NCBI GenBank assembly: GCA_963575745.1
Contig: CAUYUJ010009446.1
Coordinates: 462,498-526,497, forward strand
Direction: 5' to 3'
Source of the DNA: Prorocentrum cordatum
Taxonomy: Eukaryota; Sar; Dinophyceae; Prorocentrales; Prorocentraceae
Length of the DNA stretch: 64,000 nt
Part shown: positions 1 through 64,000 of the stretch, piece after piece
How positions within the stretch are numbered: the stretch's first letter is position 1
Layout of the letters: each line of letters starts with the position of its first letter
Translations under genes and position numbers: made by a program
Notes under the pieces: model-generated
What the model was told of the DNA's origin: nothing
What the model saw: only the letters and a program-made list of their open reading frames with translations
Databases searched by the model: none

Positions 1-650
1 ACGCCGGCACCGACGCCAGCACCGTCCCAGCAATCAACGCCTGCGTCCGAGCTGGCCCCCACGCCAGCGCCTACGCCAGCACCGGCGCCAGCACCGACGC
101 CAGCACCAACGCTGGCGCCTACGCCGGCACCAACGCCAGCGCCTGCACCAGCACCGACGCCAGCATCGACGCCTGCACGAACGCCAGCGCCTATGCCAGC
201 GCCGACGTCAGCTCCGACGCCAGCATCAACGCCTGCGCCTGCGCCAGCACCAACGCCAGCACCTACACCAGCGCCGACGCCAACCTTGACACCAGCACCA
301 ACGCCGCCGCCAACGCTGGGACCTATGACAGCGCCTACTCAGGCACCGACGCCAACATCGACACCAGAACAATCGTCGACGCCTACGCCAGCGCCGACGC
401 CCACACTAAGGCTGCAGCAGCAACACCAGCGCCTACGCCTGCACCAACACCAGCGCCGACACCAGCACCGACGCCAGCACTGAGGCAAGCGCGAACGCCA
501 GCGCCGGCCCTAGCTCCAACGCCGGCGCCTACACCCGCACCGATGCCAGCACCGCCGCCAACAGCACGCACACCAACGTGTGCGCCTGCGCCGACGTCCG
601 CACCGACGCCAGCATCAACTCCGGCCCGCTCCGACGCCAGCACCAACACC
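1..650. repeat. Degenerate GCC-AGC-ACC tandem repeat
   Basis: The whole stretch is short variable repeats of GCCAGCACC, GACGCC and GCGCCTAC type, about 6-12 bp per unit. It opens long reading frames of Pro/Ala/Thr on one strand and Gly/Val/Ala on the other; both are consequences of the repeat. I see no start context, splice site or conserved domain. Confidence 0.85.
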
Positions 651-836
651 TGCGCCTTCGCCGGCTGGCATCCCCCCCAATAGGGCGACACGCCGGCGTC
701 CACCCTCGGGGAGCAAGAAAACTCGTACACAGTTTCGACCCCAGCCGAGTCCAGGGCAGACGCCCTCCCACGATCCATCGGCCACGCGGACGGGACAACT
801 ACAGGCCTGCCAGACGCGACTGACAGAGCGGATTCC

Positions 837-1275
837 GTGAGTTGCACGGCGAGTGCCACGAGCAGCACGACGGACCCCATGCCCACTGCGACCGATACAA
901 GGTACATCACGACGGGCACCGCGAGTTACACGACGGATGCCATCCGCAGCACGATGGGCACCATGACCAGCACGACAGATACCATGAGCTGCACGACGAG
1001 TACCACGCGCAGCACGACGGATACCAAGAGCTGCACGTCGACGAGCACCCGGGACACCATGGGCAGCACGGCGGATGCGCAGCACGACGGATACCAGGAG
1101 CAGCAAGGCGGGCACTACGAGCACCGCGACGGGTGAGTTACACGGCGAGTCCCACGAGCTGCACGACGGGCACAAGTTACAGTCTGGCGCGTCCCACGAG
1201 CCGCACGACGGATACCAGGAGTTGCACGAGCCGCACGACGGATACCAGGAGTTGCACGACGGATACCATGATGCC
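837..1275. repeat. Degenerate 12-24-bp tandem repeat (CACGACGGATACCA family)
   Basis: Repeated blocks of CAGCACGACGGATACCA and GAGCTGCACGACG follow each other with substitutions. In one + frame they read as His/Asp/Gly/Tyr/Gln-rich protein, but the other frames are equally open and nothing suggests a real gene. Confidence 0.8.
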
Positions 1276-1501
1276 GCGCGCTTTGGTTCTAGTCTGTTGC
1301 GCCGTGCTCGGGCCAGAGGCGGGCCCACGGAGAAAATAAACCACACCTCGCAGGTCGGGCCGACATTGGGCCGCCGCTCGGTGGCCAGAGCTCGGGTGGA
1401 CGTTGCAAATAGGACTAGCACTTCGGCGGGGGGGGGCACCATTTGTCCGCCCACCGCCCTCCCCGGGGGCCCCACTCCCGCGGGGGCAGGGTCCGCTTCT
1501 C

Positions 1502-1860
<359 letters not shown>

Positions 1861-3595
1861 CGGGCGCGGTCCCTGCCTTCCTCGGGGTTGTGGCCCCCCT
1901 GGGGGGGGCGTCTGAGGCAGTGGCCTCCGTGCCAACTCGGGGCAGCCTGGCCGGCAGGGCGGTGGAGGCCGTGGGGGGCCCAGGGCGCTCGCCAGGAGTG
2001 CGCTTTCACTCTTCTCCCCTCCTGCCCCTCCCTCTGCCTTTCCCTCTCCCGAATTCAATGCACGACCCCAGAGCGGGTCGTTGCGCAATCGGGCCATTGG
2101 CAGTGCCGGCACATGCGTGCCCGCCTCCAAGCGCCCGTCGGCCTCCACCGGCCCTGGGGACGGCTACCGCTGCTATACTTCGCACTGCTGGTTTTCTCGG
2201 CTCTACGTGCTCGCTTGTCCTTTAGGCTCGTGAGGGTTTCTGTGCGAGTACCCCCTCCGACAATACTCGGGGGTGCGGTCTACGCACGCACGAGATTTTC
2301 TTTCTCTGCGGACGTTCGTCCGGCTGTCGCTCCCCCCCGTCTCGTCCCCCGGCCTCCTTCTCCTCCTCCTCCTCCTCCTTTTGTCCTCTAGTTTTAGTCG
2401 GGGTCTTTAGTTCACGTGGTCTTTCACGGAGCTCGGACTCCCACGGGCTGCTGTTCTCGCCAGCCAAGCGGAGGCGGGTTCACAGGACTTTGCGCAGGAA
2501 AAATAGGTATTGTGCCTGGGCGTTTCTTCCTGCTGGCGTTCCTGCACTTTTTACGTGCCCTGTATAGAGCCATTTTGGCCGAGACGCTGTCTGTACAGCC
2601 TGGTCGATGCACATTTAGTTGTGCGCAGGTGGGCGCGTTGACTGTGCGTGGTGCTGCCGGTGTGGGGGAGTTGTTGAATTGAAGGAAAAAACATCGTTGA
2701 GCATGATCTGCCCTCCATCTGTGCCAGTGTGGCACAATTCCAAACTTCTGGCAATGTAGTTGTGAAAGCTCGAAGCCAGAGCCCCACTTTAAAATGGAAC
2801 CGCCCTCCATCTGCGGAACAACTATTGCACCGTCATTTTTTGGACGGTCGGATTTCAGGAAATGTCAAGCGAGAGCCGAATCGGCACTAGCGCAAGAGCC
2901 GCATGCTGAAACTCATTGACCGTTCATTATTCTGACAGTTGAAGGCTTGTTATGAAGAATGTGCGCAGCGCTGATTCAAGTGCCGCATTGTAGCGTTCGG
3001 GAGTTTCGTAATGAACTGCGCGGCGCTGAGGCCAAGCGAAACACCAGGCCCAGCCTACGGACACGTTTGGTGGCGGTGGTGCGACAGGGGGAGGTATGTA
3101 GAAGGAAGGAGGCGAGCCATGGAGGGAGGAGGGAGGAGGAGGCAGGAGGCGGGAGGAAGCGGGAGGAGGGGGGAGGACGGGGGAGGATTAGCAGGACGAG
3201 GACGAGCAGGAGCATGAGGAGGACAAGGAAGAGAGAGAACCTAATCAGTGAAATAGCCTTTTCTGAAAGGCGCCCTTGCGTCGCTGCGCTCCAGCGAGGG
3301 GCTGTGCGAGCTTGAGCTCGAGTGGGCATGGGATGTCCCACCTGACTTTCTACACAGTCTCGTCGGACAACGTAAAGAGGAATCTATCCGCTAATGTCAG
3401 CCAGGCCCACTTCACAGCCAACCTATAAGAAAGGTTGTGTTGTGTCGGACGCGGGGACTTCTTGGCAGGGCGGCGGGACCTTGGGCAGGAGTGCTGCCTG
3501 AACAGCCATCCCTGCGATCGGGAGCGTCCAACGGAGGGGGTGAGGAACGGGTGGTGCAGATATCATGACTGGAGCCATGGCGTTTCCCAGATTTG
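1861..3595. other. No gene recognised
   Basis: Mixed-composition sequence with short CCT/GGA tracts (2361-2385, 3120-3190). The open frames here are short and share no recognisable motif, and I found no RNA gene. Confidence 0.5.
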
Positions 3596-3715
3596 ATGGC
3601 GCCTTCTTCTTACCCTTATTATTCTTCTTCTTCTTCTTATTGGTCTATTTCTTCTTCGCGTATTGTTACTATTATTTATTATTGTTGTTATTCTTAGTCT
3701 TGTTAATACTACATT
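3596..3715. repeat. CTT/ATT-rich low-complexity tract
   Basis: TTCTTCTTC followed by TTATTATTATTG-type sequence. Any reading frame is Phe/Leu/Tyr homopolymer. Confidence 0.85.
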
Positions 3716-3779
3716 GGCTGACGCCGCACCGCCGACCCCTTGAGGCGGCAGTAAGGGTGAGAAACGGAGTCTGCGGATC

Positions 3780-4445
3780 GCGCGCGATTTCTGGGGAATC
3801 TTGGGGGTTCAGCTTCTTGGGATTTCGTCGGGGGCGGTTGGCGGATCGCGGCTCTGCTCTTGGGCTTCTTTGGGCTTTCCTGGCAGCACTTTTGAGGCCT
3901 CGTGGGAGCAGTGTTGAGGCCTCTAGGGGTCTCTTTTGGGCATCTCGGGGGCCTCGTGGGAGCCTCTTGGGGGCCTCTTGGCGCCTCCTCTGGTTTCTTC
4001 GGGACCGGGTGCTCGAAGTGTCCATTCGGGTTCAACCCCTCTGGGCCTCCTCTTGAGGCCGTCCTGGGGCCCTCCTGGGCGGTTTAGGAAGCTTCTAGGG
4101 CCGTCTTGGGGCCCTCTTGGGCTGTCTTGGAGCCCTCTAGGGGGCCTCTTGGGTTATCTGGGTTGATCTTGAAGGCTTCTTGGGCCGTTGTGGGCCTCGT
4201 GAAAACCCAAGAGACGAACGTGCTAAAAATATACGCTTCCCCTCGGGAATGGGACGATTTTTGCGTCTGGAGGGCCTCTTGGGACGCCTCTTGGTGGCTT
4301 CTTGGGGCGTCTGGGGGCAATCTTGGGCGTCTCGGAGCGATCTTTCGGCGACTCACGCCCTCTTGGGCCGTCCGGGGGGCCTTTTGGGGCCCTCTTGGCC
4401 CGGCTTGGGGCCCCCTGAGGCTCCAAGGGTGCGGCCGGCACTTTT
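3780..4445 (+). repeat. CTTGGGGCC-family satellite block A
   Basis: Degenerate units of about 10-12 bp built on CTTGGGGCCTCTTGGG, interrupted at about 4195-4270 by a non-repetitive core containing AAAAATATAC and GGGAATGGGACGATTTTTGC. The reverse complement of the core inside the 10.3-11.1 kb array is visibly related, so block and core form one dispersed repeat family. Confidence 0.75.
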
Positions 4446-4547
4446 GGCCCCCCCCCCCCCCCCTCTCCAAACCGGCCGGACCAGGCTCCCGGGGGAGGGG
4501 TTTGGGGCGAGGGAAGCATCTCACACGCCGTGATCCCAAGTCTTCTT

Positions 4548-4740
4548 CTTCTTCTTCTGAGTATTAATATTACCATTCGTATTCTTATTATTGGTATTCG
4601 TATTACTAGTATTAATGTTAGCATTCGTACTATTATTAGTCTAAGTATTAGTATAAGTATTATCATTATCATTATCATTAGCATTACCATTACCATTATC
4701 ATTATCATTCTCGGTATCATTATCATTACTATTATTCATT
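4548..4740. repeat. CTT then ATT/ATC-rich microsatellite
   Basis: TTCTTCTTCTTC passes into a long ATTATCATTACC-type degenerate trinucleotide tract. Poly-Ile frames are artefacts. Confidence 0.9.
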
Positions 4741-7700
4741 TTTGGGGTATTTTCATTCCCCTTCTACTTCCAATACGCTCCCTGGGCCCCCCCTAGTCCG
4801 CGCACATGCGTCGGGCCATCATTCGCGAACCCTCGTTTTCGGCGCACCCGGTGAGAGAGTTGCAAGCTCAGGGTCCGGCTTCTTGCAGGATGCTGTATTT
4901 CCCCGCGCGACGCTGCAGGTTCCCCACGCATCAAGGGGACGAGAACCGCAGGGAGCGGTGTACGGGCCGCTGACCGGGGCGAGGAAGGGCTAAGTAGGCC
5001 TCGACGGCGGCGTTGGCGCGCCAGGGGACGGCGGAGTCGGAGGAGGAGGCGGAGGAGGAGGAAGAGGAGGAGGAAGAGGAGGAGCAGCAGCAGCAGGAGG
5101 AGGGGGGGCAGGAGCATGCCGCCAACCTACATTGAAATTGGCAGAACGTCTGCGCTAGTTGAAGCTACGATGGCGCGTGCTCGTTGACATGTGGCGCAGC
5201 GGCGGGGGGCGACGCCGAACGAGAGATGTTCGACGGCAGCTGCAGCAATAACTCATCAAGAAGTGTGCAAGGGTGGCGTTGAGCGCGCCGCCTCCGTGGA
5301 ATGGTGTGCTCCTGGCAGAAACTAGGGCAAGAAATGGTCAGAAGAACGTCTCGTGCGCTGGAGCCACCGTCTGCAGGGCGCCAGCTGTCCGGTGTGGTCC
5401 GCGCCGGAAGTAAAACAAGTACCCGCGGGGTCCAGAATATTCACCACAAGTACCCGCTTCTCCCGCCCGGGAAAGATCAGGGTGGAGGGCAGACGAGTGG
5501 GGATACACTGGTGGCAGGTGTTCGGAGGCTTCTTCCTGTCCCTTCCTGCCTGCCCGCCGACCGCCCAGTTGTCTCCCGCCTGCGCGCTCGTCGTCGTTCT
5601 GCTTCTCATGCCAGGGGGAAGGGCGTTTTAGAAGCACCCCTGCTCCTTAGAAGGCGAGGGCCTGGTCTGTCGATGTGGGGCCCGCGCCTTCGAAGAGGAA
5701 ACCTCCTTCTAAGAAGCCTTCCCCCCCACCCCTCCCCCTCTCTCCCCCGTCGGGCAGCGTAGACTGCCGGGATCTGGCGGCGCCATGCGTCGGCGTCGGC
5801 TGGGAGACGTCCCCAGAGGTCCCTGGGCTCGCTTGGAGCTGGGCGCGCGGAGGGACGAGCGGCCTCTGCACGGGCAGTGGGCGCGAAGGGGGGCGCAGGG
5901 CTGGAGGCGGGCCGCTGCGGCCGAGGCTCGGAGCCTCCCTCTGGCCAGTGGCTGTGCTGCCGCGGGCACGGGGCACCAGGGCTCGAGCGACAAAGAAGGA
6001 CGCGAGCCCAGAAACTCGGAGGCTCGCGCGGATTCCTTGGATCGGCGCCGGCCCCCCCTCCTTGGCGCGCGGAGCGCGCCAGGGGCGGCGCCAGAGGCGC
6101 CGCCACGGGGCTCCAGCGCCGATCCAAGAAATCCTCGCGGTCCTCCGAGTTTTTGGGGTTTATGTCATTGCTTGTTCCCCGAAGAGTTCTGGGGCCAGGG
6201 GAGGCGCCTGCCCTTTCCGAGACGCCCGCTACGCTCGCTGCTTCGGGCCGGCGAGCAGCGCTCAGGCGGCCCCGCGAGCCGCCTGCCCGCCTGGTTGCTG
6301 TGCGCTCTTTGGCTCTCGGGCCTGCCAGCTCCCTTCAAGCAGCGGCGAAGTCAGAAGAGAAAAAGGTACCGCTACCGCTACCCTTCCCTCGTTGTTTACC
6401 TTTCGGGGCCTCCTGGAAGGCCTTGCCGCCACGGCTGGATTCGATTCGAAACTCTGGTCTGAACGCACACCGGGAGAGGTCCATGTTTTAGCGGTATCGG
6501 GATCTTTTGGTTCCCTCACGAAGCGTCCTGGCTTGTTTTCAAATGAGCCCACCGAGTAATATTGGTTTGCGTTATCTGTTCCCCGTTGACACATAAATTA
6601 TAAGTTTGAAACACTTTCTTTTTAGTGGAGCATTCTGTGGCTCAAAGAAACTCATGTGGTAGGCCCTTTGGGCCAACAGGAATGCCAGGACAGTCGGTCC
6701 CTGCTGAAACTATCACGATCTTGTTCGCCCTCCTCCTTCCTTTTGTTTACATATCACTGCATCGCCCGCTTGAAGTTTCCATCCCTTCTTCCTCTTCTTC
6801 ACATGGCGTTGCATCGCCCACTCGAAGTTCCCTGCCCCCCGTTTGGACTCTCTCTCTCGTTCTCTCGGACGTTGCTGTTGGTGCTGCCTTGCGCCCTCTG
6901 CCAGCTGACGTCGCAACTAGACGTCGCCCGTCCACTCTCACAGCAAGCACAGCAAATAAGAAATCGTCCAGTCAGCAGGTGCCCCACAGAAGTTTCTTAT
7001 CCCCCGATGGCCTCGGGCCCCACAGGAGGCATCTTAGGACCTTCGAAGTTCAAGTTCGACGATGAAAGTGCCCCGATGTATCGTGGAGGAAGATTTCGCA
7101 TCGCAGGTGTCTATCGTCCGCCTGCTCAGCCGTGCGTTCCTGACAGTTCGTGCACAGACGGAGAAGCCACCACGCTGCTCCTCGTGTCTTTGCTGCACGC
7201 TCTGGTGTCCGCCCGCATGGGAGGGGGGGGTGGGGCGGGCTCGGGGGATCGCACGAGAAAGGCTTGCCCATCGGCTACTAAAGGTAGGTATTCGTGGGGT
7301 CCCAAATACTGATGTACGTTGGCGCCTTCCTGTTTCAATTGTCGAGCGGAATTCCCTCGTCCCTCCTCCTCCTCCTCTTCAGGGGGCGGGCGGATACCCA
7401 GTCTACGTTCAGCGCATTCCTACTTCATATTTCTACCCATTCCTTCCGACCGATTGGTACGCAGAATATGTGGTGCCTCGCGATTTGGACGCTCCCCAAT
7501 CGACTTGAATTGTCCTCTTCCTCTTCCCTGCCTTTCCCGTTTTTTAACGACGCCCGGAATCAACACCCATTCGCAGAGCAAGTCAAAGCCAACACCCAGA
7601 CAGGGACCGCCGCTGACAGGAGCCCCCGCCACTCCTTCTCAAGTTTGTTTGGCCATGGGGGAAATGGGAGGGGGTGCGTTGCCCTCATAGAGCAGAATGA

Positions 7701-8150
7701 GCCGCTGGGGCTTCTGATGATGGCGCTGGGCAAGCAACTGGCAGGAGACCGCACTGCCATGGGCGCTCGATCCACATCTTCCAAGTGAGCTTCCAGTCAA
7801 AGTCCTTCCTGGGTGCCACCAGTGGGAGTGCGTGTTGGGTAGGGCAGCGCAAAGTAGTTGCATAGTGAGGGTGAGGGCGGCACACGGTCCGACCGCTCGG
7901 GACTTTCAGCCATCGAGCATGCGCCGCAAACACGGGTCGCGACACTTCGACGAAGTGGGTTGGCGCGCCAAGCTTCGGAGATCCGATTCGTTCGAGCCGA
8001 CGAGGTCGTTGGCAAATGGCCGTGCGCACAAATTGGCGAGCATTGCTCGGACGACGTTTTCTATGGCGGCAGAGACAGACTTGCCATTCACCGAATGCAT
8101 TACACTGTTGCTCGAGTCTGCTAGCAGTAAGAGGTAGCTGTCCCTCTAAT
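4741..8150. other. No gene recognised; contains a GGA tract and a foldback
   Basis: Several long frames overlap on both strands between 5.3 and 7.8 kb, but they contradict each other, carry no recognisable domain, and owe their length to high GC. A GGA/GCA tract lies at 5038-5110. The one clear structure is the inverted repeat at 6007-6157, listed separately. Confidence 0.45.
6007..6157. repeat. Foldback (about 42-bp inverted repeat) with nested GC palindromes
   Basis: The left arm (6007-6048) and right arm (6116-6157) are imperfect reverse complements over about 42 bp; the inner ends (TTGGATCGGCGC / GCGCCGATCCAA) pair perfectly. The 67-bp loop itself contains GGCGCGCGGAGCGCGCC and a second GGCGGCGCC palindrome. 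It could be a MITE-like foldback or a transcribed hairpin. I did not find an obvious target-site duplication. Confidence 0.75.
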
Positions 8151-8640
8151 TACCCTCCTCCTCCCCCTCCCTCCTCTCCCTCCTCCTTCTCCTCCTCCTC
8201 GTCCTCCTCCTCCGCCCTCCTTCCTCCACCTCCTCCATTCGGATCATCCTCCTGTGAGGAAGCCTCATCGATGTCCTCGCCAGGCTGGACTCCTGCGCAC
8301 TCATGCCGACATGACGAAGCTAGTGTGGGATGACTCCGTCGACCGACCTTCAGGAGTACGGCAGTGCATGCAGTGCGTCGGCGGCATAGCGGTTAGCTAT
8401 CGCCGTTTACCATCGGTTGATGTTGGTTTTGCTTACTATCCAGAAACAGCCTCATCCTCACCGTTTTCATCGTCGTCTTCTTCCTCATCCCCCTTGCCCC
8501 CCCCCGAGAGCCCTTGCCCCCTTAGAGAACCCCCCAGAACCTGACCCTCCTCCACCACCTCTTCCCCCACCACCTCTTCCTCCTCCTCATCCCCCTTTCC
8601 CCCCGAGAGCCTGAAATCCTTGTAACGTGTCCATCGGTTC
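8151..8640. repeat. CCT-rich low-complexity tracts
   Basis: Two CCT/TCC-rich stretches (about 8151-8245 and 8455-8605) are separated by about 200 bp of ordinary sequence. They are the same kind of tract that fills the introns of the genes at 42-56 kb, but no flanking exons are evident. Confidence 0.7.
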
Positions 8641-9135
8641 CCTTAGAGACCCCCCAAAAAAAACCTGACCGTGAGGCCCCTGAGGCAAGTGGCTGTGGAG
8701 GTGGGGACGCGCTGCTGAAAGCCCTTCCCTCCACCCCATGCTCAACCGTTTGTGCAATTGTCTCGCCAGAAACTGAGTTCAGGCCGATCTTCACACGATG
8801 CTCGAAGCAACGTCAATGGGAGCAAACGTGTGCACCACTGGGACCTGACCCAGGATGGGCCAGCACGCCCAGACATGGATTTTCGCTTGCTTGTGCTAAG
8901 TGCCTGTGTCCGTGTAGCATGTGATGACGTGGTGGTGATTGGGACGTCCTTCTCTCTCCCTGCCTGGCCCGCCTCTGTCCATCCCTCTTCGGGCGACCCT
9001 CCTTCGCCACCTCCCTCGCGCGCCTCAGGCGCAGCCTTGGGCAGAGCTCCACGTGGAGCTACCAGGCGGCACGCGGCGCTCGTACCCAGTGGCCCCCCCG
9101 CTCGACGGCGGCGGCTCGGCAGCATGGCTTTCGTC

Positions 9136-9405
9136 CAGGAGGATGGAGGAGGAGGAGGAGGAGGAGGAGGAGGAGGAGGAGGAGGAGGAGGAGGGGAGGA
9201 GGAGGAGGAGGGAGGAGGAGGATGTGAGGAGGAGGAGGAGGAGGGAGGAGGAGGAGGAAGAAGAAGAAGAAGAGAAGAGGAGGAGGAGTGGAGGAGGAGG
9301 AGGAGGAGGAGGAGGAGGAGGAGGAGGAGGAGGAGGAGGAGGAGGAGGAGGAGGAGGAGGAGCGGAGGAGGAGGAGGAGGAGGAGGAGGAGGAGGAGGAG
9401 GAAGA
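9136..9405. repeat. (GGA)n microsatellite
   Basis: About 270 bp of nearly uninterrupted GGA triplets with a few AAG and GTG interruptions. The Glu, Gly, Arg, Pro or Leu homopolymer frames over it are not genes. Confidence 0.95.
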
Positions 9406-9877
9406 ATGCCAGTGGGAGCGGCACACAACATGGACCCACAGGGAACCAGGCCGCTGGGACCCGATCGGCCGATGGCCCGTGTGGCAAGCAGGGCCGGCGG
9501 GAGGGGAAGTGGTACGGATACGCCGAAGGCCAGGCCGCAAGAATTCGAGCGGCCGCCGACGCGTGTGGCCAGCAGGGCCGGCGGGAGGGGAAGCTGTGGG
9601 GATCCACAGGGACCAAATCCGTTCGGGCCCAAGCGGGCACCAGGAAGTACGGCAAACGGTGTCGGTGGAAGGCCAGGCCGCTTAGATGCAAGCTGCCACT
9701 GCGGAGTGCGGCAGCCAGGGCCAGCGCTTCACATCCTAGGTGAGGATTCCTCAGTGCAGGCAGTGCGTGAGGAGTGCGCATGTGTTTATGTATGTACAGA
9801 GTGTCTGGATACCTGCTACCTTTTCTCTCTGTCCCTTCTCTCTGTTTCTGCCTTGATTTCTCTTCTGGTTCTTCATT

Positions 9878-9917
<40 letters not shown>

Positions 9918-10085
9918 GAGATCTCCCGTTTTTTGTGTGTGTGTGTTGTTATTTCTCTCTCTCTCTCTCTATCTCTCTTTCTCTTTCGGTTGTATGTCAT
10001 ATATATAAATGTATCTCTCCCCTCTCTCTATATTCATAGATGTATGATATACATATATGTGTGTGTATACATATACATATAACGG
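9406..10085. other. No gene; TC and TA dinucleotide repeats at the right end
   Basis: 9406-9860 holds two similar imperfect copies of a segment with GGCAAGCAGGGCCGGCGGGA (about 9485 and 9565) and no convincing gene. 9860-10085 is (TC)n, (TA)n and TATATGTGTG dinucleotide sequence. Confidence 0.6.
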
Positions 10086-10179
10086 CGCACCGGGTCCGGG
10101 GGCCCGGGGCCGGGACCTCGACCGCAAATGTGCACCCCGGGGGGCCCGGAGGCTCGTCGGGGCTTGCCGGAGGCCTCCC

Positions 10180-11500
10180 CGGTCAGACAAGACGGCCCAA
10201 GAAGCGCCCAAGACGGCCCAAGAAACTTCCAAGAGGCCTCCAAGAGGGCTCCGAGATGCTGAAGATGGCCTCCAGACGTCCAAGGACGCCCCCAAGAGGC
10301 CCCAAGAAGCCTCCAACATGCGTCCCAAGAGGGCCCCTAGACGCAAAAATTGGCCCATTCCCTTCGTAAAACGTACATTTTCAACAAAGTTGTCTTTTGG
10401 GCTTTCCGACGTTACAGGACGGCCCAAGAGGCGCCCAAGACCGCCCCAAGACGGCCCAAGAAGCTTCCAAGAGGGCCCCAGGACAGCCCAAGAGGGCCCC
10501 AAGACGGCCCAAGAGGCGCCCAAGATGGCCCAAGAGGGCCCCAAGACGGGCCCAAGAGGGGGCCCAGAGGGGGACCACGAACCGCAAGCTCGAGCCTTCC
10601 GCCCCAAGAGGCCGCCAGGAGGCCCCCAGGAGGCCCCTCAAGAGGCCCCAGGAGACCCCAGACGTCCAAGGACGCCCCCAAGAGGCCCCAAGAAGCCTCC
10701 AACATGCGTCCCAAGAGGGCCCCTAGACGCAAGAATTGGCCCATTCCCTTCGTAAAACGTACATTTTTAACAAAGTCGCCTTTTGGGCTTTCCGACGTTA
10801 CAGGACGGCCCAAGAGGCGCCCAAGACCGCCCCAAGACGGCCCAAGAAGTTTCCCAGAGGGCCCCAGGACAGCCCAAGAGGGCCCCAAGACGGCCCAAGA
10901 GGCGCCCAAGATGGCCCAAGAGGGCCCCAAGACGGGCCCAAGAGGGGGCCCAGAGGGGGACCACGAACCGCAAGCTCGAGCCTTCCGCCCCAAGAGGCCG
11001 CCAGGAGGCCCCCAGGAGGCCCCTCAAGAGGCCCCAGGAGACCCCAGACGTCCAAGGACGCCCCCAAGAGGCCCCAAGAAGCCTCCAACATGCGTCCCAA
11101 GAGGGCCCCTAGACGCAAAATTGGCCCATTCCCTTCGTAAAACGTACATTTTCAACAAAGTTGACTTTTGGGTTTTCCGACGTTACAGGACGGCCCAAGA
11201 GGCGCCCAAGACCGCCCCAAGACGGCCCAAGAAGCTTCCAAGAGGGCCCCAGGACAGCCCAAGAGGGCCCCAAGACGGCCCAAGAGGCGCCCAAGATGGC
11301 CCAAGAGGGCCCCAAGACGGGCCCAAGAGGGGGCCCAGAGGGGGACCACGAACCGCAAGCTCGAGCCTTCCGCCCCAAGAGGCCGCCAGGAGGCCCCAAG
11401 GAGGCCCCTCAAGAGGCCCCAGGAGACCCCCAAGAGGCCCAAAGGAGGCCCCGAGAAGCCCCAAATCGGCCCCCAAAATGCTTCGAACCTGCTTCCAGGA
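10180..11500 (-). repeat. 386-bp higher-order tandem array of the CCAAGAGGCCC family
   Basis: The landmark CCCATTCCCTTCGTAAAACG recurs at 10354, 10740 and 11125, giving a period of 385-386 bp. Copies are nearly identical (isolated substitutions such as AAGCTT/AAGTTT). Each unit is short CCAAGAGGGCCC subrepeats around a conserved non-repetitive core. The subrepeat is the reverse complement of the CTTGGGCC family in the other blocks. Pro-rich frames here are repeat artefacts. Confidence 0.9.
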
Positions 11501-11559
11501 GGCCCCCGACAGGTTCAGAGGCTCCCGAGAAGCTACGTCAAACTCCCAGCGAGAATGAT

Positions 11560-11629
11560 CCTAGCTAGAACCTAAGCGCGCGCGAAGCGCGCGCGTGGTT
11601 CTAGTGTATATGTATATGTATACATATAC

Positions 11630-11671
<42 letters not shown>

Positions 11672-11700
11672 ATATGTGTGTATGTGTGTGTGCGGTCGGC
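11560..11700. repeat. GCGC palindromic stretch and TA/TG dinucleotide repeats
   Basis: GCGCGCGAAGCGCGCGCG at about 11577-11594 is followed by TATATG and (TA)n/(TG)n sequence. Confidence 0.9.
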
Positions 11701-11939
11701 TCACGTGCTATGTCCTCTTCTATATTCTGTCCCTTCTGGTCTCGCTCACCTACCCTCCCGATCTCTTCCATCGAAGACGCCTACGGCGAATCACCGCCGC
11801 CCCCTGCCTTTTGGAAACGCACATGCGGCCAAAAATTTGGCCGAAGTCAGGTCAAGCTATTGAACGATGTTCTCCCCCAGCCGTTGTGGAACCTATTGGG
11901 GGAACATTGGGGAGAGGACGAGAACCGAGGAGGAGAAGG

Positions 11940-12862
11940 CGGAGGAGGAAGAAGAGGAGGTCTCTTGAGGCCCTCCTGGGGCTCTTGGGGACTTCCTGGG
12001 CGCCTCTGGGGGGGGCTTTGGGGGCATCTTGGCGGCCTCGTGGGGGTCTCGGAGGCCGTCTTGGGCCCTTCCAGGGTAGTCGTGGGTTCCTATTTGTGCG
12101 CTTGGGGGCCGTCTTGAAGGTCTCTGGGGCCGTCTTGGGGGCGTCTTTGGGGCCTCTTGGGCTGTCTTGGGGCCCTCTTGTGCCGTCTTGGAGCGATCTT
12201 GGGGGCTCATGGGCCCGTCTTGGGGAGTGTCGGAAGCCCGAAAAGGCGATAACGTTAAACTCACACAAAAACCTGCGAACAATTAAGGAGTTGGGCCTCC
12301 TGGAAATCCTCTTGGAGCCCACTTGGTGCGTCTCCGGGGCCGTCTCGGAGCCATCTTGGCCGTCTTGGAGGCCATCTTGGGCGTCTTGGGGGGCCTCTTG
12401 GGCCGTCTTTGGGCCTTCTAGGTGCCGTCTTGGGGGCGTCTTGGGCAGTCAAAGGGCCATCTTGGAGGCCCCTTGGGCGATCTTGGGGCGAAATTGGGTG
12501 TCTGCTTGGCCGTCGCCCCGCCGAAAAAGAAGAAATACCAGAACTCTGAAAGCACGTATGGGAAATCAGTGATTTTGTCCTTGTTCGGGCCTTCTATGTC
12601 CTCTTGGAGGCCGTCTTGGAGACCTCTCGGGGGCTTCTTGGGCCGCCTTGGATGCATCGTGGGCCGTCTTGGGCCACGCGGAGGCCAACTTAGGCCGTCT
12701 TGGCTGCATCTTGGGCCGTCTTGGAGACACTATGCTGCCATCTGGGGCTCTCTTTGAGCGCTGAAGAGCCGTCTTGGAGGCCATCTTGGGCGTCTTCGAC
12801 GCCCCTTGGGGCGTCTTGGGGCCCTCTTGGGTCCGTATTAGGGGCCTCTTGGGCCGTTGGGG
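11940..12862 (+). repeat. CTTGGGCC-family satellite block B, host of the Copia insertion
   Basis: Degenerate CTTGGGCCGTCTTGG units with two non-repetitive cores (about 12229-12295 and 12500-12595). The block stops exactly at the 5' target-site duplication of the LTR element and resumes at 28938. The element therefore inserted inside one such block. Confidence 0.85.
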
Positions 12863-12867
12863 ACCTC
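12863..12867 (+). other. Target-site duplication, left copy
   Basis: ACCTC immediately precedes the 5' LTR and is repeated directly after the 3' LTR. The same string continues as ACCTCTTGGGCCG on the right, matching the host satellite, so the pre-insertion site can be read. Confidence 0.9.
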
Positions 12868-13125
12868 ACTTTAAGGGTAGCTCTTTGGGAGATGTTATAG
12901 TATCGGGAGCATAGCTCGCGCGCCGTTGCCTTGGGCTCAAGGCACGCGCGCCCTATTTGCTCGGACACCGCGAGTGTTCGCTATGTGCTGGAAAGACATC
13001 GATCTTATCCGATCTTATCCGTCCATTCCTCTTACTGAACCACGTCAGTACGAGACCGGACGCTATTTGCCATCCGATGTCTACGGAATCGGATGCTATT
13101 TGAGTTACCAGGCTCACTTTCGACT
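12868..13125 (+). repeat. 5' LTR (258 bp)
   Basis: It begins ACTTTAAGGG and ends TTTCGACT; the usual TG...CA ends are absent. A strong stem lies at about 12918-12953, where GCGCG/CGCGC arms enclose TGCCTTGGGCTCAAGGCA. An ATG at 12983 is in frame with gag, so translation could start in the LTR. Compared with the 3' LTR it lacks a 6-nt segment near 12993. Confidence 0.93.
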
Positions 13126-16100
13126 TGGTAGCGGAGCTGGCGGCACTCTCGTGTGGTCAGCTCTTGCTCTTCTTAGCCTCATACTCTTCGGCACGATCTT
13201 CGTGACCACCTACCACCCTGCGCTATCACTCCCAGTACGTTTACGAGGATCTATCCAAGAGCAAGAAGCGACACGAGAGGTACGACGTCTAGACAACGAT
13301 ATCGGTACCATATACGCTTCATCATTGCGCTATTACCAACCGCTCGGCAACGAGCCAAAAGCGCAATACCTGAAGCATGGGCGGAGAGATCCGCCAGATA
13401 GAGCGCCTCGAAGACTCGACAAGGCGCTACCCCAGCGCGGCAACGCGCCTAATAACCGTCCTTATCTACACAGCCTTGGGCTGGTTATCTTCGCTATCAT
13501 ATGTTTCGCGCTGGGGGCAGCAATCGGACACATGCGTCGTGGAGACAACAGCACCGATGGGCAAACACATGGCCCATATTGGGACCCTCAAGGCAACGTA
13601 CCTTTCCGCGAGTACGTTTATGAGGTCAACGCATGGCTCAACGTCACAAGCGGACGTATGACGCCACAGGCCCAAGCGGCCGCCATACAACGCGGCCTAG
13701 GTGGCCTAGCGAGGACACTCGCCATGAGGGTACCGCCTGACATCATAAATTATGGTGCTGACATCGATGGGGTCCACACCGACCCAGTGACCTACATCAT
13801 GTTCCTCTTAAGCATGAAGTTCGAGCGCCTAGAAGATGAGCGCCAGCTCACTTCCGGCACACAACTCATCGACTTCCACGTGCCTCACGGGGAACGAATC
13901 GATGTCACCCTTACCCGATTCGAAATGGCCCGACTTGAGGCACAGTCGGTGGGATTTGACTTTCCCAACTTCCAACTACTAACCACGATCCTGTTCCGCG
14001 CCTTAGGCGTCGGCAACCAGCGAGCCATGCAACTCTTACAGCCACTCAATCACCAAATGCCCCGAACACAACAACAGTATGATGAGTTACTGGAGAGGAT
14101 GCGTTCGATAGGTCACCTATCTGAACGGTCTCCTGGTAATATAGGATCTGTGTTTGGAAGGGGAAGGGGATCTGGTAGTGGAAATTTCTACACTACCTTG
14201 ACCACTGAAGCCCAGCCTGGGAACGGGCCCTCAAGCATATGGGCCGATGATCCTGGAGAATCCACTGCTCTACTAGCAGGAGATCGATCACAACCAAGCT
14301 GGGCAACCAGCCCTCCTTCTAGAGAACCACAACCACACCGTTCCTTATGGGGTGAATCAAACCCCCTCACCGACGGTGTATCCACCTACTTGGGAGACGA
14401 GGACTTCGACTCCGGCACCGACACAGATACTATATCATCAGACGGTGTTGAAGCTTTAGATTGGTCAGATATTATGAATATGGATAATGACAATCAGCGT
14501 GCTGAACATTTGTTCTGGTTATTACAACAGGCTAAACGGAGGTGGAGGAGGTTCACACGAAAACCAGTGCGTCGTGTTAGGAGGAGGATACGGAGGAGCT
14601 TCAAGGGAAAAGGTAAAGGTAAACGAGGTCGTCGGAGGTTGAACGGACGAGGCATCACGGCATTCCTCCAGAGGCTCTCAGATGAACAACATGATGAGAT
14701 ATTCTTTGGGGGAAAGGGCCGTGGCAAGGGCCGTAGAGAGACCTCAGGAAAAGGCAAGGGTAGGCGGGGAAACCCGCGAGGTAGAGACGGCCAGGTTCTT
14801 AAATGCCATGAGTGCGACAGTACCGACCATCTTGTGCGAGATTGTCCAGCGAAGGGAAATGGAAAGGGCAGGTCGACCGAAGTCCATTTTGGCTCAAGTG
14901 AACCATTCATCGAATATCTGAGCCTCCAGGATTTTGAGGCCATGGAACAGATATTTTACACTTGGGTCAGCTGTATGGACAACGTCGACGAACTCGAGGC
15001 GTATGGTCATGGATTGTACGCGTACTACCTCGAGTACGTCCGCCGGTTCGTTATTGGCAACAACGAGCTCACTCCCGTGGATCACGGTACGCTGGGAAAC
15101 CAGCCTCTTTCTTTCTTCGACTGGATGTTCGGAAACCCAGGTAACATCATGGCTTACGAAAGCAGTGACGAGGACATCACTGTGGAGGCCTCGCCTTCCG
15201 AGGTTGAACGCAACCTCCAACCTCCACCTGAACTCCCGCCTGGAAACAGGCCTACCTATCCCCAAACTAACGAAGAACTAATAGATATGGAATCTCAGGC
15301 GTTCGTTCAAGCTTTCATTGCAGGTGAACCAGAGATCCCATTTGTACCCCCTGGTTCGCTTGCCCCAGGCGAATATGGACCACGTACACTCCTGCGAACC
15401 CTCATGAGGATGCATGAGATACTTATCATCGCATATCCCGAGAGTCAAGAGAACATCGAAGCTGACATCATGATGCTGCAGGATACCGACGCCTGCGGTA
15501 GCTCGGAGTTGCTGTTGGCAGCTTTGACCCTCATTGACAGCGTGCATCCTGAGGACGTGCAGAGACACCTGATATACTCCCGCTGGAGATGGCGGAATGC
15601 TCTTGAAATGGCTATCGCCATGCGCAGTCATGATCTTCCTCCGCCAGGATGGGGTCTCCAGGCGGTGGGACTGTGGCCAAACCATACGGCCATGCGCAAC
15701 ATTGCCGGGCAGCCTGTGCTCGGCAACGAGCCTGAGCCGACAACCGCGCCGCCCACCCCGGGGCAGCCGAGCGACGCACAGACGCCGGCTATGCAGGGGA
15801 ACTTGCCTGCCCCAGCTGCGCCAATGGCCATCACTATTGGCAGTTCTACATCAGAAGAAGAAGAGGGCGATGGTTGCGGGCTAAGCGAGGACGAAGTCAC
15901 AATCCTCATGATGGAAGTCAACGGAGAGGTAGAGGTGGACTTTGATCCCGACGAGCCTGAAGTACCATCACCATCGGCACAAGCGCCATATGCGCCGAGC
16001 TCCAGCCAGCAGGGAAACCTGCCTCATGTGGCCGATCCACCTGTGATCGCACAAGAGCCTCCGCAGGCGCCTCCGCCGGTTACCACTCAGGCTGCTTCGG

Positions 16101-16648
16101 CAGCCTCTTCTGATGAGAATGCTGGAAGGTCTCGTTCCCATCCACGTGTCAGAGGAGAGCCACATCCACAGGCTCGGTTTCCTCGTGAGTGGAGGCAGGC
16201 TGGCCCGAAAGAACACGCCCTCAGGCGAGGAGGCCAGCTGCTTCCGCATAATGACCCAAGACGCCGAAAAGGGGAACACTCGGCCTTCGGCAAGGGCAAC
16301 CCTGCCTATAGGGGCGCTGAGGGTAAGGCTGTCCGCGGAGGCTATCAGCTTGCAACAAACGTCCGCCGCCCTGAAATTGAAGAAGTGCGGACCCAGCTGC
16401 GAAACATCATCGCGGCTCGCAAGCAGTATAGGCCTCAAGCAGCTTGCGGACCTTGTTCCGAGCCGTTCCAGAACCACAGGCCGGGATGCCCCGTTGGCAA
16501 CAATGAAGGTCTGAGCCCCAACAGGGGCAAAACCCCTCATAAAGAGGGACATCCGCCACTTGTCCCGATGACACCGGACGAGATCGCAGAAGTGAATCGT
16601 CGTCTCGGGATCCTGGGCCACTTGGATCCGAAAGAGGAAGAGGAGTAA
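12983..16648 (+). CDS. Gag-like polyprotein segment with CCHC zinc knuckle
   Basis: The open frame enters from the LTR (first in-frame ATG 12983) and ends at TAA 16646-16648. Two hydrophobic segments (about 13150-13203 and 13473-13524) precede a gag core at about 13590-14150. A Lys/Arg/Gly-rich stretch (about 14530-14790) leads into one CX2CX4HX4C knuckle (CHECDSTDHLVRDC, about 14804-14845), the RNA-binding motif of Copia nucleocapsid regions. The rest is an acidic or Pro-rich linker. Eleven canonical hairpins interrupt it as x-G-N-x-P pentapeptides. After the TAA the same frame stays open, so the stop may be a point mutation within a longer polyprotein. The start is uncertain; the hydrophobic segments are unusual for gag. 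Confidence 0.8.
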   Translation: MCWKDIDLIRSYPSIPLTEPRQYETGRYLPSDVYGIGCYLSYQAHFRLGSGAGGTLVWSALALLSLILFGTIFVTTYHPALSLPVRLRGSIQEQEATREVRRLDNDIGTIYASSLRYYQPLGNEPKAQYLKHGRRDPPDRAPRRLDKALPQRGNAPNNRPYLHSLGLVIFAIICFALGAAIGHMRRGDNSTDGQTHGPYWDPQGNVPFREYVYEVNAWLNVTSGRMTPQAQAAAIQRGLGGLARTLAMRVPPDIINYGADIDGVHTDPVTYIMFLLSMKFERLEDERQLTSGTQLIDFHVPHGERIDVTLTRFEMARLEAQSVGFDFPNFQLLTTILFRALGVGNQRAMQLLQPLNHQMPRTQQQYDELLERMRSIGHLSERSPGNIGSVFGRGRGSGSGNFYTTLTTEAQPGNGPSSIWADDPGESTALLAGDRSQPSWATSPPSREPQPHRSLWGESNPLTDGVSTYLGDEDFDSGTDTDTISSDGVEALDWSDIMNMDNDNQRAEHLFWLLQQAKRRWRRFTRKPVRRVRRRIRRSFKGKGKGKRGRRRLNGRGITAFLQRLSDEQHDEIFFGGKGRGKGRRETSGKGKGRRGNPRGRDGQVLKCHECDSTDHLVRDCPAKGNGKGRSTEVHFGSSEPFIEYLSLQDFEAMEQIFYTWVSCMDNVDELEAYGHGLYAYYLEYVRRFVIGNNELTPVDHGTLGNQPLSFFDWMFGNPGNIMAYESSDEDITVEASPSEVERNLQPPPELPPGNRPTYPQTNEELIDMESQAFVQAFIAGEPEIPFVPPGSLAPGEYGPRTLLRTLMRMHEILIIAYPESQENIEADIMMLQDTDACGSSELLLAALTLIDSVHPEDVQRHLIYSRWRWRNALEMAIAMRSHDLPPPGWGLQAVGLWPNHTAMRNIAGQPVLGNEPEPTTAPPTPGQPSDAQTPAMQGNLPAPAAPMAITIGSSTSEEEEGDGCGLSEDEVTILMMEVNGEVEVDFDPDEPEVPSPSAQAPYAPSSSQQGNLPHVADPPVIAQEPPQAPPPVTTQAASAASSDENAGRSRSHPRVRGEPHPQARFPREWRQAGPKEHALRRGGQLLPHNDPRRRKGEHSAFGKGNPAYRGAEGKAVRGGYQLATNVRRPEIEEVRTQLRNIIAARKQYRPQAACGPCSEPFQNHRPGCPVGNNEGLSPNRGKTPHKEGHPPLVPMTPDEIAEVNRRLGILGHLDPKEEEE
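13126..13137 (+). promoter_or_regulatory. Primer-binding site
   Basis: TGGTAGCGGAGC directly abuts the 5' LTR. It starts with TGG, complementary to the CCA end of a tRNA, as expected for priming of minus-strand DNA. It resembles the initiator-tRNA sites of many Copia elements, but the priming tRNA cannot be assigned here. Confidence 0.8.
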
Positions 16649-16681
16649 TCTACCCCGGTTCCAAGGGGAGGACTGGTGCCC

Positions 16682-18901
16682 ATGACCCAGGAAGAGAAAG
16701 ACGCGCTCCTTAGTTTTCCTGGTATGCGAGGAAACTCGCCCGGCGTTTCTAGTCAGTCCCAACAACCAGAACCGACATCCAAGGATGAACAGAAGGCCCA
16801 ACGTGTGGCGGAGGACGAGGAACGCATGAGGATAGCAGACGAACGCGCACGCGAGGCAACTCTCAAGATGTTGGAGGATTCCAAAAGGATTTACATGAAG
16901 GGGGCTAAGAACCCCCCGCTCCCACTACAATCGAAGGCTAAGAGTGAAACTCCAGCACCGAAGTCGTTTTCGGACGTGAGACCGAAAGCACGCTCTGAGG
17001 ATCCTGGGCCAGATGTGCAGATGGAGGCGCCTCGTTCTGAAACTCCGAGATCGCCTATTGGCGCAACTCCAGCACAAGTATCTGAGCCCAAGCAACAACC
17101 TCAGGACCCTGTGGAAGAACGGAGACGCCCGCCTAGTCGTAGCAGTTCCATTGCCAAGAAGGCGGCGGCTTTCGAGCGCACAGGGTATGCCCTTGCGCCA
17201 GCTTCGCCTGTGGCGGCCCGTTCCAAAAGGTCAGACGAAGGTGCTATGTCTAGAGGTAACTGGGTGCCGACGATTAGGAGTAGCGCCAGTCGCGGATCAC
17301 CGCGGGGAAACCCGCCAGGCGCTGCTGCTGCAGCTTCCTCCTCGTCAGGAGCCGCAGCCTCTTCAGCGACAGAGGCTCCTGCGCGGGGAAACCCGCCCGT
17401 GGATCAGCTGCACCACCCAGAGGACACGTCCTTCACCGGTGGGACTCCGAGTGTGATCAGGGATAGACTTGCTCTGCGGAAGCTCCCACCAATACGCTCG
17501 GTGGATGAGGCATTCATGAAGAAATGCAGGCAAGCTAACATCCTTCCTAGATCCAATCACACTCTCAAGCAGCTGAGTAAAGCTCTCAGCAGGATATGCA
17601 GACATGCGCCAGAAAAACCACACAATCCTGTGTGGTACCTGGACTCCTTCGATGATCATGATGGCTGGGTTAACCTCGTGGAGCTCGTGAAGGAGTATCC
17701 GTGGAACACAGGACAATCGAGACACGATGGGTATAATCCAAGATATGACGAGGCCAAAGTCATCAATGAGTACCTATATGCTCGCACGGTTGACCAACTG
17801 GCAGCCATGATGATGGAAGTTGCTCATGTCCGTGAACCAGACGGAGAAGAAAAACAGCGCCTTCAGTTCAAGGTGTTGATGCGGGACTCCGGTGAGCCCG
17901 ATATCTTCATCCGCGCCTCTCAGGGGCATTCATGGACATTGAAAGCTCCATGGTCGCTGTACAACTATATTGTACTGTGCGACCAACCTGCCGGGAGACC
18001 GGCCCCGTGCCCCGAAGTCGCCATGCATGGCACTCGGTGGCATGCCTTCGAAGGCATTATGTGGCACGGCTTGTCCTGTAGACCCGAGCACAACACGAAG
18101 AAACAGGGGACAGGCCGGTCGCACATCCACTTCGTGCCGACGGTCCGCCGTCGCGCCGTGAACAGTGGGTGGGACCCAGACTCAGACATCATCATCTTCG
18201 TAGATTGGCACAAGGCCATGCAAGATGGTATGAAGTTCTGTTGGTCTGATAACGGAGTCCTTTTGTCCGAGGGAAACAACGGCATCATCGAACCGTACTA
18301 CATTTCCCATGTGGAGGACCTGGCCACGGGGAAGCACTGGCACAATCCCGAATACATGGGGGACCGCCGGGCGCGAGTCCCCCCCGCCGTGCTGTCGGCC
18401 CCTGGCAGGTGGGCTGACGTTGGCAGTGCCAGCGTCAAACACCAGTGGTCCCGAGACCAAGAGGGCGTCGACCCTCCCATGGTCTACCTCCACAGGGAGG
18501 TTGGGGACCACTACAGTCCCGCCAGGCTGGGATACCAGCCTGAGGTCCACCAGATCTTCATGATCACCGAGAGTGAGGCCGGGAGCGCGGCTCCAAGCCG
18601 CGCCCCAAGCCAAGGGCCTAGTGCCGTGTCTTGGCAGGCCATCAGCACCTCGGACTTGGACCAGATAGCGGCCGCTCTGAACCCTGAACAGGTGGAGCAA
18701 CTGGCGGATAGGTTATATCAGCAGGACCCCTGGGCTGCAGGCCAGGGAGTAATGTCCGCCATGGCGACGCGAAATCGTCAGGCCATGCAGGGAAACCTGC
18801 CTATAAACGGACTCAGAGCTGAGATGCCTGAGCCGCGGGGAGACCCGCAGACGTTCGGCCGCATCTTTGGAGAGCCTGCTCGATTTGAGCAGGGGGCATG
18901 A
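16682..18901 (+). CDS. RNA 2'-phosphotransferase (Tpt1/KptA-like) segment of the retroelement polyprotein
   Basis: Tpt1/KptA enzymes use NAD+ to remove an internal 2'-phosphate left at RNA splice junctions by certain RNA ligases. About residues 280-560 (17530-18360) match this fold. The N-lobe has LSKALSRICRHAPEK (R-H at 17600-17605) and DDHDGWVNLVELV. The NAD lobe has IRASQGHSW (Arg at 17912), HGTRWHAFEGIMWHGLSC, GRSHIHFVP (Arg at 18116), then DIIIFVDWHKAMQDGMKF and DNGVLLSEGN. The Arg-His-Arg-Arg set that defines the active site is all present. The first 270 residues are a charged, Pro-rich linker with hairpins at 16726, 17302 and 17383. The frame is that of gag and it ends at TGA 18899-18901. 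I know of no Copia element described with this domain. Confidence 0.92.
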   Translation: MTQEEKDALLSFPGMRGNSPGVSSQSQQPEPTSKDEQKAQRVAEDEERMRIADERAREATLKMLEDSKRIYMKGAKNPPLPLQSKAKSETPAPKSFSDVRPKARSEDPGPDVQMEAPRSETPRSPIGATPAQVSEPKQQPQDPVEERRRPPSRSSSIAKKAAAFERTGYALAPASPVAARSKRSDEGAMSRGNWVPTIRSSASRGSPRGNPPGAAAAASSSSGAAASSATEAPARGNPPVDQLHHPEDTSFTGGTPSVIRDRLALRKLPPIRSVDEAFMKKCRQANILPRSNHTLKQLSKALSRICRHAPEKPHNPVWYLDSFDDHDGWVNLVELVKEYPWNTGQSRHDGYNPRYDEAKVINEYLYARTVDQLAAMMMEVAHVREPDGEEKQRLQFKVLMRDSGEPDIFIRASQGHSWTLKAPWSLYNYIVLCDQPAGRPAPCPEVAMHGTRWHAFEGIMWHGLSCRPEHNTKKQGTGRSHIHFVPTVRRRAVNSGWDPDSDIIIFVDWHKAMQDGMKFCWSDNGVLLSEGNNGIIEPYYISHVEDLATGKHWHNPEYMGDRRARVPPAVLSAPGRWADVGSASVKHQWSRDQEGVDPPMVYLHREVGDHYSPARLGYQPEVHQIFMITESEAGSAAPSRAPSQGPSAVSWQAISTSDLDQIAAALNPEQVEQLADRLYQQDPWAAGQGVMSAMATRNRQAMQGNLPINGLRAEMPEPRGDPQTFGRIFGEPARFEQGA

Positions 18902-18916
18902 CACACACCGAGGGGC

Positions 18917-19605
18917 ATGACTCCAATGGCTACACCACCTGCACAGTCTCCGTTCGGGACTCCTGGCCGCCCTGCCACAAACGGCACCCTCATGGAGAGG
19001 ATTGCTGCGGCTAGGGCTGAGCATGGCACAGCTCTCCTGAACATGATGCCGCCCGGCACTCCAACGAGTCAGCAGGGAAACCTGCCCGGCACCCCAAGCC
19101 ATCATCGGCCGTTTGCTGGACAAACCACAGTAGCTGGTGTGCCTGATGACTACCGTGCAAGAGTGGCGGCCGCTGTGCAGCAGGTGCAGAGCCATAATCT
19201 GCCTCACCCAAGTGGTCAGAGGTGGAGGCCGGCCTGGTCCTGGGAGCCTGAGGGTCCCAACCCAAGGGATCCTGCTCGGCAGCGAGCCTTCGTCCCAGCG
19301 TTCAATGCTCACCCGAGCATGGCCCAGGGCCAGAGGCCACCGCCAGCACACATGAATCCGCCATTGTACCCTGATGGGTCCAGAGTTCCGAACAAGTTTG
19401 TTCGCGAATTGGCGGATCAGCTTCACAGCCTCACTAACGTTCGCTGCAGTGACCAATCTATGTATCCTCACATGGCCTTTATGCCTTCACCGACGACGCC
19501 AGATGTTGCTGTCCAGCCCACTGCCCATTCGATATCGTCGGGCAGTAGGGGCGTTCCTGATTATATCAGGCAGACATACCACAGGCATGCTTCAGGCGAA
19601 GGCAG
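18917..19605 (+). pseudogene. Polyprotein linker between Tpt1 and RING segments
   Basis: The frame of gag and Tpt1 resumes with an ATG 16 nt after the TGA and reads Pro/Ala/Gly-rich sequence without a recognisable domain. The coding signal then moves to another frame near 19605. A hairpin encoding QGNLP lies at 19072. I read this as linker sequence of one original polyprotein. Confidence 0.55.
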
Positions 19606-19608
19606 GCC

Positions 19609-20276
19609 GTGCAGAGCGTACGAGATCATTCACGTGCAGCTGCACTTGAGGTTGCGAGAAACAGAGGCTCACCTTTGCGAGGAAACTCGCCCGCTGCGAC
19701 TCCTACCACCTCCGTGCCAAATGCCGGAGTGCCGGAGGTGCTGGATCCAATAGGGACTCCCCCAGCTGCCTTCATGCCCTCCGAGACGGTATTGGAGAGA
19801 CAGCGACGGGTATATCCCAGAGCAGCAGATGTAGAGGTTTTCACTGGGATGGAAGATACCTGCGCGGTATGCCTCGAAGAATTTCAGCCCAGGGAAAGTG
19901 TTTACCGTTTAAGGTGTAATCACGTGTTCCATGAGGGGTGCTGGAATTCAAACGTGGTGGGCCATGTCACAAATCAGCGCGAGGGAGATCCTCAGCAGCC
20001 ACCGTGTGCTATCTGCCGAGCACCTGGCATCATAGCGTCATCGTTCCCGCGGACCGGCTCCTTCATTCAGACTCCTGAGCAAGCAGCGAGGGAGCTGCGG
20101 GAGTTGAGGAGCATGGTGGAGGAGATGACGGCCAGGATGCTAGATAGGCAGACAGCTCAGCCCCAACAGCAGGGAAACCTGCCAGAGGAGGTGAGGCCGC
20201 CTATGGAGACGGGATACTTCGATCAGCTCATCCCGATGACGGCGCCTCAGCAGGGAAACCTGCCAATACTCCTCAG
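19609..20276 (+). CDS. RING-H2 finger segment of the retroelement polyprotein
   Basis: RING-H2 fingers bind two zinc ions and usually recruit E2 enzymes for ubiquitin transfer. Here CAVC (19861-19872), CNHVFHEGC (about 19915-19941) and CAIC (about 20003-20014) give the C-C-C-H-H-C-C-C order with a long loop before the last pair, following FTGMEDT. A short helical segment (EQAARELRELRSMVEEMTAR) follows, then two hairpins encoding QGNLP at 20169 and 20250. The frame differs from that of Tpt1 and changes again near 20276, so the segment was probably part of a single polyprotein now frameshifted. Ubiquitin-ligase activity is inferred from the motif only. Confidence 0.85.
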
Positions 20277-21767
20277 ATGTCTCCCCAGAGTGGGGGTGGG
20301 ACTGAGATGGCACTGGACCCTGACCAGCTGCGTGAGTTGCGTGTTCGGCACTTCCAGAATCAGATGGATAATGCGCACACAACATTTATGCTGGATGCCG
20401 ACAATCCTGAGACTGATAGTCCGTCGTTTGACATATCAGACCCCTCAGTGGCAACAGCAGCAACGGCAGCCAGGGCCGTCAATATCACAGCGACGAACGA
20501 GGAGTTCGAGGAGTGGCTGCAATACAGGGATCACCTCACGAATGAGGGGCTGCAGGATATTGCCCTTCACTCGTATCTGACGCTGATGAGACGCACGACC
20601 CGCGAGCAGTATAAGAGCATACGTGACGAGTATGCCAACTGGCGGGAGGAGCGCGGCGATCACGTCCAGCACGTGTCGTACTTCCAGTACATCGACCTGG
20701 TGCGTATGGCCGAAGGCAGGCCGTATGCCAGCGTCATGCGGGGCAACCCGCCAGGGAGTGCGACCGACTCGCGGGGAAACCCGCCTGAAGGCACAGCCGA
20801 CACTTCAGAAACTGTGCACATCAAGCAGCCGAGTAAGACGTTCCTGGACGATGGTGGAAATTCCATCCTCATCGATGTAGGCTCGAAGATCAACATCATG
20901 GGCGAGAACACGAGCCGCAAGTTCGTCCAGGCTGCTGAGTCACACGGCCGTACTTGTACATTCGAGCCCCGCTCTCGTTTGAATATCAACGGAGTGGGAG
21001 AAGGGTCGGCCCCAGCGGATACCGTAGGCACATTCAGTATTGCCTGCGAGTACCAGGGGTCGACCCAGCTCGATTCATATAAGACGAACATTGTGTCAGG
21101 CTGTGGTAAAGATCTGCCAGCCATCCTAGGCCTCGATAGTATGCAGGACAAACGCACGATCATCGTGCTTGAACGAGGCCAGGAGAAGCTGATATTCCCT
21201 GGAAAGGGGCAGGTCAAAATGGAGCTCCCCGAGGGCTCCAAGATCATGCCGACGACGAAGTTGCCGTCAGGGCATCTGTCGATCAGGTGTGATCGTTTTG
21301 GAGCTGCGGGGCAACCCGCCTCGAGCTCAAGCAGCACGTCATTCCAGACGGTGCTGACGGGCGAGCCGACCCCGGCGCAGGAGCGCGAGCAATTGCAGGG
21401 AAACCTGCCTCAGGGGTTGATGGAGACGCTCGCCAAGGCCACTATGCGAGGCGACAACATCGACGATCTTGAATCGTTCGATTGCTTCGTTGCCAGGACA
21501 CTGGCCCAGCATGGTGGAAGTGTACCCATGGACGCTGCACGGTCCCGCCGGAAGATAGTAATGGGGTACACTAACCGTGAGCTGCAGACGGTCAGCGACG
21601 CTAGGTCCAAAGGCGTGCTGAAACAGCTGATGGATAATCCATCCATGCTGACAACATTTGCGGAGCAATCCGCCTCTGAGGCCACAGCGCGCTGCAGCGC
21701 TGAGCTACAGCATCTGAGGGGAGCCCAGATGCTGGCAGACATTGCAGGCACATCTTCTTTATCTTGA
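20277..21767 (+). CDS. Aspartic protease-like segment of the retroelement polyprotein
   Basis: After a hydrophilic N-terminal part, residues about 185-330 form a retropepsin-like domain. ILIDVGSKINIMG (about 20867-20905) sits where the catalytic D-S/T-G loop is expected, here D-V-G, followed by hydrophobic strands and a second conserved stretch DLPAILGLDSM. Such proteases cleave the Gag-Pol polyprotein. The Val in the triad is atypical and could mean loss of activity. Seven hairpins lie in this segment or at its edge (20738, 20771, 21306, 21395, 21660 and, after the stop, 21838 and 21865). The frame ends at TGA 21765-21767 but continues open beyond it. Confidence 0.7.
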   Translation: MSPQSGGGTEMALDPDQLRELRVRHFQNQMDNAHTTFMLDADNPETDSPSFDISDPSVATAATAARAVNITATNEEFEEWLQYRDHLTNEGLQDIALHSYLTLMRRTTREQYKSIRDEYANWREERGDHVQHVSYFQYIDLVRMAEGRPYASVMRGNPPGSATDSRGNPPEGTADTSETVHIKQPSKTFLDDGGNSILIDVGSKINIMGENTSRKFVQAAESHGRTCTFEPRSRLNINGVGEGSAPADTVGTFSIACEYQGSTQLDSYKTNIVSGCGKDLPAILGLDSMQDKRTIIVLERGQEKLIFPGKGQVKMELPEGSKIMPTTKLPSGHLSIRCDRFGAAGQPASSSSSTSFQTVLTGEPTPAQEREQLQGNLPQGLMETLAKATMRGDNIDDLESFDCFVARTLAQHGGSVPMDAARSRRKIVMGYTNRELQTVSDARSKGVLKQLMDNPSMLTTFAEQSASEATARCSAELQHLRGAQMLADIAGTSSLS

Positions 21768-23010
21768 AGATGGCAGGGCGACGTCGCCCCCTCGTCGTCT
21801 TGCCTGTTGGCCGAAAAGCCAGGGGGTAACAAGGACAGCGGGGTAACCTGCCTTAGTAAAGACAGCGGGGTAACCTGCCTTAGTAAGAGGGCTTTTGTCA
21901 TTGAAGATACGAGAGAGGCTTGCGCCGACCTCCGCACCCGAGGTTATATCTGTGATCGCATTTCCCACAATGAGCTTATGACAAGCGTGGGCACATATTA
22001 CCTGGGTGCGGTGATCAGTGGAGATTTTTCACTCTCATATGGATTAGTACCCCGGGTGACTGGTATGTACGAACTCCAGGAAAGAGAGTGGCCCCACATT
22101 GGTCACGTATCCAGAACCTGTTGATAAAAGCCAAGAAACTCCGTATGAAGATCATTATATTTGGTCCCCCAGGATATGTTTGGAAGTTATCTCCAGTACG
22201 TGATACTCTGGAAGATCTTAAATTGTCAGTAATACGGATGCGTCTGTGTCATTTCGGTATTCGGTGCAATATGCAAGACAGTACACCGAGTGGTACTTAT
22301 ATGCAGGTAGCGTCATCAATACCGATTAGCTCGAAGCTGTGGGCATGTACATGCAAACAGGCAATACCACAACATGTGTTGGATTGGTACGGGCATTCAG
22401 TACGGCATGCTGAATGGCGAGCCCAGACACGTACTACACTCATCCGTCACCTTAACGACAACATCCTGGGAAGCACCACTACGCACGGAAACGTGCCTGT
22501 ATATTCAAACACATATACACGTACGGACCATAACATCCATCACTACGTAACGACCAACAAGGGAGGACCGAAATGGTCTGATGTTATCCGACGTGTAACG
22601 ATTAACCTGGATACCAATGCGGTTATTCAGGATATCTCAGTTACCGATCAACCAACAGGGTATGATTGGCATGCACCACTACCTGCAGGGGTTGTCAACA
22701 TCAGCACTCGGTTATATTGGCAACCCGAGGAACCGGTCTTGCTCGGAAACGAGCCTACTCAATCACCACAGAAACTTCGACGCGTCATCATAGATGACTG
22801 TTCTCTCCCCCTCCCGACTCTGGCGATTGACGCATGTACCCACTCAACCACGACAATGGGCACACAGACCGGCGAACAAGATGAGCAAGTTTTACCCACA
22901 GAATCGCGTATCAAGCAGAAGGAAAGGCTCAAAGCCGAAAAGGAAGCAGGCATCAAGCCTCGCCGCATTAAAAGCACGTTGAAGACGGAAACGATGATTG
23001 CGGCGACGAC
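21768..23010 (+). pseudogene. Conserved-looking polyprotein block of unassigned function
   Basis: The protease frame continues past its TGA to 22124; the signal then shifts to another frame (22088-23071), starting where a segment reading KMKIIIFGPPGYVWKL-like sequence begins. It contains RMRLCHFGIRCNMQD, PSGTYMQVASS and several Cys/His positions, and a basic C-terminal part (22900-22980). I do not recognise the family; the Cys/His pattern could bind metal. Tandem 27-bp units at 21833-21886 each carry one GTAA-loop hairpin. Hairpins at 22483 and 22741 encode HGNVP and LGNEP. Confidence 0.5.
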
Positions 23011-23745
23011 TTGTCAGGACTCGGACAGGATCTTATGGCAACCTGGAGTACTGACGTCCCTATTGAGCTGATAAGCTCCGATGAGGACGATGACCTGTTC
23101 CTTACCCTCCCCACATCTATCCCCGACGCACGCGCTAACATATACAGCATAGTTGCTACACTATGCTATGGTCATAACAACTGCGTGGATATGTTGGAGC
23201 TTTGTGGCGGCGAAGGTGGTATCTCAGAGCTTGCCTTCTCAAGGGGGCTCTCCTCAGGAGGCAACCTAGACAAGACTACATATGTCGACCTGGGAGACCC
23301 CTCGGTGCAGCGGGTTATAGACCACTACTTCGCTATATGCTACGTACGAGTTGCCATACTACAACCCAGTTGCCGCACCACAGGACCACCATCCTACTAC
23401 AACTACAAAGTCAATTACAACACTTGGGAACAGCACCACACATAAGATTTACCACACATAACTTATTGTGGTAAAATTGCTGTAACCCAAGATGACGCTC
23501 TGAGGTGGTTTATACGCGAACAACCTACAGGAACATGGGTGGATGATATTTCCCCATGGAAGAAACTTGCCAACCGACCACACATTACAACCGTACGCAT
23601 TGATCAATGTGCTACGGGACTCAAAGATACGGCTGGTGACTATTTTAAGAAGCCGACAAGTATCACCAGCAACGACGAGACAATTCTTAAACCCTTTGAG
23701 CGACTCAAATGCAACGGTTAGCATGTGCACGCACAACCAAAAGTT
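23011..23745 (+). pseudogene. SAM-dependent methyltransferase-like domain, broken
   Basis: VDMLELCGGEGGISELAFSR resembles motif I of class I, C5-cytosine-type methyltransferases (SAM loop). It is followed by TYVDLGDPSVQRVIDHYF and AILQPSCRTTG in the place of the catalytic P-C motif. A TAA at 23443 interrupts the frame; the same frame then continues with a related C-terminal part (TYCGKIAVTQ, VRIDQCATGLKD, KKPTSITSN) to a TAG at 23719. Cytosine methyltransferases carried by dinoflagellate retrotransposons have been reported in the literature, which fits. The domain is probably inactive in this copy because of the stop and frame change. The exact class is uncertain. Confidence 0.6.
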
Positions 23746-25660
23746 TTCACTGGCACAAAAAGACACTCGACGACTGCAGTCTGCCTTCGTGGAAGCCGTC
23801 TATCTGGCGAAAGCCATTGACACTACGCGCGGAAACGCGCCTATAAGTACCGCACATGCTTACCCTGCAGACCTTCCCGATCAAGCTGAACCAGGCGAAG
23901 GTATGAGACGCATCGGTGATCGTATCATCCCAAAGGTGGCCACTTGCCCGGCATGCATCGACAACGTCCGAAAGGACAGTCCTAGCCATAACAGAGACCC
24001 TACGCAGTGTAAATATCATGATTCCATCTCTGTATATTGGCCATGTCCCGCATGCCAGAGGGATCTTACGAGAAGCAAGGGTGTTAAGAACCACCTCGCT
24101 ACCGAACCTGGTAAATGTCGTTTTGCTGAACCATTTAAACTTCCAGACGATCGCGACCCCGAAGGCAAAACCGTGCCAGCTTGGTGGAAACCCTTACCTA
24201 AACCTGGTGAGGGCCAAGCTTCAGCTTCAGGTGGCCGCCAAGGCGCACACGCCAGGCCACCACGACCACGATCCTTCGGTAACGTCGATCCGACATCTGG
24301 TGCCAGCAGTTACGACATGCTACGAGACGCCCCCGAGCGTGGAAACACGCCTTCCGCGTCCTCTAGCGAAGCGCCACAGGTAGCGGCCCGCCGCGGCCGC
24401 CTACAAGGCGTACCACCACCTCCAGATGCAGTCAATGCAGGGGACCAACTACGGAGGGCTACAAGGAACCCTCTTGCCTCTACCGGCTCTGGGGCTCCAC
24501 GACTACCCGACTGGACGAGATTCGACATCCAACACAGTCTACAAAGTCTCCGTAGTCACGAACCTCATGTCGTGAAAAAGGAACTCCGAAAACTGCATCT
24601 GCGATGGTATTATGCGAAGGAACCTAAGATGAGGCTAATCCTCGACAAAGTGGGGCTGGATAACGTTCGACTGAACATGATCAAGGAAGTTTGCGACACC
24701 TGTCGGGAATGCAGAGCATGGGAACGTCCAGGAAACTCAACATTACCCTCGGTGAGCCTTCCCGGTAACTGGCTCGACGAAGGCGAAATGGACCTCATGT
24801 TCTACAAGAAACGGACCATATTTCACATTATGGATCGTTGTATTCGCCTGGCAGCAGGCCTAGAAATTTCCGACAGAGAACGTGACGCTATCCTTGACGC
24901 CTACCACTACTGCTGGATTGCCTATCACGGACCCTTCAAAGTCTTATACTCAGACGGAGAAGGCGCCCTGAACAATGATGCCGCTAAAGCCATGATGGCC
25001 AATAAGGGCACGGAACTTCGTATCCGAGCACTTGGCCAACACGCGACTTCAATTGAGTCACGAAACGGCATTCTCAGAGGCGTCCTCCACATGATTGAGG
25101 AAGGACTGAATAGACACAACATCCCCGTTGTATTCACTAGAGTATTGGCGGAAGGCATCTTCGTTACTAATGCTTTTACGTTTTATAACGGAGTATCGCC
25201 ATGCCAAGCACACAGGACGTCAGCCCTCCATTCTCCCTGATCTCGACACCCTTGACTTTCCCAAGGGACCCGAGACTTCAGGACACGAACGAGAACGTCG
25301 TGTGAGGAAAGTCAGCCTAGAAGCCATAACTCAGGCCACTGCTGTGGCCAAGACAAATCGGGCTCTTAGGGCTAAAACGACTCCTGATGGTGCTCGCCTT
25401 TACTCTGCAGGGGATTTGGTCGATTACCACCGACCCACTGCCACTAAGGACGATCATGGAGGCTGGAATGGCCCATTCCCGGTGATCCGCAATGTGCCTG
25501 AAAGAGGACATATTGTTGTCAAGGCTGGATCTCGTGAGGTAGTTGTGATGTATCCTGATGCTCGTCACACACTGTACATTGAATGTCTCCTCACACGAGA
25601 ACTTGGCATGGATAATATGGCCGTGCAAGCCGTCCTTACATATGTGGCACACCTCGGTGC
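23746..25660 (+). CDS. Integrase segment (zinc-binding, catalytic core, C-terminal), frameshifted
   Basis: A Cys-rich module (CPACIDNVRK ... CPACQRDLTR, about 23945-24080) and a Pro-rich linker precede the integrase. The His/Cys region (LHLRWYYAKEPK ... CDTCRECRAW) is followed by the core. The first Asp is in GEMDLMFYKK (about 24781-24810), the second in VLYSDGEGAL (24953), and Glu in SIESRNGILR (25055), 33 residues after the second Asp. Integrase inserts the cDNA into chromosomes and makes the 5-bp duplication seen here. Near 25210 the signal moves to the next frame, which continues through a C-terminal module (YSAGDLVDYHRP, GWNGPFPVI). A single-base indel is the simplest explanation. Hairpins at 23827 and 24337 lie in linkers; none lies in the core. 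Confidence 0.85.
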
Positions 25661-26567
25661 GGGGAAACCTGCCAAAGTTTTCGGCTATATCCCCGATTAC
25701 AAGGGAAATCTCAATCTTTCAGACGACAGCAAGTTTCACCCGCGCGTACATTTAGCACTACAGTATCTCGTGCGGAACTACTTCCGAGTAGAACATGTAG
25801 TAGCAGTTAGATTGGCCAAAGGTGTGTCAAGCCTTCCTGCAGTAAAGTACGCCACCGGGTCTACGCTGATCCACTATGACAACGATATCAGCCCGGCTTT
25901 CCACTACTACGAGTGTGTGGGCACCGGCCTAAACATTTCTCAGATCACTGGTAGCACTCATTCCAGACTTATTCAATGCTTGATTTCACGTGTCCCCTCC
26001 TTAGGATTTCACGACGACTTGGCAAAATATCAGCACTCAAGCAATACGTCTGGAGAACACGATTCGCTTGGAAACAGGCCTCTTCCAGACACCCCAGGTG
26101 CTTCATCGCCGAGTGAAGGCCGTCTGTCGACAATCTATGAGGAAAATGAGGAACATAATATCGAAGCTATGATGCTGGAAGAGTGGTACGACGAGCTACG
26201 TATGGACCTTCATCCTACGACGACTACCGACGATTATCTCTACTGCGTCCCAACAACCATGCTGCCCGACCAATGTGTTTTGGTTTCAGCATCTGTGGAC
26301 GGAGAAGATATCGTATCATCGGACATGCTCGGAGACGAGCCTGAACCACGAGAGCCCTGTCTAGTCTCTCTCTGCTCAACCACACCTGACGAGAGCTACT
26401 CTCTTGACAGTGATGAACATGGTCCTTACGTTGAGTTATGTTTTACATCAGAAATGTCAAAAGTAGTGTTGGATCAGACCCAACTTGTACAGCTCGACAC
26501 CGATATGGTCGCAGCGATGAGAGTTTATGTATCCTCTGCTGCTAAACGTGCTGTGGTTGTTAAATAA
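25661..26567 (+). CDS. Acidic linker between integrase and reverse transcriptase
   Basis: The frame set after 25210 continues through acidic sequence without a recognised domain to TAA 26565-26567. Hairpins at 25659 (AGKPA phase), 26066 (LGNRP) and 26327 (LGDEP) lie here. Because the reverse transcriptase continues in the same frame directly after the TAA, this stop looks like a mutation inside the polyprotein. Confidence 0.6.
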
Positions 26568-27587
26568 GATGATCTACTGACCAAAGCCGACATAGCAGCA
26601 CATCCAAAGGAGGTTAGTGAAGCTTTGTATACTGAACTCAAAATCTGGATTGATAACCGATGCTTTGAGATGTACGATTTATCCAAAGCTTCCAACATCA
26701 TGACATCCAGGTATGTATACAAGTGGAAGTTTGTAAAGGTGGGTACCGAGAACGTTAAAACCATTCGTCTCAGACTTGTTCTTCGCGGATTTATGGATAC
26801 TGAGGCTTTTTATGTGGAAACATTCTCGGGGACCGCCCGAAGGCAATCCCAACGACTCCTGGCAAGTGAGGCGGCATGCCATCCAGAGTGGACTTTAGCA
26901 TCCATGGATCTCGACAAGGCGTTCCTCAAGGGTTTGACCTATGAGGAACTTGCCCATGCCACCGGCGAGGAAACTCGCATGGTCTGCTTCACTCTTCCAC
27001 CGGGAAGCGCCCAGGTACTTCGTACACTACCCGGCTTTTCATCTTATGACGAAAGCCGACACTGCCTCAGATGCCTCAAACCAGGAACGGGTACAAAGGA
27101 CGCTCCAAGAGCGTTCTCTCTCAAACTTCGTACGACCACACGAGCTATAGGCCTTACACCGACCAGCTATGATCCTGAATTTGAATTCAGCCAAGATCTG
27201 CTAACGGCAAAACATGTCGATGATATTAACATGACAGGCCTGGAGAAAAATATAGACGACTATGTACAGCGTGTCGAAAAGGTGTTTGGTAAATGCAAGC
27301 TCAACAAACACACATATACGAACTGCGCCGTTCGCTACACTAAGAATGATCAAGGGGATGTGATCATGGATCAGGACGAGTATATCAAACAACTACGTCC
27401 TATCACACACCCAGAACTTACAGGAGCGGCGGCCGATGCCAAAGCCACGAAACTCATTACCGACATGTTCGTCAGCTTGCGAGGAGCCCTCGCCTATGCC
27501 CTCCTTACCCAAATCTGGCTCATGGTATACGTGGTCTCTCTCGCCAGAAAATTCAAGAGCCCACCAATCTGCAAGTCAGACGTCTGA
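26568..27587 (+). CDS. Copia-type reverse transcriptase (RVT_2) segment
   Basis: The enzyme copies the element RNA into cDNA. Visible landmarks are SRYVYKWKFVKV, IRLRLVLRGFMD, SMDLDKAFLKG (first catalytic Asp, about 26901-26933), CLKPGTGTKDAPRAFS, and KHVDDINMTG (the Y/V-DD active-site pair, about 27211-27240). The downstream thumb region follows. The 5' border is the in-frame TAA at 26565; the signal moves to another frame at about 27550, where the RNase H part begins. One hairpin (26965) falls inside the fingers/palm region and in a different reading phase (GEETR). Confidence 0.9.
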   Translation, partial: DDLLTKADIAAHPKEVSEALYTELKIWIDNRCFEMYDLSKASNIMTSRYVYKWKFVKVGTENVKTIRLRLVLRGFMDTEAFYVETFSGTARRQSQRLLASEAACHPEWTLASMDLDKAFLKGLTYEELAHATGEETRMVCFTLPPGSAQVLRTLPGFSSYDESRHCLRCLKPGTGTKDAPRAFSLKLRTTTRAIGLTPTSYDPEFEFSQDLLTAKHVDDINMTGLEKNIDDYVQRVEKVFGKCKLNKHTYTNCAVRYTKNDQGDVIMDQDEYIKQLRPITHPELTGAAADAKATKLITDMFVSLRGALAYALLTQIWLMVYVVSLARKFKSPPICKSDV

Positions 27588-28291
27588 ATGCTGTGGCGCG
27601 AAAGCTGATCAGCAGCCCGAAACGCATCACCTTCCCTCGGATGAAGCCGACGAATGAAGTTGACATCCACAGCGATTCGGGGTATCGGAAGCTTACCGGG
27701 GAGGAGGATGATGAGACCAAGGGCTACGGCATACGCGGGGCTAATGTACTACGGCGAGGAAACTCGCCTCAAGGCAAGTCCGTCGTTCACCTCTGTGACG
27801 GACTATGCAAATCACACCGACTGCAGGTGAGGTCCAGCTATGCTGCGGAGGCACTCGCAGCTGCGCATAACCTCGATGAGTGTTACCCTACGCTCATCAC
27901 TCTCCACGAGCTTAAGGCAGGAGCTCTGACTCCACGACAACTACGAGATATGCGTGAAGTTGGAGGCCTAGCTATCAAAGTCTCTCTTACCATAGACGCC
28001 GAGTCCGTTTATAAATCATTATCAAGCAGGGATCTTAAGATACCGACAGAACGGACTCTGCTTGGACATATCAGTTGGATACGTGAGCTCATGGATATAG
28101 GTATAGTACATAACGTGCAGTGGTGTGATACTAGGGATATGACCGCAGACGGGCATACAAAGGGAAGCATCGATCGGGAGCTGCTTCTGGAAGTGATGTC
28201 AGGCACTCAGTCATTCAAGTATGACGTGAAGCAGTTTGTTCCTTTTCGGGGTCCCGAGGACAGAAACAAACCCAAATCTAATCAATTTTAG
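27588..28291 (+). CDS. RNase H segment of the Copia polyprotein
   Basis: Copia RNase H degrades the RNA strand of RNA-DNA hybrids. The frame starts in QVRRLNAVARKL, typical of the RT-RNase H connection. VDIHSDSGYRK gives the first Asp, SYAAEALAA the Glu, TIDAESVYKSL the next Asp and RDMTADGHTKGS the last. The frame ends at a stop 28289-28291, the natural end of the polyprotein. The hairpin at 27754 (RGNSP) is an insertion between the first Asp and the Glu. Confidence 0.88.
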
Positions 28292-28673
28292 TCTGTCCTT
28301 GTTGCCCCCCCGCGGTCCAATTTGCCAGCATGGGCGCCTACTACAGAGGCGCCCTTCTAGTTGCTCGGAAACGAGCCTTACATTTCACGCCTGGCAACGA
28401 GCCGGCTTTATATGACTCAGGCTCTTTGCCTTAATACTTATTTGCTCGGTGAGGTATGGCCCGTTTGGCTTACCTCTAACTGAGCCGATAGCCCTCCATC
28501 CTTCGAAGGGGCTATCTTGTATTTGCGTGAAATGCCTTGCGAGGAAACTCGCTTTACAGTCTGGTGTTAGGCCAGACTGTACACACTGTTTTCTCTCTTG
28601 CAAACAGTTGTGCGCGCGGCCTTTGTAAAGCCTGACGGCTGCGCGGCTATGCTCTCCGTCTCCTCCCCTCCCG
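28292..28673 (+). promoter_or_regulatory. Structured 3' non-coding region of the element
   Basis: Between RNase H and the 3' LTR there is no reading frame, but there are many perfect stems. GGGCGCC/GGCGCCC lies at 28332-28354. A long stem, GCTCGGT..GAGGTA with TACCTC..ACTGAGC, spans 28444-28485. GATAGCCC/GGGCTATC lies at 28487-28516 and CAGTCTGG/CCAGACTG at 28557-28579. GNRA hairpins occur at 28363 and 28539, and an imperfect one at 28389. Where a purine-rich tract is expected before the LTR, the + strand is pyrimidine-rich (about 28651-28673). Confidence 0.75.
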
Positions 28674-28937
28674 ACTTTAAGGGTAGCTCTTTGGGAGATG
28701 TTATAGTATCGGGAGCATAGCTCGCGCGCCGTTGCCTTGGGCTCAAGGCACGCGCGCCCTATTTGCCCGGACACCGCGAGTGTTCGCTATGTGCTGGAAA
28801 GACCGATACATCGATCTTATCCTATCTTATCCGTCCATTCCTCTTACTGAACCACGTCAGTACGAGACCGGACGCTATTTGCCATCCGATGTCTACGGAA
28901 TCGGATGCTATTTGAGTTTCCAGGCTCACTTTCGACT
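28674..28937 (+). repeat. 3' LTR (264 bp)
   Basis: Identical to the 5' LTR except for three substitutions and a 6-nt insertion near 28799. It has the same GC-rich stem (about 28724-28759) and the same ACTTT...CGACT ends, and is followed directly by the right ACCTC duplication. Confidence 0.93.
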
Positions 28938-28942
28938 ACCTC
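28938..28942 (+). other. Target-site duplication, right copy
   Basis: ACCTC directly after the 3' LTR, matching 12863-12867. Confidence 0.9.
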
Positions 28943-29180
28943 TTGGGCCGTCGTTGGACCATATTGGAGGCTTTTTGGGCGATCTTAGGGACCTCTTGGG
29001 CCGACTTGGGCCATCGGACGGTAAGTTTGAAGCGAATGCCAGAAATCTTTTTCAACCTCAGGGATATCACCGATTTTGGCCTCTTGGGGCCTTCCTGGAG
29101 GACCTTTTAGAGGCTTCTTGGGCCGTCTGTGGGGCTCTTGGGCGCTTCTTGGGCCGTCTTGGACTCTCTTGGACCATCTG
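28943..29180 (+). repeat. CTTGGGCC-family satellite, continuation of block B
   Basis: The host satellite interrupted by the LTR element resumes here. It contains a core at about 29018-29085 (AGAAATCTTTTTCAACC, ATCACCGATTTTGGCC) related to those of the other blocks. Confidence 0.8.
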
Positions 29181-30384
29181 GCCGCTCGGCGGCGGAACCT
29201 ACCACTCCCGCGCGCGCGGTGTCGGCTTCGGCGCGGAAGATCTTGGGGGGTGCGCCTGGGGCGGGCTCGGGCTGCGGCTCGGCCAAAAGCGCGGGTTGCA
29301 ACGATCCCCCCGCCCTGGTTGCGGCCCCGGGTCGGAAAAACGGCTCGGCCAAGCGGTCGGCGCAGAGGGGGGCGTTTTCCTCCCCGGCCCCTGCGCAGGG
29401 CGGGAAGCGAGGCCGCGCGTCCTCGGTTGAAGAATTGTTGGGGGGACCACAAAGGGACCAGGCCACCCCGGCGGGACAGAGAGAGTTCAGCCAATCCTTG
29501 GTGGCCATGCTCGGCGGGGGGGCATGCCCGATCCAACCTCCCGCGCAACGGACCCTCCTCCGCCTCTTCCGCCTCCTTCGCCGAAGTTCGACCCGACTGA
29601 TTTGGGGGCCCTGTACAGGTGTCCGGCGCGCGGGTGGCGACCGCCCAAGGGGTTGGGCGGGGCCTCGCGCACCGCCAGCGGCAAGAGGCGGACCGCCATT
29701 GGAAAGAGTGCCAGGGCATGCCCGCTCCGACTCTGGGCAGGGCATGGACACCCAAAGAGAGGTCCCGGCACCAAGCGCACGTCCAGCAGCAGACTGGGAA
29801 GCGCAGGCGCGGCGCCCATGTCGATTCCTTCTGGGATTGGAGGGCCGGGCTTTCGCCGGAGTTAGGCACTTCAGCTTGTGACCCAGGCACGGCAGTCATC
29901 CGCAGGGTGACAGGGGGGCGAATTGCTATAAATGCCAGAAAATGCGACAGGAGCGCGCCGTTGTCCACCTTCCGGAGAAACCCTTGCAGGGCCCGGCAAG
30001 CGACCGTCACAATCGACACGTGGAGACGGGCTGTTAATGGCAAAGTTATCCAGGGGGCGGGGCATTGCAGAAGGCGCGCGATTCCAGGCCCACAGCGCCG
30101 ACGGCGGCAGCAGCGTCTGCTGCCTCTTGACGAACGGCCGCGGGTCGTTGTACTTACCAACCCCGGCTCGCCGGGGGGGCGTGCCCGGTTCCCCCTCCTT
30201 TCTCACCCCCTCCCCTTCCTCTCCCTCCTTCGGCCCCTCCCCCCCCTCTTCCTCCTCTCCGCCTTCTCCTTCCTTCCTGGGGGGCGGGGCCCGGGTTCAC
30301 TCCCTGGCGGGGGGCGCGGTGGGAAGCAAAACGGCCCGCAGAGAGCGGGGGCGGGCGTCTGGGCCGCGAGGCGCGGACCCCCCG

Positions 30385-31060
30385 TCGCAGGTGCGGATCC
30401 TCATCCTGAACGTCACGCTGCTCACCAGAGATCGGTTGGAAGCAGTCTTTGCCGTTGCCGGGGAATCTGGTGCACACCTTCTGCGCTTGCAAGAGACCCA
30501 GCACCCCGCAGGGGGTTTTCGGTGTGCCACGGAGCTCGCTGGTCGGGCGGGGCGGCGGGGCCAGTGGTCTGCTGCTCCTCCGATGACTGGCGCTGGTCGG
30601 CGAGAAGGGGGGCGTTTCTTGCTTTGGCGCCCCGAGCTTGGCAAAGGGGCCCCGGGCGACAAGGAGTGCCAAATTCTTGGCGTTCCGTCGGGGGGAATTT
30701 ATATGCGATGCGGGTTTCGGCTGCGTGGGGCCCCCGCCCGTCGCTGTGGCTGGGCGCGTCTCGGATATCCCTGCCGTGATTGTGGGGGGCCTGAATTGGA
30801 GCCCCGTGTGCGATAGCGCGATGCTTCAAGACTGGGCTGCGGCGCGGGTCACCCCTACCACCACCGAGGGGAAAATTGCCCCCACCAGGTGCCTTGCTCT
30901 GGGGGCGGCGGTCGAGCCGGCCGTTACCCTCCCCTACACAGGGGTCCCCCACCACTTGGCCGTGATCTATGATGCGCAAGTCTCGGGAAGAGTCGGCCCC
31001 CCGGCCCTCCAGACGCGCCCAGCCCGCACCGCTGTGCATGACTGGGGGCTCCCCCCGGCG
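30385..31060 (+). pseudogene. APE-type endonuclease relic of the decayed LINE
   Basis: LILNVTLLTRDRLEAVF and LLRLQETQHPAGGFR (the Q-E of the metal site) match the start of LINE endonucleases. After a frame change near 30640 the signal continues with PAVIVGGLNWSP, where the expected G-D-x-N has lost its Asp, then GKIAPTRCLALGA and PHHLAVIYD. The lost Asp and the frame change mean it is inactive. Confidence 0.7.
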
Positions 31061-32439
31061 ACTGGCCAGGCCAGGCACTTCCGGCTTGCGGCGGAAGCTA
31101 CGCAGGACGACCGACTCCTGCCCCCCTGGGAGGCGATAGAGAGGCGGCATGCCCGCGCCGATGCCTTGATGCGGGAAGCGTGCGGGCTGGGTCTGGCCGA
31201 GACAGCTCGCGGGCAGGAGCGTGACAAAGGTCCGTTGCCAGAGCAGCGGCCAGTCGCGCCGTCGGCGGCGATGCGGGGTCCGGAAACCGTGCGGTACCGC
31301 AGGTTGTGCCGCTTGCAGCGGGTTTTGGAAGAGTCGTGGAAGTCGGCGGAAGTTAGCGTTGGGGGGGCGCCCCCCAGCCAAGCCCCGCAGGGGCCCTTCT
31401 AAGGAGATGGGCGCCAGCGTTTCGGAGCGGCCTCCTTCCCGCGGCCCCCGCCTGCCTCGGGGGCGCCGCGTGCATTTTCCGAACCGAAGTTGCGGCCGAG
31501 GAGGGCAGAATGAAAAAGGCGGCTGTGCATGTCTGGAAGGGCTGTTTCAGGCGGTGGGGACCCGATGCGGCCATGGCTGCGGCCCCAGAGGGTAAAGCCG
31601 CCCCCTGCCCCCGTGACTTTTTCGGCGGCGGACATGCGCCCCGAATGGTCACGGCACTGGTGCCCAGGCGCCCTCCCAGGCCCCCCTTTGGAGGGTGACC
31701 CAGGTCCTGGGCGGGGGAGGGAGGCGGGGGAAATGGTCGATCCTTCGCCTTTGCGGAGGCGTGGGCGGAGCTCGCGGACGCTGCCAGCGTGCCGGTGGTG
31801 CATCCCCCCCCTAAGTGGATACCGCCCTCTCGGGCGGCGTTCTGGCAGCAGGCGGTGAACGTCGCGGGCTCGGCCGGTCTGGGCGGCTGGGAGGCCAGCG
31901 AGGCAAGGGCGCTCGTGGAGCACGCCCTGTGGTTGGTAGACAAGTTGCACGATCTGTTCGTCGCGGCCGCAGAGGCTATAGCGTCGAGGCGTTTTCCGGG
32001 AACGCCCAGCCTGCGGGGCCTTTTTCTTCCGAGCAGTCATCTGGCGGATTGCCGGGAGGCCTGGCCGGGGGCGCGGGCGCGGCCATCGGCGCTGGCGGCA
32101 GCCAGCCGGGGAGGGAAGCTCCGCCTCGGCGTGGCGATCCCTCGCCCTGCGGGGGGCGCTCCGCCTGGGGACGCGCGCCGCCTGGAAGGTGCGCACGCTT
32201 TCCCTGAAAGCATGTATGCCTTCCGGGTGGCGGGCATCCCCAAGCGGGGGTCCTCGGACAGTTGCCCGGTCTGCGTGGCCAGCGTTTGGCACAGGGTTTG
32301 GCGCGCCACGCTGTTGCAGCGCCTCCCGCCTGGCCACCAAACGCGAGCGGGCGCGCACGGAACTGCATGTGGAGCCCTCGGCCGACGCGGCGAGGTGGGC
32401 GCGGTCGCCTCGGTGGCCTCTTAGGTTGTCTGACGTCTG

Positions 32440-32765
32440 CCGAGGGGCAGCACGGCGCTCAGGTGGACTCGATAAAAGTTTTTAACCAGGTCCCTCACCA
32501 TGTCGCCAGGAGAGCCCTGGCGCGCGCCGGGGTGCCCCCTCCCGTGGTGAACTCCCTCGTCGCCGGCTGGACCGATGCTCGTTTTTGCGCTGCGGCCGGG
32601 GAGATGGCCGAGCCCCTCTCTCCCACTCTGCAGAGGGATTCCCGCGGGAGACCCGGCCTGCTGCCGCGTGCTCCCCCTGGCGCTGGCGCCGTGGCACTGG
32701 CTGGTGGGCGCCCACGGGGCCGGCCACTGGAGCTATACGTGGACGACTGGTCGCTGAAAACGGGC
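32440..32765 (+). pseudogene. Reverse transcriptase relic of the decayed LINE
   Basis: IKVFNQVPHHVARRALARAG resembles the region around the first catalytic Asp of LINE RT. A G-I-P-A-G-D-P block follows in another frame (about 32638-32660), and LELYVDDWSLKTG (about 32729-32767) carries the Y-x-D-D active site. The pieces are in three frames. Confidence 0.65.
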
Positions 32766-32999
32766 ACGTTGGAGGGGACCTACAGACCAAGCTGGAGGTC
32801 AAGCAGCAGTTCGATGCCGCGGTCGGGTTGACGGAGAACGACGGCAAGCGGCAGCTGTGGGCTGGGTCCGGCGCCGCCGAGCACGGTGTGGTTGCCCAGC
32901 CGGCGACTGGCCTCCGCCCGGCGTTACCGCCCCCGACAGACGGTTGGGACCCTGTGGTGGACGCAGCCCGACGGGCCCAGGTTGTCCCAGGCGGAGCCG

Positions 33000-34336
33000 A
33001 CTTGCGGGAGCAGGTCGTGAAATTGGCGCTGGCCAAGTACATGTGGGCGGCCCCCTTAAGTGGAGCACCCGCCTGCGGCCCGGGCGAAGGAATATTCTGG
33101 GCAGACCGGGTCCTGACCCACCCCGGCCTGGCGTTGGCGTGCCGGAACTTGCAGGCAGCGCGCGGCCTCCCGCGGTCGCGCATGCTCGAGGTGGCCCTGG
33201 ACACCCATTACGGCAAGCTGGGGCTGCGTCTGGCGGATTTGCCGGGCCCGCTCCCTGAGGGCGTCTGGGTGGTACCGGGGGCGGGCCTGGATCGCCGTGC
33301 CCGGGTCGCTGCGGAAGGGGCAGGGGTGCGTCACCTCGGAGGTGCATTCGACGCGTCGAATCCCCGGGGCCAGCATGTCCTGCGCGTCTGCGCGCGCGCC
33401 TCGCTCGGACTCCAACCCGGCGGTGGGCTGGGCAAGGTCGATTGCAGGCGTGCCCCTGGCGCGGGTTCGACCGGGCTTCTGCCCGCCACTTCTGGGCAGA
33501 CTGCCCGCGGTTCCTCCCCGCCAGGAGGGCTCTTGAGGAAGGGCCGCTGGCAGTCCCCCAGGGGTGGTGGGGAGCGCAGTCCCGGGTCACGGCCAATCCG
33601 CTTGGGTCACTCAGGCGCACCCCAGCCCGCGACGGCGGGTCCAGTGGCAAATCGCCGCGGCACAGCTAGGCTCTCCAGGTCATGGAGGCACTGCAGCGCA
33701 GCGCAACGAGGGACCCCGGTGCCCCGCGGCGGTGGCTGGGGGAAGCGTCCGCGTGGGAAGAGGTGGAAGCTGGGCCGGCGGGGGACGGCGGCTCCCTTCG
33801 GCGGAGGCTGGTGGAAGAGACCGCGGAAGCCGCGCAGGCGGCACCCGGTGGAGACACGGTTTCCGCGGAAGTGGCGTTTTCTTCCTCCCCCTCCCCTCGT
33901 GGCCTCCTGGCCGGCGGGGTGCGGGGTCCTGGGGGCGTCGATTTGGTGTCCCGTCACGACGGTGTCCCGATGGTGTCCTTTGTGCATGGGGGGCCCTGGC
34001 CCCCCCACCCAGATCGAGAGTCGTTGACCCCCAGGCTGACGGCGCGGTGCCGGCGTCCGCGGCCAACGTGGTGACATCGGCGGAGGGTGGCCCCTTCCCT
34101 CCCCTTCCCTCCCCCCCGCTCGGGCGGCGGCGGCGGCGGCCTGGTTGGCGCCCCTTCTTCCTCCGGGGTGGGCGGGTGGTCTTCGGGTTGAGGCTCAGGC
34201 ACGGCGCCGGCCGGCAGCGCTGCACTGCCACGGCGGCCTCTGAGCAGGTTGACCCAGCGTGCCCCGGGCAAAGCCCGGGGAGCATGCGGCAAGGCCAAAG
34301 GACGCCTACCACATTTCATTCAATAAAGGCCTCGTG
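33000..34336 (+). pseudogene. C-terminal and 3' region of the decayed LINE
   Basis: 33180-33600 reads like the C-terminal part of LINE ORF2 (DTHYGKLGLRLADLPG; later ARHFWADCPRFLPARRAL, resembling the Cys/His tail). 33700-34300 is Gly/Ser/Pro-rich and carries no recognised domain. An AATAAA-like string (CAATAAAGG) lies just before the satellite resumes. Confidence 0.5.
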
Positions 34337-35175
34337 GGACCATCTTGGAGGCCATTTTGGGCCTATCTTGGGCCTCGTGGGAACATCTTGGCCGTCTGGG
34401 AGACCATGTTGGCCGTCTTGGAGGCCACCTTCAGCGGAAAAGCCGATACGAGATGCGTCTGGAAGTTCTTTCTGAGTGGCCGGCGCGCTGGGCCGACCAC
34501 AGGGGGAATTTTATAATGAACCGGCAACATCCAACAATTCAGCACGCCAGACACCTCTGTGTTGAAACAACCCACCACCGTTCCTGGATTTTGGGTCAGA
34601 GTCCTCCTGGATGCCTCTTGGGGTCTCTTGGGGTGCTTCTCGGGAGCCTCCTGGAGGTACTTTTGATGCCTCTTGGGGGCCATTTTGGCGCCGCTCGGGG
34701 TCCTTCTGGGGCTTCTTAGAGGCTTTCTGGGGCCTCTCGAGGGCCTGCTGGCGGTCTTGGGGGTCCTTTTGGGGCGGAGACCCTCTTGGGGCGTTCGAAT
34801 GCCCTCTTAAGCCGCCTTGGTGCCTTCTTCGGCCGCCTTAGGCCTCTTAGGCCTTTTAGGCCGCTTGAGATAGTTTTACACGCACAGAACTTGAGACGCC
34901 TCGAGCCACCTTGGGGGCCTCTTGGGACCATCTTGGAGGCCTCTTGGGCCGAATTGGAGCGTCAGATGGCCGAGAAGGCGAGAACGCAACAACCAGACAA
35001 CAACCTAGGGCAAAACAGTGATTCTTGGACGTGCTCCGGGGCCTCTCTTGGAGCGTCTTTGGGGCCTCTAGGGCCGTCTGGAGGCCATCTTAGACGTCTT
35101 GGAGCGATGTGTTGGCGACTCGAGGCTCTCGTGGACCGTACCGTCTTGGGGGCCCTTAGGGCCCTCTTGCCCCGT
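34337..35175 (+). repeat. CTTGGGCC-family satellite block C
   Basis: Degenerate CTTGGAGGCC/CTTGGGGCC units with three non-repetitive cores (about 34428-34600, 34868-34905 and 34958-35035). Frames over it are not genes. Confidence 0.8.
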
Positions 35176-35665
35176 GTTTGACCCCTTTGGGGGCCGAAGA
35201 AACAACGTGACAAGACGCGGCAAGGCCTGGGAACCACGCGCCACGCCCCGGAAACAAATTTGATTTTGGGCCTAGGCCCACTGAGGAAATTCAGGACAGA
35301 GGGCCGAGGACTCCAAGGGACCTGGGGACACTCCAACTGTTGCGTCGCGGCACTGCGGCAGATGTCACACATACAGATTCGCCATGCAATCGTTATATGT
35401 TTGGTTGTTATCTCTCTCTCTCTCGTTCTCTCTCTCTCTCTCTCTGTCTCTCTTTCTTCTGATTGCCCCCTCTTACAGATTCCCGTTGTATGTTGAAGCC
35501 TATGTACATGTGTGTATGTGTCTATATGTATACATGCATGTTTGTATTCATGTATGTATATGTATATGTATTTGTGCAAACATATATATAATGGCGTAGT
35601 TGTTTATAGTTGATGCAAATCGCGTTTGCAACTAAGGATTCTTACTTGTGCCCCTAAAACATTGG
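35176..35665. other. No gene; TC and TATG simple repeats
   Basis: Ordinary sequence to 35400, then (TC)n at 35408-35458 and TATG/CATG-rich sequence at 35500-35600. I see no coding or RNA gene. Confidence 0.6.
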
Positions 35666-35667
35666 AT

Positions 35668-35980
35668 GGGTTCGCCAAGGTTTCGCCACGCTGCCGCCCA
35701 TGAGCGCCTCGTGGGCGCCTCGTGCATTGGATGGGTCCGCCACAGTTTCGCCGCGTTGCCGCCCGCGGGCGCCTCGTTGGCGCCCCGTGCGCTGGGTGGG
35801 TCCGCCGAGGTTTCGCCACGTTGCCGCCCGTGGGCGCCTTGAGGGCGCCCCGTGCGCCAGGTGGGCCAGCTGAGGTTCCGCTACGCTGCCGCCAGTGGAC
35901 GCCTCGTGGGCGCCCCGTGGACCGGGTGGGTCCGCTGAGATTCCCTCGCGTTGCTGCCCGTTGGCGCCCCGTGGGCCCAC
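35668..35980. repeat. 65-bp tandem repeat, about 4.8 copies
   Basis: The unit begins GGGTCCGCCGAGGTTTCGCC and recurs every 65 bp with substitutions; units start at about 35668, 35733, 35798 and 35863, with a truncated last copy. Because 65 is not a multiple of three, no frame reads through it as a protein repeat. Confidence 0.88.
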
Positions 35981-35984
35981 CGTT

Positions 35985-36245
35985 CGTACACTTTGTAGCT
36001 CGCGCCACATATTTTGCTCCACATATCTTGCAGCACGTAGCTCGCACCACAGATTGCACCACATGGTTTACACCGGATTGTATACAAATCATAGCCCACA
36101 TCACACATATTGCACCGAATAGCTTGCACCGCATTGCGCACACCACATGGAAGGCACAGCGTATATTGCACCATTTATATTCTCCTTTCTAAAAAGAGAA
36201 TAGACTCTTCCCCCCCCCCTGGACTTAACGGTTCCCCCTGGAATG
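35985..36245. repeat. Degenerate TTGCACCACAT repeat family, copy 1
   Basis: About 190 bp of loosely repeated TTGCACCACAT/AGCTCGCACCACAG units, followed by an unrelated tail with GAATAGACTC, a C-run and GGTTCCCCCTGGA. A second copy with the same repeat and a related tail lies at 38390-38610. Confidence 0.75.
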
Positions 36246-36255
36246 ATATAATTTC

Positions 36256-36285
36256 ACACACATATATATATATATATATATATAC
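36256..36285. repeat. (TA)n microsatellite
   Basis: About 30 bp of TATATA following ACACACA. Confidence 0.9.
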
Positions 36286-36489
36286 AAGACTGCATTGGCG
36301 CTTCGCGCCATGCACCTTGGTTCTTGAAGCTCGGCATGCAGGACAGCCAAATATAGCGATGATTCATTGTTGCCGTTTGCGCCATCGTCGTTATAGTAAT
36401 GTTATGTACTATCCTTATACTTCCTCTCCTCTTACTCGTAATCTTCCTTGTCTGCGAGCCACTCCTTGTCCTCATCCCCAGTTTTTATT

Positions 36490-37130
36490 GCAGGGGCTCC
36501 TCTTTGGAGGTGTTCCTGGGCCCCTCTCAAAAGCTTTTTGGGGACCTCTGGGGGCCTCCTGGGCGCCTTTTGGGGGCCTCTGGGGGCTTCTTGCGGCCAC
36601 CTTGCTACCAACCACGGTCTCCCTGAACGACCGGGTCACGATTTGGAGTGCTTCGGGACGCGTCTTGGGGCCATCTGGGGCTGTCAGCGGGGCTCTCTTG
36701 GGGCCATCTTGCGGCCCTGTTGGACCATATTGGGGCTCTTTTGGACTGTCTGGAAGCCCTTTGACACCGTTGTGGGAGGATTTTTGGGGCCTCTTCGGCG
36801 GACTCGGACGCACGGAATACCGAAGAACCGAATGTCATTTTTTTTTAAGCCAAAAAAAGGAAAGGAAAGGAAAGTGTGTTTTTTTTGGCACTTGGAGGAC
36901 TTCTTGGGGGTTTTCTTTGGGTCGTCTTCGGGCGTCTTGGGGCTGTCTGGGGCCGCGTGGGGCTCTCGCGGGGCTGTTTGGCCGCCCTCCTGACCGCTTT
37001 GGGCCCGCTGGCAAGGCCCCGCAGGGGCGTCCAGGAGGCCCGGAAGGCCTGGGGGACCCCTTGCAAGGCGTCCAGGGGGCCCGAAAAGCGCCAGATCCCG
37101 GGGGTCCGATTTTCGGGGGGGGGGGGTCCC
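36490..37130 (+). repeat. CTTGGGGCC-family satellite block D
   Basis: Degenerate units as in blocks A-C, with cores at about 36605-36660 and 36795-36890; the second contains a T-run and GGAAAGGAAAGG. Confidence 0.75.
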
Positions 37131-37299
37131 ACCCCCACGGATTGTAAAAATATAGAAAAGGGAATATTCTGCACACTCGTCCATCTTAAATATGAAATCG
37201 TACCATCCCAGGCAGGCCGGGTTCCCCCACTGAGGTTCCCTTGTAAAAAACACTATGCGGTGACACTTTCTGTTCTAACATAGCACTTTTTCGCGAATC

Positions 37300-37745
37300 C
37301 CTTGCAACAATGGGTCGAAGTGCACACGCGCGCGTCGTCGCGCGCGCATGCCGAAATCCTTCAAAAACCTTCGGTGCGGGAAGGATTTCGCAATCGAGTT
37401 TCCAAAAAACATACAACATCACAGGGTTTCGCAACACTGATTTGCTAAAAAAGCTTCCTCGCGAGCTCTTGCGAAATCTGAAGAAAACCATTGTTTTTTT
37501 TCAAGATTTTCACAAAATGCTACCAAGCGCGCGTCCCGCGCGCATGTCGAAATCTGTCGAACGCCCTTGCGCGTGTGCCGTCGCGAGAATTCTCTACAAA
37601 AAATGGGACGAAGTGCAGACGCGCGCGCCGTCGCGCGCGTACGCCGAAATCCTTCAAAACCCATCGGTTTCGGAAGGATTTCAAAATCGTGCGCCCAAAA
37701 AACCTTCAAAACCCCAGGGTTTCGCAACACGGATTTTCAACAAAA
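37300..37745. repeat. Dispersed repeat with conserved GAAATCCTTC/GAAGGATTTC inverted repeat
   Basis: Two copies about 293 bp apart (from about 37309 and 37602) share GCGCGCGTCG-rich ends, CAGGGTTTCGCAACAC and the 10-bp inverted repeat GAAATCCTTC...GAAGGATTTC (37352-37390 and 37648-37682). A further diverged copy lies at about 39010-39480. No coding potential is evident. Confidence 0.75.
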
Positions 37746-38305
37746 GCGTGCGCGCGCGCGCTCTTGCGTCGTCGTCGTCGTCATCGTCGTCGCCGTCCTC
37801 CCTCCTCCCGCGTCGTCGTCGTCGTCGTCGTCGCCTACGTCGTCCTCTGTCTTTTCTCGTGTTCGTCGTCGTCGTCCTCTTTGGCGTCGTGGTCGTTTCC
37901 GTCGTCGTTGTCGCCGTGGTCGTCCTTCCTCCTCCTCCTCCCCCACGTCGTCGTCGTCCGTCGTCGGCGTCTCGTCGTCGTCCCTCCTATTTCGTCGCCG
38001 TCGTCGTCGTCTTTGTCGTCGTCGTCTTCCCTCCTCCCTCGTCGTTGTCGTCGTCGGCGTCGCCGTCCTTCCTCCTTCGTCGTCATTCGCGTCGTCGCCG
38101 TCCTCCCTCCTCCCTCGTCGTTGTCGTCGTTGTCGTCGTTGTCGCCGTCGTCGTCCTTCCTCCTCCCTCGTCGTCGCCTTCGTTGGCGTCGTCGTTGTCG
38201 TCTTCGTCGTCGTCGGCGTTAGCGTCGTTGTCGTCGTCGAAGTCGTCGGAGACGTCGTCGGTGTCGTCCTAGTCGTTGTCGTCGGTGTCGTCGTAGTCGG
38301 TCTGA
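37746..38305. repeat. (GTC/CGT)n degenerate microsatellite
   Basis: About 560 bp of GTCGTC with CCTCC interruptions. Homopolymer-rich frames on both strands are artefacts. Confidence 0.95.
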
Positions 38306-38308
38306 AGA

Positions 38309-38359
38309 GGTTTTGCAAACCAAGTTGCGGGTGGGTGGGTGGGATGTTTGCGCGAGCAG
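38309..38359. repeat. Short dispersed repeat (also at 58479-58529)
   Basis: GGTTTTGCAAAC, a GGGTGG-rich middle and TTGCGCGAGCAG occur in the same order and spacing at both sites. Confidence 0.7.
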
Positions 38360-38389
38360 CGGAGAGGACAGCTTCAACACGGTCAAAGT

Positions 38390-38610
38390 GGATTACACCA
38401 CGTAGCTTGCACCACAATTCTTACACCGCATGGATCATACCACATATACTGCACCACCCAGCTTCCACATAGCCCACACCACATTTACTGCACCACGCCG
38501 ATAGAGCCACACAACTTATACCACAAAACTCACAACACGCGTGTTCTCCTCTTCCAAAGCATAATCGACTCGACCACCCTCTCCCCCCGGGGTTATCGGT
38601 CCCACCTGGG
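38390..38610. repeat. Degenerate TTGCACCACAT repeat family, copy 2
   Basis: Same degenerate CACCACA units as at 35985, followed by the related tail with CATAATCGACTC, a C-run and GGTTATCGGTCCCACCTGG. Confidence 0.75.
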
Positions 38611-38844
38611 ACTTGGGCGTCGCGTAATGGGAGGGCGATACATGGGGGGGGCAGCGAGGGCTGCAGAAAAAGGGCCCTTTAGGGCCCCAGAAGGGGGCCT
38701 TGGGCCCGAGAAGTGCACCACTCTTCCCGCCACATTCATCGTCCCCCAGTAAGCAATGCCCACGGGACATTGCAAGTTACATTTGATCCGGCATTGTCGT
38801 ACATGTTCCATCTGAGCTCATACCATCCCAGCTGGGCCAGGCAT

Positions 38845-39000
38845 CCCCCCCTCCCCCCATCCCTCCTTGTCCTCCTCCCTCCCTCTCTCCCTCACTCCCT
38901 CCCCCCACTTCCTCGTCCTCCTGCTCCTCCTCCTCCTCCTCCTGCTCCTGCTCCTTCTCGTCCTCCTCCTCCTCATCCTACTCATCCTACTCATCCCTGA
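38845..39000. repeat. CCT-rich tract
   Basis: CCCTCC and CTCCTCCTC low-complexity sequence. The Leu/Pro frames over it are not genes. Confidence 0.9.
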
Positions 39001-39513
39001 AAACTGGTACTACGTGCGCGCATTCGTTCATCGCGGAAACTTTGTCCGTGAATCCCTGGCACAAAAGGCACAGCAAATCCACACGCGCTCGCACATGTCG
39101 AGATCACACCACACGCAGTTGCGTAAATATTTCAGCGCCAAAACAGCAAGAGCCCTCAGTTTTTTCCATCACAGTTCTTGCAATGTGTACGCCCGCTCGC
39201 ATTTATTGGAACCAAGAGAGAAACACATTATATCGCCCCGCAGCAATCTCGCCAAAAACCAGCATTCTCATCTCACCACACGGTGCATCCGCGTTGATCC
39301 AGCATGCGCCCAAGGCAAGAGTCCGGACCAAATAAACACAATTCGGGCCATTCGCGCGCGCCGCCATGTGAGCATGTCGAACACCCTTCCAAAAACCCAC
39401 AGTTCCCGAAGCATTTCAAAATAGAGCTTTTCAACACGTGTGAAAAAAACATATGCTTTTTAACACGCTCGCCAGGGTTCTTGGATTTTCGCGCGCGCGC
39501 ACCTCCTCACCGT

Positions 39514-39588
39514 CACCCTCAGCGGCGCCGCCGCATCCGTAGCCATTTTGGCTCAAGCAGCCATTTTTGCTCAAGCATTTGGCTCAGG
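39514..39588 (+). other. Triple dinoflagellate spliced-leader relic
   Basis: 39536-39557 is a full match to the 22-nt dinoflagellate spliced leader (core CCGTAGCCATTTTGGCTC). It is followed directly by two truncated, mutated leaders: 39559-39575 (AGCCATTTTTGCTCAAG) and 39576-39588 (CATTTGGCTCAGG). Stacked leaders are the established signature of mRNAs that were trans-spliced, reverse-transcribed, re-inserted and trans-spliced again. The 24 bp from 39514 to 39537 also occur exactly at 58038-58061. Confidence 0.92.
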
Positions 39589-40735
39589 AAGTGTCTCTGG
39601 AGCATTGCACCAGTAAGCGGCACGCGCGACGATCTCACCACATCCTTTGTTTGTGCCACTACGCGATTAAGTCTCAACGCACCTGTGTTTGTCATATGCT
39701 CTACGTTGCAGATTATGTGCGTGCTTGGGCCATTATTGTTCTATGGGCTTGTCCCTCGAGCTTGGCAGCTTTCGACTTCTGCGATGCGCGCCCCTCCCAA
39801 TCAAGCTCAGATGTCGGCCTCCACGACCACGGTCCCTCGAGGGCGGCAGCTGGCGACTTCTGCGATGCGCGCCCATCCCAATCAAGCTCAGATGTCGGCC
39901 TCCACGACCACGCCTTGTGGACCCGCTTGTCAGCGGGCTGCGCAAACGCTCCGTGCGTTGAGCACTCGACCCATGTCAACCCTTGTGGATCATGCGAGGC
40001 GGAAAAGTTAGGAAAATCATTATGGTGGTCAAGTTGGGCAGGTTCGTCGTGGAAGTTGGGCTTGACGAGGCCGCAGGACAAGAAGGCATGGGACTCACGG
40101 CAGTGGTCTATGTTTGCCCCCGAAGAGTATCCAAGATATATGGACGCGCGGGCATCCTGCGACTGGTTTTCGACTGGCAGTGTGAGAGAACACAATGACA
40201 GGTATAGCAACATGCGATCAGGGAGTCCTTTTCGGTACAGTCAGGGAGCTTACAACAGAGGTGGGGGTGATCAATTTCTGAATTCATCCGCCCAAGTGTA
40301 TATTGCCCCCGGTCAGTGATGGAGACGGAAATTTGACACAAACGTACATCACTCGCATCGGCCCTTATTCCTTCACAGGTAAAGGTTATTACAGCAATGA
40401 GTACCATGGATGGGGCTATTTGACCCCGCACCAATTCTCGATAGCGCCAGCTGCCCTTCCTGGCGATGCAGCAATTGTTGAAACGATAGATGCGGTGTAT
40501 GACATGAGCGGCAAGCCTTTCGGCTACCCACCTTTGCACGCACACCATGATTCTTCCACAAAGCAGGGGCGCTGGCACACAATGAAATCGCTTCGTAATT
40601 GGGGGCCAGTACTGACGCAGTTCGGGGCAGCGAGTTTCAGGCATGCGGACTTTGTGAGTTGTGTAGTAAACGAATCAGATACCAACGCGTGTGCTTATTT
40701 GAAGTTGCCGCGCAGCCACGCGTTTTTTCATTAAC
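39589..40735 (+). pseudogene. Candidate retroprocessed gene behind the spliced-leader relic
   Basis: The sequence after the leaders should derive from an mRNA. A + frame is open from the leaders to 40319 (about 250 residues), but it has no in-frame ATG at the leader and no domain I recognise. It contains an exact-looking 81-bp tandem duplication (39751-39831 / 39832-39912) that adds a 27-residue repeat. A second frame is open at 40303-40734. Function is unknown; it may be a broken copy. Confidence 0.4.
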
Positions 40736-40834
40736 GATGGATCATTCATAGGGAGGTAAGTCGCCGACGGTTTGGGGGCTCAGTTCCTGAACTTCCAAGG
40801 GTTCTCCTGAACTTCTTGTTCTTATCAAAAAGAA

Positions 40835-41330
40835 GAAGAGGAGGAGGACAAGGGGGGGGGGGGGGGAGCAGCAGCAGCAGCAGCATCAGGAGGAGGAGGA
40901 GGAGGAGGTGGAAGAGGACGACGAGGGTGAGAGAGGACGGAAGGAGGAGCGAGGGATAGGAGGAGGAGGGGGAAGAGGAGGAGGAGGAGGAGGAGGAGGA
41001 AGAGGAGGAGGAGGAGGAGAAGGAGGAGGAGGAGGAGGAGAAGGGGGAGGAGGAGGAGGAGCAACGGGAGGAGCAGCAGGAGGAGGAGGGGAGAGAGGAG
41101 GAGAGGAGGAAGAGGGAGGGAGGGAGGGAGGGAGGAGGAGGAGGAGAAGGAGGAGGAGGATGAGGAAGGAGGAGGAGGAGGAGGCAGGAGGAGGAGGAGG
41201 AGCATTCGGGAGGAGCGGAATGATCGGAAGGCTCCTCTTTCCTCCTCCTTCTCCTTCTCCTCCTCCTCCCCTCCTCCTCCTCCTCCTTCTCATCCTCCTT
41301 CTTCTTCTCTCCGTCCCCCCTCCTGGCGCG
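40835..41330. repeat. (GGA)n tract
   Basis: About 400 bp of GGA triplets, then CTCCTC-rich sequence. It may be intronic, but no splice pair is clear. Confidence 0.9.
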
Positions 41331-41646
41331 TAGGGCGCGGCGCGGCACGGCGCGCCTCTGTCGCGGAAGGGATGGTGCGAAGCCGCGAAGTCTCATCTTT
41401 CCTCCACCTCATATCGCCCCATCCTTCCTCTTCATCCTCCTCCTTCTCCGATTATTCCCTCCCCTCCCTCCTCCTACTTATTATCTTCCTCCTTCTCCTA
41501 TTCCTCCTTCTCCTCCTCCTCCTCCTCCCACTCCTCCTCTTCCTACTCCTCCTCCTCCACAGTTTCTCATCGTCATCCCTTCTCCACGCTACCGACCTCC
41601 TATCATTGCCTTTCCTCTTCTCGCTGGGCTTCTTTGTTTCTTGCAG

Positions 41647-41739
41647 CTCGACGCGAGCGGCATCCGAGCCAGAGGATAGCGAGAGGGCGACCGTGAACTA
41701 CCACGTTCCGCCCTGCTGGGGCTGCTGGGGGCCAAGGGT
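41647..41739 (+). CDS. Possible isolated + strand exon
   Basis: A strong acceptor (TTTGTTTCTTGCAG, after CT-rich sequence) and a near-perfect donor (CCAAGG|GTAAGT) bracket 93 bp. The open frame reads acidic then Cys/Trp-rich sequence (NYHVPPCWGCWGP). Neighbouring exons are not recognised; the opposite strand lacks matching splice signals. Confidence 0.4.
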
Positions 41740-42169
41740 AAGTACAATGCCCCAACATGGAAATGTCTGGCGCCCCGGGAAAAGTCCGAGCGGCGGATCG
41801 CCGCTCGAAAAGCAGAGCACTCCTGGTGATTCCTAGGTCGGACTCCTCCCCCTCATCATTCGTCCTGTTCCTTCTCCACCTCCTCCTCCTCCTCCCTCAT
41901 TCATCCTCCTCGTCCACCTCCTCCTCCTCCTCCTCCTCGTCCATATCCTCCTTCTCCTCCTCCTTCTCCTCCTCCTCCTCCTAGCCGCCCAACCTCTGCA
42001 ATGCAATGGGCAGGGATACTACTGCGCCCCAAACGCCACGCGTGAGTCAGTCTAGCGGAACAAGTGCTTGGCGTTCTCGTACCCCGGAGGCGGCACTGGA
42101 AGCCGATGCTTTCGGTCGCCCTCCTTTCTCTTCGACCCCCTGACATGACAGGGGTGAGGCTTAGATGGG

Positions 42170-43127
42170 GGAGGTTGCCAGGGAAAACATCGCGTCGCTG
42201 AACATTCAAGTTGCCCTGGACCCGAAACCGATACCACTCGGCACCAAAAAGGGCCTCCATCAGTTTCAAAAGAAACAAAGACACCCGAACACTGATCTGA
42301 ATATAAAAAGCGGCTCCTTTCCGCGTCGCAGTTGCACCATCAGGAGGAGGAGGCGCGATGGTCACCGTCGCCGCCGCCTTGGCGGCGGCGTCATCCTTCA
42401 CGAAGAAATCGGACGCCTCCATCTCGAGCTTGCGATCGGTCATGCCGACCTTGCCCTCGATCGGGACCAGGTAGTAGAACGCGACCTGGACCTCTATCCT
42501 CTTGGGCTCGGGCCCGAGGTAGAAGTCGAACCCGAACTTCTTCTCCTCCCGAATGACCTTGACAATGGCGCGATCCTTCGCGGTCACTGTCTTGACGTGC
42601 CACGCGGCAACAGCGCTGTCATTCTCCACGAACTTGTTCTCCTTCGGTTTCGCGAGGAAGAAGCTTTGCCCGAACGCTTTGCACAGCGGCATATGCCCCG
42701 CTGCGCCGACCCTCGTGACAGTTCCTCTGAAACCTAACTTCAGATCCTCAGTGACAGTCGCGCAGGTGACCGCTGACTTTCTGTCCGTGAGATCGGTTGC
42801 GAGATGGGAGAGGCCAGCGCCGGGGGCCCCACCAGGCACGCTCAGGCTTTGGTCGAACAGGAAGCATTCCACGTGCTTCATGAACAACATCAGCAAGGGC
42901 GGCGAGGACTCCTCGGAGGTGGTCCAGATCTTCCTGATGGAGTCCAGGCTTGTCAGCAGCTTTCTCTGCGCTGCTGCCGCAGGGGCCGCTGCCGCCGCCG
43001 CCTTGCCGCCCCCCTGATCCGCTGGGGCTTCTGCCGGAGCTTCCGCTGGAGCCGTTGGAGGTGCCGCCGCCGTCTCTGGCCCCGCAGCTGCTGCAAGAGG
43101 GGCTGGCGGATCTGCCGTTGCCGCCGC
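42170..43127 (-). CDS. Gene X, exon E (C-terminal part, unknown function)
   Basis: Acceptor TTTCATCAAG|GCGGCG, phase 0. An Ala/Pro-rich linker is followed by about 220 residues of well-behaved globular sequence (KHVECFLFDQSLSVPGG, TVTEDLKLGFRGTVTR, KKFGFDFYLGPEPKRIEVQV). The frame stays open to 41901, but its last part is Gly/Arg repeat, so the real end or a further intron lies near 42150. No family recognised. Confidence 0.6.
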
Positions 43128-43352
43128 CTTGATGAAAAAAGATGAGGAAGCGAAGGTGGATGAGGAGGACGGGGGGGGGGGGAGAAGGAGGAGGAGGAAG
43201 AGGAGGAGGAGGGGGGGGAGGAGGAGGAGGTGAATGTGAAGGTGGAGGTGGAGATGGAGAAGGAGGAGAGGAGGAGGGTGGAGAAGGAGAGAGGCGGGTG
43301 GAAGAGGAGGAGGAGGAGGAGGAGGAGGAGGAGGAGGAGGAGCCAGCACCAC

Positions 43353-43515
43353 CTTGCCGCTCTCGGCTTTGAGGGTTTCGAGCACGGCCGCGCTGTCCTG
43401 GCTGTCCTCGATCATCTGGCACTTACGCAAGAGGTGACTGACGACCCTGGCCCAGTCCTGCGCCGAGGTCGCAGCTAGTTCGATCGCTGCCAGCAGTTCG
43501 ATGTTCCTGGAGGGG
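43353..43515 (-). CDS. Gene X, exon D
   Basis: Reads IELLAAIELAATSAQDWARV, LLRKCQMIEDSQDSAAVLET and ends at AGCGGCAAG|GTGGTG in phase 0. The acceptor is probably CCCCTCCAG or CGAG just upstream. The 225-bp intron to exon E (43128-43352) is almost entirely CCT triplets as read on the transcript. Confidence 0.6.
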
Positions 43516-43799
43516 CCAGCTCGAATATCATCTCTATCCTCCCTATCCTCCCTCTCCTTCTCCTCCTTTCTTCCTCTTTCTCCTCATGGTTTCTCCTCTT
43601 CACCTCTTGCCAGTCTCTCATGCTCCTCCTCATCGTCCTCTCCACTCTTGCCTTCGCACCCTTCTCATCTTCGCAATCCCCTCCTCCTCCTCCTCACCCT
43701 CCTGTTCTTCTTCCTCCTCCTCCTCTTCCTCCTCCTCCTCCTCCTCCTCCTCCCCCTCCTCCCTTCCTCTTGTTATTCCCTCTCCTTCCCGATCTGCAG

Positions 43800-44145
43800 G
43801 TTTCATTGGAGTCTCTGGGGTCCCGCGGATAGTATCGAGGTGCGACTTGGGCAGGGCGTTCGGGATTACGATATCGACGACCTCAACGGCGTAGGTGGCC
43901 CTCATGCACAAGTACGCCATCATGGATTTCGAATCCTGGAAGGCCCCCCCCGACAGCTCTGGCGCGGAGTGCTCCCCCTGGGCAAGGCATTTCCTGGCGG
44001 CGTCGCAGTATTCGGCCCAATCGGAACCCCAGGCGTTGAAAATCTTAGGTGCGATAGTAGAGATCACCTGATCCACGGTCAGCGGTGCCATATCGGCGGC
44101 TCCAGCACCACCTCTGCCAGCCTTCTGGACCTTCCCCAGCTGGAC
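43800..44145 (-). CDS. Gene X, exon C
   Basis: Acceptor CCCTCCTAG|GTCCAG, phase 0. Reads VQLGKVQKAGRGGAGAADM and then a helical segment (MAPLTVDQVISTIAPKIF) with two Cys. The 3' border is unclear; no GT donor fits, so a GC or GA donor, both known in dinoflagellate introns, may be used near 43805. The intron after it is CCT/GGA-rich. Confidence 0.6.
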
Positions 44146-44299
44146 CTAGGAGGGCGATGAGGCAGGATGGGGAAGGGAGGAGGATGAGGATGTCGGGCGT
44201 CGTCGGGCAAGGAGGGGGGGTGGATGGGAAGGAGGAGAGAGGAAGGAAGCAGAAGGAGAAGGGGGAAGAGGATAAGGAGTGGAAGGAGACCCCATACAC

Positions 44300-45445
44300 G
44301 TGCTCTGTCAGGCCGATCAGCGCCGGGTGCTTCCTCGGATCGTCTAGGTCGTTCTCCGACGCGAACTTGCTCATGCGGATCACGAACTCTGGAACGGTGA
44401 GCCACTTGCTGAACTGAGACGGGTAAGCGGCGGCAGTAGTGGGCGACAACTTCTGCTCCTCATCCTCACCCAGCTGCTTCGCCGCGAACTCGGCGACGTC
44501 GCCCCCCTCTGCCGCGGCCGTCGAAGGCGAACTGCCACAAGCGGCGCCGGCGGCTGCTCTGTGCACGGCCTTGAACTTATCCGCGTTGATCGTGATGCAT
44601 TCATCGCGAAGCTCCTTCCGCAGCTTGCTCCAGGCCGTGAAGCTCTTGCCGTTGAAACTCACCTCGCCAGTGAACGCGAACTGGAGGCCAACGCGGAACA
44701 ACTTCCGAATGGGCTCGGTCTTGATGATCTCAGGCCCTGTGGGAAGCAGCTTCAAAGGCGATGCGACAACACCTGCGAGGTCGTCCAGCCACTTCTTCTC
44801 GCGCCGTTCTACGCCCGCCTTTGCCTCGATCAGTAACTCTATCTCTTCTTCAGGCACAGCAGTGGATCCGGAGTTGGAACCTTTCTTAGCCTTCTTTTTG
44901 GGAGGGGGTTTCACGGCTTTCACTTTCACTGTGCGGGCCTTCCTCTTGGCTGGATCGTACACGACAGAACTGCCCATGGGTGCCTCCAGCCAGCCAATGA
45001 CATGCTTCTGGGTCTCGTACTGCTTCAGGACCCAGGGTGCTGCCCACTCCAAGTCCTGCGCCATGGGGACGACAAACTTCATCGCTTCCAGGCAGATGAC
45101 CGCCAATATGTCCAGCCTGATCGCATCCTGGAAGCCGACCGCGATCTTCAGCATGATGTCGTTGTTGTAGGCTGCCACGCACGGGTTCTTCAGCTCGGCG
45201 CGCAGGAACTCGCAGCCAGTCTCCGTCATCTCCTTGTACTCCTCCCATATCTGCAGGCCCTCCATCTTACCCAGACTGGCTTTGGCGTTGTCGAAGTGGT
45301 CCCATTGCTCGTAGCAGTCGAACTTTTCAAGAACGTGCTTCTCGAACAGTTTCTCGTATGTGAAGTCCCCTGACTTCGGGCAGCCAGTGGAGGTGATGCC
45401 CTTCTCTTTCTTGCGCGCGGCCCATGACGCCTTAGCGTCTGCAAC
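44300..45445 (-). CDS. Gene X, exon B (382 codons, unknown function)
   Basis: The acceptor is ATGCGCCAG|GTTGCAG and the donor GAGCAC|GTGTATG, both phase 0. The protein is mostly helical-looking with many Lys, Glu and Trp. It includes KSGDFTYEKLFEKHVLEKF, MVPMAQDLEWAAPW-like hydrophobic stretches, and a basic PPPKKKAKKG segment that could be a nuclear localisation signal. I do not recognise a family. The following intron (44146-44299, 154 bp) contains pyrimidine runs. The 1146-bp frame has no stop, which supports a functional gene. Confidence 0.7.
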
Positions 45446-45570
45446 CTGGCGCATGAGAGGGTGGGGGGCCAGGGGAACTGGAGGAGGAAGAGAAAGAGAG
45501 GGAGGAGGAGGAGGAGGAGGAGGGCCGAGAAAGAGGAGGAGGAGGAGGAGGAGGAGGAGGAGGAGGGCAC

Positions 45571-45747
45571 CATGTCGTAGCACTCGGTTTGGTTGGTCTT
45601 CGCCCCGTTGTGCCACTGGTTGTGGACGTGCTTGATCCACTTGGGAATATCCAGCGGCGTCGGCATGCGGATCGCGATGCAGTTGCTGATCCCATCGGCG
45701 ATCAGCTCTTGGACGTGAGCGTTCGCGGGGTCCATCTTGAAAGCCAC
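45571..45747 (-). CDS. Gene X, exon A (protein of unknown function)
   Basis: 59 codons, from an acceptor (GCGCGAG|GTGGC) to a donor (GACATG|GTGCCC). An ATG four codons in (45735) could be the true start, reading MDPANAHVQELIADG. The 125-bp intron that follows (45446-45570) is a CCT tract. Phase 0 on both sides keeps the frame with exon B. No known domain. Confidence 0.65.
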
Positions 45748-46247
45748 CTCGCGCACGGCCGGGAGGGGGGCGAACGAGGAGGAGGAGGGGGGGGAGGAGG
45801 AGGAGGAGAAGGAGCGAGAGGAGGAAGCGGAGGAGGAGGAGAAGGGTGGCCGTACTCGACGCAGGTTAAGTAGTTCAAGGATTGTGCGCGGGTGGTGGCA
45901 GAAACAAAAGGCATCCCTTGCGCCCGCTCGGTTTGGGCAGAGGGCGAGGGGCATGGGAGGGCAAGGTGCCCAGGGGGCGATGAACGGATCGGGTCTTAGC
46001 AGGAATTGATGGTGCTTTGTTTTTTGGTGATGCCATCACTTGCTCTGTAGATTGCCTACAAAAGAACACAAGTGCCCGCTCTAGACATGCGTTGCGACGT
46101 TTCGAGAGTCCCTTCCTTCTTCCCTCCTCCAATCCTTGTCCTCTCCTTGCTCGCGATCTGCCTCCTCCCTCTCATAGTTCCCTGTTGTCATTCCACTCGC
46201 CCCTTCCTCCCAAACGCCTCAAGGCCCAAGCCTAAGGCTCTCAAAGC

Positions 46248-47978
46248 CTACGCGGTCGAGGCGGTCGCGGCAGCCTTCGAGCGCAGCCTACGATAAACCT
46301 TGCGCTTGCCTGATATATCAGAGGCTGACACTAGCTGCTGATGCTCATTCAATGCAGAGTCCTCCTCGACCGATTGTGCTTCTGCGGCTGATCCCAACGG
46401 GCGATCCGCGCACGTCGCGGCCGCCGGGGCCGCAGGTGCGCCCATCATCAACATCGCGTACATGTACTTCAGGGCAACGCTGCACGCGCTGAGTACCATG
46501 CCGTCGCCCGCCTGGTGCATAATCTCAACGCGCCGTCGCGGGGGTAGCCCAAAGGCGCTCCGCTCCCGAGTGAACGATGACTCAATGCGCGGGCAATGGG
46601 GAGAGTTCACACCAGGCACTGGGAAGTTATGCACGCTCAGCAATTCCTTCGGCACCGTCCAACGATTGTGGGACAAGCTCCACAGCAGGTTCTCTTTCTT
46701 CACAATGGTGCAAAGGTTTGGACTCTGCCACGTCCTCATCGCATGTGCTGACGGGTCTTTGCCTAATCCGACAACTCCGACGACGCAAGATTTGGTGTGA
46801 ATCAAAAGGTCTTTTCGATTTTGAAGGCTGAGGGTCTCGTAGAAGGGGCCGAGCTCCTTCTCCGCAGTCTCCTCGCACAGCGTGTCCAGGGGCAGATCGG
46901 ATCCAGGAAGCATCTTCACCAGCTCAACTGCATATTCGGTGTCGTCGTTCTGTTCATCATCCGCCTCCTCCTTCTCCTCGTGCTCAGCTGCCTCGACTTG
47001 TTCGGACTTCCTTGCTTTTTTTGCGACCCTCTTCTCCGCGCAGGCTTGCGCGTGCCTGATCTCAGCCGTGAGGTCGTCGACCCCTGCCCAAAAGTAAGAG
47101 GCCCAGTGGAAGCGCCGTTCCCGTCGAAATGATTTGACGAAGATAGACCAGCATGGGATAGTAGGCGGCAAGCGCGCATACGTGAACGAGGACTTGAGGA
47201 CCAACCACGTCCACCTCCGTGGCCGTTCGTACGCGTTGCCCAGAAGGCCCGCATCGAACGCGCAACTCCCGTTAGGTGGTACCAGGTACATGTCCCCGAG
47301 GAAGTCTATGAGCAGCCGCGCAGGGAATCCCTTCACGTTCTCGTGTAGGAAGAACTCCTCTTTGAGATGCCTGCGCATTGCGATCCAAATGAAGAAATAA
47401 ACCATCCTAGGCCCACGCGTGCCTGGACGCGTCGGCGATTGTCGGCTGAAGTAAATGCATTCCGTGCCGGCAACGTGAAGGCGGGCACGTTTCACCTTGC
47501 ATTGACGTCCATGGACGTGGCAGTGAGCATGCGGATCGACGATGTCGGACCTCATGCAGATCTTCTGAGCTTGATCGTATGTCATGCTGGCACTCTTAGA
47601 AAACACCGCACTGCGCACCTTTGCATTCAGGAACAAGCCTTTATCTCCGAACACGCAATCTGGATTAGCGGGTGACACCCGAAGTTCATATTGGCATTCA
47701 GTGTTGACATCACATGCCCACATGTGGTTGAGCTTGCCGCACATTGATGACGACTCTATCATTTCGAGTGCCGCGATGCGGTCTTGATAATGAGCTTGCT
47801 CGATACATCCAATGCCAGAGAAAGATGTAGAGATGGATAGCGATTCTAATGTAGCAACGGCTGTGCGCATGAAATCTGACCGATCTTCGTCTCGCCCACA
47901 AATACCGTAAAGCACATCAAAATGGTGTTGCATATAATTGTGTGCATCATGCACAGTGTTAACCCGAGCGGTTTCCAT
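46248..47978 (-). CDS. C5-cytosine DNA methyltransferase-like protein
   Basis: An intact frame of 576 codons from ATG 47978; it is open upstream to 48059, where an acceptor (CCCGAAGCAG) makes an earlier exon possible. SISTSFSGIGCIEQAH matches the SAM-binding motif I (F-x-G-x-G). VAGTECIYFS (about 47430-47460) aligns with the catalytic motif IV, keeping the Cys but with T-E-C for the usual P-C. EFFLHENVKGFP matches motif VI (E-N-V). A Lys/Glu-rich insertion follows, then a C-terminal region ending in a basic tail. These enzymes transfer a methyl group to cytosine; dinoflagellates have many divergent families. The changed P-C motif leaves activity open. Flanked by genes X and Y on the same strand. 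Confidence 0.75.
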   Translation of the reverse strand: METARVNTVHDAHNYMQHHFDVLYGICGRDEDRSDFMRTAVATLESLSISTSFSGIGCIEQAHYQDRIAALEMIESSSMCGKLNHMWACDVNTECQYELRVSPANPDCVFGDKGLFLNAKVRSAVFSKSASMTYDQAQKICMRSDIVDPHAHCHVHGRQCKVKRARLHVAGTECIYFSRQSPTRPGTRGPRMVYFFIWIAMRRHLKEEFFLHENVKGFPARLLIDFLGDMYLVPPNGSCAFDAGLLGNAYERPRRWTWLVLKSSFTYARLPPTIPCWSIFVKSFRRERRFHWASYFWAGVDDLTAEIRHAQACAEKRVAKKARKSEQVEAAEHEEKEEADDEQNDDTEYAVELVKMLPGSDLPLDTLCEETAEKELGPFYETLSLQNRKDLLIHTKSCVVGVVGLGKDPSAHAMRTWQSPNLCTIVKKENLLWSLSHNRWTVPKELLSVHNFPVPGVNSPHCPRIESSFTRERSAFGLPPRRRVEIMHQAGDGMVLSACSVALKYMYAMLMMGAPAAPAAATCADRPLGSAAEAQSVEEDSALNEHQQLVSASDISGKRKVYRRLRSKAAATASTA

Positions 47979-48545
47979 GCTGCTTCTGCTTCGGGAAACG
48001 CATGCCAGCGAGAACACGCTTGAGCCGAAATGGAAGCGGAGGGCGGTTGCGAATCGCACAGTTCAAGTGAGGAAGCCTTGAGCGGGAGACTTAGTTTGTA
48101 CGCTTGGTTAAGTTTATACACGTGGAGCAGTTACGTTTCTGTTGTAGCTTCTCTTATTTCTTCTAGCATGCATCTTTCCTCGCTCCCTTCCCCTCCCCAC
48201 GACGAGGCAAATCAGGCGCTGCGGCCCTTCCGACACGTGACGGCGCTGCGAGCGCAGGCCTTAGAATTCCAAGGATCGTTGCAGGAGGTAGAGGGTTGAT
48301 TGCAAGAGTGAGAAGTGATGGTGACGTCAGGGGTAGCCGGGTAGCAACGCGAGGAGGAGGACCGTACTTGTGGACGAACAACGCAGGGTGTGACGCACGG
48401 GTCTCTTCATGTTCGTTGGTAGCTCGAGATACGTACAACGGATATCAGGAGACGTCAAAGAACAATTGCAACCAATCTTATTATCCTCCTCATCCTCCTC
48501 ATCCTCTTCATCATCCTCCCTCCTCATCCTCCTCCTCCTGGTTGG

Positions 48546-49290
48546 AAGCCCCTCCTGAACTCACAGGTCGAGTTCAGGGGGGGCCTTCTGAATTCGAAGG
48601 TCGAGTTCAGGAGGTGCATCCTGACATAAAGTCTTCAGTTCAGGAGGCATCTCCTGAACTCGCAGTTCGAGTTCAGGAGGTCCCTCCTGAACTCACAGGT
48701 CGAGTTCAGGGGTCCTCTCCTGAACTCACAGGTCGAGTTCAGGAGGCACCTCCTGAACTTCAAGGTCGAGTTCAGGAGGCCCCTCCTGAACTCACTGGTC
48801 GAGTTCAGGAGGCACCTCCTGAACTCACAGGTCGAGTTCAGGAGGTCCCTCCTGAACTCCAAGGTCGAGTTCAGGAGGTCCCTCCTGAACTCACAGGTCG
48901 AGTTCAGGAGGCCCCTCCTGAACTCACAGGTCGAGTTCAGGAGGCCCCTCCTGAACTCCAAGGTCGAGTTCAGGAGTCCCCTCCTGAACTCACAGGTCGA
49001 GTTCAGGAGGCCCTCCTGAACTCACAAGGTCGAGTTCAGGAGGTCCCTCCTGAACTCACGGCTCGAGTTCAGGAGGTCCCTCCTGAACTCACAGGTCGAG
49101 TTCAGGAGGTCCCTCCTGAACTCACAGGTCGAGTTCAGGAGGTGCCTCCTGAACTCACTGGCTCCAGGAGGCCCCTCCTGAACTCACAGGTCGAGTTCAG
49201 GAGGCCCCTCCTGAACTCCAAGGTCGAGTTCAGGAGGCCCCTCCTGAACTTGCAGGTCGAGTTCAGGAGGAGCCTGCTGAACTCAACGCC
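48546..49290. repeat. Array of about 21 palindromic 33-bp units
   Basis: The unit is GTCGAGTTCAGGAGG + 3-4 variable nt + CCTCCTGAACTC + ACAG or CAAG. Each GAGTTCAGGAG pairs with the next CTCCTGAACTC, so the whole array is a run of about 11-bp-stem hairpins. The period is mostly 33 bp, with a few 32- to 36-bp units that break the frame. Read on + it gives an 11-residue repeat (VQEVPPELTGR), but the minus strand is equally open. It sits between the methyltransferase gene and an exon of gene Y, possibly in an intron. Confidence 0.9.
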
Positions 49291-49354
49291 AAAATTTCGG
49301 AGACGTCAGTTCACGATATGCCCCCTCTCCTCCTCTCCTCTCCCTTTCTCTCTA

Positions 49355-49512
49355 CAAGAAGGGCGAAGCGGGCAAGCCTCGATGGCTTCGCACACCGTCG
49401 CCCCCGCGATCATCGTGAACTCGCCAGGCTTGGCGGTCTGAACGGCTACCGGAGATCCTCTCATCAGATCCATCATGCCGTTCTCGATGATACCCTCGCG
49501 TATTTCATCACC
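49355..49512 (-). CDS. Gene Y, putative 3' exon
   Basis: Acceptor TGTTTTGCAG|GATCAGACGG, with an open frame of about 52 codons reading SDGDEIREGIIENGMMDLM and VAVQTAKPGEFTMIAGATV, ending near CREK before CT-rich sequence. The composition is clearly protein-like in this frame only. The link to the other exons is inferred from strand and spacing. Confidence 0.5.
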
Positions 49513-49887
49513 GTCTGATCCTGCAAAACAGATTAGATGGCAGAAACGGCGCAGAGGATGCGGAGGATGGAAGGGAGGTGAAAGACGGATGATGAGAACG
49601 AGGAGGGGAAGGAGAAAGGATTAGGGGGGGATGAGGTGAAGGAGGAGGATGAGGAGGAGGGTGGGTGCAACGCTCTCCTCCATCCCCAAACGCGGACGGA
49701 GACGTTGCACCCAGAGCGGGGGGGCAGTGACTGCAACGGCCATGGCCCGCTTGCAACCAGGAGGAGGAGGAGGATGAGGTGAAGGAGGAGGAAGGGGAGG
49801 AGGGGGGGGGAGGAGGAAGAGGGAGGAGGAGAGGAGAAGTAGGAAGGGGAGGAGGAGGAAGAGGAGGAGCCAGAGGAGAAGTAGGAG

Positions 49888-50344
49888 GTGAACGATCCTG
49901 TCGCCTGTTGTTGTGCTTCGAACGCGCCATGGCCAGCTTGCCGTTCACGATCGGCTTCAGGGTAGTGATAGCCGCCAAGGCGTAGCGCTTGAGGACCTCC
50001 GGCGTAACGGGCAGGGGTGGTAGGACCAGATTGGGGGAATGATCGTGATTATGTCACTCTCGGGGCCACGGCGGGACGCGGTTCGGAAAACTTGCACAGG
50101 GGGCAGAGGGTGCCTCGAGGGCCAGGGACCCAAGAACCTGTTTCCACAACGTCTGGCCGACGAGGTTGGCAAAGCTAGGACGACTATGAATATCCAGGCC
50201 GTCTGCCAGATTCTCGAAGAACTCGTGATACTCATCGGACCCAACGGCAGGCATGGGCAATGGCGTCCATACTTCAGACGCGAAGATGGGATCGGGGATG
50301 CTTGAAGGTCCTTTCGAAGGACTCGAAACTTTTGAGAGGGCCAT
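49888..50344 (-). CDS. Gene Y, putative exon(s) near 50 kb
   Basis: Two protein-like stretches in one frame: 50054-50344 (ATG 50344; VWTPLPMPAVGSDEYHEFF, DIHSRPSFANLVGQTLWKQV) and 49888-50020 (VTPEVLKRYALAAITTLKPI, NGKLAMARSKHNNRRQ). A TGA lies between them, so either a small intron is missing or the copy is broken. CCT tracts lie on both sides. Confidence 0.4.
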
Positions 50345-50454
50345 CGTGTGAATGTGATCAGTGACAATTCACCTACCGGCAATCTCTTGCCTGCTGCTGA
50401 GGCGCTGCTTGACGATGTTGAAGGGCGCCAGCGATTGCAGCCTCCTCTTCCTAC

Positions 50455-50648
50455 TGCTGATCCTCCTCCGCCTCCTTCTCCTCCTCCTCCTCTTTGTCTC
50501 CTCCTCCTCCTCCTCCTCCTCCTCCCTCTCCTCGTCTTCGTCGTCGTCGTCTCCTCCTCCTCCTCCTCCCTCTTCTGCTCCTCCACCCCCTTCTCTCTTC
50601 CTCTCGGCCTTCGTATTCCTCAGACACCGTTTTTTTTTTCCCCCCCCC

Positions 50649-50710
<62 letters not shown>

Positions 50711-50716
50711 GTCTCT

Positions 50717-50766
<50 letters not shown>

Positions 50767-50800
50767 CTCTCTCTCGTCCTGCTCGCTCCTCGCTGAAGGT
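50455..50800. repeat. CCT, C-run and long (TC)n tract
   Basis: CTCCTC triplets (50455-50600), a T-run/C-run (50630-50660) and about 100 bp of nearly pure TC. Probably intron of gene Y. Confidence 0.9.
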
Positions 50801-51039
50801 CCCTGGGGTCCGACGATGCTAGCAGACTCGCCCCCCAGTGCTTGTTCGGCCGCCAGCGTTTCAGATCTGATGATGGTTCAAAGTCGGATATGTCCCCTGA
50901 CGCATCAGGAGGGCGAAGACGGAGGAAGAGGAGGAGGAGGAGAAGGAGGAGGAGGGGAGGAGGGGGGGGAGGAGGGGGATAGGAAGGGGGGATGGGAAGG
51001 AGGGGGAGGAGGGGCGCGTGGTTTTGCCGCAGCTCCCCC

Positions 51040-51770
51040 AGCTACGAACCAACATCGGGTAGCCCTGTATGTGAACACCCTGCTCGTGCACAAGGGGCAC
51101 ACCCCGCAGGCGTCTTCCAAACAGGACGGCAGCGCCAAGTTGTACTCACAGTCTAAGTTCTCACACTTCTTAGCCACGCTGACAAAACATGGATGGTGCT
51201 ATGTGAGCAGACAAACAGGGCATTGCTTAAGTGAATCGTATTCTGATACTTCCTTGCAGTACACGCACGGCGGAGCCAGTGTGAAATCTGCGCCTGCGCG
51301 GTTGTTGGCAGCCACTTCCTACATGGTTGAAAATCTGCGAATTACATCGGGGAGTTCTGGTCTCCCCCCCCACCCTGTTCTTTTTTTTTTTAAAAAAAAT
51401 TGCGGCCCCTGCAAATCCCGATGTCGGGATGGACCACAGGGCAATCTTTGAAAGACGTCCATTTCCGAAGGGGCGCTTTCATTCCTGGTGGAACGTCACC
51501 GTGGGTGCCAGAAGAATACTTGATCCTAGCGTGTTCATCTAAATCCAAGCAAATCCCTAGACGAGAAGGAAGCGGGGGCCTCTCTACGGAATGAACAACG
51601 CGCGCGCGGCGCCGACCCTCCTCAATGAGCTCTAACAAAGCGAGATTGCCCCTCGCGAGCGCTCCTTCTACACCGCCCTCTCTCAAAACATCGGCCCTGT
51701 GCTGGAGAGACTGCGAAGCCGCTTCGGCCTCGAGGCGCCAAAGCTGCCAAACTTCGGAAGCATCCTCGGG
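51040..51770 (-). CDS. Gene Y, putative exon region with Cys-rich segment
   Basis: 51400-51770 reads VPEDASEVWQLWRLEAEAAS and TSFKDCPVVHPDIGICRG. After a T/A-run intron-like gap, 51040-51180 reads KKCENLDCEYNLALPSC and CGVCPLCTSRVFTYRATRC, a CxxC-rich segment that could bind zinc. Borders are not resolved. Confidence 0.4.
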
Positions 51771-51845
51771 CACAGCAGGCGCTGCCGGAAGGGCAGGCGC
51801 ACCAGGCGCGCATGGCGGGGCAGCAGGTGGATGGGGCTGGCGCGG

Positions 51846-52317
51846 CAGCGCATGCCTTGTCTATATCCAGCAAAACGTGCGCATCCTCAACGTCAGAGTA
51901 GCCTACTTCCTTCATTGCAACCAAGAATTTTTTCCCGAACTCCTTCTCCGACAATGCTGTCTTCGATTTCTTTTCATCCAGCTGGTCAATATATTTCTCA
52001 GCAAGTTCATCTGCTACTTCGCTCGGGTCGGTATCATCGGGGCCCTTCTCTAAACCGAACTCGGTCTCCTCTTCCTTCTTCATCTCGTGTTCCCTGATCT
52101 CCTCTAGGGCACGCTCTGTATCATTACTCTCGCTGCCGTCGCCATCATCTGGCACTTCTGCTGCATCCTCCAGACATTCCACCCCAGGCTCTTCCCCAGC
52201 CATCGCTGCAGGTTTGGGTTTGGCCGCCTTCTTCCTCGGCTTGATCGGGAGTTCACTAGAGACAGTGCAGAGCTCGCTGGAGTCCTCAATGGCCAGCTTC
52301 ATCTCGTGGGGCAACAC
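51846..52317 (-). CDS. Gene Y, acidic exon
   Basis: Acceptor TGGGGAGC..CCCCAG|GTGTTG at 52317, phase 0. Reads VLPHEMKLAIEDSSELC, a basic PRKKAAKPKPAA stretch, then a long Glu/Asp-rich segment (EEIREHEMKKEEETEFGLEK) and EKYIDQLDEKKSKTALSEKE. Probably a disordered or coiled region. The intron before it is 52318-52471 (154 bp). Confidence 0.55.
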
Positions 52318-52471
52318 CTGGGGAGCAACGCGCAACAACAACAAGCCAAGATGAGTCAGATGAGGGGCCAGGGCGCAAGGGAGGTTAAGCAAGAGCAAGA
52401 CAGGAATAATGCACAACTGCATGGTGCGGTAGCGTGGTTTCCAAGCACCGCCCCGCCTGCGTCATCGTCAC

Positions 52472-52903
52472 ATGCACCGCGGATCCATTGCAACAGTCCA
52501 AGTACACGCGGGAGAACAAACCAACTGATGATAACGTCTCGACGTCATCAAGCTTCTTCGGTAGAGCGCACGTGGCGCCGTCAGTCTGGCATCGAATAAA
52601 GAAGCCGCGGTAGCCGAGGGTGAAACCATTCACCCACACAGAACCTTGATCGACACCATTGAAACTCAAACTGCAATTCATCGCACTGCGCTTGCATTGT
52701 TTGCCATCACCCTTAGCCCGAACGGCCCGATACCAAACGAGACTGTAAGACGACGCCCACTCCAACATGCCCGGGGGATCTCCAGAATCACCCAGTTCTT
52801 TCTCAAGAGCGATCGGCTTGAACAGGTTTGGATCGCTGGGGGTGGCAGTCTCGAACCAGTCGCCTGCGAAGATGTCTCGGCCCTGACCGGCGTAGTCCAG
52901 CGC
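52472..52903 (-). CDS. Gene Y, exon with Cys-containing globular segment
   Basis: Acceptor ATCGCCCAG|GCGCTGG at 52903, phase 0; proposed donor GTGCAT|GTGACG at 52472, phase 0. Reads ALDYAGQGRDIFAGDWFE, SSYSLVWYRAVRAK, SLSFNGVDQGSVWVNGFTLG, RVYLDCCNGSAVH. No family recognised. Confidence 0.6.
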
Positions 52904-53089
52904 CTGGGCGATGCGAAATCATGAGTTAGTTACTGCTCATGCCTGCTGCCCCTGGCCCTTGCTTCTGTGAGCTGTGCGACCCCAGGGCCCAAGGGCCCAG
53001 AGTCCCCAGGGATGGGTCGCGGCGGGTCGAAAGGAAGGGCCAGGGGCAACCAACGCGAGATACCCCCACCGAAAGCACGAAACCTGCGA

Positions 53090-54672
53090 AATCATACGGT
53101 CTGCTTTCTTGGATATCAGACCATTTGACAGCGCGTGCATGCTTTTCACCCAGCCCCATTTCTCGTTTGAGGCCCACGCGGGCATCTAACAACGGGGGCC
53201 CGATCGATGGGGGCTTTTTTACAACCGTTTTTGGCGAGCTTGGCGAGTGACTCCATAGCCTGGTTGCTGCAGGAGAAGACTTTTGCGACCAATCGAAGCG
53301 GCGCCCACAAGACCATGCCCAGGGTGCCGTCGCATCTGCAGCGCTCCAGCTCGCTCAGGAAGATAACCTTCGAAGCTCCAAATCTCTCTGATGCCTGCTC
53401 CCATTCCCCTCCTCCCTCCCTCCACTTCCTGGACACTCCCTTCCCCATCCCTGGAAGCAACGTTTCTGGATGGGTGGTGGCTACGTTGGATATTTGGATA
53501 TCCAAGCGCACCTTGACTTTGGGCGCTGATAGGTGCAGCCTGTGCTCAGGAGTGTCCAAGATTTCAGCGCATATGGATTGACGTTCACGGCGTGGCGCAC
53601 CAGGCCGCTCCTTGGCAAGAACCAGCAATTTGAATGGGAATGTCTTGAGGCGGCTCCTGATCCTCCACTCGAAATTCAAGAAATAATGCAGGCCTAGTGT
53701 GCGGTTCAAGCTCTGGCACTTGATGGATTTGTCAATAGGAAGATCATCCAGTTCATCAGCTGGCATCACAGCGTTTGCGACGTCTAACAGTTCTTGAGAT
53801 AATGTGTCCACGCCGCCCCACACCAGCAACGAGAAACGGGACGGTTTGCCTGGCGTGGGTAGCGCCATCATTGAGAAATAGAAATGTTCCAGCGGGCCTC
53901 TCAACCTGAACGAGTGTTCCAAAAGCCAGCAGAACACTGGACAGTTGAGGCCAGCGATAGTGTCTTTACTCCACCGGGTAAGCGTCTCCGAAAAAAGCAT
54001 TCAAAGCATCGACTCGCATCTCATCCAGCGTGTCTGCATCGATTGGTTTACGTTTAGCCTTGGTTCTCTTGGACAGCACCGCAAACATTACCTGTTTCAG
54101 CCTGTCCAGGCCGACGGTCTCAAGGAGATGCTTCTCGCTGGCAGCGATGGCCCCCCAACGTCCGCTGATGCATTTCGGAGCAACCTTGTAAAATCTCGCT
54201 GCCTCCCCTGGTGGAAACTTCCTCTGAGCAGTTCTGTGCGCATCGCCTGCAAACTGCCGCGGGCTGCTCATGATTTTTGCCAGCGTAGAGTAGTATTTTC
54301 GACCAGTCGGGTCGCTCAGCCAAGCATCTGCAATGACCAAACCATCATGCACCATCAACTGATACTTGTGACAGAAACAATCTTCATCGAACGCCCACAC
54401 CAATGGGTTCCTCATCACTTCTCTTCGAACGCAATCCCTGGTGAATCGTTCGCCCCCTCCTCCATCCGTACACATCAAGACTAATCGCAGAACTCTGGTG
54501 CCATCCCAGGGGCCCAGGCGGCCCTCGACATCAGGCACAACCCCAATCCCATCATCCTCTGCCCCCCCCGCTGCAAGCAGCGGCGCTGGGGCGCTGGCCG
54601 CAGCGACCTCCTGGTCGCATGGCGCGGGCAGCGGCGGGCCATAAGATGTCCATGGCTGTGCTCCAGTTGAAC
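53090..54672 (-). pseudogene. Gene Y, central exon with transposase-like features and frameshifts
   Basis: Acceptor CCCCAG|GTTCAAC at 54672, phase 1, consistent with the previous exon. The first part reads AFDEDCFCHKYQLMVHDGL and PKCISGRWGAIAASEKHLLE; the C-x-H and R-W elements recall hAT-type transposases, but this is weak. Near 53970 the frame ends unless one C of ACCCGG is removed, after which an open frame reads WSKDTIAGLNCPVFCWLLEH down to about 53195. A second frame change follows near 53190 (DARVGLKREMGLGEKHARAV). Two small indels point to a decaying copy or assembly errors. Confidence 0.5.
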
Positions 54673-55093
54673 CTGGGGGGCACCGCGGGGCCGAAAAAGG
54701 CCCAGGAGAGGGCGGGATGGAGCGGGGGGGGCGGAGACGGGCGGACGGTGGGGGATGACCAGGGACGGGGAAGGGAAGGTGGAGGAGAAGGAGGAAGAAG
54801 GTTTGAGGAAACGAGGAGATGGTAGGAGAAGAGCTAAGGAGCCCCTCGTTCCTCTTCCTCCTCCTCCTCCTCCTCCTTACCGTTCTTCACCCTGTCTGAT
54901 CTTTTCCCACTTGAAATGCTTGTAAGCGTCACCCTTCCTCCTCATCCTCCTCCTCCTCCTCAGCACCTCGTCGTCCTCCACCTTCCCTCGTCCTCCTCCT
55001 CCCTCCTTCCTCGTCTTCCCCGAAAAAACTAGGCTGGTCTGCCCGGGGGGCGGGCGGGCGCCCCCCGAATTTCGATGCTCTGCCCGAGAGAAC

Positions 55094-55430
55094 GCCACTG
55101 CTTGCACACGGGCCCGTGCACTGCATGGCCCCCCTCGTGGTTCACAATCTGAAGGTTGGCGACGCACCTGCGACGTTGAATGGTGCTCTGGATCACATCC
55201 CACGACGAATCATTGTCAAACGGCGTTGTAATGTAGATTGCATCATTTTCAGCAACTCGAATTCTGTGGTGGCGCCAACATTCTGTGTTTGTAGCGTCGC
55301 CCCGCATGTAGAAACAAGACAGTTTCCACCCTTCTGCAGAAACATCGCGGAGCTCAAACTCGTTCCTCAAGTGCCGCGCGCGAGTCGCCGTTTGGATGGC
55401 CGCCCTCAGGTTGACCTCTTTCTCGACAAC
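55094..55430 (-). CDS. Gene Y, exon 2
   Basis: Acceptor TATCCTCAG|GTTGTC (phase 0) and donor GTGGC|GTTCTC (phase 1). 337 bp reading VVEKEVNLRAAIQTATRARH, LSCFYMRGDATNTECWRHHR and CVANLQIVNHEGGHAVHGP. The phases agree with both neighbouring exons, which is good evidence for real splicing. The following 421-bp intron (54673-55093) is full of GGA/CCT triplets. Function unknown. Confidence 0.65.
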
Positions 55431-55569
55431 CTGAGGATAGCGAAGCCGACGACCTCGTTTAGGGAAAGGTTGAGGGAAGGGGGGGCGATAAATGGAGCGG
55501 AGTCGAGGGGAAGCAAGGTGGAGTTGAGATGTGACCCCCAAGGCCCCAATCTTCCCCAACTTGGCCCAC

Positions 55570-56316
55570 CGTTTGGCGAGGTGCGTCCACGTGCAGCGCG
55601 AGACCGATGGTGGACGCGCTGCCATTAGATAATCTTTGTCGCATCCCAAGCGAGAAGCCCCCACGTGTTGACAAGTAACGTGATTTCTTCCTCCCTCTTT
55701 TGAAACAGGCCACAGCGCCATCGTCATTTTCAGGCTTTCGTTTTGCCTTATACTGTCGTTTAGACGTCCGCAGTTTCTGTCTTACACTGATGAGTTGCCT
55801 CTCGAGTCGAGCGGCCTTTCTCGTGAGCATGTTCTTTTCGTCGGCCCAGTTGCACGTCGCGATACTTGGTTCTGCGTTGTCGGCACCATCAGCGTACGGC
55901 ACAATTGCTTGAGGGACGTGTTGTTCTTCCCGTTGGGCGACTAAGGTTTCTCTCAAAGCATTCGATACCCCAGGCCACTCCTCAAGAATCGAACGGGGTG
56001 CAGCGGCTATTTTCTCCAGAACCCAAGGCAGGACAGTGCCCTTGAAGACTCCAGGGGGGATTTGGCAATCGCTGATATCCGAATGTGTGAGGAAGAATCC
56101 CCGCGAGGTCCCCTTCAGAGCACGACTACGAGCAAGAAATTGGAAGCTTCCTGAGGCTGCGAGCGCATCCAGGAACTGCAGCAGACCACCATTTGATATA
56201 AGGATCACCCTGTCGTCCATCGGACCCAGCCTACATGCTGGAAGTGCGGCGACCAAAACCTTGCGAGAGAGGTATTCTGGCATTGGCAAAATGACGAAAA
56301 AGCTTCCGAGCCCCAA
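55570..56316 (-). CDS. Gene Y, first recognised exon
   Basis: An open frame of 249 codons up to the donor CAAACG|GTGGGC in phase 0; the 139-bp intron 55431-55569 follows. It contains a hydrophobic/charged N-terminal region (RVILISNGGLLQFLDALAAS), then a helix likely to form a coiled coil (KAARLERQLISVRQKLRTSK) and a basic stretch (KRGRKKSRYL). Upstream sequence may hold further exons; the start is unknown. Confidence 0.6.
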
Positions 56317-56712
56317 ATGGCGCTGGCGTCAAAGGCGCGAGGAAGGCAATCTAACGAACGTGCACCAGGCTCCGAGATTGCTAAATCCACCTGTCAGATT
56401 TCCAGAAACATGTAACTACGCATCTTCCGTGATCACCAAACTACGACTTATACAGCACATGTGGCGAACTTGGCGCGCGCGAAACGTGCAAACTTGCAAA
56501 TCGCAAGGATGAGGAAGGAGCAAATGGAGGAGAATGATATGCGAACTGCGAAGGAATTGAGGTGAAGGAGCTGAGAGAGGAGGATATGCGAAAGGTGAAA
56601 GAGCTGAGGAGCTGAGGTGAAGGAGCTGAGAATCAAAGGAAAACTAAGTTCAGCCAGACGCCCCCTGAACTCGCGGGTACCAAAAACGAGACCCTACGAC
56701 TTACCTCCCTAG

Positions 56713-57481
56713 ATCATTCAACACGGCAAATAATTTGTACAACATTGTGGGCAACCCTTGGGAGCAGCAGGATTTCGACCAATATTTGTTCTTTGAGTTT
56801 GGGCGAACATACACGGTCAAGGCGCCCACAGGTGCGGGTCAGAATGCATTGGCGGAAGGAGCGTTTCCTCAGGGTCGTCGGGACATGTATGTTTTGGACT
56901 TCTCTATCACTGGTTCAGGGGCCCGCTACATTCCAGAAGAGCACAGGCCGTTTGGTAGTGTTGCTTGGCATGTCTTCAGATTTCCACAGGCAGTGCGGAT
57001 CGTTTCGAGTTGGTGGCGCGCGCACTCGCAAATCCCAAGCGAGCTGTTTATCGTTCAAGGTGATGTACAAGCTTTGTTACCACTGGAGCTAGTCAAGGCC
57101 TGCTATCAGATGGGCAAGTGCAGAAACATGCGTGAACGTGGGTACGGGACCACGTTTAATGGTGACATGGCTCTTGGCCGCAACTTGTCTACAACGATGT
57201 TACGCGATGTTTTGGTGCGTGGTTCTGCGCGCGGCCAATTGCATCTGCGATGCCAGTTCAAAAGCCGTAACATTATACAACACAATGTTGCTTACACTCG
57301 TTCTCACTACAAGGCGCTGGCGACCGCCAAGACATGTGAGGATTTCACCATGCAAAAAGGTGATGGCATCTCGATGCTGGTCCTCACCTACCCAATATCG
57401 CCAAACCGCAAGGACATTCGACAAATGCGGGGGTTCAAAAACCATCGCAGGTGGTATGCAGGAGTTGACACGTTAGACTAG
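56713..57481 (+). CDS. Unassigned protein, about 256 codons
   Basis: A + strand frame is open from an acceptor-like site (CTCCCTAG, 56712) to a TAG at 57479-57481; the first ATG is 56885. It reads protein-like throughout (FDQYLFFEFGRTYTVKAP, DMYVLDFSITGSGARYIPEE, SSWWRAHSQIPSELFIVQGD, GDGISMLVLTYPIS). I do not recognise the family. It runs opposite to genes X and Y. Confidence 0.5.
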
Positions 57482-58030
57482 CGATGCAATGTTTGCACGC
57501 GTTCCCCTGGAGGAGTGAGGGGGCATAGTTGCCTCCGAATGCGGCCGCGCGTATTTGCCGTATATCAATATGTTTGCCATCGCAGACCCTACCGTAACCA
57601 GTGCGTCATAGCACCGTGCGAGTGTAAAACCAAAGAGTTTGAAGTCGCTGCGATGTGCATTTGTTTGGGTATGCCCCAGCAGTTCGGACTGTACAATATG
57701 AGGACGCTTCCATTATACTATACACCAAGCGGTGCGTGGGCATGAACGCTGGCTTAAAGAAGAGCCAGGGCCTTGGTTGCACGCCGGGCCACTTCTTGAA
57801 TCTTTTGAAGCATCGATGATGTCGGATCGGCAACGAGCCACTGTTTTTGCGGTCTTTCCGCCTCTTGCCCTATAGAGTGCAGTTTCTTGGAGTCTTAGCG
57901 TTGGTGTGCTGCCGCCTCGGCGCGGAATGCCTCCTATAGCGAGGCATGACGCGTTGACCTGGCGCCGTCGACACATCTAGTGCTCCCGATGAGGTTGTCG
58001 CCAGGATCATGGCAGAACCTGATGGTGAGC
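57482..58030. other. No gene recognised
   Basis: Ordinary sequence. It contains GAATGCCTCCTATAGCGAGGCA, a short imperfect inverted repeat (about 57924-57945), but no coding or RNA gene that I can support. Confidence 0.5.
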
Positions 58031-58064
58031 CCTGATGCACCCTCAGCGGCGCCGCCGCATCACG

Positions 58065-58270
58065 TCGTTGTCATCGGCAATCGCCGCAATTGCCGCCATC
58101 ATCACCCAAGCAACTTCGTCATTGACACGTGGGCATCATCATCGTCATCGGCGTTGCCAGCATCGCATCGGCGCCATCATTGACCTTGCCGTCGTCATCG
58201 TCATCGTCGCCAACGCCATCGCTACTCTTATCATCGTTGCCGCCGTTGTCGACGTCATCCTGATAGTTAC
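58065..58270. repeat. ATC/GTC degenerate trinucleotide tract
   Basis: CATCGTCATCG-type repeats, homopolymer-rich in every frame. Confidence 0.85.
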
Positions 58271-58478
58271 CGCGCTCGTCAGGGCCATCGGCCTGCACTG
58301 AAGTGCCCGCGGACCAGCGCGGCCTTTGCCACGTGCTGGAACGCTGCCATCGGTGCGCATCGCGGCCGCACGGGCTGTGCCAAACCAGCTTGCCGCTCCG
58401 CGCGCGAGCTTACGCGCCAGCGCGGCCGCAGAGATGCGCAAGGCATGGCCAAGCAACTATCTCGGTTGCCACCGCATG

Positions 58479-58529
58479 GGTTTTGCAAACGAAGTTTTGG
58501 GTGGAAGGGTGGGGTGATTGCGCGAGCAG
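58479..58529. repeat. Short dispersed repeat (also at 38309-38359)
   Basis: Same GGTTTTGCAAAC ... TTGCGCGAGCAG arrangement as at 38309. Confidence 0.7.
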
Positions 58530-60450
58530 TGCGGTTAGAAAATCAGGAGTTGGCCAAAGGTATTCACACTTCACAGATCACATCACACAGTTGACCCATC
58601 CAAAGTGCAACAATTCACTGTTTGGGGACCACGCTGGTACACATGTGTTCGTATTGACACGTACGTACACAGGAACAGTCAATTTGTATATGTATGTCAG
58701 ATGCCTGTGTGTGACCATGCACAACCATATGATCTCATGAACGTCCTCTCTCTATCTATATCTCTCTCTATATATATAGATACATATCTATATATCTATA
58801 TATATATCCCTCTCTCTTTCTGCTTTTCTCTCCCTCGCTCTCTTTTTCATTTTTCTCTTCGCTCCCATGTCTGCGAGTGAGGACGGGGATGACGAATGAG
58901 CGGAAGGTGAAAGCCTTGATGCGTTCGAAGAGGCAGATCATAAGCGAAGCTAGCACGCATGGCATCACTGTGTTACTGGCTCGACCCGTCTAGGGTGTTC
59001 CGACTGTCTGCTTAGTTTTGCCGTTGCTCGGTTGCCGAGCCAGTGTGCGCCTGGGAGTTCTGCTTTGGCTCGAGCTCCACCCCTGGGTACAAATCTAAGC
59101 CGCATGATGCAGCAGTCACTAAATATTCTTGTTGCCAGAGCTTTCTCTTCTGCGCGATTCTGGATGCAACCCTGACGCCACGCGAACATCGTGATGCCAG
59201 GATTCCATTCCAGGGTATTCCCGATTCTGAGTCACAGCATGCAGCCATCACGCCGCCCCAGCGAAAAAAGTCGGACTGCCGGGTGAAGATCGGAGCCAAA
59301 CAGTGCAGCCCTCACGTGCTCACCGAAACTCGCGCTGCTAGAACTCCACTCCCGGCCGCGATTCCGAGGCACAGGATGCAACCCTTATTCCCATGGGCAT
59401 TGCCCGACCCTAGACTCCGTTTGCTGGTGTGGTAGTTTAGCCGCGGCGCGTCGATCCCTCTCTTCCCCCCCTCTACTCGCTCCTCCGCAGCCAGCAGGGG
59501 CAGGCTGGATCCTGAGTCCCAGCTTGTTCCCTCCTAATTCGTTTTGTTTTAGCCGAATCTGGAGATTAGTTCGATCGCTACGCACTTCCCCTCGTACATG
59601 TTGAGACCCTTGTGAAAGAAAGAGAGTTTCTTGCCCGACCCGCATGCCAAGTCTGCCCAGCCAGCCTGGCCAACTCAGCCAGCCTGGCGAGCCCAACAGG
59701 CCCAGCCAGGCCGGATCGGCCAGCCCTGGCAGTTTGAACAACCTGGATTGCTCGGCCAGCCCAGTAAGCCCAGCCAGCTAGGCCAGCCAGTTCCCTCCCT
59801 TCTCCTCCTCCTCCTCCTCCTCCTCCTCCTCCTCCTCCTCCTCCTCCTCCTCCTCCTCCTCTTCCTCCTCCTCCATCATGTGTTCTTATGGGTAATTCCC
59901 CTCTCTCGCACCCCCAAAAGTGTCGGTAGGGCGGGCTGGGCGTTTCCCTTGAGACCTCCCCATTAGTTATGATCCTGAAGCATGAGAATTGCAGCATTTG
60001 CAAGGACGGAGCGCGGCTGGTGTTCAGCATGTGGTTTTCGCCTTAGCGCCGCGTGCATTCGTTTTCAAAGTTCGCAGCAATTTTAAGGATGGACGGCGAT
60101 TTCTTTTCAGAATGTGGCTCTCGCATTAGTGCCGCGCGCATGTGCTTTCACAAATAACAACACATTTAAGGGCTCCTTGGGTTGAAATCTCAGGAATAGT
60201 GTTCTGTCCCAGGAACGATGTTGAAATCCCACGAGCGATGCCCTGATACGGCTTATGATTGCCAGGGCGCAACAATCATTTTGATTTGCGGAGTGCGTTG
60301 TAATCCCAGGATTGGTGTTGTGGTATTACTGAGGGTTCTCATACGGTTGCCGTTTAACAGGACACCTCCCGCAATGCAAGTCAGTTCTTGTATGGGACCA
60401 ATGCATGGGGAACTTGGAGGGAGGGTTTATTGCAACATTGTTGATGCGTC
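58530..60450. other. No gene recognised; simple repeats
   Basis: TC/TA dinucleotides at 58750-58815; degenerate CAGCCTGGCC repeats at 59650-59790; (CTC)n at 59798-59870; two diverged tandem copies of a segment with TGTGG..CTCGC.TTAG.GCCGCG at about 60029-60105 and 60112-60180. Confidence 0.6.
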
Positions 60451-60454
60451 TTGG

Positions 60455-60528
60455 GTTTACATTCCTGCTCCTCCTCCTCCTCCCTCCCTGCTTCTCCTCC
60501 TCCTCCTCCTCCTCCTCCTCCTCCTTCT
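60455..60528. repeat. (CCT)n tract at the LINE insertion point
   Basis: CTCCTCCTC sequence running directly into the spliced leader at 60529. Confidence 0.9.
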
Positions 60529-60550
60529 TCCGTAGCCATTTTGGCTCAAG
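60529..60550 (+). other. Genomic copy of the dinoflagellate spliced leader
   Basis: All 22 positions fit the published leader (T then CCGTAGCCATTTTGGCTC and the final AAG). An ATG follows directly, and the LINE coding region starts 98 nt downstream. Its presence shows that the inserted RNA was trans-spliced at its 5' end. Confidence 0.95.
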
Positions 60551-60648
60551 ATGTTTGCTTTGCGCAAGCAGGGCATGGATACCGCTAGTCCGCGGCCAGT
60601 TTCCACCGCGCGCGCCGCCCCTGTGCCCGCGCGCCGCGCCCGCGGCCC

Positions 60649-61818
60649 ATGGCGCCCTCAGCCTCTGGAGGGCGGCGAGGGAAGAAGAAACTCCCTGGCG
60701 ATGCTCGGAGCAGTGTGGCTCGCCCTGCTGATGACGGCGCTGAGGCTCGTGATGGCCGCGCCGAAGAGCGGTCCCGTTCCAGCAGATGTGGCTCTGATGA
60801 AGAAGAGGATCCTGACATGGACCCCAGCGGTTGGGACGACCACGTCAAGGGCCTCATTGATGGCCACCTCCGCAGCACGCTCGTCGCTTTCAAGAATGAG
60901 ATCACTGGAATGGTCGCCTCGACAGCATCTTCAGCAGCCTCGCAGGCCGTCGATCCCGTCATGGCCGCGATCCGCGCTGTGGAGGACGCCGTCAAGAGCG
61001 TTCCCGCCACCTGCCAGCAGAAGGTGGAAGCCTCGCTTCGTCCTGAGCTGGCTGCGATGGAGCGGCGGTTTCAGTCGCAGTTGGACGGGCTCAGTGCCAG
61101 AACTACCAGCTTGGACTCGCGCACCGATAAGATGCATGACGAGCTCGGGGGCATGCGCAAGCAAATGGGCGAACTTCGACAAGCCTTGGCACTCGCACGT
61201 CGTGTTCCACCTCCACCAAAGCCGCCTGCTTCTGGATTTCAGAGGGAAGTGGGCGCGACGGTGCTCAAGATTGTGGCCTCCACTATGGTCAAGCGCACGG
61301 ACGTCCACGACTCCATCAAGGCTTGGCTTGACAAGTCAAAGATTGACGGATGGGAAGTTCAGGGAGAAGAGCAAGATCGCCGGTTTACGTTGCAGTTCAC
61401 GGGCCCTGTCGCCATCGCAGGTCGGCGTGCTGTTCAGGCGCTCGGAGCACTTCGTCTTCCTGGCAAGGGTAACTGGATGCGCTTCCCCGTTCCTGCTGCA
61501 TCAGGAGGATCCACGCAGCTGCACGTTGGTGCCGACAAGAACCCGTTCCAGATCAAGCGCGAGATTGCAGGGAAGAAGATCACGGCCATCTTGCGGGAGA
61601 AGTACCCCGACGCCAAGCTGTTCTTTGATCGCCAGAATGGATGGATCTCTGAAAGCTGGAACCCGATTCTTCGACTTGACCCACAGCCAGGGCAGGAGGC
61701 TACCAAATGTTATTGGAACGATACCGCCCCCGCCACGAGAGGTTGGACCAGGGGCGAGATCAAGTCTGCCATCAACCGCATCATCGTCCCCAACGGCGAG
61801 CCTGAATGGAGTCTTTAG
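60649..61818 (+). CDS. LINE ORF1 protein (RNA-binding, coiled coil)
   Basis: 389 codons from ATG 60649 (context CCCATGG) to TAG 61816-61818. The basic, Ser/Asp-rich N-terminus (GRRGKKKLPGDARSS) leads into a predicted coiled coil (about residues 85-190; LSARTTSLDSRTDKMHDEL, RKQMGELRQALALARR). A C-terminal globular part follows (REVGATVLKIVASTMVKRTD, RFTLQFTGPVAIAGRRAVQA, KKITAILREKYPDAKLFFD) with the strand-helix pattern of the RNA-binding domains of L1-type ORF1 proteins. These coat the element RNA and act as chaperones. The frame is intact. Confidence 0.8.
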   Translation: MAPSASGGRRGKKKLPGDARSSVARPADDGAEARDGRAEERSRSSRCGSDEEEDPDMDPSGWDDHVKGLIDGHLRSTLVAFKNEITGMVASTASSAASQAVDPVMAAIRAVEDAVKSVPATCQQKVEASLRPELAAMERRFQSQLDGLSARTTSLDSRTDKMHDELGGMRKQMGELRQALALARRVPPPPKPPASGFQREVGATVLKIVASTMVKRTDVHDSIKAWLDKSKIDGWEVQGEEQDRRFTLQFTGPVAIAGRRAVQALGALRLPGKGNWMRFPVPAASGGSTQLHVGADKNPFQIKREIAGKKITAILREKYPDAKLFFDRQNGWISESWNPILRLDPQPGQEATKCYWNDTAPATRGWTRGEIKSAINRIIVPNGEPEWSL

Positions 61819-62698
61819 CCAGTGCGACGTGCTCTTCCTCTCGAAGGTTGAAGGTGGCCAGTCGCCGAAGACAGCACAAATCGCGTTATGTACTTGGAAT
61901 GCCAGGGCGTTCTTGCGGTGGCGCGGTGTTCAAGCCATGGCGAAGGCCACGTACCTTCATCGCGCTGGGATCACGAATGCCATTTTCGCCACCCAAGAGG
62001 TGCACCAAACTTTGGCGGAGTTCCAGTTCGTCATGTCGCGGATTGCTCCTTCGTCTTCAGTCTTCGGTTCATTTGAGGCGGCGCGTGACGGCCATCGGCG
62101 AGGTGGCGTAGCGACAGCCGTTCCACCCGCGCAGGGTGTTGATGTCGTTGCTGATCCGCTCGATCTTATCCCTGGTCGAGTATTGCGCCTGGTTCTTCGA
62201 CGTGGACCTGTTGAGCTTCGTCACTACAATGTTCACAATCACGGCCTGGGGCGAGGTGATGTGCCACAAGTCACGCATAGTATCCAGGAAGACTATGCTT
62301 GGGCTGCGGCGGCTCCGTCTACAAGGATGGTAGTGGTTTGCGGGGACTTCAACTTTTCCACGCATGAGGCTCTGGACCTCACTGATCCTGCTCAAGCGCG
62401 AGATCTTCGTGTTACCAACGACGCGAGAACACATATGCAGCTTTGGCTCTCAGCGCTTGCGTCGTTCGTCGAGGTTGCCCCAGAGGGCCCCACTTATTAT
62501 TGCAGGGACTCCAAGACGGTGGCGCAGATTGATCGTGTATGGGTATCTGAACCTGGCTGGGTTGCTTGTCAAATTCAACATTCTGTTGCGGTTATCTCCA
62601 CGCCTGAAGAACTTTCCGACCGTGATGTCTCCGATCATATTGCCGTCAGAGTTACCCTGTCCAACAGGCGGCAGCGCAATAAGTACATCAAAACGGTA
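61819..62698 (+). CDS. LINE ORF2, apurinic-type endonuclease domain
   Basis: The frame (+1 relative to ORF1) is open from 60551; the domain begins at about 61880. Motifs in order: LCTWNARAF (Asn), IFATQEVH (Glu), RRGGVATAV, VVVCGDFNFST (Asp/Asn, about 62335-62358), AQIDRVWVS (about 62524-62550) and DVSDHIAVRV (Asp/His, about 62620-62650). All catalytic residues of the APE/LINE nuclease are present; it nicks target DNA to prime reverse transcription. The start of ORF2 is not clear, because the frame simply overlaps ORF1. The frame ends at 62827, but the RT continues in another frame from the C-run. Confidence 0.88.
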
Positions 62699-64000
62699 CC
62701 CCCCCCCCCCCAGCCATCTACAAGTCCGTCGGCTTCTGCGAACGACTCGGGCGTCTTCTCGATTACGAACAGCACGCATTTTGTTCGCTTTCACCGCCGC
62801 GTCAGATGGAACGCTATAAGTCGTTAGTCAATGTGGCGGCCCTCGACTCGCTTAATCAGCTGTTGGGCGACGATCCTGGTTCTCTTGAGGCGCAGCGGAT
62901 GTTCGCTCGACAGCTTGCTAGGGCTGTCTGGCGCCAAGACACACGGCTGGCCATACGAGTGTGCAACGCTTCGGAGACTGCGCGAGGCTGTATTGAGATC
63001 ATCGGCCCTCGAGTGCAGCTGGTCCAGCCGGCTGTCTTCTCGGCATGGGTCAACTCTGTTCAACTTGCGGCTGCCGATCATGAGCTTGAGGAGCTTCGAC
63101 ATGCGGCGCTTCATGCTGCGGGGCGGGCTCGGCCCTCTGCTGGGGCCCTTGCTGCGAAGACTCGCAAGGCGCGCTTGTGGGCACCGTTTGGCAAGAGGCT
63201 AACACTTCGGGCCATCTCTGTGGACAACTGCGTGCACACCGATGCGATGGCCAAGTTGGACGCGTTAGCAGCGTATTGGGCACCTATTTCTGCACGACCC
63301 GCTGTGTATCCCAGAGCCACGCAAGTTTACGTCGACAAGTTTGTGCAGCCTGGTCAATATGATGATATCCCACCTCCGACACGTTCGTTGCTTGGTCGAG
63401 TTCTGCGACGGCTTGCACCGTCATGTTCGGCGCCTGGAGTTGATGGCCTTCCTTACTCGGCGTGGGCTGCGCACCCTGTGGGCGGTGACGCGTTGTGGAA
63501 TGCCTGCATGTGGCTGATGGATGGACAACTTCTCTTTTCCAACACAGGTGACACACTTCAGGCTTTTCTTCCCAAAGGTAGTCAGGTGGGTGACGACGAT
63601 AGCAGGGGAGTCATGCGTACACCTGATACGGCGAGGACACCCGGTCTGCGAAGCACGGACATGAAGGTCATTTCGGCCACTTTCAACCAGGCCATTGCTC
63701 CTATCATCCAGATGACGACGTCGGCCACGCAGAGGGGCTTCATTGCTGGGCGGCAGTTTACCTCCAACATCCTGGAGCTCGACATGATGGCGCGCGTGGC
63801 CTCGCTGCAGCCAGTGGTGCATGAGCGGAACCCCTTGCTTGTCGCGCTTGATTTCGGCCAGGCGTTCCCGTCTTTGAGTCAAGAGTTTCTCTTCGCTGTC
63901 TTGAATCGTATTCGCCTTCCGTGCGGTCTTCATGCTGCTATTCGCGGTCTGTATTCTGTCGTGACTGCCGTCGGCCGCGTTGATGGGATTACCAAGCCGC
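62699..64000 (+). CDS. LINE ORF2, reverse transcriptase domain (partial)
   Basis: From the 13-C run the frame starting AIYKSVGFCERLGRLLDYEQ is open to the window end without a stop. RT landmarks: TLQAFLPKGSQVGD (about 63552-63590), LRSTDMKVISATFNQAIAP, SATQRGFIAGRQFTSNILEL and LLVALDFGQAFPSL (first catalytic Asp, about 63838-63870). The Y-x-D-D motif lies beyond the window. The 1300-nt frame without a stop suggests a recent copy; the C-run is the likely place of a one-base sequencing or replication slip joining it to the endonuclease frame. Confidence 0.88.

Follow-up and report, generated by a model that had tools for sequence, protein, structure and literature searches.

The window analysed here, a stretch of 64,000 nucleotides from Prorocentrum cordatum, holds a 16-kb LTR retrotransposon of the copia type (Table 1). 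Its direct LTRs (255 of 264 aligned columns identical), with the target-site duplication ACCTC on each side, identify an LTR retrotransposon, and an RVT_2 match (E 5.9e-10, 26568-27584) with integrase-region relatives upstream (23504-25237) places it in Ty1/copia. We take the region at 23504..25237 to be the integrase from its motifs and from the weak match to rve (E 0.026) of one of its relatives, P0012; the ORF at 20148..21764 is probably a protease, judging by position and sequence. The Gag ORF translates into a long basic stretch and a CCHC knuckle whose match lies below the Pfam cut-off. Its predicted fold (mean pLDDT 58.4) has the Drosophila copia and Ty1 capsids as top PDB matches, both weak (E at least 0.69). 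No polypurine tract was found just 5' of 28674, and the bases directly upstream are pyrimidine-rich (CTCCTCCCCTCCCG). Two exact spliced leaders were also seen; the host is a dinoflagellate.

Table 1. Features of the retrotransposon and its hairpins, in window coordinates.
Feature	Position	Strand	Remarks
Target-site duplication ACCTC, left	12863..12867	.	read in LTR flank
5' LTR	12868..13125	+	255/264 aligned columns identical to 28674-28937
Gag ORF	12881..16645	+	capsid-like region, basic stretch, CCHC knuckle; frame opens within LTR
Primer-binding-site-like TGGTAGCGGAGC	13126..13137	+	immediately 3' of 5' LTR
Hairpin GCTCG-GCAA-CGAGC	13342..13355	+	
Hairpin GCGGA-GAGA-TCCGC	13381..13394	+	
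Hairpin GCGCG-GCAA-CGCGC	13435..13448	+	
Hairpin	13709..13722	+	loop variant GACA
Hairpin GCCTG-GGAA-CGGGC	14215..14228	+	
Hairpin GCTGG-GCAA-CCAGC	14298..14311	+	
Hairpin GCGGG-GAAA-CCCGC	14764..14777	+	no trailing C; in conserved Gag motif RRGNPRGRDG (relatives: RRKNPRGRDG / ARKNPRGRNG)
Hairpin	15091..15104	+	
Hairpin	15238..15251	+	
Hairpin	15718..15731	+	
Hairpin	15793..15806	+	G-U; GCAGGGAAACCTGC in nine other copies
Hairpin	16009..16022	+	
ORF with Tpt1/KptA domain	16649..18898	+	PF01885, E 1.2e-25
Hairpin	16726..16739	+	
Hairpin site	16851..16864	+	broken by one base in window copy; intact in nine others
Hairpin	17302..17315	+	
Hairpin	17383..17396	+	
Hairpin	17990..18003	+	within Pfam Tpt1 envelope
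Hairpin	18526..18539	+	loop GATA in window, GAAA in nine other copies
Hairpin	18787..18800	+	
Hairpin	18835..18848	+	
Hairpin	19072..19085	+	
Hairpin	19274..19287	+	loop GCAG in window and one other copy, GCAA in 8/9 others
ORF with RING finger	19561..20577	+	PF17123, E 1.4e-9
Hairpin	19677..19690	+	R-G-N-A-P at this site in relative P0018
Protease-like ORF	20148..21764	+	relatives P0016-P0021; no Pfam match
Hairpin	20169..20182	+	relatives: R-G-N-T-P (P0018), R-G-D-A-P (P0016)
Hairpin	20250..20263	+	
Hairpin	20738..20751	+	
Hairpin	20771..20784	+	R-G-D-T-P nearby in P0016/P0017 (alignment gapped)
Hairpin	21306..21319	+	other reading phase (AGQPA); AGKPA in P0018
Hairpin	21395..21408	+	QGNLP; aligned: P0018 HGNVP, P0016/P0017 EGSVP (lost)
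Hairpin	21492..21505	+	loop GACA in window and 6/9 copies, GAAA in two
Hairpin	21660..21673	+	closing pair A-U
Hairpin	21838..21851	+	within 27-bp tandem duplication found in 2/10 copies
Hairpin GCGGG-GTAA-CCTGC	21865..21878	+	second unit of 27-bp duplication
Hairpin	22483..22496	+	
Hairpin	22741..22754	+	
Integrase region (assumed)	23504..25237	+	relatives P0003-P0015; itself without Pfam match
Hairpin	23827..23840	+	
Hairpin GCGTG-GAAA-CACGC	24337..24350	+	counterparts likely in relatives
Hairpin	24846..24859	+	loop variant GCAG
Hairpin	25659..25672	+	GCAGGGAAACCTGC in 8/9 copies, GCGGGGAAACCCGC in L199, GCGGGGAGACCTGC in L200
Hairpin	26066..26079	+	U-G; GCCTGGAAACAGGC in 8/9 other copies
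Hairpin	26327..26340	+	
Reverse transcriptase	26568..27584	+	PF07727 RVT_2, E 5.9e-10
Hairpin	26965..26978	+	within RVT_2; no trailing C
Hairpin GCGAG-GAAA-CTCGC	27754..27767	+	GCGTG-GAAA-CACGC in L200, flanks conserved
Hairpin	28363..28376	+	outside long ORFs
Pattern match	28389..28402	+	C-A mismatch
Hairpin	28539..28552	+	outside long ORFs; no trailing C
3' LTR	28674..28937	+	differs from 5' LTR by 3 substitutions and a 6-bp indel
Target-site duplication ACCTC, right	28938..28942	.	read in LTR flank

The interior of the element is studded with one kind of short hairpin. The recurring unit is a 5-bp stem with fixed G-C and C-G pairs, a nearly fixed closing G-C pair, two free pairs and a GNRA loop, and within the window family it is usually followed by C-U. 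We found 39 matches to the strict pattern GCNNGGNRACNNGC in the 64 kb, all on the plus strand, of which 38 lie within 13342-28552; the 39th, at 32163, is outside the retrotransposon and its arms are unpaired. The first-pass annotation had counted 36 copies: the family it described is real, and the strict count is 38. It had also proposed a comparison with shuffled sequence, and 100 dinucleotide shuffles of the window gave a mean of 2.17 and a maximum of 8 strict matches, against the 39 seen. Both free stem positions are paired in 37 of the 38 strict hairpins, pair 3 being Watson-Crick in 33 and G-U in 4, pair 4 Watson-Crick in 35 and G-U in 3, and both Watson-Crick in 31. Since the sole mismatch is the C-A at 28389, the earlier statement that the other arm always follows, with G-U as the only exception, is true in 37/38. 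The 5' free dinucleotides take 11 distinct forms, in agreement with the ten or more claimed, and the covariation score is 0.534 compared to 0.095 in shuffles (0/500 shuffles reach it). When A-U closing pairs are admitted, the window element has 39 paired hairpins; 35 of these carry a trailing C, and in 23 the base after that is T. The loops are GAAA, GCAA, GAGA, GGAA and GTAA, exactly the set first listed, and the GNRA class emerges even with the loop left free (39/48 GC-clamped 5-bp/4-nt hairpins on the plus strand of the element). Five further GC-clamped hairpins have a loop one base away from GNRA, with an intact stem and a trailing C.

These hairpins are found all along the internal sense RNA, both within the long ORFs and beyond them. 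No antisense strict match occurs in the window element, and the 48 kb flanking it contains no paired strict copy. Spacing is irregular (CV 0.77; random placement gives a median of 0.95 and a 5th percentile of 0.75). Domain stretches, with bounds that we drew ourselves from Pfam and alignments, hold 2/39 hairpins compared to 7.65 expected (binomial P 0.011). The avoidance originally proposed thus applies to the integrase core stretch, which holds none, and fails for the Tpt1 domain, whose envelope holds the hairpin at 17990; the second hairpin in a domain stretch is that at 26965. In ±100-nt folds, 30/39 hairpins formed at P>0.5, as did 12/13 ordinary control hairpins. Rfam gave 0 matches at the gathering score across 12868-28942, and a literature search for a comparable hairpin array found nothing similar.

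A conserved protein motif (Gly-Asn-x-Pro), or a composition artefact, could in principle produce such a pattern, and 26 of the 27 G[ND]xP motifs of the element are indeed hairpin-coded; we nevertheless give this explanation next to no credence. In 1000 synonymous-codon shuffles the hairpin number averaged 2.4 and never exceeded 8, against 35 seen in the coding parts. The same hairpin is found in all three reading phases and outside ORFs, and together with the shuffles this rules the motif out. A common phase is shared by 26 of the 32 hairpins with a single clear frame. Codon choice is also skewed: in phase-2 hairpins 19/26 of the codons that hold the free loop base are GGA, compared to 95/338 other Gly codons of the element, and the following Pro codon is CCT in 16/24 hairpins compared to 96/349 elsewhere in the element. 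Furthermore, in metagenomic protein relatives the residues around GN vary in step with complementary codons, and covariation projected through the genetic code was compatible in 20/29 cases compared to 11.0 by permutation (0/20000 as high). The hairpin at 25659 covaries only at synonymous positions, and together these results refute the protein explanation.

We found nine further copies of the element, each with 35-39 paired hairpins and 0 strict antisense matches. Among the ten copies, variants common to more than one copy fell on 4/528 constrained hairpin positions compared to 279/5673 GC-matched positions, and were thus 6.5-fold rarer at hairpin positions. The only shared variant at a stem position lies at the edge of the duplication, with none elsewhere; at the free loop base, 3/41 positions carry shared variants. 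Private mutations are mostly single-armed, breaking single hairpin arms, and presumably arose after insertion. Independent mutation of the arms in sister elements, which the first-pass annotation had regarded as damaging to its proposal, was seen only for such private changes.

More distant elements were also compared. The sister on C1 (L201 and L199), whose RT is 79% and Gag 44% identical to that of the window element, has only 4 sense hairpins, and L199 has two antisense matches to a wider pattern. The sister on C2 (L202 and L200) has 11 sense hairpins and 0 antisense; GCGGGGCAACCTGC is repeated identically in 5/11 and the third pair is G-U in 8/11, a picture that suggests copying more than free drift. 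Only 2/4 hairpins on C1 and 2/11 on C2 have the trailing C. Compensatory changes stand at orthologous sites: at 25659 one is seen in both L199 and L200, synonymous on both sides (Ala GCA/GCG, Pro CCT/CCC), and at 27754 an A-U pair has become U-A in L200. The Gag relative P0001 also has a CCHC and a basic stretch like that of the window element, yet its 726 aa contain no G[ND]xP, so that this type of Gag can do without the hairpins. None was found in the sampled stretches of P0011, P0012, P0014 and P0006, the last being the relative nearest to the window element in the integrase tree, and the clustering of hairpin-bearing elements on that tree was not significant (57/500 shuffles as low). In about 40 kb of non-element genome (L163-L170, L203, L204) there was no paired hairpin except the seed hits. 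The family was earlier said to be confined to one retrotransposon; as far as sampled, it belongs rather to one copia-type family and its sisters.

Taken together, these computations show a real family of hairpins, confined to the sense strand when the strict pattern is applied, on which selection acts at the level of nucleotides and which compensatory change preserves. The shuffles, the copies with no shared stem variant outside the duplication, the compensatory changes in the sisters and the code-projected covariation of the relatives all argue for selection on RNA structure, the first of two readings originally offered, and suggest that the element RNA carries a repeated series of docking sites for protein or RNA of a kind not yet described. 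The free middle pairs may be mere spacer, and the clamp, closing pair and loop the parts that a partner recognises; the likeliest partner would be an RNA-binding portion of the Gag that the element itself encodes, which could use the dispersed sites to select the 16-kb genomic RNA, condense it and package it. Point changes and local duplications would create new sites, for the most part where the RNA encodes loose linkers that tolerate Gly-Asn/Asp-x-Pro. Sites across the internal sense RNA, a capsid-like Gag, its basic stretch and the sub-threshold zinc knuckle are consistent with this, as are the dispersed stem-loops with a common recognition motif described as packaging signals in PMC6281560. 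A uniform role is opposed by the 4-hairpin sister, the rarity of the trailing C in the sisters and the Gag relative without the motif. We hold only tentatively, as a proposition about as apt to fail as to stand, that some 40 selected hairpins serve as dispersed sites for Gag packaging or condensation of the 16-kb RNA.

The same RNA-level evidence would fit cis-acting sites read by a host factor, whether for the export, stability, translation or localisation of the RNA or for its escape from silencing. It would also fit sites for an element protein other than Gag, for example that of the Tpt1-domain ORF. Hairpins in coding RNA as well as outside ORFs, and P0001 without them, would suit this alternative, but dense arrays are limited to some lineages of the element family and the roughly 40 kb of non-element sequence, a tiny sample, revealed no host-gene users; we regard it as plausible though rather unlikely. 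It is also conceivable that the GNRA loops dock into receptors, located either on their own element RNA or on a second one, giving compaction or dimerisation without protein. The strict GNRA loops and the fixed G-C/C-G clamp pairs would fit such tertiary contacts, and loop-loop contacts take part in Ty1 dimerisation and packaging according to PMC5454406; however, the one receptor type searched for, the 11-nt receptor (TATGG and CCTAAG at most 60 nt apart), is absent from the element, and we consider RNA-RNA docking distinctly improbable.

The second reading originally offered was a mobile palindromic 15-mer; in its selfish form, a 15-16-mer would copy itself inside the element at the RNA or cDNA level and drift, with complementarity as a by-product of copying. 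The 27-bp tandem duplication (21838/21865) in 2/10 copies, hairpins that lie near each other (for example 17302/17383 and 20738/20771), the five identical hairpins among the 11 of the C2 sister (L202), the wide difference in hairpin number among sisters and the predominant reading phase all speak for it; the duplication and the repeated hairpins of L202 show that some copying takes place. Such an element accounts for hairpin turnover but not for strand bias or covariation: strict copies are all on one strand (0/38 antisense in the window element and 0 in the nine copies), the 48 kb of flank lack paired strict copies, no stem variant is shared outside the duplication, both arms change between conserved flanks at 27754 and 25659, and 14764 differs from its relatives by substitution, not insertion. 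It is weakened by the sister comparison and, in our judgement, improbable. Neutral quasi-palindrome correction, in which reverse transcriptase switches templates and so transfers a mutation from one arm to the other, would be expected to leave covarying arms in a reverse-transcribed element. It would not keep the GNRA class, the closing pair and the outer G-C/C-G pairs constant and leave only two pairs free to vary, nor orient the loops on one strand, and private mutations mostly stay single-armed; we think it very improbable.

Rickettsia palindromic elements, REPs and organelle GC clusters are short repeated palindromes, some within coding sequence, that occur genome-wide and in both orientations. 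In contrast, the window hairpins have one orientation, belong to one element family and its sisters, and change at fixed sites in a compensatory way. Lambda boxB has a five-bp stem and a GNRA-like loop recognised by the arginine-rich N peptide; the stem, the loop type and the basic stretch of Gag may recall it by resemblance, although the motif-less relative P0001 has a similar basic stretch as well. Retroviral Gag-binding loops number one or a few and lie close to the 5' end, as against dozens of hairpins here. The MMTV purine loop (PMC8096270) is a purine-rich Gag contact in genomic RNA, and the window hairpins too have purine-rich loops. For single-stranded RNA viruses, with MS2 and the hepatitis B pregenomic RNA as examples, Twarock et al. 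2018 (PMC6281560) describe many stem-loops along the genomic RNA whose sequences are variations on a common recognition motif. Our array resembles these dispersed packaging signals in its many shared-motif stem-loops on a genomic RNA and in structure conserved by selection; it differs in a more uniform stem-loop, in a density of about 40 per 16 kb and in its setting in a copia-type LTR retrotransposon. Ty1, also a copia-type element, uses cis-acting hairpins for packaging; these are distinct hairpins in a 380-nt 5' region (PMC5454406), whereas in the window element one hairpin recurs throughout the interior.

We found 38 matches to the strict hairpin pattern (5-bp stem, GNRA loop, usually a trailing C, third and fourth stem pairs free) inside the element, all on the sense strand, and one further, unpaired match elsewhere in the 64-kb window. 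The first-pass annotation had counted 36 copies in which the second arm always followed the first; the count is 38, while pairing at both free positions holds for 37 of these, and 100 window shuffles gave a mean of 2.17 strict matches and a maximum of 8. When the 38 rows (32 distinct) were aligned, pairing held in 99.4% of cells (shuffles, 78.1%) and covariation scored 0.534 versus 0.095, a level reached by none of 500 shuffles; sliding the partners by one to three columns gave at most 0.113. With the loop condition dropped, the element + strand held 48 GC-clamped hairpins with 4-nt loops, 39 of them GNRA, and loops of 3, 5, 6 or 7 nt showed no comparable excess. The hairpins are not regularly spaced along the element, which has no Rfam match, and no paired strict copy was found on either strand of the 48 kb of flanks.

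In 162 loci on other contigs (1.39 Mb, L001 included), only six hairpins were found beyond the seeds by which loci were picked, with at most two per strand of any locus. All 161 stretches obtained by scanning viral contigs with three hairpin patterns lie within these loci, and no protein-level relatives of the element were found among viral contigs. The public Flavobacteriales MAG contig PKDW01000065.1 (L001) has no hairpins; its last ~500 bases code for part of an integrase from a retrotransposon of this kind, and therefore the contig looks chimeric from its sequence. No description of such hairpins in a retrotransposon was found in the portions of the literature consulted. Helix 45 of small-subunit rRNA, which we take to resemble one stem variant, was dropped as a likeness because the hairpin stem varies.

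The two LTRs of the host element (258 and 264 bp) are identical in 255 of 264 columns, differing by three substitutions and a 6-bp indel, and the target-site duplication is ACCTC (5 bp). The element codes for Gag, Tpt1/KptA, a RING finger further along, a protease-like region, an integrase region and a copia-type reverse transcriptase; the Gag zinc knuckle is a sub-threshold match and the predicted Gag fold a low-confidence model. Its reading frames are interrupted, and therefore the window copy is presumably dead. No prior description of Tpt1/KptA inside an LTR retrotransposon was found in the titles and opening abstract lines of the few papers retrieved on KptA and retrotransposons. One piece, which we take to resemble a methyltransferase motif, had no match in a Pfam search; relatives of it are encoded in L199 and L200, two stretches of the same genome, and, judged by eye, in the metagenomic protein P0010. 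A pyrimidine-rich stretch stands just before the 3' LTR, where a polypurine tract is expected, and degenerate repeats surround the insertion site. The host is a dinoflagellate, as shown by its assembly size and by two perfect matches, elsewhere in the window, to the 21-nt spliced leader of dinoflagellates, a sequence confirmed in PMC12014239. The second leader ends directly before an ATG ORF, which therefore looks like a retrogene on sequence grounds.

Features of the element and of the surrounding window
Feature	Position	Strand	Observation
LTR retrotransposon, 16 kb	12868-28937	+	direct LTRs and target-site duplication
ORF with Tpt1/KptA domain	16649-18898	+	domain match E 1.2e-25
Methyltransferase-like piece (presumed)	22972-23442		
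Pyrimidine-rich stretch	28650-28673		
Degenerate 10-11-bp repeats around CTTGGGCCGT	3850-4420, 10188-11478, 11984-12860, 28937-29163	both	
Spliced leader	39537-39557, 60530-60550	+	
ORF adjoining spliced leader	60551-62827		Exo_endo_phos E 3e-10
Tandem 33-bp repeats	48478-49351		overlap open frame; apolipoprotein-like match below curated cut-off

Readings of the array as a protein motif or an effect of composition were ruled out by synonymous shuffles and by the presence of hairpins in all three phases and outside ORFs. Specifically, 1000 synonymous-codon shuffles that kept the protein gave a mean of 2.4 hairpins and a maximum of 8, compared with 35 observed. A single clear frame could be assigned to 32 hairpins, of which 26 were in phase 2, four in phase 0 and two in phase 1 (binomial P 3.5e-8 for the phase bias), phase 2 mostly reading X-Gly-Asn/Asp-Y-Pro; three others were in overlapping ORFs and four outside long ORFs. 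Codon choice was also skewed: where a codon carries the free loop base, it was GGA in 19/26 cases versus 95/338 other Gly codons, and the next Pro codon was CCT in 16/24 versus 96/349 elsewhere. The prevalence of one phase would be accounted for if hairpins were inherited by in-frame duplication, or if linkers tolerate Gly-Asn-x-Pro.

In the genome assembly (4.13 Gb, 21,875 contigs), GCNNGGNRACNNGCC matched 54,474 + 54,115 times versus 16,045 + 15,977 when the pattern was reversed as a control. Among the matches listed, some belong to a satellite-like stretch of contig C2 (~1.467-1.506 Mb), made up of GCCAGGCGACGTGCC and its variants, which inflates the genome-wide count. An LTR search gave 1854 candidates, and the 40 scored were each at least 95% identical, two being the window's own LTRs. 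We compared nine copies whose LTRs are paired and which share 94.5-96.7% identity with the window copy (the one on C514 was compared 539 bases short), and each carried 35-39 paired strict hairpins with no strict antisense match. At 15793, 18526, 19274, 25659 and 26066 the window copy departs from a Watson-Crick, GNRA state held by eight or nine of the nine, and 16851, broken in the window copy, is intact in all nine; therefore its odd hairpins mostly reflect private decay. The loop change at 19274 is common to the window copy and one other, and GACA, the variant loop at 21492, is the prevailing state among copies.

Across the 10 copies there were 43 hairpin sites, at whose constrained positions variants common to at least two copies were depleted (4/528 versus 279/5673 at other positions matched for GC; odds ratio 0.15, P 3e-7), with some selection bias left since sites were picked by pattern in at least one copy. 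Positions of 18835, lacking data in two copies, were excluded. Three of the four variants fall in loops (16009, 19274, 21492) and the remaining one, in the stem of 21838, is an alignment edge of a 27-bp duplication; free loop positions had shared variants at 3/41. Depletion was weaker for private variants (25/528 versus 508/5673).

Four places in the genome were picked solely by hairpin match, among the first 100 matches listed; two were diverged sister elements, and the other two (L203 and L204) proved to be non-element sequence with no hairpin besides the seed. The C1 sister (L201 and L199; identity to the window element 79% in reverse transcriptase, 48-54% in integrase, 44% in Gag) has four sense hairpins; the wider pattern also matches it twice in antisense, at about 938-966 of L199, within the element. 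The C2 sister (L202 and L200; 47-62% in reverse transcriptase, 35-47% in integrase) has 11 sense hairpins and none antisense. Paired-arm changes at orthologous sites, which the first-pass annotation had proposed to look for, were observed. At 25659, with conserved flanks (LGAGKPAKVFGY / LPAGKPAMTFGY / LPAGRPAMTLDY), the window family has A-U as its third pair (8/9 copies), where C1 has G-C and C2 has G-U; replacement of A-U by G-C is synonymous on both arms. At 27754 (VLRRGNSPQGKSVVHL / LLRRGNTPSGRPVVHL) the fourth pair, A-U in the window family, reads U-A in C2. Another compensatory candidate, 24337 and L200:2501, is less surely orthologous, and for most window hairpins no counterpart was found in either sister. 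The trailing C occurs in 2/4 C1 and 2/11 C2 hairpins, and 5/11 C2 hairpins are identical GCGGGGCAACCTGC, with G-U at the third pair in 8/11; therefore the 3' C-U is a habit of the window's family, in a set shaped by copying as well as drift. Four identical GCGGGGCAACCTGC hairpins in L202 (567, 6019, 6631 and 7165, sense orientation), with a G-U pair and T replacing the trailing C, could be either a subfamily variant or recent copying.

The metagenomic relatives P0001-P0021 report on DNA solely through residues: around Gly-Asn/Asp, a phase-2 paired stem permits Gln-Leu, His-Val/Met, Arg-Ser/Pro/Thr/Ala, Leu-Gln/Lys/Glu and Pro-Arg/Trp/Gly, plus G-U cases. The 21 proteins contain 29 G[ND]xP motifs, of which 20 comply versus 11.0 by permutation (0/20,000 as high; 7.6% by composition), a test whose independence is overstated by the near-duplicates P0003/P0007, P0016/P0017 and P0019/P0020; PGNGP in the protease core of the last pair, two of the 20, probably complies by chance. 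The nine exceptions are MGNLP, AGDAP (twice), AGDEP, PGDTP, GGDDP, DGDQP, DGDRP and VGNRP. At aligned places residues shift in step, from Arg-Ser to Arg-Ala at 19677, Gln-Leu to His-Val at 21395, and Gln-Leu to Arg-Thr and Arg-Ala at 20169; 21395 is lost in P0016 and P0017 (EGSVP). On the integrase tree, six rows labelled hairpin-bearing share one side of a branch with support 100/99, with P0011, P0012 and P0014, without the motif, on the other; P0006, nearest to the window, has one linker and no motif. Label clustering on this tree was not significant (57/500 shuffles as low).

Constraint on the hairpins at the nucleotide level is, in our view, close to certain. With two middle pairs free, the rest nearly fixed, and one strand used throughout the interior, the hairpins resemble a single recognition site repeated many times along the sense RNA. 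Gag is the best candidate reader by analogy, because dispersed packaging signals are known (PMC6281560, consulted part) and Ty1 RNA carries packaging hairpins (PMC5454406, consulted part); it would read the hairpins as such signals along the element RNA. Counting against Gag are the absence of the motif from one Gag relative, a sister with few hairpins and another with near-identical G-U hairpins, and a host protein or another element protein may be the reader instead. The hairpins may also serve RNA-RNA docking, but a search of the element for the GNRA 11-nt receptor found none.

It is possible, if somewhat doubtful, that the ~40 uniform GNRA hairpins per element are a new RNA code of a retrotransposon clade, a recognised scaffold with an element-encoded reader, kept by compensatory evolution across very many copies and diverged sisters in a 4-Gb dinoflagellate genome. 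If true, this would be the densest and most uniform conserved RNA stem-loop array that we know of in any retroelement, with the compensatory-mutation experiment supplied by evolution itself. The selection and packing of long LTR-retrotransposon RNAs, an old question, would become directly testable with a bait of 15 nt, and the hairpin may help to trace sister elements, as in two of the four places it selected.
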